Shown here: piece by piece, positions 1 through 41,451 of the stretch | How positions within the stretch are numbered: position 1 is the first letter of the stretch | Layout of the letters: every line of letters starts with the position of its first letter | Source of the DNA: Bacteroidota bacterium | GTDB taxonomy: Bacteria; Bacteroidota; Bacteroidia; UBA7662; JAIXUI01 | NCBI GenBank assembly: GCA_027484125.1 | Contig: JAIXUI010000157.1 | Location: forward strand, 1-41,451 | Length of the DNA: 41,451 nucleotides | Direction of reading: 5' to 3' | Made by a program: the position numbers and the translations under genes | The notes under the pieces: model-generated | What the model saw: the letters and a program-made list of their open reading frames with translations, nothing else | Database searches by the model: none | What the model was told of the DNA's origin: nothing

Positions 1-854
1 ATGTTCGCTGCAAGACCATTTGCCGTGCTTAGGGTGGTTCCTGCCCAAGTTTGTGCAGTAGCATCTTTTACAATTCTCAGAGCTACGCGAGTAGCGTTGG
101 TTGGATCTGCCTGAAGGCTGGAAATGGTTCCGCCGAAGTCAACGGTGGTGAGGTCGGTGGTTGCAGAGTCTTGCCAAGTGATGGGAAGACTGATTTGTGC
201 ACGGGTAGTTCCGCCACCACCGCCACCGCCACCAGAACCTACGTGATTCACGTATCCGATGAAATAGGTTTGGGTTCCGGCAGTTGCGCCGTCCACTCCG
301 AAGTTCGGGAAGATGCTCAGCTTATCGAAGGTGTAGCTGTAGTTGATAGCTGCTGTACCAGTAGCTTGATTAGCGAAATTGAAGGTCAGGGTGTCCCAAG
401 CGTTGGCTACTGTAGTAGTCGCTTCGGTTTCTACCGACTTGGTAGGGTCGTTTTTGTCTTCTGCTTTCAACCTAAACACCACTCCAGATGCAGGTGCGTA
501 AACCACCACTTTCATCAAGTTCGCATTCGCAGCGAATGGAATATTCGCGGCTAATCCGTTGTTGGTGCTCAGGGTGGTTCCTGCCCAAGTTTGTGCGCTT
601 TGGTCTTTGATGATGCGCAACGCGATTCGACTTGGGTTAGCAGGATCGGCTTGTAAACTGGAGATGGTTCCACCGAAGTCGGTGGTGGTGAGGTCGGTGG
701 TTGCAGAGTCTTGCCAAGTGATGGGAAGGCTGATCTGCGCGCGTTGAGAGAAGGCCTGTGTTGTTAACAGGACCATCCCCCAAAGTAGCAGCATCATCCG
801 CCATCGGGCGAGATGAGCGCTTCGCGAAAACGCTTTTGGGTTGAGGTGTTTCAT
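1..854 (-). CDS. Secreted protein with tandem 180-residue beta-glucan-locus modules (partial, 3' end outside window)
   Basis: Open from an ATG at 854 to the left edge: 284 codons plus two bases with no stop. Residues 1-37 form a long signal peptide with a hydrophobic stretch about 20-33, ending near AFSQ. The mature protein starts with a module at residues 38-207, then a Gly-rich linker (GSGGGGGGGG, 207-216), then a second copy starting at 218. The copies share 58 of the first 67 residues, and the repeat period is exactly 180 residues (540 bp). Similar LPITW...DFGG...QTWAGT modules occur, from memory, in secreted Bacteroidota glucanases and binding proteins, where they are probably carbohydrate-binding jelly rolls. 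It is the last visible gene of the glucan operon, 37 bp after the GH17 stop. A catalytic domain or T9SS sorting tail may lie beyond the edge. The binding role is inferred. Confidence 0.75.
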   Translation of the reverse strand, partial: MKHLNPKAFSRSAHLARWRMMLLLWGMVLLTTQAFSQRAQISLPITWQDSATTDLTTTDFGGTISSLQADPANPSRIALRIIKDQSAQTWAGTTLSTNNGLAANIPFAANANLMKVVVYAPASGVVFRLKAEDKNDPTKSVETEATTTVANAWDTLTFNFANQATGTAAINYSYTFDKLSIFPNFGVDGATAGTQTYFIGYVNHVGSGGGGGGGGTTRAQISLPITWQDSATTDLTTVDFGGTISSLQADPTNATRVALRIVKDATAQTWAGTTLSTANGLAAN

Positions 855-891
855 GTAATTTGAAATTGGGTTTTTGGTTTTTAAGTGTGTT

Positions 892-1833
892 CTATTGAAG
901 TTCCGAAAGACGGAGGTCTTGGGCGCATTGCTTGGGCAAACGATCGGTGTGAAAGAGTCCCCAATGTTTTTCCGGTTCATCCGGATCGTCAGAACCCTTC
1001 CAGTTCTCATCAAAGGCTTCGAAGTAGTACACCAGCAGGCCTTCCTTTTCAGACCATTCCATTAAATCCTGGAAGTAGTGGCGTTGGTTTTCTTCATTCA
1101 CCTGTTCTTGTTTGATTCCGAGTCCGTTGGAGTTGGTAGCCCAACCAGCCTCGGTAATCACTATCGGCACGTCAGGATGAATAGCCCTTACTGTTTCGTA
1201 ATTCTCACGGGTGTAGGCTATGGCTTCATGAATGTGCTTGTATTCCCAAACCGGATAGGTGTGAATAGAGATAAAGTCCACTTCTTTCGCCAATGGTTTC
1301 AGATGATTAAGCCAGGGCACATAGTTTTCGCAGAAAGTAACGGGCTGATTCACTTCGGCTTTTACCCTTCTTACAAACTCGATAATCCGATCTTCCGGAA
1401 CGTAGTGGTCGGTCCAATCTACGCAGGCTTCATTGCCCACGCTTAAACAATTGATGACATCCGGATAACGCCTTGCCCAATGAATGAGGAGTTGAATTTT
1501 CCGATCGTTGCTGGCTTGGTTGGCGGCTAATACTTCTTCAGGATAAATTCCCCCTTTCCAGGGGCAGCCAAAGTTATTGCGCTCGGCTTCCACATAAGCT
1601 CCAAGCATAAGTTTAAAGTCAAATCCTTCATTCTTAATTACTTGAATGACAGTTTGAGCATGTTCATCTACGTCATAAAGGCGAAGGTATTTCCAGTGGC
1701 CTTGAAGCAGTAATAGGTCTTCTTTGACTTGTTCATAGCTCGGATATTCGCCGCCGGGTCGTTGGCCGTCGCGGAATCCGGAGTAACAAATGGCGCGTCC
1801 GGGCTCCCAGTCAAAATGTTCGAAAATGTTCAT
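892..1833 (-). CDS. GH17 family beta-1,3-glucan hydrolase, cytoplasmic copy A
   Basis: A 313-residue single-domain (beta/alpha)8 glycosidase of GH17 (clan GH-A). The acid/base Glu is E135 in SVGNEACV, and the nucleophile is E228 in IVITEAGW. The C-terminal part keeps the YYFEAFDENWK segment typical of the family. GH17 enzymes cleave beta-1,3-glucans such as laminarin or its oligosaccharides. There is no signal peptide, so it should act in the cytoplasm on imported oligosaccharides. I chose the ATG at 1833 because it lies 2 nt after the TGA of the upstream GH17 gene. A longer in-frame TTG at 1875 would overlap that gene and add residues that look non-native. Tight spacing implies translational coupling with copy B. 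Exo/endo mode and chain-length preference cannot be read from sequence. Confidence 0.85.
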   Translation of the reverse strand: MNIFEHFDWEPGRAICYSGFRDGQRPGGEYPSYEQVKEDLLLLQGHWKYLRLYDVDEHAQTVIQVIKNEGFDFKLMLGAYVEAERNNFGCPWKGGIYPEEVLAANQASNDRKIQLLIHWARRYPDVINCLSVGNEACVDWTDHYVPEDRIIEFVRRVKAEVNQPVTFCENYVPWLNHLKPLAKEVDFISIHTYPVWEYKHIHEAIAYTRENYETVRAIHPDVPIVITEAGWATNSNGLGIKQEQVNEENQRHYFQDLMEWSEKEGLLVYYFEAFDENWKGSDDPDEPEKHWGLFHTDRLPKQCAQDLRLSELQ

Positions 1834-1835
1834 GA

Positions 1836-2732
1836 TCAGAATTTGAGCTGTTCGTGTTTGTCCCAAATGCCCCAATATGCTCCAACTTCTCCTTCAGCTC
1901 CTACTTTCCATGATTCGTCGAAGGAGGAAAAATAGAATACAGGGATATCGTCGTTGGCGGACCAAAGCTGGGTATTGATAAAGTAATCTCGGGCTTGTTT
2001 CCAGCCGGGATGAGCGCCTTTAAGGCTTTCACCCTGGCTAGGCCAGCCGGTTTCGGTGATGATTACAGGCTTTCCGCCACCTGCTTCGGTTGCTTGACGG
2101 TGCATGTCTTGCATGTAGGACAAAGACTGCTCAAATGGGCAGCCTTCCCAGAATGGGTAGCAATTGCAGAGCACCACATCGCAGATTGCGGTAATAGCAG
2201 GACGCTCGCGGAATTCGTAATAGGCATCTACATAACCTACGGGGATTCCGGGAATTCGACTTTTTACTTCCTGAATAAATTCAAGCAGTGCTTCTTCTGT
2301 CAGGTCTTTGCGGTACATCACTTCGTTGCCAACTGCAGCAATGTCAACCCAACCGGCATTAGCCAGTTCTATAAGGCCTTCAATTTCACGGCGATTGACC
2401 TCCGGGTCTTCGCCTAACCAAGCACCAACTAAGGTCTTCAACCCTAATTCTTTCGCAACTTTAGGAATGTGCTCGTTGCCTTCAGTACAAGAAAATGAAC
2501 GTATCCATCGGGTGTGAGGCTTCAAAATACCCATTCGCTTTCTTACCTGCTCTTCGGTAATTACATCACCCGGTTTTTGGCCATCTTCATAAAGACTGAA
2601 GCACAACCCATGAACGCCGTTCTGGAGAATTTCCTTGAACAGTTGATTGAGGGAAGCGTCTGATTCACCTTGGAGATAGCTGGATTCCGGGAAATCAGTG
2701 TTGGTAAAGATGTTCTCTTCTCTGAATGACAT
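1836..2732 (-). CDS. GH17 family beta-1,3-glucan hydrolase, cytoplasmic copy B
   Basis: A 298-residue GH17 enzyme, paralogous to the next gene downstream but clearly diverged. The acid/base is E137 in AAVGNEVMY and the nucleophile is E227 in IITETGWPSQG. The aromatic FYFSSFDESWK segment near residue 270 matches the family active-site wall. It has no signal peptide, like its partner, which supports a cytoplasmic role on imported beta-1,3-gluco-oligosaccharides. The ATG at 2732 follows an A/T-rich stretch usual for Bacteroidota starts and lies 17 nt after the transporter stop. Two diverged GH17 genes side by side suggest a division of labour, for example different chain lengths or branch tolerance; this is inference. 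Confidence 0.85.
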   Translation of the reverse strand: MSFREENIFTNTDFPESSYLQGESDASLNQLFKEILQNGVHGLCFSLYEDGQKPGDVITEEQVRKRMGILKPHTRWIRSFSCTEGNEHIPKVAKELGLKTLVGAWLGEDPEVNRREIEGLIELANAGWVDIAAVGNEVMYRKDLTEEALLEFIQEVKSRIPGIPVGYVDAYYEFRERPAITAICDVVLCNCYPFWEGCPFEQSLSYMQDMHRQATEAGGGKPVIITETGWPSQGESLKGAHPGWKQARDYFINTQLWSANDDIPVFYFSSFDESWKVGAEGEVGAYWGIWDKHEQLKF

Positions 2733-2749
2733 ATTTATTCTTAATGCTG

Positions 2750-4180
2750 TTAAATCTCACCACGGCGACGAACGAGTTCTTCTTTGATGGCTTTTGCTTT
2801 TTCCTCAGAGAGGTCGTATTTCCACATGACTAGGATGGCAAAAGCAGCGGTTAAGGCCGGAATCACAATGTCAGCAATCCTTAAGTTAGTCATGGTTTCT
2901 AAGGATTGAACTGGGGCGGTAGAATCGAAGCCAACCACTTTTAGCACCCAGCCTCCCAGTACCAAGGCCAGTCCTTGTCCCATTTTTACCATCCACCAGT
3001 AAATGGCACCGAAGGTTCCTTCTTTTCGTGGCATGCCGTTTTCCAGTTCGTCGAGGTCACAGACGTCGGCGGTCATGCTCATCATAAGGGTGAATAATCC
3101 GCCTAACCCAAAGGCTATCAAAGGAATAGGCATGAGCATCATCCATGGGTTGCCGGGTTGAAAACCGATCCATTTCAACAAATACCCGATTATGGACAAG
3201 ACTGTAGAAATGATAAAGGCGTTGCGTTTTCCAAACTTGGTTGATAACCAAGAAACGATAGGAATCACGAGGAAGGCTGTAGCGAATGCGCTCACGGTAG
3301 AAAACCAAGCGGGCCAGGTGCCGGCTTTGGCGTAATCGCCATTGAACAGGTAGAAGACGATGATGAAGAAGCTAAAGGAAGCCACCATCTGAAAGCCGTT
3401 GAACACGAGCAGCGTTGCGCCGCAAAGTTTCATAAAGGGCTTATTCTTGAAAATCTTGAGGATGTTCTGGAAGAGCTCTTTCATGATATTGACCATGTTT
3501 TTCAGCGACAATTCTGAGCGGTTGCTCAACTGCGATTGGTCGATTTCACGGCAGAAAATGGCGGGCATGATGCCGAGTATCAAACAAAGTGCGCCTACTC
3601 CAATGGAGAGTTTTCGAACGCCTTCAGCTTGAGAGCCAAACAAATCGGGGTCGGCGATGAGTACCCAAAACCAAGGCACTATCATCCAGGCAATTTGCCC
3701 AAAGGTTTGGGAGAAGGCCATCAATCGGGTGCGCTCGTTGTAGTCTGAAGACATTTCGTAACCCAACCCAATTAAGGGTGCGGAGAAAATGGTGTTGGCC
3801 GTGAGATAAATGATGGAAAATGAAAGGAAATACCAAAAGTTGAAGGTTTGGGAGTTGGCAGCATCCATTTGCCAGAGTATGGCGTAGAAGATGCCGCAAA
3901 GGATGGCACCTGCGAAGATGTATGGCCTCCTTCTCCCCCAACGGGAAACGGTATTGTCAGAGATATAGCCCATAATCGGATCGATGAGGGCGTCGTATAT
4001 ACGTGGTAATCCGCCTAACAAACCGGCCTGAAAGGGGTCCATGCCGAAGGCGGTAAGCAGGAAGAAGCTGAATACGCCAAGTGATCCGGGCAATAGGTTG
4101 TTTACCAAGTGTCCGGAGCCAAAGGCTAGTTTTTGAATGGTGGGTACACGTTCCCGAGCGTGTGTAGTGGTCTGATTCAT
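2750..4180 (-). CDS. GPH/MelB-type sugar:cation symporter (MFS)
   Basis: A 476-residue inner-membrane transporter with about 12 hydrophobic segments. The N-terminal half carries the GPH-family signature around residues 55-90: GLPRIYDALIDPIMGYISD, followed by RWGRRRPYI. This is the MelB-like cation-site Asp region and the motif A-like loop. GPH symporters import glycosides or oligosaccharides with Na+ or H+. Its place between GH30 and GH17 genes points to uptake of gluco-oligosaccharides from laminarin into the cytoplasm, where the GH17 pair and the phosphorylase would act. The start ATG at 4180 lies 4 nt after the GH30 stop. Substrate is inferred from context only. Confidence 0.85.
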   Translation of the reverse strand: MNQTTTHARERVPTIQKLAFGSGHLVNNLLPGSLGVFSFFLLTAFGMDPFQAGLLGGLPRIYDALIDPIMGYISDNTVSRWGRRRPYIFAGAILCGIFYAILWQMDAANSQTFNFWYFLSFSIIYLTANTIFSAPLIGLGYEMSSDYNERTRLMAFSQTFGQIAWMIVPWFWVLIADPDLFGSQAEGVRKLSIGVGALCLILGIMPAIFCREIDQSQLSNRSELSLKNMVNIMKELFQNILKIFKNKPFMKLCGATLLVFNGFQMVASFSFFIIVFYLFNGDYAKAGTWPAWFSTVSAFATAFLVIPIVSWLSTKFGKRNAFIISTVLSIIGYLLKWIGFQPGNPWMMLMPIPLIAFGLGGLFTLMMSMTADVCDLDELENGMPRKEGTFGAIYWWMVKMGQGLALVLGGWVLKVVGFDSTAPVQSLETMTNLRIADIVIPALTAAFAILVMWKYDLSEEKAKAIKEELVRRRGEI

Positions 4181-4184
4181 GAAA

Positions 4185-5684
4185 TCATGGCTTGAGGGTC
4201 ACTGTTTGAATTGCTTTTGCTGATATGCGGGTGCCTACTTCGTTCTTGCCGATTTTTAGCACCACGTTCCGCTCCTTGTCGGAGGGATTAAAGAGGACGA
4301 TGGCCGTTGTGCCGTCTGGGTTTCGCGCCGCCGTACACTGCAAGTCGGTATCGGTATTTTGAATGCCGAGTCTGCGCGCCCCGGGGCGGATGTATTTGCT
4401 AAAATGAGCGAGGGTATAGTAGAGTGGGGTGAAATACACTTCGTCGGTTTCAGGATCTACTATCACTGGAGCGGTGCACCAGTTCTTGAACCAGTTGGGG
4501 CCGCCTTGCTTATCGAGAACCATGTTCCAGTCCACCCAGCCGTCCACATGGTGGTTGAGGCAGCCGATGATGTCGCGGGCGTAGCGGAATACAGGCACGT
4601 ATTTCGGGTGTAGGTGCTTCAGGTGTTCAGGAGCCCAAGTCCAGCCCCAATCTTTGGCTTCTTCTCGCCAATACCAACTATCGTCTTTCCAAACTGGCAC
4701 TTGCGCATCTATGCAGGCTTCTGTGTTGATCAGGTGTTTGCCGGGGGCGAGCTTGTGCGATAATTCCAAGGAGGCGGGAAAGTAATCGAAGGTGCTGTTG
4801 TACCAGTGAATAGCAGTTCCACCGAAATAGCGGGAAGAGGCTTCGTCTTTGTACATCTCTTTCACCCACTCTTCCAGCTCTTCTCCCCTATTCTGGTCAT
4901 AACCGAGGATTTTTACTTTTCCGTATCCGGCTTGTTCGAGGTGTGGCCCCAGGTATTCGCGAACAAAGTCGGTCATTTCCTTGGGCGTATAGTACATGCT
5001 CTCCCAATTGTTTCCGTTGCCCAACGGCTCATTGATGACGGTTACGGCCCAAATGGGAATGCCTTCTTTCTCATAAGCTTTCAGGTATTTGGAGAAGTAA
5101 AGCGCCCAGGTATTGCGGAATTCGGGCTTCAGTTTTCCACCTACCCATTTGCCATTGTCTTTCATCCAGGGCGGCGCTGTCCAAGGGGAGGCAATCACCG
5201 CGAATCCGTCTTTGGAGATGGCCTGTGCCGCTTTAATCATTGGAATGAGATAACGGTGGTCTTCTGCAATGTTGAATTTTTCCAATTGCTGGTCGGAAGA
5301 ATCCATGGCATAGGCATATTGGTAGAGCGAAAAATCGCAGGAGTTGATGTGGGTGCGGGTGAGCGAATAGCGCGCGCCTTGCGGGCCGAAATAGGCTTCG
5401 AGCACTTGCTTCCGCTTTTGGGGGCTCAACTTCGATAACAGATAGGCCGAGCTTTGGGTGAAGGAGCCTCCAAATCCGGTGATGGTCTGAAACTGCTGCT
5501 CCGGCAAAACGCGAATTTCTGCTGATTGGCCTGTGGGTTTCACGGTTGCAACGGGCGTCAATTTGTGGCCGTTGGCGGCGGTTTCTACCACTTCCCATGT
5601 GGAACTTTTTTTCTGTGCAAAAAGTGTTTCAGCTTGCATCATCGTCATGAGTAGTAAAAGCAGGGTAGTTCCGGTTCGAAGCAT
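4185..5684 (-). CDS. GH30 family glycosidase, exported (likely beta-1,6-glucosidase/glucanase)
   Basis: A 499-residue GH30 enzyme. A signal peptide (hydrophobic about 6-18, probable cleavage near LFAQ, residue 24) directs it to the periplasm or beyond. The TIM barrel spans about 60-425 and a C-terminal beta-sandwich about 430-499. The acid/base is E219 in AVTVINEPLGNG and the nucleophile is E322 in LINTEACID. Early FGGSFT and SPWTAPPWMK motifs are typical of GH30_1/GH30_3. In marine Bacteroidota laminarin systems such as that of Formosa, a GH30 removes the beta-1,6-linked glucose branches; the same job fits here next to GH16 and GH17 genes. A glucosylceramidase-like annotation would be misleading in this context. 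Subfamily assignment needs a phylogeny. Confidence 0.88.
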   Translation of the reverse strand: MLRTGTTLLLLLMTMMQAETLFAQKKSSTWEVVETAANGHKLTPVATVKPTGQSAEIRVLPEQQFQTITGFGGSFTQSSAYLLSKLSPQKRKQVLEAYFGPQGARYSLTRTHINSCDFSLYQYAYAMDSSDQQLEKFNIAEDHRYLIPMIKAAQAISKDGFAVIASPWTAPPWMKDNGKWVGGKLKPEFRNTWALYFSKYLKAYEKEGIPIWAVTVINEPLGNGNNWESMYYTPKEMTDFVREYLGPHLEQAGYGKVKILGYDQNRGEELEEWVKEMYKDEASSRYFGGTAIHWYNSTFDYFPASLELSHKLAPGKHLINTEACIDAQVPVWKDDSWYWREEAKDWGWTWAPEHLKHLHPKYVPVFRYARDIIGCLNHHVDGWVDWNMVLDKQGGPNWFKNWCTAPVIVDPETDEVYFTPLYYTLAHFSKYIRPGARRLGIQNTDTDLQCTAARNPDGTTAIVLFNPSDKERNVVLKIGKNEVGTRISAKAIQTVTLKP

Positions 5685-5695
5685 GCGAGGATGGT

Positions 5696-8600
5696 TTAAA
5701 GCCTGAATCGCTTCGGGTGAAAACTTACTTCCAACAAACGAATGGTTCCGGAACGGTGGAAGATGGCATTGCTGGCATCTTTGCTGAGTTCAGTGTTCGA
5801 CAGAGTTGTCTGAGTACCGTCAGCATGATGAATCACCAACTGGTCGTTTTGCCCCAACCTATAAATCACCGGAACCTGACAGTAAGTGAAGAAGAGGCTT
5901 CCGGGTTCTAAACGCATGGTTTGATGTATGCCCGCTACATCTACCAGATGAACTTCTTCCTCATTTTGAAGGAATTGAGCCTGTTTGAGCAATCGCGGAT
6001 TGAAATTCAATTGTCCATTTTGCACCTCAATCCCCAATTCTCCGATGCGGCATAGAATGTCTTCTTTCACTTGTCCGGTCATGCCGGGTTGCTGAGCGCC
6101 TTTTCCGAGTGGGGTATGGGAATAAGGGTCGGTTGGAAATGCGCCATAAACTTGCGGGCTTTTGTGCATGCCTATTCCGTCTTGTACGGCGTAGTAATGT
6201 TGAAACAACTTGGTCGCTACCGACTCATTGGCTTGCTTGGCTGCTCTCAGGCTGGTTTCCATCACGGCCAGTCCCAGCTTAGAGACCATGTGCCAATAGA
6301 TAGAGCCTAATCCTTCATATCCATAAAACGTCCCGGAACGGCCGGTGAAGGCTTTATGGTTGAAGACTTCCTCGTAGATGGCCAGCACTTGTGCCCGGTC
6401 TTCTTTCACCTGTTGCTGATACGCCTCGTCTAACCGATTAAGTGCCAAATCAAGCTCTGCTGCGTTTCTAAAGTTGCCGTTGAAATGGAAGTTGCCGTGC
6501 AAATCGGTTTCTACAATTTGTCGATTGCCTTGTTCAACCAAGGTTTTCAACAAGTTAGACTGATATACTTGTGCTTTAGTAAGTCTATTCTTCTCCAAGA
6601 ATCCCGGCAATCGTTTGTTAGGATACAGCATGTAACTGTTTTGATCGGGACGGTACAAGGCACTGGCTCTTAAAGCATCCATCAATTCAAGACTCTCTTC
6701 ATCTGAAAGCAATCCGGTACTTAATGCAGCCACCTGTCCTTCGAGCATTTCGCTTAGGTGGGAGACTCCAATTCCATCGGGTCGAAGGTCTATGAGGTTG
6801 TAGGTGTGATAAAGGGAGTCGCTGCGCTTGTTGGCTCTAATGGTGTGTTCCAAGTAAGCCATCGCGGTTGTAAAAAGCTGGCTTACTTCAGCGATTGAAA
6901 TGTTCGCTTTTTCACCGGAAATGCCGCTCTTATAAATTTCGGTTCTGAAGTTACTTCCGGCTAGTCCAAGTGCATCGGTAATTTGTTTGCGTACTTGATC
7001 GTCGAGTTGGCCGGAGAGTTTTGGAAGATGTTGGACTAAGATGGATTTAACCCCGATGAAAAAACGCAGCAGCTCATCGGAGATAGGTACTTCAAGCGGG
7101 CTCATTTGTTCCAATAGAGGAATGAAAAAGCTGAGGAATCTGCGGAGGTAACAAACAGTCACCATAGACAAGCCATTACCTACTAGTGCGTTGTTGGCGT
7201 CGTTCCATTCCGGGCGCTGGGTGTTCATCCAGATTCCGCCTTCAGGAACCAGGTTCGACAATTTCGCAAGTACGGTTGTGAGGATTTTCTCCACAAAACC
7301 AGCTTCGCAAACTTGGCCATGGGCATCGGTTAAAAGCGCTCCGTCGGCTCCCAGTAGCTCCATTCGCAGACGGATGTTCTTATCTGCTTCATGGTTAAAC
7401 TCGATGGTGTCTTTGGGATTACGCAGGATGTTCTCGTAAGTCTTGATGCGGTACGGAACATGGGCATAGACAAACCCACGGGCAGAAAACCAGCTTTGGA
7501 AGCGATTAGGTTTTCGACTTTGGGCGAACTCCAACAGCTTCAGCAGGTAAATAATTTGGTGATCGCCCCAATACCCGATGTACGACCACGGATTATCGGG
7601 TTCTATGGTTTCCCAATCGAAACCGCCTTTGGTTACGCGGTATGGGTTATAGCCATCGAAGGTGCTGGTATTCAAAAACTTAAAGACCATGCCTTCGATA
7701 AACTCCGGATAGGCATGTGCGAGTGCTTCCCAGTTTTGGAAGATGTCGCGCCAGTTGCCTTCATAATCGAGGATTTTGCTGCCGTCAAGCTCATTTCGGA
7801 GGTTGATGGAAAATTTATTCCACGGTCTGCTGGGGTCGCCATGGCGGCGGCTGAATTTCAGGGGCAGGTATTCTGATGCCAATCGCGCCAAGGCCAAAGA
7901 TTTAGTTTGGGCGATGATTTGGCGAAGTTGGAAAATGGTACATATTTCCGGAAGATGGCTCAAGGCTTCTTCCCAAGAAGGAAATTCCTTCTTGTTGGCA
8001 TTTCGGAGATAAGCGAAAAAGTCGCTCTTGCTGATGTCGTTGTTGTGGTCGAAGATTCCGCCTCGCATGATGTTGAACAGCACATTGGCAAAATGGCGGG
8101 TGTTCATACGTGGGTCGGCGGTGTGCTGAACGGCATCGGCTGAGGCGGCTAAGGCGAGTAAGTCGCGAGAGCCGCCGGCTACATCGGCCAAGACCTCGCT
8201 CATTAGGGCAGGGTTGGTTCTTAGTTGATGCTCCAGCGCAATTACCGCAGCCTGACTTTGGTTTACGTTGGCAACGTGATGCCAAGTGGTTGAGGTATTT
8301 TCCGCTAAAGTGAGTGAAGCATTCACCAAAAACGCGCCTTTCTCTCCTTTTACATCTTCTTCCTGAACCAGGTTACGGCCTTCACGAAAGGCAGAAAGGG
8401 TATTGGAAGACAAGAGGAATAGCGGATTTTCTAAACCATGTACCCAAGCCACATTGGCTTTAAGGGCTTCACTCGGCTCTGCTTTGTCCACAATAATGGC
8501 ACTTAGTGCGAAGAGGCCCATTCCGGCTTCCGGCAATAGCTCTGTACGTTTGTAGGCATCTGCTAAGTTGCTGGCCGAACGCTGTAAATCGGCTTCAACG

Positions 8601-9148
8601 CCGTAGGGAAGCACATTTTGGAATCCATCCAGAAGCGCAATTTCAAGTTTGCGGTTGCTGTGGTTATGGAGCGTGGCGGTCCTTACAAATCCATATTGCT
8701 TGCTGGTGCTCCATTCGTACGAAAAAGTGAGTCCGAGGCTGTGATTCACTTCTTCAAACCTGATTTTATTCCCTAACCTGTTTTTATACAGGTTTCGTTG
8801 CCATTGAAAAGCGCCTTCTGTACGAATAGAAAAAGGCTCCCAAAGCAGCGACTGTCCGTCTTGATTTACCCTAATCAGTGTTTTGCAACCTGTATGTTCA
8901 GCCGATTCTGTGATTTTATCGTCGGTATAGTAAGGGAAAAGCGCATACTCGGCATTTTTTCGTCCGCAAGAAATTCCCCCATTGCTGGACACAAACAACC
9001 AATGATCAGAATCGCTGACGATGGTCATGAAAAATGGCCTCATCAGCTGAACGTTCTCTATTTTGAAGAACACTTCGCCATGAAGGACAACTTCTTCCAT
9101 TCGAATTTCTTCCGATTGTAAATGAGGCACTTGAGTTTGGTTTTGCAT
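5696..9148 (-). CDS. GH149-like beta-1,3-oligoglucan phosphorylase
   Basis: A very large cytoplasmic protein with no signal peptide or membrane segment. The whole open frame has 1161 residues if a TTG at 9181 is used; I prefer the ATG at 9148 (1150 residues). The layout is an N-terminal beta-rich region (about 20-330) and then an alpha-helical (alpha/alpha)6-like region. A PEWNDANNALVGNG motif (657-670 in the long numbering) resembles the DWNDG...G segment of GH94 cellobiose phosphorylases, so D661 is the candidate catalytic acid. The large size, YWGDHQI motif (537-543) and glucan-locus setting fit GH149, whose characterised members phosphorolyse beta-1,3-gluco-oligosaccharides to glucose-1-phosphate. 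It sits between the GH16 and GH30 genes. Alternatives are GH94 or GH161. The family is recalled from motifs, not searched. Confidence 0.7.
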   Translation of the reverse strand: MQNQTQVPHLQSEEIRMEEVVLHGEVFFKIENVQLMRPFFMTIVSDSDHWLFVSSNGGISCGRKNAEYALFPYYTDDKITESAEHTGCKTLIRVNQDGQSLLWEPFSIRTEGAFQWQRNLYKNRLGNKIRFEEVNHSLGLTFSYEWSTSKQYGFVRTATLHNHSNRKLEIALLDGFQNVLPYGVEADLQRSASNLADAYKRTELLPEAGMGLFALSAIIVDKAEPSEALKANVAWVHGLENPLFLLSSNTLSAFREGRNLVQEEDVKGEKGAFLVNASLTLAENTSTTWHHVANVNQSQAAVIALEHQLRTNPALMSEVLADVAGGSRDLLALAASADAVQHTADPRMNTRHFANVLFNIMRGGIFDHNNDISKSDFFAYLRNANKKEFPSWEEALSHLPEICTIFQLRQIIAQTKSLALARLASEYLPLKFSRRHGDPSRPWNKFSINLRNELDGSKILDYEGNWRDIFQNWEALAHAYPEFIEGMVFKFLNTSTFDGYNPYRVTKGGFDWETIEPDNPWSYIGYWGDHQIIYLLKLLEFAQSRKPNRFQSWFSARGFVYAHVPYRIKTYENILRNPKDTIEFNHEADKNIRLRMELLGADGALLTDAHGQVCEAGFVEKILTTVLAKLSNLVPEGGIWMNTQRPEWNDANNALVGNGLSMVTVCYLRRFLSFFIPLLEQMSPLEVPISDELLRFFIGVKSILVQHLPKLSGQLDDQVRKQITDALGLAGSNFRTEIYKSGISGEKANISIAEVSQLFTTAMAYLEHTIRANKRSDSLYHTYNLIDLRPDGIGVSHLSEMLEGQVAALSTGLLSDEESLELMDALRASALYRPDQNSYMLYPNKRLPGFLEKNRLTKAQVYQSNLLKTLVEQGNRQIVETDLHGNFHFNGNFRNAAELDLALNRLDEAYQQQVKEDRAQVLAIYEEVFNHKAFTGRSGTFYGYEGLGSIYWHMVSKLGLAVMETSLRAAKQANESVATKLFQHYYAVQDGIGMHKSPQVYGAFPTDPYSHTPLGKGAQQPGMTGQVKEDILCRIGELGIEVQNGQLNFNPRLLKQAQFLQNEEEVHLVDVAGIHQTMRLEPGSLFFTYCQVPVIYRLGQNDQLVIHHADGTQTTLSNTELSKDASNAIFHRSGTIRLLEVSFHPKRFRL

Positions 9149-9217
9149 GGTATAGCTAAAATTTCGGGCTAAAAGAGGCAAGCCATTCTTAGCCGAAATA
9201 CCGTTAGGCGTTGAAGG

Positions 9218-10066
9218 TTATTTCTGGCGATATACTTTGATGTAGTCCACCGTCATGGTTTGTGGAAATGGGGTAGCTCCTGTTGGGAAGCCCACGAAAT
9301 TTCCACCTACTGCAATGTTGAGAATCATGAAGAAGGGCTGATTGAAGACCCACTCTCCGGTTAAATCTGCTGGAGCAATTCGCTGATAAAGGAAGCCATC
9401 AACAAAATAATCGATGAAATCTGCGCCCCATTCTACGGCATAAACATGGAAGTCGTTGTTGAAGCGGCCGTTGGTGAGCATGTAAGACTTGGTCTTGGCA
9501 TTGCCACCGGAATAGCCGGGTCCATGGACGCTACCGTGGTTGATGTGCGATTCTTGCCCGCGCTGCTCCATGATGTCTATTTCTCCACACTGTGGCCAAG
9601 GTACGCTGTCGATATTGGCGCCGAGCATCCAGAAGGCAGGCCAGATTCCGGGGCCGGTTGGGGTCTTGATGCGCGCTTCGAAGCGGCCGTATTTCTGCTC
9701 AAAAAGCCCTTTGGTTTTCAACCTGGCCGAGGTAAAAGCAGAACCTGAGAAGTTCTCTCTTCTTGCCGTAATCACCAGTTGTCCTTCGCCATTCAACTGA
9801 ACGTTGGAGGTACGCTTGGTATAGAACTGCAATTCTGCATTTCCCCAACCATTGTTTCCGGTCCCGATGTCATAGGTCCATTTGGTACTGTCTGGCAGTG
9901 TTCCGGCGGTTCCTTCGAACTCATCGCTCCAGGTAAGTTCCCAGTTACGCTGAGGAAGCTCCTGTATAGCCTCTCTTTCGCAGGCACTAAATGCCAACAA
10001 TCCGGTAGCCCAAAGTGAACCGGCGATGAACCAGTTGCGTAGGGTAGATAGTTTTTGCGTTTTCAT
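9218..10066 (-). CDS. GH16 laminarinase, lipoprotein (endo-beta-1,3-glucanase)
   Basis: A 282-residue GH16 enzyme. The N-terminus is a lipoprotein signal ending LAFSAC with lipid-anchored C29. The jelly-roll catalytic domain covers about 40-282. Catalytic residues lie in CGEIDIMEQRG: E162 nucleophile, D164, and E167 acid/base. The preceding WPAFWMLG (142-149) and the HGSVHGPGYSGG stretch (177-188) are typical of bacterial laminarinase-type GH16. It should cut beta-1,3-glucan chains internally. Membrane anchoring places it on the cell surface or periplasmic face, upstream of transport. The start ATG at 10066 lies 21 nt after the lipoprotein gene before it, so they are one transcription unit. 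Lichenase activity on mixed-linkage glucan is possible. Confidence 0.9.
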   Translation of the reverse strand: MKTQKLSTLRNWFIAGSLWATGLLAFSACEREAIQELPQRNWELTWSDEFEGTAGTLPDSTKWTYDIGTGNNGWGNAELQFYTKRTSNVQLNGEGQLVITARRENFSGSAFTSARLKTKGLFEQKYGRFEARIKTPTGPGIWPAFWMLGANIDSVPWPQCGEIDIMEQRGQESHINHGSVHGPGYSGGNAKTKSYMLTNGRFNNDFHVYAVEWGADFIDYFVDGFLYQRIAPADLTGEWVFNQPFFMILNIAVGGNFVGFPTGATPFPQTMTVDYIKVYRQK

Positions 10067-10087
10067 GTTTAAGGAGTTCTTTAGGGA

Positions 10088-11971
10088 TTAAAGGCGGAAT
10101 AGGATGTTGTCGAGGTAAATGGTGCCGTTGCCTTCGAATTTCAACTGAAAGACGTTGTTCAAATTCACTGGCGAGAAGTTGGATAGCGGAATGTCCACGC
10201 TGTTCCAGCCTGCTGTTGTTGGTACGGTGAGGGTGAAAGATTTTTCTACTGGCCCCGGACTAATCAGGAATACCCTAAGGCTTGTCGAGTTAACGGAATA
10301 ATAATCGAGGTGAAGAAAGTTGAGGCCGTTCAGGTTTTGATTGGAACCCAGTTCAATGCCTTGGTAATTCAGGTTGCTATAAACAAGGGTGTTGTTTCCG
10401 CCAATAGGCACTTGTGTGACTACAGTAGCTTGTCCCCAAACAGGGTTCAGATTGGTTCCGGCAATGTTGGTGTAAGCATCGCTGAAAACGGAAACTACCG
10501 TTGCCGCTGAATAGGTGGGGGTTGGCGCCGGAGCTGATGGCACGGTGGACATTTTATAGAAGTAAACATTGTCCAAGTAGAGGTTAGGAATGGTACCAGA
10601 GAGTACCAATTGGGCCAAATTGGCGCGGGTAGTAAGTCCGGTGAAGCTGCTCAATGGAATATCTAAACTCACCCACTGATTCGACTTCAAGGTAGGCGCC
10701 GCAATAGTGACTTCATGGGATTTATCGTCGCCACCACCGAAGACGTTGTTCGGACCAAAATCAACTAACAAAACCTTGAAGTTGTTAGGGGCAGTGGTGT
10801 TGTCGGGTGTCCAAATGTCGAGGTGAAATCCGTCCATCGTAGTGGCGTTGATGGTTTGTGAAGTAAACTCGATGCCTACGAAGTTGAGGCTCTTGTAGCG
10901 AATCACATCGTCACCCTGAACCTGAATGAAGGTATTGTCGGCGGTTGAAAACTGCCAACGGGTGTTCCAGGTGTCCACCGGAACGTTGTTATAGGCGTTG
11001 GAATAGAGGGAAAGAACGTTGGCCGCATCGCGGGTTGGCACTGGTGCTTTAATTACCGGACCTGGCACGGAGCCCACCGCATTGATGCGCATGGTGTTTC
11101 CTGTTGGCTTTTGGTTTACGGTTGCTGTAATGTTCGCAGTGCCGGGACCAATAACGGTTACTACGCCTGCTGCATCTACGCGAGCTACAGAAGAATCTGA
11201 GGTGGAAAAGTTGAAATAATTTGGAGAGATGTCGGCTACTTGATTCACCCCGGTGGGCAAATTCGCAATCACTTGCATGCCTGAAATAGTGACACGATCG
11301 CCAGGCTCAAGCCCGGAAATTACGGTATCTCTTCCTCCATTAAACACACTGGTAGCCGCTCCCAAAGTGCCTAATTTTTCAAATCTTACTTCATCAATCC
11401 AGAAGGTGTAACCACGGCCGTTTTCAGGGCCGGTGGCATAATAAAAGAGGCCTTTTTCTGCACTCAATTTTGTTGCATCAGGAATAGGAATGATGACTTT
11501 CTTCCAGTTGGTGTTTACCTGCATACCGCTCAGGGTAACGAGGTTACGGTTGGCGCCGAAGTCGTTGCCGAAACCGAGGGTGGCAATGGTGGCGGGCTGG
11601 GTGGCTTTGATGTAGAAGGTTAGGGCGTTGTAGCCAGACAAGTTGCGTCCGGTTTTGCTTAAGAAAACCCCACCAGCATATGAGCCTGTAGGTGTGTTGG
11701 CATCTGGCACATCAAATCGCATAGACTGAAGCGAATTGTTGTAGGTTACCGCTCGATCTACCTGGAAGGCGCGCACGTCGGAACCTCCGAAGGCGGCATA
11801 AGCGAGGTCGGGGGTAAAGTCGTCTCGGAACACGTCCGGATTGGCAGGAAAGGAGATTGGCTCCAAATCTTCCAGCGCTCGTTTCTCGCAGCTGGTGCTC
11901 ACCAGGAGGGATGCTGCAAGCAGTCCGAAGGCAAGCATGGAGGTAAACCGATTCGTCGTATTGGTACGCAT
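10088..11971 (-). CDS. Surface glycan-binding-like lipoprotein with three jelly-roll modules and a BIG2 domain
   Basis: A 627-residue lipoprotein with signal ending LLVSTSC (C28). There is no catalytic motif. A first carbohydrate-binding-like beta-sandwich spans about 45-198 and ends WIDEVRFEK. A BIG2-type Ig-like domain (about 208-300) contains FSTSDSSVARVDAAGVVTVIGPG. Two further beta-sandwiches (about 315-473 and 485-627) are similar to each other; both end in a YLDN(V/I) strand (YLDNVYFYK, then YLDNILFRL at the C-terminus). Such end-strand Asp residues in jelly-roll CBMs often bind structural calcium. The protein probably holds beta-glucan at the cell surface beside the GH16 lipoprotein, a role played by SGBP proteins in Sus-type loci. 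No SusD-like TPR fold is seen. The ligand is inferred from neighbours. Confidence 0.75.
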   Translation of the reverse strand: MRTNTTNRFTSMLAFGLLAASLLVSTSCEKRALEDLEPISFPANPDVFRDDFTPDLAYAAFGGSDVRAFQVDRAVTYNNSLQSMRFDVPDANTPTGSYAGGVFLSKTGRNLSGYNALTFYIKATQPATIATLGFGNDFGANRNLVTLSGMQVNTNWKKVIIPIPDATKLSAEKGLFYYATGPENGRGYTFWIDEVRFEKLGTLGAATSVFNGGRDTVISGLEPGDRVTISGMQVIANLPTGVNQVADISPNYFNFSTSDSSVARVDAAGVVTVIGPGTANITATVNQKPTGNTMRINAVGSVPGPVIKAPVPTRDAANVLSLYSNAYNNVPVDTWNTRWQFSTADNTFIQVQGDDVIRYKSLNFVGIEFTSQTINATTMDGFHLDIWTPDNTTAPNNFKVLLVDFGPNNVFGGGDDKSHEVTIAAPTLKSNQWVSLDIPLSSFTGLTTRANLAQLVLSGTIPNLYLDNVYFYKMSTVPSAPAPTPTYSAATVVSVFSDAYTNIAGTNLNPVWGQATVVTQVPIGGNNTLVYSNLNYQGIELGSNQNLNGLNFLHLDYYSVNSTSLRVFLISPGPVEKSFTLTVPTTAGWNSVDIPLSNFSPVNLNNVFQLKFEGNGTIYLDNILFRL

Positions 11972-12000
11972 GGTGCTGTTTGATTAATCGTTGGAGGAAT

Positions 12001-15000
12001 TTATTTGCCTAATGAAATTTGAACGTAGGTGCGGATTTCCCATTCGGTACCGTCAGGGAATCCTATCGCTAATGGGTCTGGCACTAACACTCCGGCTGCA
12101 TCCAATACTTGAATGGGTGAATAGCGAGGAGAATAGCGGTTGAGGGTGCGGTAGGTGCAGCGAAGTCCGATTTTGGTGGAAGCGGTCATGAACCAATCCG
12201 GTTTGGCTACTTCGGTGGAGATGTCACCAATCCACTGCATCGGGAAGGTAAGGTTGAAGTCGCGGTGGTAGTCGAAAGGCCCCCAATCGTTGAACTTACC
12301 GATGGCGGTGAATTTCATTTTCTTGTATATGGTACGGAGGTCGAAACCGAGGCGTTCAATGGTACGAGCATCGCTACCGTTGGCTTGTCCGTTGCCCCAG
12401 TAGAAGTTGGCGATAAAGCCTAGGTCGGGGTTAAGTTTCGAAACGATGCGGGTGTTGAGCTCCCATAGATCCTGGGCCGGTGCAGCTCCAGGGAAAACGA
12501 AGGTGGTTCTTCCGTTGGCCAAAATACCGATGGCTGCATCTTGGGTGGTAGGGAGATGGCGATACACAAAGTCAGCACTCATGGCAAACTTGGCATCTTC
12601 CGAACGGTCGTTGTCCCACTCATACATCCAGGTTCCTGGCGTTGGGTCGTAGGTTAGCAAAAGCTCTCCAGCCACTGTTTCTCGGTTTGAGCGAACAGAG
12701 AAGGGGTCGTCCAAGATGTTTCTGGGTCTGGCAGGCGCCAGCACATTACCACCAATTGGACCTTCAAGGGGCTTCTGATACAGGAAGTTTGGTGCTACCT
12801 GAAAGTGTCCCATGTTTACTGTAAAGCCGCTAAGCACGTTGTACATGTTGCCACTTCCCACGTCTTTCAGTCTCCAGCCGGTGAAGGTTTTGGTTTGATC
12901 CATGCCTCCATTGGCCACTAGTCCCATGTAGGAAGCTAAACCGTACCAGTTTACCCTGCCGGCAGATAAGGTTAATTTGATTTTCCCTCCGAAGTTGTCG
13001 TTGGTGTTGATTTGATCTTGGAACACTTCTTCCACGCCATTTACTGAACGAACAAGCTGGAAGTTGCGGCCATTGAGTGGCTGACCACCCCAAAGGCCGC
13101 CAATATCGAAGCCGAAGCCGCCCATTTTACGAGAAACTACGAAAGAAGCACGGCGTGTTTTCGGCATCGGCACGGCAAAAGAGCTCTGAATGCCGCTTCG
13201 TTGGGTGATGTCTTCGTGGAAAATACCGCTGAGGTTGAAGCCTTTTACATTGCGGTTGTATTTCACTAAGAAGGCTGGGTTGGCTCCCCACCAAAGTTCC
13301 GGACCAAAGGCCACTTTCAAGCCTTTCATGCCACGCTTGCCTTCCATCTCAAATCCAAAGGGTGCTTCTCCATTGTAGATGTCGATGTTCGGGCCGTAGT
13401 TTGCTTCCGGATAAAGACCGAAAAAGTCGCCTTCGTAGCCCCAGTGGTAGTGTCCGGTACGATAAAATCCGGTGAGATTGAAATTTTTATGGCTCCAGGT
13501 GATGGTACTTCTATACAACTGAAAACGGTTGTTGGAGTTGATCATCATGGGGCCGTTTGGGGTATTGACCGTAATGCGGCGACCACGATTCTCATAGAAC
13601 ACTTCATCAATCGGATTTTCTGCCACGTTACCGAGTACATTAAACTGAATGTTCGCCATCACATTAGGTGCAGGACGAGCGGTAATGCCTACGTTAAAGG
13701 ATTGCATGTGATCGAATCCAAGACGGTTAGGGTAATTCTGTTTGGTAGGGTCTGCATTTTCAGGCGTTGCAATCAAACTTCCACCGGTATTGAAGGTGAG
13801 GAAATTGGCTTGTAAATCGCTGAGGTACAGTTTGCCTTTGCTTTCAGCGTTAAGGGCTGCTTCATCGCCTCGCGCTTTTAGCACTGCATCGGTGGTTTGA
13901 ATGCCGTCGAGTTGGTTGAGGCCGGCTGCCGCATCATAAGGATTGAAACGGTGAACTTCTTTCAATGCATAATAAGCGGCGCGTGGATATAGCGGATAAA
14001 TGCCTCTTTCGTTGGTTGGTCCTTTGGCGCAGATGCCGAACCACTCTTCGTTCATGTTGTTTTCCCCTACGATATAGTCATTGGAGTAACCACCATTCGA
14101 CCAGGAAGCTGCTACATCGTGCTCATCAAGTCCGGTAGTTTGTCCGGTTTTCCACCAACCATCGCTAAACTGAAAGGTGAAGCCGCCCAAGCTGTTGTTA
14201 GCTCTTCCTCTTCCTGATGCATGAGCATAGATTTCTTTCCAGTTGCTCACCAGCAACTCTGCCTGAAAAGCCTGGTCTTCTTTGTTCGCTTGGGTATTGT
14301 ATGCGTCGGCACCAAACTCCGTAAGAATGACAGGCTTGCCATATTCTTTGCTTACGCGGTCGAATAAATCACCAAAAGAAGGCCCACGGTAAACGTTGAT
14401 TCCAAGAATATCGACATCCTTACAGGTTTCATTGATGATGTTGAGAAACAACAAATCGCCGTTACAAATCGCTACCGGGTGCCCTTTGTCTATGGCTTTC
14501 ATTTCAGCCGCTGCTTCGTTGAAGAGGCGGTACATGGGATAAGCGGCTTGGGTGGACTTGCGGTCTTTCACCGGAATGTCTTCCGTCTCCGCTCCTCGCC
14601 AAAAGAGTCCGTAGTTGTTCTCATTTCCTAATAAAAAGAGGAGCAATCCCGGCGTATTCCGATAGGCTTCGGTCATCTGGCGAACTTCTTTCAGCAGCAA
14701 CTCTCGAACATCCGAACGAGCATAGTCGGTGTTGGGCTCCCATTTGCCATTTAAAGTAAGTCCATAGCGGCCAAAGGAATGATTAAGCATGGTGTATATT
14801 CCATACTTCTCGTAGATATATTGAATCCAGCGAGGAGGCACACCGGTGTATTGACGAATGGTGTTCACCCCCATGTTTTTCAGCATGGGCATCTCATTAT
14901 CTAAGGCAGCTTTAATTACCTCCTCAGACTGATTCCACAAACTGTAACTGTAATTGGTCCCAATAGGAAAATAATCCCAGTTCATTCCATTCACGAACAT

Positions 15001-15126
15001 TTCCCGGCCATTGGCTTCTAACCGAAATCCGCGTTCCGATTTTTTAACTTCTACCCTGCCCGATTGGGACTTACCCAACCAGGGTAGAAGAAAAAAGCAC
15101 AACAAGAGCGTAAGTCTTTTCTGCAT
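12001..15126 (-). CDS. Clan GH-A glycosidase (GH2/GH72-like) fused to a C-terminal outer-membrane-barrel-like domain
   Basis: First gene of the operon, 1041 residues, signal peptide 1-20. Residues about 22-400 form a clan GH-A TIM barrel. FVNGMNWDYFP opens it, GVNTIRQY follows, the acid/base is E169 in LGNENNYG and the nucleophile is E270 in PVILTEFGAD. This resembles the catalytic domain of GH2 and, at the start, GH72 glucanosyltransferases. From about 430 to the end the composition changes to alternating polar/aromatic strands with Gly/Asn-rich turns (for example FNLTGFYRTGHYHWGYEGDF-like strands). It ends in TYVQISLGK, as in outer-membrane beta-barrel proteins. A GH domain displayed on its own barrel would process glucan at the surface. 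The transglycosylase alternative and the barrel call are inference; the hydrolase residues are seen directly. Confidence 0.7.
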   Translation of the reverse strand: MQKRLTLLLCFFLLPWLGKSQSGRVEVKKSERGFRLEANGREMFVNGMNWDYFPIGTNYSYSLWNQSEEVIKAALDNEMPMLKNMGVNTIRQYTGVPPRWIQYIYEKYGIYTMLNHSFGRYGLTLNGKWEPNTDYARSDVRELLLKEVRQMTEAYRNTPGLLLFLLGNENNYGLFWRGAETEDIPVKDRKSTQAAYPMYRLFNEAAAEMKAIDKGHPVAICNGDLLFLNIINETCKDVDILGINVYRGPSFGDLFDRVSKEYGKPVILTEFGADAYNTQANKEDQAFQAELLVSNWKEIYAHASGRGRANNSLGGFTFQFSDGWWKTGQTTGLDEHDVAASWSNGGYSNDYIVGENNMNEEWFGICAKGPTNERGIYPLYPRAAYYALKEVHRFNPYDAAAGLNQLDGIQTTDAVLKARGDEAALNAESKGKLYLSDLQANFLTFNTGGSLIATPENADPTKQNYPNRLGFDHMQSFNVGITARPAPNVMANIQFNVLGNVAENPIDEVFYENRGRRITVNTPNGPMMINSNNRFQLYRSTITWSHKNFNLTGFYRTGHYHWGYEGDFFGLYPEANYGPNIDIYNGEAPFGFEMEGKRGMKGLKVAFGPELWWGANPAFLVKYNRNVKGFNLSGIFHEDITQRSGIQSSFAVPMPKTRRASFVVSRKMGGFGFDIGGLWGGQPLNGRNFQLVRSVNGVEEVFQDQINTNDNFGGKIKLTLSAGRVNWYGLASYMGLVANGGMDQTKTFTGWRLKDVGSGNMYNVLSGFTVNMGHFQVAPNFLYQKPLEGPIGGNVLAPARPRNILDDPFSVRSNRETVAGELLLTYDPTPGTWMYEWDNDRSEDAKFAMSADFVYRHLPTTQDAAIGILANGRTTFVFPGAAPAQDLWELNTRIVSKLNPDLGFIANFYWGNGQANGSDARTIERLGFDLRTIYKKMKFTAIGKFNDWGPFDYHRDFNLTFPMQWIGDISTEVAKPDWFMTASTKIGLRCTYRTLNRYSPRYSPIQVLDAAGVLVPDPLAIGFPDGTEWEIRTYVQISLGK

Positions 15127-15370
15127 AAAGTGGTTCTTTTTAAGGCTTCTCTAAACACGATTACATGCTCAGATTCGCCTGTTGATTTTTTTGAATTTGA
15201 TTGGCCTGTTTTAGCGATTTCTCAAACTAAAGACAGGTATAAATCTAGTTTTATCTTATTCTCTTGTCAAAAAAGGGACTACATCTCTACTACTACAGAA
15301 TGAAAAAAATCGCTTAAAATGTTAAAAATCAGCACATCTTTACTACATCAATTTGTGCGATCAGGAACCT
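15127..15370. promoter_or_regulatory. Divergent control region of the glucan operon and its regulator
   Basis: A 244-bp A/T-rich spacer between divergently transcribed genes must hold both promoters. I could not place a full Bacteroidota promoter on either strand. The nearest -7-like element for the operon is TTAGTTTG on the minus strand (about 15222-15229), one base from TAnnTTTG. The clearest signal is a 13-bp direct repeat, ACATCTCTACTAC at 15281-15293 and ACATCTTTACTAC at 15334-15346, with one mismatch and a 53-bp period. It is listed separately. Confidence 0.6.
15281..15346 (+). promoter_or_regulatory. Candidate operator: 13-bp direct repeat with 53-bp period
   Basis: ACATCT(C/T)TACTAC occurs at 15281-15293 and 15334-15346, 12 of 13 bases identical. 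The 53-bp period is five helical turns, so both copies face the same side of DNA. The downstream copy ends 24 bp before the regulator ATG at 15371. Placement in the spacer shared by the operon and the HTH regulator suggests a binding site, possibly for that regulator. Function is inference. Confidence 0.4.
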
Positions 15371-18274
15371 ATGCGTCATCTTTTGCTGAAGAGCTTATTT
15401 TTCGGAATTCTTACTTGGCTGCCTGGCGGGCTTCATGCACAATCCAATTGGAGCACCACAGAAGTGCTTAAGTTTTCGCGTGAAGACTATGGCGGAGGCT
15501 CTCAAAACTGGGCCATAGCTGAGGACGATAAGCAGCGTATTTATGTAGCCAACAACGAAGGATTATTGATTTTTGATGGCCAACGTTGGCAAAGATTTCC
15601 AGTCCCCAACCAGACCATTCTTCGCTCTATTGCCTTAGACCAACAAGGTCGGTTATTCGCCGGTGCTCAGGACGAGCTAGGCTATTTTGCCCCTGACCAG
15701 CACGCCCGTTTGAAGTTCCACTCCTTAAAATCGCTAATTCCGATTGCAGCCCGATCATTTCAGGATGTTTGGCAAACCATTGTCTCCAACGATGGGGTTT
15801 TCTTTCGCTCAAGTAAATCCATCTACCGCTATCACCAAAACCGCATGCACGTACTCCCTTCGCGCATGGGTTGGCGGTCTCTTCATGCCCACCATGGCCG
15901 TGCTCTTGCCCATGAGGTGAGCCAAGGATTGTTGCAATGGAACCAAAACCAATGGCAAACTTACTTGCCGGCAGCTCAGTTACCGGAAGGGTTCAACCTG
16001 ACAAATTTGGTAGAACTCGGCCCCGATTCTAGCCTGGTTTGCAGTGAAAGTCATGGCCTTTTCATCTTAAGCAAACGCCAACTCAAACCGTTTAAGGTCA
16101 AGAGTGAGCTGTTCAACAACTTCCAACATTTCACTTCTTTAGCTATACTCCCCGATAGTTCCTTCTTAATCGGCACTTACTTCAATGGCATCTACCGGAT
16201 TTCCCGAAGGGGCGACCTACTGGGCAACATCTCTAACAAAAATGGCTTAAACAACAACACCGTTCGTACGGTATATGCTAACGCCAGGCAGCAAGTGTGG
16301 ATTGGCCTCGACAATGGCATCGCTTTTCTCGACCATGACAACGCCATCAGGCACCTCAATCCTTCCCTGTTCAACAACGGGGTTGGGTATGGGGTACACC
16401 GCTTGGGCAACAACCTCTATTTCGCCCTCTCCACCGGCTTGTTAAACATGCCACTTAACGGAAGCAGTAACCTTGGCAACCTGAATAATAACCTTCAATT
16501 GTTGCTACGTGGCCTAAGTTGGAACATCCACACAGCCGGAAATCGCCTACTCGCCAGCAGAGACGATGGCATTTGGGATTTAACCAATGAAAAGCCCATA
16601 CCCATTCTTCGACGCTCCGGATTTTGGACGGCCAGAAACCTTCCGAACGCGGCACTTGGAAACGCCAATGTAGTGACCGGCAGCTATGAGGGCCTCTTCC
16701 TCTTCGATACGCGCAGTCAAGCCGTTCAGAACCTGGGCGCCTGGCCGGAGTTCAACGAATCTTGCCGCTACCTCGAAGTGGACGGCCCTTTCTTCTGGGT
16801 GTCCCATCCTTATCGGGGTGTTTACCAAATCAACCGAAACAATCGCCAAAAGAAGCTGTTTCGTGAAGCAGATGGCTTGCCAAGCAACCTCAACAACCAC
16901 GTTTTCTACATCAGAAAACAGATTTTGGCAGCAACCACCCAAGGGGTATATGAATTCAACCCAAACACCAACCGGTTTCAACCCTCCACATTCTACCAGC
17001 GGTTTCTAGGCAATAAACCTGTCCAATATCTGAAGGAAGATGCCGAAGGAAGCGTTTGGTTAATTCAAGATAAACTACCCGGCGTCATCGACTTTCATCA
17101 TGAGCAGCCTCAACTGATTGTGTTCCCTGAATTAGCCAATAAAATGGTCAGTGGCTTTGAAAACATCTATCCTTACAACCGCCAAAATGTGTTTTTCGGA
17201 AGCGACGAGGGGTTTTACCACCTTAACTACGAACGTTATGTGCAAGACATTCGTCCATTTTCCGCTTATTTAGCTCAAATTCATGCCATTGGTGACACCG
17301 ATAGCAGCCTTTTCGGAGGCTTTCCCACAGGTGATTTAACCCAAAACCTTGCGCTTCCATACGATTTCAACTCCATTCAGTTCAGATTCGCCGCCACTGC
17401 GCTCAATCCTCACACGCGCATGGAGTATTCTTATGTACTCGATGGCTTTGAAAAGGAATGGTCAGACTGGTCATACAAAGCTGAAAAAGACTACACCAAC
17501 CTGCGGGAAGGAAGCTACACTTTCAGACTAAAAGCCAGAACAGGCCCAGGAAGAGAATCAAAGGTTTTTCAGTTTACAATTCGCATCCAACCACCATTCT
17601 ATCGGTCTTGGTGGGCTTACACCATCTACAGCCTTGCAATTCTTGGATTTCTTTATGGAATATTGAAGTTTCAAGCGAGAAAATATCGCAAACGTCAGGA
17701 AGACCGGCGAGCGGCTGACCAACAGCGATTTGAAGAAGAGCAGAAACAGATGGCTTATCAGCATCAACTCGATCTTGAAAAGACAGAGAAAGAGTATATC
17801 AGGCTACAAAAAGAAAAACTCGAAGCCGAAATCAATCATAAGAATGCAGAACTCGCTACAGCAACCATGAATTTGGTTCAGAAGAAAGAGTTTATCCTTA
17901 AGCTGAAAGCGGAGTTGGCCCAGCTTCAAAAAGGACCGCAGGAAAGCTCAGATACACCAGAGCTGCGAAAACTGCTCAAAACTCTAGGCGAAGAAGAAAA
18001 GCTGAACAAAGAATGGGATCACTTTGCCCAGCATTTCAATAGCGTACACGGTAACTTTCTGCAAATTCTGAAAAGCAAGTTCCCTTTATTAAAGCCTCAC
18101 GAAATGCAACTTTGCGCCTACCTCCGCATGAACCTCAGCAGCAAAGACATCGCTCCGCTCATGAGTATTTCGGTGCGTGGGGTTGAAATCAGCCGTTATC
18201 GCCTCCGTAAAAAACTGAACCTGAGCACCGAAGAAAACCTGGTTCAGTACCTCATGGATTTGAAAGCGAGTTAA
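15371..18274 (+). CDS. One-component membrane regulator: reg_prop sensor, Y_Y_Y domain, TM, coiled coil, LuxR-type HTH
   Basis: A 967-residue regulator using the ATG at 15371; an in-frame TTG at 15353 would only lengthen the signal peptide. Signal peptide 1-24 (GLHAQ). Residues about 25-660 are two-component-regulator propeller repeats, as in the periplasmic sensor of hybrid two-component systems. A Y_Y_Y domain lies at about 665-738 (MEYSYVLDGFEKEWSDW). One membrane helix (about 748-767) and a charged coiled coil (about 770-870) follow. A LuxR/NarL-like HTH is at the C-terminus (about 909-967), with SSKDIAPLMSISVRGVEISR as the recognition core. There is no histidine kinase, receiver or AraC domain, so the sensor is tied directly to DNA binding. 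Divergent placement makes it the likely activator of the glucan operon, triggered by a glucan oligosaccharide. Confidence 0.85.
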   Translation: MRHLLLKSLFFGILTWLPGGLHAQSNWSTTEVLKFSREDYGGGSQNWAIAEDDKQRIYVANNEGLLIFDGQRWQRFPVPNQTILRSIALDQQGRLFAGAQDELGYFAPDQHARLKFHSLKSLIPIAARSFQDVWQTIVSNDGVFFRSSKSIYRYHQNRMHVLPSRMGWRSLHAHHGRALAHEVSQGLLQWNQNQWQTYLPAAQLPEGFNLTNLVELGPDSSLVCSESHGLFILSKRQLKPFKVKSELFNNFQHFTSLAILPDSSFLIGTYFNGIYRISRRGDLLGNISNKNGLNNNTVRTVYANARQQVWIGLDNGIAFLDHDNAIRHLNPSLFNNGVGYGVHRLGNNLYFALSTGLLNMPLNGSSNLGNLNNNLQLLLRGLSWNIHTAGNRLLASRDDGIWDLTNEKPIPILRRSGFWTARNLPNAALGNANVVTGSYEGLFLFDTRSQAVQNLGAWPEFNESCRYLEVDGPFFWVSHPYRGVYQINRNNRQKKLFREADGLPSNLNNHVFYIRKQILAATTQGVYEFNPNTNRFQPSTFYQRFLGNKPVQYLKEDAEGSVWLIQDKLPGVIDFHHEQPQLIVFPELANKMVSGFENIYPYNRQNVFFGSDEGFYHLNYERYVQDIRPFSAYLAQIHAIGDTDSSLFGGFPTGDLTQNLALPYDFNSIQFRFAATALNPHTRMEYSYVLDGFEKEWSDWSYKAEKDYTNLREGSYTFRLKARTGPGRESKVFQFTIRIQPPFYRSWWAYTIYSLAILGFLYGILKFQARKYRKRQEDRRAADQQRFEEEQKQMAYQHQLDLEKTEKEYIRLQKEKLEAEINHKNAELATATMNLVQKKEFILKLKAELAQLQKGPQESSDTPELRKLLKTLGEEEKLNKEWDHFAQHFNSVHGNFLQILKSKFPLLKPHEMQLCAYLRMNLSSKDIAPLMSISVRGVEISRYRLRKKLNLSTEENLVQYLMDLKAS

Positions 18275-18616
18275 TTCCAAAAAGTATTTTACGGAAGTAG
18301 CAAATTCAAGAGAAAGTCCAACCCATGAACTTGAAAACATCTATTTACTCAAAAGATAGCGTACTTGCTTATCCAAAAAAACCATTAATTACTCCATTCT
18401 CAAGGTGTTGATAAGCCTTCTTCTTGGCGGTTGCCCTACTCAGTATTAAAGAGACAAGGATTTAAAACAGTCCTTTTATCCATTGGTAATTTTCCTTGTA
18501 AGGATTTGGAGCTGCCAAAAGCTGTGGTTCTTTCTTTAGCTCTAACTGAAGGGCACTAATGTTTAGTGCGGACCTTATGATGAGCACAATTTCTAAGAGA
18601 ACTATTAGTGCAATCA
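18275..18616. other. Intergenic spacer without recognised feature
   Basis: 342 bp between the convergent regulator and cytochrome gene ends. I see no ORF with coding character, no RNA gene and no stem with a following T-run that would serve as a clear terminator for either gene. Confidence 0.5.
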
Positions 18617-19951
18617 TTATTTGAAAGATAAAATGTATTGTGAAAGGTCTTGAAGTTCTTGATCGGACAATTGAGCAAAGCCCGGCATTTGAGGGTAATC
18701 CGGTCTTTTTTTACCAGGTGCTTTAATCCATTGTTTTAAAGCAGCCTCATTACCGGAATAAATAGAAACCATTTCTTTAATTGGAGGACCAACTATTTTC
18801 TGATCCAGTTGATGACAAGCACTGCAATTTTGCTGAAAAACTGCTTCTCCGGCAGCAAAAGGGTTATTCGCACTTTCGTCTTGCTTCTTAACTTGGTTTA
18901 ATTTTGCTTCCTCTCTGGCTTTTTTACTCAATTCATTGAAACTGGCTGTATGTTCTGCCATTAATTGCTGGTGTTTGTGTAACGCATTGTGCCTATACAG
19001 CTGACGGCTCCCCCCGTAAAAAACCAAGAAAACCACTACAGAAATAATTATTTTCTTCAAATGAGTGTCGCCTCTTAACGTTACTATTCGTAAAGATTGA
19101 TACGACCACCATAAGGCTGCCATCAAAGAAAAACCCGCACTCAACATTAAGCCAATTAATTCAAAAGTAATCCCTTTAGGAGGAAGCGTAAATACCACCA
19201 ACAATCCGAATAAAATTTGAGCAGCAAATCCTAAAACAGCAAAATAATACCCAATCCTTTTCACCTCTTCCCTGCTAAATTCACCTTGGTAGATTTCATC
19301 AAATGGGTAGTTTTTTCTGCTGTTGTACGCAACCAAAAAGACCCCGGTAATAGAAATGCACCCGGCGAGAAACTCCAAGTATCGTGGAAACACATTGGGC
19401 AAGGCTAATGCGCTCAAGTAGCCTTTCACCAAACCCCACTTTTCCGGAAACATCATTAAATTGACATTTGTAAGAAAAATAGTTGGAATAAACAGAAATA
19501 TTAAAGTGGCAGCTCCAATTATTGAAATGTGTATGCGTTTCGTTCGCTTCATGGAATTCCATGAATACTTATGCAAGTAAGTTAGCAAGAAAGCAATGGT
19601 CACCAACGGAATAATCATAATCCAAACAAAACCAGTGAGGGCATTTGCTGAATAAAAATAAACCGTATATAACGTGTTGATGCTCAACAACGGCGCAACT
19701 CCTAACACCACCGCCAAGCTCTTATTTACGGTAATGGTTTTGGCTATTTCATGCGCTAATACATCAAAGCGGCCGTCCTTCAATCCCCGTATTTGCGCCC
19801 AAAAAGTTAAAATACTTCCTCCAACCATTAAATGGATAAAGACTATGTGCAAAAGGAAGGAAATAATGAGCAAACTTACGCCTAGCCATTCAGGAAGTGG
19901 TAACGCCAAGGGAATATCCTTAGGAACCGGTGTAGTGATTTGTAACAACAT
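18617..19951 (-). CDS. Cytochrome bd superfamily-like membrane subunit with C-terminal cytochrome c domain (subunit 2)
   Basis: A 444-residue protein with about 8-9 membrane helices (22-320), a charged linker (about 325-362) and a mono-haem cytochrome c domain (about 363-444). The haem motif is CSACH (376-380), with M422 in PQMPGF as probable axial ligand. The first helix contains H35 and H40 (LLHIVFIHLMVGG), a placement like the N-terminal haem-ligand helix of CydA. It starts 4 nt after the partner stop, so the two are co-translated and probably form a complex. The cytochrome c tail suggests electrons enter from a c-type cytochrome or are passed through it, rather than from quinol at a Q-loop. 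Reaction (oxygen or other acceptor) is unknown. Assignment to the bd superfamily is by pattern only. Confidence 0.6.
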   Translation of the reverse strand: MLLQITTPVPKDIPLALPLPEWLGVSLLIISFLLHIVFIHLMVGGSILTFWAQIRGLKDGRFDVLAHEIAKTITVNKSLAVVLGVAPLLSINTLYTVYFYSANALTGFVWIMIIPLVTIAFLLTYLHKYSWNSMKRTKRIHISIIGAATLIFLFIPTIFLTNVNLMMFPEKWGLVKGYLSALALPNVFPRYLEFLAGCISITGVFLVAYNSRKNYPFDEIYQGEFSREEVKRIGYYFAVLGFAAQILFGLLVVFTLPPKGITFELIGLMLSAGFSLMAALWWSYQSLRIVTLRGDTHLKKIIISVVVFLVFYGGSRQLYRHNALHKHQQLMAEHTASFNELSKKAREEAKLNQVKKQDESANNPFAAGEAVFQQNCSACHQLDQKIVGPPIKEMVSIYSGNEAALKQWIKAPGKKRPDYPQMPGFAQLSDQELQDLSQYILSFK

Positions 19952-19955
19952 GATT

Positions 19956-21437
19956 TTACTTTTGAGACAATGAAGGCGCTTGTGTGGAATTGGAAGGCAT
20001 TCGGGATTCGGCTACTTTCTTTGCATTATTATGTGGACTAATTGCAATCCCGGAACCTTGTACCCCTTCAAGCGTTTCTCCTGTAATTTGTAAATTCTTG
20101 ATATACGCAACAAGCGCATCCAATTCTTCCTCATTTCCTGGAAATGGCGGCATGTAGGTTCGTGCGCTATGCATATTCTGAATGTAAACCTTCATCGCAT
20201 TTGCTTCAAAAGGCTTATTAATGCCATACATGCGTTCAAAAACTTGGGTAATTCCATTCACGCCTTGGGTGGTATGGCAACGGCTACATGTGTTCATAAA
20301 CACTTCTTTACCAGCTATTAATTTATTCTCTTCGGTAATGGTTTCTATTGCACTGTAGGTGGCATACTTTAAAATACCATCGCGCTGATAAAGTGGATAA
20401 TCCTCTACCCTTAACAAATTAGAGTACATATAACCTCCAATGATGTAAGGCTTACGAATAAATTCACGAACCCTTTCAAATATTCCAAGAAAGCCAAAAA
20501 CTCCTAAACACGCTACAAACACATATACAGTTTTTATTTTAGAAGCTTTTACAACTGCTAAAATGCCCACTACCAAGGCGGTAGAGCATGCTCCAATAAT
20601 GAAATATCGAAGTAAATCATAATACTGTGCAAACTCGATGGTTCCCACCGCTGTGCTCATATTGGCCTTCATAGCTGCTGGCATTACTTTCCAGTAATAA
20701 ATAGCTCCAAGTACCGCAAATGGAATCATGGTAAGCACCCATTGGCCGGCGTGGCGCAACAAAGATTCTCGGTGTTGATGTTTGCGAGAGACCATGATGG
20801 AGGTCAAAAGCATTCCGAAAATCCCTGCAACCAACATAGCTACCGGCGTTCGAAACAATAATTGAGGCAAATAAATAGGGTTTGTGAACCCATTTAGCAA
20901 ATTCTGATCGGTATTCCAATTGCCCGGATCCATCATAAATCCTAAAATTGCTACGATAATAGCCATGGTAATCCACGAAAATATCGCCAAGAACCATCCA
21001 AAATTAATGTGCCTAAGCTTAGACTTAAGACTCTTGTTTGACGATTTCCAAGTGAGAAAATAAATTAATATAAGCACTACTTCCGTAACAAACACTAACC
21101 ATTCAATAAACCATGCCCAATAAAACACCCGAATTAAACTTCCTATGGAGGTTGGGCTGATTAAGGCTGCTGAAAACCAGATGCCCACACCCGTCATTGC
21201 CCCGATGGACGTAGTGATGATAAAGGCAATTTTCATCTTCCGATAAACGATATCGTCCCATTGTGTATCGGTAATTTGGTTCGAAGAAGCCATTTTTACG
21301 CCTTTTCGCTCCAACCAAACTATGTAAGGAATGAATCCTACTGCCAAACCATGATTGATAAACACATGCAAAATCGCGATAATCGCGATCAAAAACCGGT
21401 CGTTAAGCCAGTCAAGGTGAAACATGGGAAAGTCCAT
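19956..21437 (-). CDS. CydA-like (cytochrome bd superfamily) membrane subunit with C-terminal cytochrome c domain (subunit 1)
   Basis: A 493-residue protein with about 9 membrane helices, then a mono-haem cytochrome c domain from about 368 and a low-complexity Ser/Asn tail (about 460-493). Helix 1 has H24 and H29 (AILHVFINHG), like the CydA b595 ligand helix. GAMTGVGIWF (79-88) and the acidic pair E112/E119 in WFIEWLVFVTEV match in order and spacing the CydA stretch that carries E99/E107. The later TNPIYLPQLLFRTPVA (185-200) resembles the CydA helix with low-spin haem ligand H186, but the His position is Arg196 here by eye. The haem c motif is CSRCH (384-388). I infer a c-type-cytochrome-linked bd-superfamily oxidoreductase with the next gene. 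It is not a canonical CydAB quinol oxidase. Confidence 0.6.
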   Translation of the reverse strand: MDFPMFHLDWLNDRFLIAIIAILHVFINHGLAVGFIPYIVWLERKGVKMASSNQITDTQWDDIVYRKMKIAFIITTSIGAMTGVGIWFSAALISPTSIGSLIRVFYWAWFIEWLVFVTEVVLILIYFLTWKSSNKSLKSKLRHINFGWFLAIFSWITMAIIVAILGFMMDPGNWNTDQNLLNGFTNPIYLPQLLFRTPVAMLVAGIFGMLLTSIMVSRKHQHRESLLRHAGQWVLTMIPFAVLGAIYYWKVMPAAMKANMSTAVGTIEFAQYYDLLRYFIIGACSTALVVGILAVVKASKIKTVYVFVACLGVFGFLGIFERVREFIRKPYIIGGYMYSNLLRVEDYPLYQRDGILKYATYSAIETITEENKLIAGKEVFMNTCSRCHTTQGVNGITQVFERMYGINKPFEANAMKVYIQNMHSARTYMPPFPGNEEELDALVAYIKNLQITGETLEGVQGSGIAISPHNNAKKVAESRMPSNSTQAPSLSQK

Positions 21438-22141
21438 AGCTGTTGATTTTGTTGACTACAAAGTTCAGGGCTTTCAATAGGATGACGAGGAATTAAAACC
21501 TCCTTATATTTCACTTTTTCAGCTTCTATTTTCAACTATTGCTTTCATCTTTTATTCATTTTAAACTCCCCTTTTTCACTAATAACTTCTATTGTTATAC
21601 TTTTTGCGCTCCTGATTTCTGCCCTACTTTTAGCTTTACAAACAAGGCTAAACTTCCTGATATGGAAGCATTTAAATAGAGCTGCACTAAAGAAAACGAA
21701 TATAGAAAAAGAGAGATAAGTAAATTTCTTGTTTACGCTTCGCCCTACCTAGGGCATTCATTGGTGTCTTTCCTTGACGTTTAACAGGTTAAAGCATGAA
21801 CCAATGAGCAACACTAACTCTATAAAGAATCGCAAGGATTCAACCTTTCAAGTGTTACTCCTTGTTTGAGCTTTTCAAGTCGCCAGATGGGAAACATTTT
21901 AATTCTACGATACCCAGGCTACTCTTAGTCTTTTTTATGCACCAGAACTAAATGAATCCGGAACAGATAGATATTAATGAAATGTTTTCGGGAGCAATTA
22001 GTGTAGTTTAAAACACCCTAATCCTGAGCCGCTTATATTAGAAAAAACCTCAATAAAAAGCACAAATAAACAATGATTAAAAGTTATAGCGGATTATACT
22101 TTCTACACGTTTTAAATTATGGCCCAATAACCATGTTTGAA
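21438..22141. other. Intergenic spacer with several short inverted repeats
   Basis: 704 bp, A/T-rich, upstream of the cytochrome pair and downstream of the AraC gene on the same strand. No credible ORF. It contains GCCCTA-CC-TAGGGC at 21742-21755 and TTTAAC-AG-GTTAAA at 21780-21793. A nested pair follows: GAGCAACACT (21806-21815) against AGTGTTACTC (21851-21860), enclosing GAATC/GATTC (21827-21841). These could be protein sites or RNA structure in the cytochrome leader. None matches a family I know. Confidence 0.4.
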
Positions 22142-23005
22142 TCAACTCTGTGTTTTTCTGTATTTCTCCGGACTTACACCTATTTCCTTTTTGAAAAGCG
22201 TGTTGAAATAAGGGGCATGTTCGAAGCCCAGTTTAGTGGCTATTTCATTGATAGAATAATTGGTATAAAACAACAATCGTTGTGCTTCCATGAGGATGCG
22301 TTTGCGAATCAGATAGCCAGCGGTTTGATTGCATACTTCCTTACAAATTTTATTTAAATAGCCAGGAGTTACATGAAGCATTTCAGCATATTGAGAAGGC
22401 AACTTCAACCGTTCAAAGTGTAAATCAATTAAACGCTCAAACTCAAGCACCTTTTCTTGCTGAATGCTTTTATGTTTAGGCATCTCAAAAGGTTTAAACA
22501 TTCGTTCAATCTCAAAAAGAACGATATTCAGATACGAACGCAGCACCTTATAAGTTTCCCTTTGTCGCAAGTCAAACTCTTCTTTGATGAACGTAAGCAA
22601 TACATACAGTTTTCGCTCATTTTCTTCTGAAATACGCAAAAAAGACTGAACATCCGATTTCAAGAAAGAAAAATTATGGAGAATATTGTTGTTATACCTT
22701 AGAGAGAAAAAATTATCAGTAAATACAATGAAATACCCCTTTGTTGAGGGCGATAAATCTACTTTAAAAATATTTCCAGGCTTTATAAATACAATTTTTT
22801 GACCTTCAACACGAACTTTTTGAGAATCAATTTGAAGAAATCCTTCTCCCTCCTCAATGATAAAAATAGCAAAAAAGGTAGCTATATGTGAAAACTCAAG
22901 AAATGGAAATTGTTGAAGTAAACGTTCTGTACTTCCTACCCAAAAATGAGCTTGATTTTCTCCGAAACTTTCCAATTTAAGATTTGGAACCAGGTGATTA
23001 CTCAT
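22142..23005 (-). CDS. AraC family transcriptional regulator
   Basis: A 287-residue regulator. Residues about 40-115 form a cupin-like ligand domain (HIATFFAIFIIEEGEGFLQI, then VFIKPGNIF). Two helix-turn-helix motifs cover about 195-287. The first includes YAEMLHVTPGYLNKICKE. The second includes SINEIATKLGFEHAPYFNTLFKKEIGVSPEKYR, the usual AraC signature. It lies 123 bp downstream of the exported DJ-1-like gene on the same strand and is probably the local regulator of that gene and the TonB receptor. The start ATG at 23005 gives the full cupin domain. The effector is not predictable. Confidence 0.9.
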   Translation of the reverse strand: MSNHLVPNLKLESFGENQAHFWVGSTERLLQQFPFLEFSHIATFFAIFIIEEGEGFLQIDSQKVRVEGQKIVFIKPGNIFKVDLSPSTKGYFIVFTDNFFSLRYNNNILHNFSFLKSDVQSFLRISEENERKLYVLLTFIKEEFDLRQRETYKVLRSYLNIVLFEIERMFKPFEMPKHKSIQQEKVLEFERLIDLHFERLKLPSQYAEMLHVTPGYLNKICKEVCNQTAGYLIRKRILMEAQRLLFYTNYSINEIATKLGFEHAPYFNTLFKKEIGVSPEKYRKTQS

Positions 23006-23071
23006 AAAAAGAAGTTTAAAGGTTGCGTGACTATTTTGATTCCGGTAGGATATAAGTGTTGAACCAACAAG

Positions 23072-23099
23072 TCAATGGCACGCGGAATCGTGCCATTGA
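23072..23099 (-). terminator. Strong hairpin after the DJ-1-like gene
   Basis: A perfect 11-bp stem, TCAATGGCACG/CGTGCCATTGA, with a 6-nt loop, 30 nt past the DJ-1-like stop codon. No T-run follows on the minus strand, so it may stabilise RNA or attenuate rather than terminate in the standard way. Confidence 0.5.
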
Positions 23100-23128
23100 T
23101 AAATCATCGTCCTTCATTCCTAAAATGG

Positions 23129-24013
23129 CTATTTTTGTGAATTTTTCTTCCTTTCGAGACTGTCAATCAATGGATTGACGCCTCCATCGTACATGGCTTT
23201 CATCATCCAATTGACCGCCCAATTAGTTTTATCCGGTGTGCCTCCTTGAATGGGTGGTTGAGGATCATACTCCATATCTAACATGATGGCTTGCGCATAA
23301 CGGTCACCATAAATTGACTTCATAATGGCCAATGACATATCAATACCAGCACTTACACCAGCAGAGGTCCAGTATTTACCGTCGTTGACGTATCGCTGAT
23401 TCGCAGGGATGGCCTTATACTTTTTCAAAAACTCTTCTTCTCGGTACCAATTGGTACAAGCTTTTTTGTTTTCAAGTAATCCGGTTGCTCCTAAAATCCA
23501 AACACCTGTGCATACAGCCGCGGTTAGCTTACTGTTTTGATCTATTTTTTTTATCCAACCAAGCACTTTGGCATCATAAGCGGCCTCAATTGTGCCGGTA
23601 AATCCACCCGGAATTACCAATACATCCAATTGATTTACCGAATCGATTACGGCATCAGGAATAATCTCTACGCCCATTACCGTTTTAATTTTTCCGGGTT
23701 TTACTCCAATCAATCGGGTTTTCACTCCCATGGCTTGCCCAAGTACATACCTAGGCCCCATCATATCGAGTTCATTTACGCCGTCATAAACCAGAATTCC
23801 GATTGTAGCAATATCCAAGGTTGGTTTGCCAAACAATAGTTCCATCGTTTTTACATGTTCGTCAGGCTTAAAGTTGGCAATCTCTTTCGCTAACTCAGAA
23901 GAGTCCTCTTGACTCATGACGACTTCTTGGGCTTGCTGTGGTGGATTGTCCGACGATTCAGAACATCCGAATGCTACCAACAACGGTAAAAAAAAGGGCA
24001 AAATTGGTTTCAT
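23129..24013 (-). CDS. Exported DJ-1/PfpI family lipoprotein (isonitrile-hydratase-like)
   Basis: A 294-residue protein with a lipoprotein signal ending LLVAFGC (C17), a Ser/Gln/Glu-rich linker (about 18-45), and a DJ-1/PfpI (class I glutamine amidotransferase-like) domain about 66-255. The candidate nucleophile is C168 in LTAAVCTGVWIL, in the nucleophile elbow. The supporting acid is E81 in DGVNELDMMGP. TSAGVSAGIDMSL (216-228) is the conserved segment after the active site, as in isonitrile hydratases and AraC-linked DJ-1 domains. Most family members are cytoplasmic; this one is lipid-anchored and exported. It lies in a locus with an AraC gene and a TonB receptor. The substrate is unknown; a small nitrogenous or metal-chelating compound would fit. 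Confidence 0.8.
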   Translation of the reverse strand: MKPILPFFLPLLVAFGCSESSDNPPQQAQEVVMSQEDSSELAKEIANFKPDEHVKTMELLFGKPTLDIATIGILVYDGVNELDMMGPRYVLGQAMGVKTRLIGVKPGKIKTVMGVEIIPDAVIDSVNQLDVLVIPGGFTGTIEAAYDAKVLGWIKKIDQNSKLTAAVCTGVWILGATGLLENKKACTNWYREEEFLKKYKAIPANQRYVNDGKYWTSAGVSAGIDMSLAIMKSIYGDRYAQAIMLDMEYDPQPPIQGGTPDKTNWAVNWMMKAMYDGGVNPLIDSLERKKNSQK

Positions 24014-24060
24014 AATAGAAATTAAAAGCGTGCTTTAACATTTTAATAAATCAATAAACA

Positions 24061-24100
24061 TGTTGCCTTCCGGATATATATGGAATATCGGAAGGCAACA
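24061..24100 (-). terminator. Hairpin terminator after the 131-residue exported protein gene
   Basis: The stem TGTTGCCTTCCG/CGGAAGGCAACA has 12 bp and extends by four more pairs past one bulged base. It lies 12 nt past the stop at 24113. The minus-strand sequence that follows is T-rich (TGTTTATTGATTTATT), consistent with an intrinsic terminator or attenuator before the DJ-1-like gene. Confidence 0.65.
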
Positions 24101-24112
24101 CATTTCCGATTT

Positions 24113-24508
24113 TTAATGCTTTTCGTTACGGCAAAGTCCTACAATTTCGTGGAATACATCGTGTAAGGCAGACAACGATTTCGTAATGCTTTCATTCGAA
24201 GCTTTCTGCTCAATCATTTGGTGCAATGCCTCACTATCTTTCTCCAGACGTTTTACTGCTTGGAGAATTTTCTTGGTTTGATATTCTTGAGGAATTTTTG
24301 ATTTCGCAAGAATAGCCGCCTTCTCCATCATTTCTTTACTTCGGGTTTTTATAGGCTCTAAATTCCCCTCTTCCGATGGATGAAACGTTTGCGACATTAC
24401 CCCATGAAACTGCTTCAATTCACCCCATTTTTCGAAAATGGATTGTGCTTGTAAACTTGAAATCCCCCATGTGCAGAGGACAAACAAAAGAAGACCGATT
24501 CTTTTCAT
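24113..24508 (-). CDS. Small exported helical protein, function unknown
   Basis: 131 residues, signal peptide 1-21 (ISSLQAQ). The mature part is predicted to be almost all alpha-helical: FHGVMSQTFHPSEEGN, then amphipathic helices rich in Lys/Glu, ending LSALHDVFHEIVGLCRNE. The length and four-helix look recall cytochrome c' or cytochrome b562-type bundles, but there is no CxxCH, so any metal or haem binding would rest on His/Met/Cys residues such as those in HDVFHEIVGLC. It is 29 nt after the TonB receptor stop and so is co-transcribed with it, suggesting a periplasmic partner for the imported ligand. I do not recognise a named family. Confidence 0.65.
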   Translation of the reverse strand: MKRIGLLLFVLCTWGISSLQAQSIFEKWGELKQFHGVMSQTFHPSEEGNLEPIKTRSKEMMEKAAILAKSKIPQEYQTKKILQAVKRLEKDSEALHQMIEQKASNESITKSLSALHDVFHEIVGLCRNEKH

Positions 24509-24537
24509 CTTTTTTAAAGTTAGTTGGTTGTTGTTGT

Positions 24538-26937
24538 TTAAAATTTGGCTTGAAGGGTTACCCCCACTGTTCTTGGCATGGCGGTTCTCAAACTGAAACC
24601 TAAACTAGAATCTGCATTACCAAAGGCAAGAAAACGCTCGTTGGCTAAGTTCTGCCCCCAAAGTGTGATGGCGTAGCGGCTGTAAACAAGCGCTAAATGA
24701 CCGTTTATTACGGTGTATGTAGGCTGTTCTAATTTGTTTTGAATATCGGTGAAATACGACCCCATGTTACGGACTTCTGAACGCGCCGTTAACTTCAGTT
24801 TCTTACCAAAAGAAAACTCATATTGTCCCGCTAAAAACAAAGTATGTCGAGGAGCATTCGACAATCTGTTACCTCCAATCGGCGTAACAAATTCCGTATT
24901 GGTTAAAAAGTTAAATCGCTTTAGGTTAAAAGCCTCATAATTGGTTTCATTTATCCCAAGGCTTCCTTCGAGTTGAAGTCCACGAATTGGAATAGCAGTT
25001 ACTTCTACTTCAACACCCATAGAACGGGCATCCCCTACATTTTCTCTCGCAAACACCCCCGGTGCTACTAAATTGAAGAATTGCAAGGATTGCCATTGTA
25101 TATAAAATGCCGAAGCCGAAAAACTCAGTTTTTTATTGGCTAATAACGCCTTATATCCCAACTCAAAATTGTCAGAGAACTCGGGATTATAGGTGGTGTT
25201 GATGCCTTGAGGTAAGCGCTGTGCATTGATTCCACCAGCCCTAAACCCTCGGTTGTAAGTGATATAAGCTTGACTTTGGGCTCCAATTTCATACGAAAAT
25301 GCCAACTTTGGAGACAATGCCGAATATGTACCACTTAAGCTGGTGTCTGGACGAACAAACGTAAGCGCATTGTTGCTGAAAATTGCATCGGGATCCGGAA
25401 AAGGATTGTAGGCAATTCCATTGAATATAGACTCGCGTCGTTCGTAATCGTACCGCAATCCTCCGGTAGCTTTTATTCGTTTGGTTATTTGGTAGCTCAT
25501 CTCGCCAAAACCTGCCAAACCTAAGTTGTCAGATTTGTTTCTGGATATAGCGTAAAGATTAGGGGTTAACTCCCAAGTATTATTGGTGGAAGGTTCATAA
25601 CCAAACTGATGAAACCCAAATACACCACCGGTGTATTGTAATTTAGAAGCGCCTGTAGATTGTATCCTAATTTCTTGACTCAACACTCGCTGAGGAGGCA
25701 GCATTTCACCAATTTGCTTTTCATAGAAGGAATGGTAAAATAAACCGCCAAAATCTATGTCTTTAAACGATAAACCTATCGTTTGGAAGGCAGATATGGA
25801 AGTGATTGATACGGACTTGGCTTCGTACTTAGTTACCAAGGAGGCATTCACAATTTGCCTTTCGTGTTGGCCGATTCTGGAAAGATTGATTACATCAGGT
25901 TTTGCAAATGCCTCTTTTACATCACGCTGTGAAACAAAAAACCCGGTGTTGTCGCTCCAGTCTCTTTGTCCTTTCAGATTCAAGGTGAAGTTAAGCCGCG
26001 AACTTGCCAACCATTTTAAATAAATATTGCCATAAAAATTGTTTTCTCCTCCTACAGTCTTGCCAAGCGTGCTTCCATCTAAAGCCCCGGTTCCTGTGGT
26101 ATCGTTTTTCCAATAACCATCTCTGCGTTGATACAATGCATTCACGCCAAAAAACAACTTATTGGCAATAAGTGGCGTGCGAACTCCCAAACTGTAGCGC
26201 TGTAATCCCAAATTGCCTAAGCTAACTTCTGCAAAACCACTGGTTTTATTGGTAGGCTTTCGTGTAATCAGGTTTACCACACCGCCCATTGCATTTCTGC
26301 CAAACAGGGTTCCTTGCGGACCTCGAAGCACCTCTATTCGCTCCAAATCGGTAAGCGCAAAACCGTTGGCCAATATATCCAACTGATTGACATCGTCTAT
26401 GTAGGTAGAGACTGCCGGATTTTCACTGAATACTTGAATGCCCCGTATCGATTGAACTTGCTGGAATGGCACTCCCAATTCCTGGTAATTATAGTTGGGC
26501 ACTAAAGCGGTTAGCCCACTTAAGCTCCACGTTCGGGTATTTTCGATTCGATCTGCGTTTAGTGATGTAACAGCAACTGGCACTTGAACCAAGGCTTCTT
26601 CGCGCTTGGAGGCGGTTACTACCACTTCTCCTAAAACTAAATTGCTGTTGGTGAGGATTTTGTTAAGCGCTTTGGTGTTAGCATCAATTTTTATTTCCTG
26701 AATCTCCGGAGCATACCCAACAGCGGAAAACTGCAATTTATAAGTCCCTGGATTGAGTGACAATTGATATTCTCCATTAGAATTCGTAGTGGTTTGAAGA
26801 CTTCGATTCAAAACGGTTATCAAGGCTCCGGATATAGGACTTCCTTGATCCGAAGTAATTCGGCCCTGTAACATTTGGCCTTTGGCAATGAGCGTAAAAA
26901 AGCACATTGCGAAACAAAAGAGTTGAGTTATTCGCAT
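24538..26937 (-). CDS. TonB-dependent outer-membrane receptor
   Basis: 799 residues from the ATG at 26937; an upstream in-frame TTG at 26976 would spoil the signal peptide. The signal peptide is about 1-20. A carboxypeptidase-regulatory-like beta-sandwich covers about 20-105. The plug domain (about 110-225) has VVVTASKREEALVQVPVAV at its start and RIEVLRGPQGTLFGRNAMGG in its core. The C-terminal beta-barrel ends in a terminal Phe (TLQAKF). The plug wording and size are closer to siderophore or metal-complex receptors than to SusC, and no SusD gene is nearby. With the small exported proteins around it, a metallophore, haem or metal substrate is likely but unproven. A structured leader may control it. 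Confidence 0.88.
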   Translation of the reverse strand: MRITQLFCFAMCFFTLIAKGQMLQGRITSDQGSPISGALITVLNRSLQTTTNSNGEYQLSLNPGTYKLQFSAVGYAPEIQEIKIDANTKALNKILTNSNLVLGEVVVTASKREEALVQVPVAVTSLNADRIENTRTWSLSGLTALVPNYNYQELGVPFQQVQSIRGIQVFSENPAVSTYIDDVNQLDILANGFALTDLERIEVLRGPQGTLFGRNAMGGVVNLITRKPTNKTSGFAEVSLGNLGLQRYSLGVRTPLIANKLFFGVNALYQRRDGYWKNDTTGTGALDGSTLGKTVGGENNFYGNIYLKWLASSRLNFTLNLKGQRDWSDNTGFFVSQRDVKEAFAKPDVINLSRIGQHERQIVNASLVTKYEAKSVSITSISAFQTIGLSFKDIDFGGLFYHSFYEKQIGEMLPPQRVLSQEIRIQSTGASKLQYTGGVFGFHQFGYEPSTNNTWELTPNLYAISRNKSDNLGLAGFGEMSYQITKRIKATGGLRYDYERRESIFNGIAYNPFPDPDAIFSNNALTFVRPDTSLSGTYSALSPKLAFSYEIGAQSQAYITYNRGFRAGGINAQRLPQGINTTYNPEFSDNFELGYKALLANKKLSFSASAFYIQWQSLQFFNLVAPGVFARENVGDARSMGVEVEVTAIPIRGLQLEGSLGINETNYEAFNLKRFNFLTNTEFVTPIGGNRLSNAPRHTLFLAGQYEFSFGKKLKLTARSEVRNMGSYFTDIQNKLEQPTYTVINGHLALVYSRYAITLWGQNLANERFLAFGNADSSLGFSLRTAMPRTVGVTLQAKF

Positions 26938-27059
26938 ATTAAAAATTGAATTGAGAAAGAAAGGAGCCTGCCCCAATGGCAGAGAGTGGCGATGAACAGT
27001 CCGTTTAGCAGACTGCTTTTATAATGAAATCAAGTAGAAAAAAAGGGATAGCCCATTAG

Positions 27060-27190
27060 CACCCAATTCGCTCGTTTTCCGAAGAAATCTGATAAGGTAA
27101 AGGCCTTCGCTAAGGAACACAGCCGGCCATTAAACCATCATCAGCCTATTCCCTTATGGCTTGAAACCTATTGAAACACCACGGCAAACC
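27060..27190 (-). promoter_or_regulatory. Possible degenerate cobalamin-riboswitch-like leader of the TonB receptor
   Basis: The 355-bp space between the small Cys-motif gene and the receptor has no ORF of note. On the minus strand it carries AGGTTTCAAGCCATAAGGGA followed by ATAGG (about 27145-27170). This resembles the conserved first half of cobalamin riboswitches (aUagGU...GCC...AAGGGAA). The expected CCCCGCnACUGUAA segment is absent; GGCTGTGTTCCTTAGCG stands in its place. A divergent or decayed aptamer, or chance, are both possible. Confidence 0.2.
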
Positions 27191-27292
27191 GACGCCCACA
27201 ATAGCACAGTAACGGGGTAAGTCAATAAAAAGGAAATCCTTCTGACAAACTGAAAACGGAAAAAGTAAAGAAAAGGGGCTAAAAAGAGTTGG

Positions 27293-27664
27293 TTAGGCTC
27301 TCGGAGGATGAAAAATGCCAAATATGGGCAGTAAATAACACCCAATGGTACGCGGAGAAAACCCTACAGTACCCAAAACCCTATCAAGTATGGGCGAAAT
27401 TGAAAAAGACCTGTTTTCGGAACTAAGCAACAACTCCGCCGATTGTTTCATCGTTCTGGGAGCCTGAGTATCTGCTTCAGCTTTACTTAGTTGCTTTTTT
27501 AAATAGCAACTTCCCTGACAACAATTGTCTTCAACTTCTTTCTGCTCGCAAAGCTCCTCTGCAATGAAAGTCTGTGAAACTTTAAATGACAAAACAACCC
27601 ATAACCCCGCAAGCGTTTGCAGGCTCAGTGCTAATGCAAGCAAAATGGTCGTAAATTGTCTCAA
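27293..27664 (-). CDS. Small membrane-anchored Cys-motif protein (CxGxCYLxKQL type), TTG start
   Basis: 123 residues with an N-terminal hydrophobic segment (about 5-25) that is a signal anchor or signal peptide. ELCEQKEVEDNCCQGSCYLKKQL (38-59, Cys at 39, 48, 49 and 53) and the C-terminal FHPPRA are the landmarks. From memory, small Bacteroidota proteins with a CNGKCYL-KQL motif and an FHPP end sit beside TonB receptors and metal genes; metal binding is likely but untested. An in-frame stop (TGA) lies three codons upstream and there is no early ATG, so TTG at 27664 is the only sensible start. A perfect TAnnTTTG -7 element sits just upstream (27684-27691). It is the first gene before the receptor. 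Confidence 0.65.
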   Translation of the reverse strand: MRQFTTILLALALSLQTLAGLWVVLSFKVSQTFIAEELCEQKEVEDNCCQGSCYLKKQLSKAEADTQAPRTMKQSAELLLSSENRSFSISPILDRVLGTVGFSPRTIGCYLLPIFGIFHPPRA

Positions 27665-28419
27665 TCCTATTCAGATTTATTGGCAAAACTAATCAAAAAC
27701 AGTAACGAAACGAATTAGGACAAGAGAATGTTTAATCATCGCATTTATTAGTGCTTCTTTCCAAACAAACCGCTTCATTCTTTATCCTATTCACTTAATG
27801 CTTATCCTCAGCATGTCTTGCACTCAATGTGTTCCAACCGCCATTGTCGGACAAAAGATTTCGCTAAAACACATCATTGACCATGCTAATAGCATTTTTT
27901 CCATACATGCTCTTCGTGTTTATGCTGCTAAAAACACGATTTGGCACCGATAAGGTGGAAACTCATGATTGGCTTTGTGCCATCTCAAAAAACCTTTACC
28001 CTTATAGATTTCATGCAGATTTGGCTATTTACCGGCGTAAATCTGCTTAAAAATTGCGCTTTGGAGCGCATGTTTGGTGAACTTAAGATCGCTTTTTCAA
28101 TGATGTTTATCCATCATCATGTATCGAATGGGTTTTAATTTGACCGAATATTCTACTCCAATAGTCCAGTCCAATATCATATCTCCATTTAATGCACACA
28201 TGATTTTATTAATATTAAAGTTGATTTTTATAATTATTAGGTTGAAAAAGATCATTCAAAAGTAAGCTTTCATAATTCATTCATTGACTTAATCATTTAA
28301 CAGCTACAAGTTGATGGAATAGAAGAAATCACCATCATGAGTTTAATACTATCTATTGCTCGTTCTATTAAAGGCACAACCATAAAATCGACTAATCGCA
28401 TCGCTCATTCCATAAATAA
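27665..28419. other. Long intergenic spacer with three hairpins, no convincing gene
   Basis: About 755 bp of A/T-rich sequence. Apart from the promoter element at 27684 it holds three perfect inverted repeats: TCGTGTTT/AAACACGA (27914-27921 and 27932-27939), GCAGATTT/AAATCTGC (28015-28022 and 28039-28046), and TGCGCT/AGCGCA with a 4-nt loop (28055-28070). A 65-codon open frame on the plus strand (27941-28138) lacks an ATG and shows no coding character. The hairpins could belong to an unrecognised RNA. Confidence 0.4.
27684..27691 (-). promoter_or_regulatory. Bacteroidota -7 promoter element for the Cys-motif gene
   Basis: TAGTTTTG on the minus strand is an exact match to TAnnTTTG. Its inner edge is 19 nt from the TTG start at 27664, leaving a leader of about 14 nt. 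The -33 region reads TTCGTTTCG rather than a clean TTTG, so it is only partly conserved. Confidence 0.45.
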
Positions 28420-28464
28420 AAAAGGGTTCACGCTAAACACCATGTGCTTCTCGTGAACCCTTTT
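28420..28464 (-). terminator. Intrinsic terminator of the DUF2723 gene
   Basis: A perfect 13-bp stem, AAAAGGGTTCACG/CGTGAACCCTTTT, with a 19-nt loop. It is followed on the minus strand by TTTATTTATG, so the T-run is right for a minus-strand transcript. It lies 18 nt past the stop at 28483. Confidence 0.9.
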
Positions 28465-28482
28465 CTGGTCTAGTTCAATCTT

Positions 28483-31400
28483 TTAGAACTGAGGCGGAGT
28501 GCTGTATGGTTTGCTGCGGCGCTCATATTCTTCAGCTAGTTTGGTTTCGTTGAAGGTGCGAGCCATGCGAGACAATTCATTCATGATAGCGCCCGCATTC
28601 ATCAAGTCGCGCTCATAGAAGTTACGCTGCTTAGGCGCCAAACTGCTGTAATAGCGCGCTTCTGACTCATACATATTGAAGAGGATGTTGGAAATCTTCT
28701 TCGCTTTATCGGTTGCACCACACAAATAATACAGTTCTACAATGCGGTAGTTGTACAAAATGTAAGGCACATACTCATTAGGCATCACTTGGTCACAACG
28801 ATCTAATACCTGGATAGCCTTCGCCTTGTCGCCTTTCGCAAAGAGCGCTTCAGCCAAGCGAATGAAATTAGATCGAAGGTTGATGGTCATGCGGCTGGTC
28901 TCAGGATCGATGTAAATACCCTTATCCATATTGCCCCAGCGAAACTTGGTCATCACATTGTTGAACATCAGGTCGGTATGAACGGAACCGAAGGTCTCAC
29001 CTTGCTGAGAAGGAGTGCGGTAAGGCACAAATCGGTAATTCAAGCCTTCCAACTGGAAGTATTCCTGCAAACCGAGGTAGGAATCAGGGCCCATGGAGAT
29101 GGTGAAGTAAATCGGGCGCTCAAAGCCATTCGAAGCGATAAGGTCCAGCACCATCAAATCATTCTTCAACAAACCACCTCGAGGAATCGTAAACTTAAGC
29201 GTATCCTGAACAAGTGGAATAAACTCTTGAGGAATGTAACCATCCTTCAACACCTTCTCCTTATTGACCTTGATATACACCTCCTTAGTTGGCATATAGT
29301 TAACCTGCTCGCCACTTTGAGTCGCCAGTTTGGCGCCCGGCTCATCGCTGGTCATAAACGTCATCATCTCACCCAATTCAGCTGCTCCGGGTAGCTTAGC
29401 ATCATAAAATGGAATATAATCCCGAAGTCCCTGAACAATCTTGCTCTGGTCGATGCTGAACTTCACCCCTTTGCCTTTGCCATCACGGCTATCCTGACGC
29501 ATTTGATTGATGTACCAGTCGGTTCCGAGAAGACTAAGGTTCACAATCTTCACATCAGTACGGATACCTTCCACCTCCTGGGCATACCAGAGTGGATAAG
29601 TATCGTTGTCGCCCATGGTAAAGAGAATGGCATTGGGCGCACAACTTTCCAGATAGTTAATTGCGAAATCGCGAGCGGTGTACTTGTTACCACGATTGTG
29701 ATCGTCCCAGTTTTGCTGGGCCATCAAACCGGGAACTGCCACCAATGAAACAGCTGTTACTGCCATGGCAGCAACGGTCTCCGGTGACTTCTTACGCAAC
29801 CAATCAAACAACGCCATCACGCCTAAACCAATCCAAATGGCATACGTATAGAACGAAGCCGAATAAGCATAATCACGCTCACGAGGCTGGAGCGGTTCAG
29901 GATTCAAATAAACGTTGATTAAAATACCAGTAAAGAGGAAGAGAATCATCACCACCCAGAAATCCTTGTTGTCCTTCTTCATTTGGTAGTAAAGACCTAT
30001 AATTCCTAACAACAAAGGCAAGAAGTAATAGGCGTTATTGCCTTTGTTCGCTGCTTTGTACGCAGGCATATTCTCCTGCTTGCCGATACGCGGCTCATCG
30101 ATAAACGAGAAACCACTGATCCAGTTCCCTTTTTCAGGATCATTGCCATGACCTTGAATATCGTTCTGGCGACCCACAAAATTCCAGAAGAAATAGCGGG
30201 CCCACATGTGACCCAATTGATAGCTAAATAGGAAGTTCAGGTTGTCTGCAAAACTTGGCACCTGACCGTCGCGGAGCTTCAACCAACTTTTGTAGAAATC
30301 GATGTGGCGCTGCATCGTTCCTGCACGGCGATAAGCGCGTGGGAAAAGGGTGCTTTGTTTCGGATCGAATACCGGAATTGGCTCACGTCCAGCCTCTTCA
30401 TACTTATCCTTACCGCGATAATACTTCATCGGACCTTCTTCTTGATCCACCAACTCCGCAGTGAAATAAGGGCCGTATAGCAAGGGGCGATCGCCGTATT
30501 GCTCACGACTTAAGTAAGAAAGCAAAGAAAAAGCCTCCTCAGGATTGTTCATATCGATGTTGGGATTGGCTTTCGAACGAACAATCGTAGAAGTGTAAGA
30601 AGAATAGCCCATCAACACGAAAGCAAGTCCCAAAATGGCCGTATTCCAAATGACCATTCCTTTTTTCCGGGTGTAGAAATAGCCATATATCATTCCTCCG
30701 AGGAGCAGCAGAATCATGACAATAGCACCTGACCCGAAGGGCATGCCCATGCCATTCACAAACATCAACTCAAAGCGAGTGGCGATTTTGGGTAGATAAA
30801 GGATGACCCCGTACTGAATCAAAGCCAGGATAGCCATTCCGATTACTCCGGTAGTAATCACACCCATGGTGGAAGTGTTTTTCACCTTACGGAAATAATA
30901 AACGAAACAGATAGCCGGGATTGCGAGCAAGTTCAATAAGTGGACCCCAATGGAAAGCCCCATGAGATACGCTATCAAGATAAGCCAACGGTTAGAATCC
31001 GGCTCATCGGCATGGCGGTCCCATTTGAGGATAGCCCAGAATACGAGGGCGGTAAACAAAGAAGAAAGGGCATAAACCTCGCCTTCTACTGCCGAAAACC
31101 AGAACGAATCTGAGAAACAGTATGCGAGTGCACCAACTGCACCAGCACCCATGATGGCGATGCGCTGGCCCACGGTTAGCTCAGGATTTTCCTTTTCAGC
31201 CATTTTTCGACCAAAGGCCGTGATGGTCCAGAAAAGGAATAGAATGGTGAAAGCACTGGAGATCCCCGACATCGCATTTACCGCAGCCGCTACAGCTGCC
31301 GGCTCGGGAGCAAAGAGGGTGAATAGTCTTCCAATCATCAAAAACAAGGGAGCACCCGGCGGGTGAACCACTTGAAGCTTGTAGCAAGCAGAGATAAACT

Positions 31401-31509
31401 CCCCGCAGTCCCAAAAGCTGACCGTAGGTTCAATGGTCATCATATACACCGTGGCAGCAACTGCAAATACCAGCCAACCGACGATGTTGTTCAAACGTTC
31501 ATAGCGCAT
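28483..31509 (-). CDS. DUF2723 family integral membrane protein (GT117-like)
   Basis: 1008 residues from the ATG at 31509; an in-frame TTG at 31545 is less likely. The N-terminal half has many membrane helices and the DUF2723 signature near the start: PTVSFWDCGEFISACYKLQV, then HPPGAPLFLMIGRLF (about 28-65). The catalytic-looking Asp/Glu of WDCGEF resembles the periplasmic acidic loop of GT-C glycosyltransferases; DUF2723 has been classed with GT117. The C-terminal half (about 620-1008) is soluble, with a GDNDTYPLWY segment and TPR-like helices near the end (KGDKAKAIQVLDRCDQ). These proteins are common in Bacteroidota and are probably envelope or protein glycosyltransferases. Acceptor and donor are unknown. 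Confidence 0.85.
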   Translation of the reverse strand: MRYERLNNIVGWLVFAVAATVYMMTIEPTVSFWDCGEFISACYKLQVVHPPGAPLFLMIGRLFTLFAPEPAAVAAAVNAMSGISSAFTILFLFWTITAFGRKMAEKENPELTVGQRIAIMGAGAVGALAYCFSDSFWFSAVEGEVYALSSLFTALVFWAILKWDRHADEPDSNRWLILIAYLMGLSIGVHLLNLLAIPAICFVYYFRKVKNTSTMGVITTGVIGMAILALIQYGVILYLPKIATRFELMFVNGMGMPFGSGAIVMILLLLGGMIYGYFYTRKKGMVIWNTAILGLAFVLMGYSSYTSTIVRSKANPNIDMNNPEEAFSLLSYLSREQYGDRPLLYGPYFTAELVDQEEGPMKYYRGKDKYEEAGREPIPVFDPKQSTLFPRAYRRAGTMQRHIDFYKSWLKLRDGQVPSFADNLNFLFSYQLGHMWARYFFWNFVGRQNDIQGHGNDPEKGNWISGFSFIDEPRIGKQENMPAYKAANKGNNAYYFLPLLLGIIGLYYQMKKDNKDFWVVMILFLFTGILINVYLNPEPLQPRERDYAYSASFYTYAIWIGLGVMALFDWLRKKSPETVAAMAVTAVSLVAVPGLMAQQNWDDHNRGNKYTARDFAINYLESCAPNAILFTMGDNDTYPLWYAQEVEGIRTDVKIVNLSLLGTDWYINQMRQDSRDGKGKGVKFSIDQSKIVQGLRDYIPFYDAKLPGAAELGEMMTFMTSDEPGAKLATQSGEQVNYMPTKEVYIKVNKEKVLKDGYIPQEFIPLVQDTLKFTIPRGGLLKNDLMVLDLIASNGFERPIYFTISMGPDSYLGLQEYFQLEGLNYRFVPYRTPSQQGETFGSVHTDLMFNNVMTKFRWGNMDKGIYIDPETSRMTINLRSNFIRLAEALFAKGDKAKAIQVLDRCDQVMPNEYVPYILYNYRIVELYYLCGATDKAKKISNILFNMYESEARYYSSLAPKQRNFYERDLMNAGAIMNELSRMARTFNETKLAEEYERRSKPYSTPPQF

Positions 31510-31594
31510 AGAGCGAATTTTAGCGCCGAAAGATAGGAAAATCAAGGGTCTGACCTGCCTTCAAAACCAAAGTGAAAAAAAATTCGGCTGGATG

Positions 31595-31625
31595 TTGTGT
31601 GAAATTAACAGCTTCTTTACTTTTG
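31595..31625 (+). promoter_or_regulatory. Bacteroidota-type promoter of tRNA-Gln
   Basis: TTG at 31595-31597, a 20-nt spacer, and TACTTTTG at 31618-31625, an exact match to TAnnTTTG. The -7 element ends 33 nt before the mature tRNA 5' end, so a short leader would be trimmed by RNase P. Confidence 0.7.
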
Positions 31626-31658
31626 CATCGCAATCGACGGAAACGCCGGCTGCGGAAT

Positions 31659-31734
31659 TGTCCGATGGTGTAACTGGCAACACGTCTGGTTTTGGTTCAG
31701 AAGAGTCTAAGTTCGAGCCTTAGTCGGACAACCA
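31659..31734 (+). tRNA. tRNA-Gln (anticodon TTG)
   Basis: A full cloverleaf. The acceptor stem is TGTCCGA (31659-31665) with TCGGACA (31724-31730), discriminator A31731, and encoded CCA (31732-31734). The anticodon arm is TCTGG-TTTTGGT-TCAGA, giving anticodon TTG, read as Gln (CAA/CAG). The T arm is CTAAG-TTCGAGC-CTTAG. The terminator begins 3 nt after the CCA. Confidence 0.95.
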
Positions 31735-31736
31735 TG

Positions 31737-31766
31737 AAAGCCCCTCCTCCGAGGGGCTTTTTCATT
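31737..31766 (+). terminator. Intrinsic terminator of tRNA-Gln
   Basis: AAAGCCCCTC-CTCC-GAGGGGCTTT, a perfect 10-bp GC-rich stem with a 4-nt loop, followed by TTCATTTTTT. Confidence 0.93.
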
Positions 31767-32331
31767 TTTTATTCACGCAAAACTTTCAACTCCATAACCT
31801 TGGCTTTTCCTACCGATTCCTAACATGGCAGGCTTCGCTAACCATAGATTTGTTTATTACATACCCTCAACTTTTCTTCATCCCCTTATGGTCCGCTTTT
31901 TTTTTCGAGCTTGTTGTTACAAACACTCTTTGTAGCAAGCTCCCCCTCACTTCCAGGTTACACCAAAAAAAATTGACTTAAGAGGCAAAAGTTGAAGCTT
32001 CAGGGATTGAAAATGTTCATTGAATTCGATTGTTGGCTTTAACCTTAATAAAATGCTGTACTTTCAATCAGACAATCAATGTTTTTAACTATGTAACCCC
32101 AATCACTTTTTTAAATGTTCCTAATGGGTACCAGAATAGGCTTTACACGCTTTATATGGAGTTTTAAACTGCTGTTCTAATCGTTGTTCGCGATTGCCTA
32201 TCCATCTACCTTGAATTATATGATTGTTTCCCCTAACTCTTGACTCTACTTTTTGTTAACATTCTGGATATCACTTTCCCAATCAACTCTCTGCCATTCG
32301 TACCCAAAGCAATCGTTTAGTTATTTCAACC
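31767..32331. other. Intergenic spacer with one large hairpin
   Basis: About 565 bp, A/T-rich, no credible ORF. A hairpin at 31907-31942 pairs GAGCTTG with CAAGCTC and TACAAA with TTTGTA, interrupted by an internal loop. It is preceded by a run of ten T, so on neither strand does it look like a standard terminator. No promoter was placed with confidence for the gene at 32332. Confidence 0.4.
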
Positions 32332-32799
32332 ATGAATCGTTGTTTGTTTCTTTTGTGGCTCTTGTTCGCGGCTTTTTCTACAGAGGCGCAGCAACAACAG
32401 TGTTTTCCAGCTAACCAATTGTGGCGTTACGGCACTTCCATGGAGAAGCTAAATACGCACTATCCTTCGCTGTTAGAAAAAATGGAGAACCTCGGTGAGG
32501 ATAGTCTAAGAATTCAACAATTCAATTTTGCCGCTAATGCTTGGTTTAGCCAATTGGCCACATACCTCAAGGATAATGGGGTAAAACTGAGTGAGAAAGA
32601 CCCTATGCTGTTTCGAATTTATGTCAATAAAAACAACCAAGTTCAATACCTGCTATATCATAAAACTACTAAGTGGAAAAAAGGGGGGCGCATGCAGTCT
32701 CAATTACACCAACATGCTGAGGCTTTTATGCGGTTAAATCCGGCCAATTTCGGTTATACTGGTCCGTGGAGGCACTCCATCCGACTAAAGGTTGAATAA
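32332..32799 (+). CDS. Small secreted protein of unknown function
   Basis: 155 residues, signal peptide about 1-19 (FSTEAQ). The mature part starts QQQQCFPANQLW, has one Cys, helical stretches to about 85, and then strand-like segments (MLFRIYVNKNNQVQYLLYHKT) that could be a TonB-C-like or NTF2-like fold. It ends with a basic SIRLKVE. It stands alone, and its 3' end converges on the coiled-coil gene 28 bp away. I do not recognise a family. Confidence 0.6.
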   Translation: MNRCLFLLWLLFAAFSTEAQQQQCFPANQLWRYGTSMEKLNTHYPSLLEKMENLGEDSLRIQQFNFAANAWFSQLATYLKDNGVKLSEKDPMLFRIYVNKNNQVQYLLYHKTTKWKKGGRMQSQLHQHAEAFMRLNPANFGYTGPWRHSIRLKVE

Positions 32800-32827
32800 G
32801 AAAACGCTTGTTCACTTCTGCTTATGG

Positions 32828-33307
32828 CTATTCGCTGCTCGCCCTGTCAATCAAGGCCTGAATCCGCTCAATTTCTGCTTGGATGGCCTCCGTTTGAGTT
32901 TGATACCAGGACAAGCTGATTTCCGCATTTCTTATGGCTCGCTCGGCTTCTTGTATGCGCTGGGTTGCTGCACTGATTTCCGCCTCACGTTCTTCCTGAG
33001 TTCTCAGTAGTTGCCATTCTTTAGCCTGTTCCAGTCCGTCACGTGCGGCAGCCAGCTCTCCTTGAAGACTTAATAATACCTGCTTCTGCTCTTCTTTTTG
33101 GCTTTCCATAGAGGCCAGCGAGTCCATAAATGCCTCTTTTTTAGCGATGTTGTTCAAGAGCTGCTTTCGTTCATCTTCCCGAATGCGCTTTTCTTCGTCC
33201 TGCTTCACTTCTTTTTTATCCTCTATAACCAACCAAGAGCCTATCCATATCAATAGCAAAACGATGATGAACCACGGCAATAGCTTCTTCCAATCTAAGT
33301 TTTCCAT
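32828..33307 (-). CDS. Membrane-anchored coiled-coil protein, function unknown
   Basis: 159 residues with one N-terminal membrane helix (about 9-28, WFIIVLLLIWIGSWLVI). A long Glu/Lys/Gln-rich coiled coil covers about 30-156 with heptad-like spacing (AAARDGLEQAKEW, EIQRIQEAERAI-like repeats). There is no catalytic motif. It follows the 59-residue ORF on the same strand by 24 nt and may be the last gene of a unit with that ORF and the SDR gene. The role is probably structural or a scaffold; that is inference. Confidence 0.6.
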   Translation of the reverse strand: MENLDWKKLLPWFIIVLLLIWIGSWLVIEDKKEVKQDEEKRIREDERKQLLNNIAKKEAFMDSLASMESQKEEQKQVLLSLQGELAAARDGLEQAKEWQLLRTQEEREAEISAATQRIQEAERAIRNAEISLSWYQTQTEAIQAEIERIQALIDRASSE

Positions 33308-33331
33308 TTCAGAGCTGAATTTAAATGCAAT

Positions 33332-33511
33332 TTAACGGCCTTCCTTCAGCCTAACTTCATGCCAATTTCCGTTCTCGTCTTTCCATCGAAAGGAAGAAGG
33401 CATGATTTCGCAGCAGCCGGGTGTTTTCGGAAATTCTACCGCGTAGCCAAGGGCTTGGTAACGCTGCCAAGCTTCCGATAATTCCTGAAGGGTAGAGACT
33501 TCTGTAGCCAT
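33332..33511 (-). CDS. Small conserved-looking ORF, 59 residues, function unknown
   Basis: ATG at 33511 to TAA at 33332. The product begins MATEVSTLQELSEAWQRYQA, contains FPKTPGCCEIMPSSFRWKDENG and ends VRLKEGR. The 3-nt spacing from the SDR stop and an A/T-rich start support expression. A CC pair and charged tail are seen; there is no signal peptide. I do not recognise it. Its sense-strand amino acid composition looks genuine rather than random. Confidence 0.55.
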   Translation of the reverse strand: MATEVSTLQELSEAWQRYQALGYAVEFPKTPGCCEIMPSSFRWKDENGNWHEVRLKEGR

Positions 33512-33514
33512 TAT

Positions 33515-34510
33515 TTATTTCGATTTTCTTTCGGATAAAAACTTCACAGTTTCGGCCATGCCGTCTCTAAAGGGAGTGAGGGTGTAACCCAGTTCATCTA
33601 CGGCTTTGGAGGAATTAACGGCCCAGTCGTATTCGTATTTTCTCACCCAGGAAGGCACAATTAAAGGCGGCTTTCCGGTTAACTCCGCACGCCAGGTTTG
33701 CATCTTAGAGAAGGTAAGCATGAGCGGTAAAGCCACGGGCTTCATCTTCACGGATTTGCCGCTCACCTCGGCAAGAATTTTAAAGAAATCGGTATAGCTC
33801 AAGTTTTCACCTCCGAGCAAGTAACGCTCGCCGGTTCTGCCTCGTTCCAAGGCAGCCATGATGCCGTGAACCACATCCTCAATCCAGGCATAGCTACCCA
33901 AGCGCGAACCATCGCCTGGCAAGGTATTCCATTTGCCTTTTAAGTATAGGTCGGCGAGGCGTGCGAAGGCGTTGCTCTCGGAGAGTTCTCCAGGTCCATA
34001 CACCCTGGTGGGGTTTACAACTACCACGTCAAGCCCCCGTTGTGCATAACGCAAGGCGCGTTCTTCACTCAGAAACTTGGAGCTTTCGTAAGGATGAAAG
34101 AAGTCGTGGTGGCGGATGGTCTCTTCTTTGGCAGGGATTCCGGGCAAGCTCGGCCCGATGGTGCCCGCAGTAGAAGTGTGAATGAGCCGCCTCATGCCCA
34201 GTTGCAGCGCTGCTTCCATCACGTTTTCGGCTCCTTGGGTGTTGATGCGAAACCATATAGAAGGGTCTTTCGACCATAATCGTGCGTATCCGGCGAGGTG
34301 AAAACCGAATTCACAGCCTTCCATCGCTTCTCTAACCAATTCCTTAGATTCAATGTCGCCTTTGGTCCATTTCCAATGATTTTGGTACTGCTCTAAACCT
34401 TGTGGGGAAGAACGTCCTAACAAATGCAGGGTATGGCCTTGCTCCAACAACAATTGACCAAGGTGCCCACCAATAAAGCCGGAGTAACCAGTAAGAAATA
34501 CCACACTCAT
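33515..34510 (-). CDS. NAD(P)-dependent epimerase/reductase, extended SDR family
   Basis: 331 residues. The Rossmann motif GYSGFIGGHLG is at 8-18 (GxxGxxG), and the active-site YESSK is at 141-145 (Y141, K145), with HTSTAG at 111-116 supplying the Ser/Thr. The pattern fits dihydroflavonol-4-reductase-like or 3-beta-HSD-like extended SDRs, and NPTRVYGPGE (166-175) is the substrate-side motif. I chose the ATG at 34510; a GTG at 34540 would add ten residues of poor quality before the Rossmann strand. It is divergent from the thioesterase gene, 46 bp away. The substrate is unknown; acyl or steroid-like alcohols and sugar-nucleotides are both possible. Confidence 0.85.
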   Translation of the reverse strand: MSVVFLTGYSGFIGGHLGQLLLEQGHTLHLLGRSSPQGLEQYQNHWKWTKGDIESKELVREAMEGCEFGFHLAGYARLWSKDPSIWFRINTQGAENVMEAALQLGMRRLIHTSTAGTIGPSLPGIPAKEETIRHHDFFHPYESSKFLSEERALRYAQRGLDVVVVNPTRVYGPGELSESNAFARLADLYLKGKWNTLPGDGSRLGSYAWIEDVVHGIMAALERGRTGERYLLGGENLSYTDFFKILAEVSGKSVKMKPVALPLMLTFSKMQTWRAELTGKPPLIVPSWVRKYEYDWAVNSSKAVDELGYTLTPFRDGMAETVKFLSERKSK

Positions 34511-34556
34511 TGAGGCGAAGTTAACGGCCAAAGCCGGCACTGCCTACCTTTGGTAC

Positions 34557-34991
34557 ATGTTTAAACGTCAACCTAAGCCGGAAGAACTTACTGCCTTTGG
34601 ACAAGCCTCTATGGGTGGGCATTTGGGAATGGAGTTTTTAGAAGTGGGTCCTGATTATTTAGTTGGGCGGATGCCTGTGGACGAGCGCACCAAGCAACCT
34701 TTTGGCATATTGCATGGTGGCGCTTCAGTGGCATTGGCAGAAACGTTAGGCAGCGTTGCGGCTTCCTTGTGCATTGATCCACAAGAAGAGATAGCGGTTG
34801 GGCTCGAAATCAACGCCAACCACATTCGCAGTGCCCGAAGTGGTTGGGTAATTGGAAGAGCTGAGAAAATTCACATTGGCCGCCAAACCCAGGTTTGGCA
34901 AATCACCATCCGCGACGAACACGACCACTTGATTTGCATCTCCCGCATCACCATGGCCATTTTGGCCGCCAAGAATAAACGCGGCAGCTAA
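34557..34991 (+). CDS. Hotdog-fold acyl-CoA thioesterase (PaaI/MenI-like)
   Basis: 144 residues, single hotdog domain. The family core FGILHGGASVALAETLGSVAA is at 49-69, with G54/G55 after H53 and E62 as the general-base Glu typical of the MenI/PaaI group. NHIRSARSGWVIGRAE is the second conserved segment. The reaction is hydrolysis of an aromatic or acyl-CoA thioester; DHNA-CoA in menaquinone synthesis is one possibility, but no men gene is near. The 3' end converges on the RND gene 7 bp away. No signal peptide. Confidence 0.85.
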   Translation: MFKRQPKPEELTAFGQASMGGHLGMEFLEVGPDYLVGRMPVDERTKQPFGILHGGASVALAETLGSVAASLCIDPQEEIAVGLEINANHIRSARSGWVIGRAEKIHIGRQTQVWQITIRDEHDHLICISRITMAILAAKNKRGS

Positions 34992-34998
34992 CAAACGG

Positions 34999-37900
34999 CT
35001 ATTTCTTTTCTATCAGCTTGGCCTCTTCTCTTCGCAATTTACGGGTGTAAGAGCGTTGAAATAATAGCGGAAAGATAAACAGCGTAAAAAACGCAGCGAT
35101 AAACATCCCGCCAATCACTACAATAGCCAATGGTTTTTGAGACTCCGAACCGATGCCATGAGATAGTGCGGCTGGCAATAAACCAAAGGTCCCCATCAGG
35201 CAGGTCATTACCACTGGCCTAATGCGAGAGCGTACCCCTTCCCGTATGGCGTCGGCAAGGTCCATGTCGTGATAGAGGTTTTCCTTGAATGCTGAGATGA
35301 TGATTACGGCATTCTGGACACAGATGCCAAACAAGGCTATATAACCTATGCCGGCTGAGATAGAGAAGTTGGTTCCTGTAATGAATAAGGCAGCAGAACC
35401 TCCAATGATGGCGAAGGGGACATTGAGAAAAACAAGTCCAGCGTCTCTGAGGTTGCCAAAGTTGAAGTAGAGGATGAAGAAAATGATGAACAAGCTTATG
35501 GGAACCACAGTAGCCAAGGTTTTAGTTGCTCGTTCTTTGTTTTCGAAATCACCTTTCCACTTTACATAGTAGTTACGTGGTAATTTTACCACTTGGTTGA
35601 CTTTGGCTTGTGCTTCTGCAATGGTGGCGCTCATGTCTCTTCCGCGAATGGAAAATTTTACTGCGGCAAATCGCTTGTTGTCTTCCCGGAAGATGAGCGA
35701 AGGCCCTGTGTAGGTATAGATGTTGGCAATTTGCCTTAAAGGAATGGAACCGCCGGTTTGGGTTGGCACCAAGAGCTGGCCAATTTCCAACTCACTGCGG
35801 CGGTAGGGTTCCATGAATCTCACGCGTATATCGAACTTGCGTTCGCCTTCATAGAGTTGGCTGGCGGCTTGCCCACCAATCGATAGTTGAATCACGGATT
35901 GAGCGTCGGCCATGGTGATGCCGTACAAATCCAGGCGCTCCTGGTCCAGCTCAATTCGTAATTCGGGCTGCCCAAAGTTTCGAACGATGGCTAAATCTTC
36001 AATGCCATCAACGGTTTTCATTTGCTGATAAGCTTTTTTGGCTTCAGCTACCAGATAGTCGAGGTCGTCGCCATAAATCTTGACGGCTATCGAGCCTTTC
36101 ACCCCGGAAACGGCTTCTTCCACATTGTCCATAATGGGTTGTGAAAAGTTGAAGGCTACCCCCGGGAAGGCTTCCAGCCTTTTCTGCATCTGATTGATGA
36201 GCTCAGGCTTAGATAGGCCGCTTTTCCATTCTTTAGCGGGAAGTAAATCGACATGGAACTCTATATTATAAAATCCGGTAGGGTCGGTTCCATCGTTGGG
36301 ACGACCGGTTTGGGAGAGCACTTTTCGAACTTCCGGAAACGACTCCAGGATGCTTCGAAAACGCTTGGCATAACCCACTGCTGTATTCAGGTTGATGTTA
36401 ACTGGAAGGCTGGCCCGCACATAAATGGAGCCCTCGTTGAGTTGTGGCAAAAACTCTGTGTCGTGGAGGGTAAGGCTATAAAACCCAACCACCACTGACA
36501 ATAAAGTCAAGGCCATGGTGGATTTAGATCGGGAGAAGCAAAACTGAAACAATCGCATGCTTCCCTCCTGAATGGCATCGACCACTTTATTGGATTTCTC
36601 CGTGACATTGCGTTTTAGCAGCAAGGCGATTAGCAAAGGCACTAACGTGAGGGTGAAAATTAACGCACCTAAGAGCGCGAAGCCAAGCGTCCAAGCGAGC
36701 GGACTGAACATTTTTCCTTCCACTTTTTGAAAAAGAAAAATGGGCAGTAACGCCACTAGAATAATGATTTTAGAGGTGAAGATGGCTTGTCCCATTTCGG
36801 TTCCTTTGCGACGGATCAGGCCGAGCTTGCTCATCTTATTGAAGCGGTCCATGCCCTTTTCATGGGCTTTGTGGGCTAAAACTACCAACAGTCCTTCTAC
36901 CATTACCACCGTACCGTCGATGATGATTCCAAAGTCAACAGCGCCAAGCGATAATAGGTTGGCATTCATGCCCTTGAGGTATAAGCAAGCAAAGGCAAAC
37001 AAGAGCGATAGGGGAATAATGGCACTTACGATTAAGCTGGTGCGCCAGTCCACTAAAAAGAGAAACACCACCAAAGTCACCAAGAGAATTCCTTCACCCA
37101 TATTATGCAATACGGTTTCGGTGCAATAGTCAATCAGTGTTTGCCGGTTGTAAAACGGTTCAATGCGGACGTCGGCAGGGAGAATCCTGCTGTTGAGCTC
37201 TTCGATTTTTTGATTGAGTGTGCCAATTACCTGAGCCGGGTTTTCGTCCTTGCGCATCACTACTATGCCTTCTACAATGTCGTCGGAATAGTTTCGACCC
37301 ACTTGGCCAAGTCGAGGAAGGCAAGACTCCCCAACTTTTGCTACGGTTTTTACATAAATAGGAGTGCCGTTCTGGTATTTGACGAGGATGTTTTCAATGT
37401 CGTGGACGTTTTTCAATAAGCCAAGTCCGCGCACCACATAGGCTTCTTCACCTTTGTTGATGATGTCGCCACCCACATTCAAGTTGCTCTTTTGAATGGC
37501 CTGATACACATCTAAGGGGGTTACCTTAAAGTCGGCCAACAGAGTTGGATTTACGGATACTTCAAAAGTTTTGACTTCACCCCCAAAAGAAACCACATCA
37601 GCCACGCCTGGGATGCTTTTTAATTGCCGTTCGATTACCCAATCTTGAATGGTTTTAAGTTCTCTTACCTGCCGGGTTTCGGATTTTAGGGTGTACCGAA
37701 AAATTTCGCCCGTTGGTCCGTAGGGGGGCTGTACTTCAGGATTTACTCCTTCAGGTAAATCCAGGTCTTGCAATTGGTTATTGACTTGAATCCGGGCGAA
37801 TTGGTTATCTACTCCGTCATCAAACAGCACCGTGACTACCGAAAGACCAAAAAGCGTAGAAGAACGAACGGTGGTCTTCTTCTGTACCGCGTTCATGGCA

Positions 37901-38112
37901 ATTTCGATGGGAATTGAGACGTACTTCTCAATTTCTTCCGCACTTCTTCCCGGCCATTGGGTGATGATAATCACCTGAGTATTGGTAACATCGGGAAAGG
38001 CTTCTACTGGCGTTTTTATAAAGGCATAAAGCCCAAAAACTACCACTGCCAAGGTAAAAAGCAGTACTGCAAAAGGCTTTTTAAGCGAAAAGGTGAGCAG
38101 CTGCTTAATCAT
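34999..38112 (-). CDS. czcA: CusA/CzcA-family heavy-metal RND efflux pump
   Basis: 1037 residues, 12-helix RND inner-membrane pump with two large periplasmic loops (about 33-335 and 545-860). The TM4 segment reads VDFGIIIDGTVVMVE (392-406) with D393, D399 and E406. The DFGxxxDG form is typical of divalent-cation (Zn/Co/Ni/Cd) HME-RND pumps rather than Cu/Ag CusA, so czcA-like is the better guess. It overlaps the adaptor gene by 4 nt (ATGA), a strict coupling. Together with the adaptor and the TolC-type protein it forms a tripartite efflux complex across both membranes. Metal specificity is inference. Confidence 0.9.
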   Translation of the reverse strand: MIKQLLTFSLKKPFAVLLFTLAVVVFGLYAFIKTPVEAFPDVTNTQVIIITQWPGRSAEEIEKYVSIPIEIAMNAVQKKTTVRSSTLFGLSVVTVLFDDGVDNQFARIQVNNQLQDLDLPEGVNPEVQPPYGPTGEIFRYTLKSETRQVRELKTIQDWVIERQLKSIPGVADVVSFGGEVKTFEVSVNPTLLADFKVTPLDVYQAIQKSNLNVGGDIINKGEEAYVVRGLGLLKNVHDIENILVKYQNGTPIYVKTVAKVGESCLPRLGQVGRNYSDDIVEGIVVMRKDENPAQVIGTLNQKIEELNSRILPADVRIEPFYNRQTLIDYCTETVLHNMGEGILLVTLVVFLFLVDWRTSLIVSAIIPLSLLFAFACLYLKGMNANLLSLGAVDFGIIIDGTVVMVEGLLVVLAHKAHEKGMDRFNKMSKLGLIRRKGTEMGQAIFTSKIIILVALLPIFLFQKVEGKMFSPLAWTLGFALLGALIFTLTLVPLLIALLLKRNVTEKSNKVVDAIQEGSMRLFQFCFSRSKSTMALTLLSVVVGFYSLTLHDTEFLPQLNEGSIYVRASLPVNINLNTAVGYAKRFRSILESFPEVRKVLSQTGRPNDGTDPTGFYNIEFHVDLLPAKEWKSGLSKPELINQMQKRLEAFPGVAFNFSQPIMDNVEEAVSGVKGSIAVKIYGDDLDYLVAEAKKAYQQMKTVDGIEDLAIVRNFGQPELRIELDQERLDLYGITMADAQSVIQLSIGGQAASQLYEGERKFDIRVRFMEPYRRSELEIGQLLVPTQTGGSIPLRQIANIYTYTGPSLIFREDNKRFAAVKFSIRGRDMSATIAEAQAKVNQVVKLPRNYYVKWKGDFENKERATKTLATVVPISLFIIFFILYFNFGNLRDAGLVFLNVPFAIIGGSAALFITGTNFSISAGIGYIALFGICVQNAVIIISAFKENLYHDMDLADAIREGVRSRIRPVVMTCLMGTFGLLPAALSHGIGSESQKPLAIVVIGGMFIAAFFTLFIFPLLFQRSYTRKLRREEAKLIEKK

Positions 38113-39203
38113 TTGTAGAGCGCGTTAAACAACAACAATACATCAGATAGAATTACTTTTTCACCAGCCTTCAAACCTTGAGAGATAAAGGCTTGTTTGG
38201 CATTGCTGCGGTAAACCTCCACTTCGCGAACTTCTACTTTTCTTCCTCCTTTCCAGACTAAAACATAATTCTTGTTGTTGTCGAAGATGACAGCTTCAAT
38301 GGGGACATCCGCCATTTTTTCTTGCTCAGAATAAGGAACCACAATCTGCGTGAACATATCAGGCTTCAATCGAAGGTCTTTGTTTGGAATAGAGATGCGG
38401 ATTTTCATGGTACGGCTATCGTCGTTGACGATGTCTTGAATTCGGCTGATGATGCCCTGCCAAACGGTTTCAGGATGCGCCACCACCAAAACTTGCACAG
38501 TGTCGCCTTGTTTGATTTTTCCAATATCTGCTTCAAATACATCGGCCCATACATCCAGGTTTTCCAATTCAGAAATGGTGAAAAAGGGGCCGGTATTCGC
38601 GACTTGATACGGCATTTCGTTGCTTAGACTGGCGTTTTTTTCGATAATAAATCCTGAAATGGGTGCTTTTAACACATACAACGACTCCTTCATACCGTAT
38701 AAATGAGTCACTTCCTTAGCCTTTTTCAAATCGGCTTCTGCTTTTCTCAAATCATTCAGTGCGTAATCCACATCTTTTGATGAAGCAAGCTGCAAGCGCT
38801 GTTGTTCCTTCACCAGTTCATACTTCTTTCGAGCGGTACTTAGTGCCGCCTCAGCAGACTCAAGTTGATCATCAGCATCTGCCACTTCTGCACTTCTGAT
38901 GATGGCAAGCGTTTGACCGAGTGTTACATGGTCGCCAAGTTTAACTTCCAATTTGTTGATGATGCCATTCACCAAAGGAGCCACTTTAACCAGCTTATCT
39001 TCTTGAGGCTGGATTTTGCCGGTAAGCTTAAGTTCTCCCTTCACCGGACTTAAGCCGGCTTCTACCCAGCGAAAATTCACCATCATGGAGTCGGTTAAGA
39101 CTTCTGTATCCGCAGCTTCCGGCTCGTTTTTAGGCTCACAAGAAGTGAGAGATAACAGGATAGGGAGGATTAATCCCAGAAAAAAAAATTGCTTTTGCTT
39201 CAT
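38109..39203 (-). CDS. czcB: RND efflux periplasmic adaptor lipoprotein (CusB/CzcB-like)
   Basis: 364 residues. The signal ends SLTSC (C22), so it is lipid-anchored. Barrel-sandwich hybrid (lipoyl-like) halves lie near 80-110 and 165-200, with an alpha-helical hairpin between them (about 115-165, coiled-coil heptads). The beta-barrel and membrane-proximal domains follow to the C-terminus (KAGEKVILSDVLLLFNALYK). It links the RND pump to the outer-membrane channel. It starts 1 nt after the TolC gene stop and overlaps the pump gene by 4 nt, so all three genes are one operon. Confidence 0.88.
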   Translation of the reverse strand: MKQKQFFFLGLILPILLSLTSCEPKNEPEAADTEVLTDSMMVNFRWVEAGLSPVKGELKLTGKIQPQEDKLVKVAPLVNGIINKLEVKLGDHVTLGQTLAIIRSAEVADADDQLESAEAALSTARKKYELVKEQQRLQLASSKDVDYALNDLRKAEADLKKAKEVTHLYGMKESLYVLKAPISGFIIEKNASLSNEMPYQVANTGPFFTISELENLDVWADVFEADIGKIKQGDTVQVLVVAHPETVWQGIISRIQDIVNDDSRTMKIRISIPNKDLRLKPDMFTQIVVPYSEQEKMADVPIEAVIFDNNKNYVLVWKGGRKVEVREVEVYRSNAKQAFISQGLKAGEKVILSDVLLLFNALYK

Positions 39204-39204
39204 T

Positions 39205-40533
39205 TTAAAAAAGTTGAAATACGGCTTGTCCTACAGCATAGTTCAAACCATTGAGTGATTGTACCCGGTTGAATTTCACCGTATTCATTTGGGTTACGTT
39301 GTTTTTGTATGCATCGAAGAAGTCCAGAAATTCCAGCATCGACATATTTCCTCGCCGATAACTTTCCACCACATTCCGCATCAGGGTGGTGTAGGTATTC
39401 ATGAAGTTGCGGTCAAAACGATTAAAGAGGCTTTCCATTTTCACGCTTTCATTGAACGCTGCCAATACTTCATTTTCCAGACTTAGTTGCTCCTGTTGGT
39501 AGTTTAGTTTGCTGGCTTCGAGCATATTTCTGGCAGCTTGAATACGCCCTTGGTTGCGATCGAAAAACGGCAGGTTAAAGCCCAAGGTTATCGCATGGTA
39601 GTTTGGAATATAATTGCCGGCTTGGTCGTATGCATAACCCAAGGTGAGGTCCGGAATTCGGTTGGCTTTTTCCATGTTCAGGCTAAGTGCATTCATCCGT
39701 ACTCCGGCCTCCTGGATTTTTAAATCAGCACGAAGTTCTAGTGCTTTTTGTTGGTAAAACATGGGTCCGAGTTCGCTTACCCGGATACTGTCGAGTCGAG
39801 ATTCGTCAAATACCGCTTGTAAGTAGCGGTCGTCGCGGCTGCCTATTAATGTTCTGATTTCACCTTGATTTCTGGCAATGTTGATTTCGAGCACATTGCG
39901 TTCTGAAGTGAGGGTTAGTAAAAAGGACTGAAGACGCACCACCTCTTTGAGTGCTGCATTTTGCTTACGAAACAATTCCTGGTAGGCACTCACCAAGCTT
40001 TCAATGGTCCGAATTTCTTCGTTGTAAATCTGAAGTGATTGCTGCTGATAGTATAGTTCGAGGAAGTTGGATTGAAGACTAAAGTTTAGCGTTCGAATCA
40101 GTTCCTGAAAGGTTAGCTGGCTGATGGTTGTTTGAGTGCCTGCCATGGCCATCGCTTTTTTACGCTTTCCTGCCAGTTGAATCAACTGTTGAATTTGTAA
40201 GGCAGTTTGCCCGTTGACCCCTATCGGAAACCACTCTTTTTTACCTTGGTTGAGGATGTTTTGCTCTAATGAAAAGGAAGGATTGGGAAGCAGTCGTGCT
40301 TGTAATGCTAAGGCCTGGCTTGCTTTAACCTGATATTGTTGAGCCAACAGCAATAAATTGGACTGGGTAAACTGACTAAATGCTTGTTTGAGGTTGATAC
40401 TTAACGTGTCTGAGGGGCTGTTTGCATAAGAGTTAACCGCAATAAAAAAGGAGAATAGGAGAATCCAACTGCTCTTTCTGGCACATTCAGTTAAACGGAG
40501 GAAAGTATATTGAGGTTGAAAATGACCGGTCAT
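39205..40533 (-). CDS. czcC: TolC-family outer-membrane efflux protein (CusC/CzcC-like)
   Basis: 442 residues, first gene of the metal-efflux operon. An N-terminal signal region (about 20-38, SSWILLFSFFIAVNSYANS) precedes the mature start near SPSDTLSINLKQAF. The protein is long-helical with internal repeat symmetry, typical of the OEP family: helical pairs around 45-230 and 240-440, with PNPSFSLEQN (82-91) and the second-repeat LGYAYDQAGNYIP. It forms the outer-membrane channel for the adjacent RND pump. The ATG at 40533 keeps 20 residues before the hydrophobic core; a later internal start is possible. Confidence 0.88.
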   Translation of the reverse strand: MTGHFQPQYTFLRLTECARKSSWILLFSFFIAVNSYANSPSDTLSINLKQAFSQFTQSNLLLLAQQYQVKASQALALQARLLPNPSFSLEQNILNQGKKEWFPIGVNGQTALQIQQLIQLAGKRKKAMAMAGTQTTISQLTFQELIRTLNFSLQSNFLELYYQQQSLQIYNEEIRTIESLVSAYQELFRKQNAALKEVVRLQSFLLTLTSERNVLEINIARNQGEIRTLIGSRDDRYLQAVFDESRLDSIRVSELGPMFYQQKALELRADLKIQEAGVRMNALSLNMEKANRIPDLTLGYAYDQAGNYIPNYHAITLGFNLPFFDRNQGRIQAARNMLEASKLNYQQEQLSLENEVLAAFNESVKMESLFNRFDRNFMNTYTTLMRNVVESYRRGNMSMLEFLDFFDAYKNNVTQMNTVKFNRVQSLNGLNYAVGQAVFQLF

Positions 40534-40804
40534 GTTCGTTATATTTTAAGGGCAAATTTGATTGATTCCATATTGGAACGTTCTTAGAATTTGAATCGTG
40601 CTTTACTTCTAATTCCATTTTTATGCTCTTTACGGAAATTTAGGATTTCGAATTATAGCATTTCTTTAATTTGCTGTAATTCAATAGGATAGCAATTAAT
40701 ATGTATGTCATGTATTGCTTTTCAAATTGATTATTAATAAAATACTAATTTGCACCTTGTGGTCTAGTATTGCATTTTCTGCCTTTTTACTCTGTTACCT
40801 TTAC

Positions 40805-41451
40805 GTGGTGAGTCGCAGATTACAACCTAGCCTCGGATTTATATTCGCTACGCTTTTGCTCGATGTGATCGGGCTGGGTATCATTATTCCGGTGATGCCG
40901 GCCTTAATTCGAGAGTTAACCGGAGAGTCAGTGGAAGCTGCATCGGCCTATGGAGGCTGGCTGCTGTTTGCTTTTGCTTTCATGCAGTTTTTGTTTTCCC
41001 CCATTTTGGGCGGCTTGAGTGATCAGTTTGGCCGCCGACCTGTGCTTTTGATTTCATTGCTGGGTTTTGCACTGGATTATATCTTGCTCGCCTTCGCGCC
41101 TAACCTGGCTTGGTTGTTTGTGGGCCGTTTGATTGCAGGCGTGATGGGCGCTAGCTTCACCACAGGCACCGCCTATATAGCCGACATCAGCACGCCGGAA
41201 AAACGTGCCCAAAATTTCGGAATGGTGGGCGCTGCTTTTGGTTTGGGCTTTATCATAGGGCCAGTGGTTGGAGGATTGTTAGGACAGTTTGGCCCACGTG
41301 TTCCTTTTATGGTGGCCGCCGGTCTTACTTTCCTCAACTTTCTCTACGGACTAGTCATTCTCCCCGAATCTCTGAAGCCTGAGAACCGTCGAAAGTTCAA
41401 CTGGAAACGTGCCAATCCTGTTGGTTCTTTGCTCCACCTCAGAAAATACCC
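40805..41451 (+). CDS. MFS drug exporter, Tet(A)/TCR-like (partial, 3' end outside window)
   Basis: Open to the right edge, about 215 residues visible. The N-terminal half of a 12-helix MFS antiporter is seen: [21 protein letters not shown] (TM1 with a conserved Asp, as in Tet), then loop 2-3 motif [14 protein letters not shown] (motif A, GxxSDxxGRRP), and TM4-5 with [11 protein letters not shown] and GPVVGGLLG. There is no ATG before TM1; the start is GTG at 40805 or 40808. Members export tetracyclines and other drugs, but chromosomal Bacteroidota copies are often of unknown substrate. Resistance cannot be inferred from this fragment. Confidence 0.75.

Follow-up and report, generated by a model that had tools for sequence, protein, structure and literature searches.

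The gene pair S1-S2, located in a stretch of 41,451 nucleotides from a Bacteroidota bacterium (contig JAIXUI010000157.1; the whole stretch is called the window), encodes two CydA-like membrane subunits which we place with great confidence in the bd superfamily. Overall the pair is best read as the heterodimer of a copper-free cytochrome c:O2 reductase of that superfamily, and we hold this reading to be probable. The two genes are as follows.

19956..21437, minus strand: S1, CydA-like subunit of 493 aa with 8 TM helices and a C-terminal mono-haem cytochrome c domain
18617..19951, minus strand: S2, second CydA-like subunit of 444 aa with 8 TM helices and a C-terminal mono-haem cytochrome c domain

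Both genes lie on the minus strand with a gap of 4 bp between them. The cytochrome c domain is the only part of either protein that is recognised by Pfam and NCBIfam (Pfam: S1, PF13442 at 5.3e-9 and PF00034 at 1.4e-6; S2, PF00034 at 8.6e-12). The Pfam model of CydA, PF01654, is matched by neither S1 nor S2, which is a sensitivity limit of the model and no biochemical feature; PF00115 (haem-copper oxidase / NO reductase subunit I) gave no match in either protein, and the Rfam scan of positions 18000-28500 gave none. The positive-inside charges of S1 and S2 place both haem c domains and both termini in the periplasm. The mono-haem c domain which a preliminary description had proposed at the end of each subunit is borne out by these Pfam matches, by the motifs CSRCH in S1 and CSACH in S2 and by a conserved distal Met, which is M429 in S1 (81/81) and M422 in S2 (73/77).

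The kinship with CydA was analyzed by fold search and by profile comparison. AlphaFold models were used for the fold search (S1 with a moderate pLDDT of 78, S2 with 88), and bd oxidase chains were the top PDB matches of both models with a probability of 1.00, which assigns the CydA-type fold to the two subunits. For S1 there were nine matches at E <= 0.001, all of them CydA/AppC chains (E 1.1e-5 to 9.4e-5), and for S2 two, both E. coli CydA-type chains. With HMMER the S1 profile reached 5doq_A, subunit I of the Geobacillus bd oxidase, at E 2.4e-5 over helices 1-5; the S1 membrane profile alone matched CydA weakly (E 0.011). The combined profile of S1 and its sister family was compared by hhalign with that of 28 Bacteroidota CydA sequences and gave a probability of 96.1% in local and 97.3% in global mode, and its reversed control gave 3.2%. 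S2 matched CydA at 93% by profile alignment. When only their membrane parts were compared directly, S1 and S2 gave no significant match (13%), and the common ancestry of the two is inferred because both match CydA. The structure search thus keeps the proteins inside the bd superfamily, where the preliminary description had put them, and the profile comparison with its control and a sister family above the Cyt_bd_oxida_I cut-off agree with it.

The residues of interest in the two subunits are listed below, all on the minus strand.

21366..21368, minus strand: S1 His24, corresponding to the His of CydA that binds an active-site haem (E. coli His19); 80/81, the other being a gap
21102..21104, minus strand: S1 Glu112, corresponding to Glu99 in E. 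coli; 81/81
21081..21083, minus strand: S1 Glu119, corresponding to Glu107 in E. coli; 81/81
20850..20852, minus strand: S1 Arg196, on or next to the site of His186, which binds the low-spin haem b558 in CydA; 81/81 and 7/7 sisters
20463..20465, minus strand: S1 Glu325 of the EFIRKPY motif, corresponding to Glu445 of the GRQPW motif, which is a ligand of haem b595; 81/81 and 7/7 sisters
20274..20288, minus strand: S1 haem c motif CSRCH, residues 384-388
19847..19849, minus strand: S2 His35, which aligns with the haem His near the N-terminus of CydA; 77/77
19373..19375, minus strand: S2 Glu193, adjoining the CydA b558-His position; His in 58/77 relatives
18812..18826, minus strand: S2 haem c motif CSACH, residues 376-380

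Five residues of CydA, namely His19, Glu99, Glu107, Glu445 and Arg448, have their counterparts in S1 as H24, E112, E119, E325 and R328. Of the 81 aligned S1 sequences 80 cover H24 and H29, and all of these have both residues; E112, E119, R196, E325, R328 and CxxCH are invariant. In the global hhalign comparison of the S1 and sister profile with CydA the motif EFIRKPY falls on EMGRQPW, and E325 is therefore taken as the counterpart of Glu445. Apart from Glu107 and Arg448, the E. coli residue numbers were taken from PMC8585947. S1 thus has counterparts of His19, Glu99/107 and Glu445, the residues that bind the two active-site haems and by which a bd superfamily member is recognised, and the count of conserved haem ligands comes to H24, E112, E119 and E325, all aligned and invariant. 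The E112/E119 pair of CydA type had already been pointed out in S1, and a His-bearing N-terminal helix in both subunits; each is present throughout the alignments at the frequencies given above. The earlier account did not include E325 and R328 of the GRQPW motif, the lack of a Q-loop or the setting of the genes in an operon. S2 could be aligned with CydA through H35, and H35 and R190 are invariant in its 77 sequences; the catalytic glutamates are absent from it. At the S2 position adjoining the b558 site 58 of the 77 sequences have His and 19 have Glu, as in the window, so that S2 may possibly bind a haem there. Chance is excluded as the source of these features because they are conserved in 80 homologous two-gene loci. 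In Chitinophaga pinensis YS-16 (L020, 6032-7407) S2 is broken into two overlapping frames, which is likely a frameshift or a sequencing error.

The low-spin haem site and the quinol site of CydA are lost in S1. The b558 ligands His186 and Met393 have no counterparts, there being no conserved Met in TM7, and the loop between TM6 and TM7 has ~15 residues (about 252-266), so that the Q-loop is absent. Because b558 and the Q-loop are lost, S1 would be unable to accept quinol electrons as canonical bd oxidases do. Arg196 had been proposed to stand at the position of the low-spin haem His; this is what hhalign gives with one gap, but in the HMMER alignment to 5doq the position is occupied by F195 and the Arg is one residue beyond. 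S1-S2 is a variant worth testing for three features: an Arg that is invariant where the haem site was lost, a haem c domain on each subunit, and the copper cassette.

A sister family of the same phylum and the same layout exceeds the Pfam cut-off of Cyt_bd_oxida_I (PF01654) with 63.6 and 66.9 bits, and its S1' keeps H24, E112, E119, R196, E325 and R328. In two loci (L124:4295-8511 and L127:3095-7190), which by our guess come from a Chlorobi/Ignavibacteria-like lineage, the genes form an operon S2'-Rieske-cytochrome b-S1', where S2' is without haem c and S1' carries haem c in L124 and is without CxxCH in L127. It is possible that the product is a fused bc/bd-type respiratory complex, and this operon is the strongest genetic hint that electrons arrive from a quinol:cytochrome c reductase. 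The coupling of S1-S2 to c-type cytochromes, also proposed in the preliminary description, is supported by the haem c domains fused to both subunits, by the loss of the quinol loop and by these sister operons, which include Rieske and cytochrome b genes. Another sister S1 (L087:1501-4188; L125:6940-9627) is fused to a C-terminal multihaem region with eight CxxCH in 896 aa, and it adjoins an S2-like protein without haem c.

The scan of genome contigs gave 80 homologous loci, S1 with S2 adjoining in 80/80, and these make 81 with the window. The relatives are 48-73% identical to the window S1 and are found mainly in Bacteroidota, also in Pseudomonadota, Planctomycetota, Aminicenantes and Sericytochromatia; the pair is widespread in culturable Flavobacterium, Chitinophaga and Sphingobacterium. 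It is a strict pair in the 81 loci, yet 59 further genomes from the order and class of the window's genome lack it, and it is therefore probably mobile. Around the window the S1 tree mixes Flavobacteriaceae, Sphingobacteriaceae and Crocinitomicaceae with weak internal support, and because of this mixing lateral transfer is likely. The genome of the window (3.33 Mb, 99.7% complete) encodes alternative complex III and the caa3 and cbb3 oxidases, and no CydA was found in it. A role as a simple substitute for CydAB was considered and rejected, canonical CydA being present in 31/42 genomes with S1-S2 vs 36/80 genomes of the phylum.

The genes upstream of S1 in the window form with it a cluster which lies wholly on the minus strand in the order CNGxC-TonB-24113..24508 protein-DJ1-AraC-S1-S2.

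22142..23005, minus strand: AraC-family regulator, upstream; neighbour in 59/81 loci
23129..24013, minus strand: DJ-1/PfpI-like lipoprotein with a lipobox; recurrent neighbour
24113..24508, minus strand: small exported protein with conserved His and Cys, no convincing Pfam match; in 3 other loci
24538..26976, minus strand: TonB-dependent receptor, with close relatives beside S1-S2 in other genomes too
27293..27664, minus strand: small Cys-motif protein (C...CxGxC...FHPP); its Cys and FHPP motifs, judged by eye, place it in the CNGxC family

The product of 24113-24508 may, as a guess, be a four-helix protein. Counted over the 81 loci, which are not independent and are dominated by Flavobacterium, the neighbours are AraC (59), CNGxC (45), SCO1/SenC (36), YHS (21), exported Fe/Mn-SOD (13), MbnP (9), DJ-1 (8), TonB receptor (7) and a MauG/CCP-type MbnH-like protein (6), the family names having been checked with Pfam. 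The gene order SCO-CNGxC-AraC-(SOD-YHS)-S1-S2 recurs in several families; SCO, YHS and SOD are absent from the window's own cluster. S1-S2 is probably regulated along with copper or oxidative-stress genes. From these neighbours a role linked to copper is suggested, a tentative proposal to which we give somewhat less than an even chance. SCO proteins can also serve as thiol reductants in haem c maturation, and the SOD and DJ-1 neighbours indicate oxidative stress as much as copper.

In the relatives an inverted repeat, GCAGGAA-N13-TTCCTGC, with a T-rich tract, occurs 81-96 nt upstream of the S1 start (with one poor match at 140) in L056, L061, L003, L033, L048, L084 and about 29 other loci. It keeps a near-fixed distance from S1 whatever the upstream gene, its loop is conserved too and its stem covariation is modest; it is a candidate terminator, attenuator or operator, and it was not found upstream of S1 in the window. 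Elsewhere in the window, at a distance of ~8 kb from the cassette, positions 34999-40533 encode a heavy-metal RND efflux system of CusA/CzcA type together with its adaptor and its outer membrane channel, and positions 2750-10066 hold genes for beta-glucan degradation (endo-1,6-beta-glucanase-like and 1,3-1,4-beta-glycanase-like) with an adjoining GPH symporter.

Other explanations of the pair were weighed along with the preferred one. That S1 and S2 are unrelated membrane proteins with a fused cytochrome c might be thought from the cytochrome c being all that Pfam and NCBIfam recognise, but the fold search, the profile alignment with its reversed control and the bridge through the sister family over the Pfam cut-off make it barely conceivable. 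A nitric oxide reductase would use cytochrome c electrons at the two-haem site for turning NO into N2O or detoxifying it, and a membrane haem enzyme coupled to c-type cytochromes would be suited to this; NirK is above the cut-off in 13 of the 42 S1-S2 genomes. This is not a clear enrichment against 16/80, however, the nir, nor and nos genes are absent from the recurrent neighbour families, and neither NirK nor NorB occurs in the genome of the window, whose two PF00115 proteins belong to caa3 and cbb3, so that we regard NO reduction as quite improbable. A link of S1-S2 to denitrification is accordingly unsupported.

The neighbours were also read in two other manners. In a non-energetic oxidase of stress defence, belonging to an oxidative-stress regulon, O2 or peroxide would be scavenged with cytochrome c electrons and the copper genes would be there for copper-driven damage. 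The exported Fe/Mn-SOD of 13 loci, the DJ-1 lipoproteins and the MauG/CCP-type di-haem protein are in favour of it, and stress roles of canonical bd oxidases are described in the part of PMC8951039 consulted. The SCO and CNGxC neighbours are commoner than SOD, however, and the sister operons with Rieske and cytochrome b resemble an energy-conserving chain; we therefore think this explanation unlikely. A periplasmic metal redox module would pass the electrons to copper-handling proteins (SCO, MbnH-like, TonB uptake) and not to O2, for which the copper-handling neighbours speak, as does the sister S1 with eight CxxCH, a feature that hints at external redox partners for that lineage. With the active-site residues of an O2-reducing superfamily invariant, and with sisters which adjoin the bc complex and not metal genes, we find it very unlikely.

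Among the known systems the canonical CydAB quinol oxidase (qOR; E. coli bd-I/bd-II and G. thermodenitrificans 5doq) has the helical fold common to both subunits and shares with S1 the active-site His19, Glu99, Glu107, Glu445 and Arg448. S1-S2 differs from it by having no counterparts of the b558 ligands His186/Met393, no Q-loop and no ninth TM helix, by the haem c fused to each subunit and by the CydA-like S2 in place of CydB. The bd families without quinol site, OR-C and OR-N, were reportedly defined by Murali, Gennis and Hemp in 2021 (ISME J). As far as the consulted parts of the literature describe them, these families resemble S1-S2 in having no quinol site, a presumed cytochrome c donor and two paired CydA-like paralogues (CydAA'), and S1-S2 is probably a candidate member of OR-C. 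In the parts consulted of PMC10839748 and PMC12342949, OR-N is a putative cytochrome c-oxidising CydAA' which is experimentally unconfirmed; the consulted parts of the papers discussing the bd families give no biochemistry of OR-C, and those of the papers citing the OR-C/OR-N definition make no mention of haem c on both subunits or of a copper/SCO/AraC cassette. The caa3 and cbb3 haem-copper oxidases are like S1-S2 in their cytochrome c donor and in the c domains fused to some subunits, but have an unrelated fold and depend on copper. The sister S2'-Rieske-cytochrome b-S1' differs in lying inside a bc-complex operon and in its S2' without haem c. No biochemically characterised member of the S1-S2 family was found in the literature.

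In the copper-free cytochrome c:O2 reductase which we prefer, S1 would be the catalytic subunit, with H24, E112/E119 and E325 as predicted ligands of two active-site haems, and the position of CydB would be taken by S2, a paralogue of CydA type. The donor is most likely the cytochrome c pool reduced by the alternative complex III of the genome. Electrons would pass from complex III (here ACIII) to this pool, from there to the periplasmic fused haem c domains and then to the two-haem site of S1, where O2 would be reduced to water without copper; the conserved ligands of this site make O2 a rather likely acceptor. The adjacent AraC factor, judged by the neighbours, probably co-regulates S1-S2 with genes for copper acquisition and oxidative stress. 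The pair may then be a copper-independent outlet for electrons under conditions that restrict caa3 and cbb3, both of which depend on copper. The most specific proposal, that of an O2 reductase free of low-spin haem, with two fused haem c domains that feed the two-haem site, which an AraC regulator induces as the respiratory branch of a copper-starvation regulon in Bacteroidota (SCO, MbnP/MbnH, TonB, CNGxC), is conceivable but rather doubtful.

Large branches of the bd superfamily are predicted to use cytochrome c and not quinol, and S1-S2 is a compact two-gene member of this kind. Its active-site ligands are intact and its neighbourhood predicts the conditions of its expression, which makes the question of its donor and acceptor experimentally simple. 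If the link to copper is true, S1-S2 would be the respiratory counterpart of the copper-sparing responses known elsewhere.
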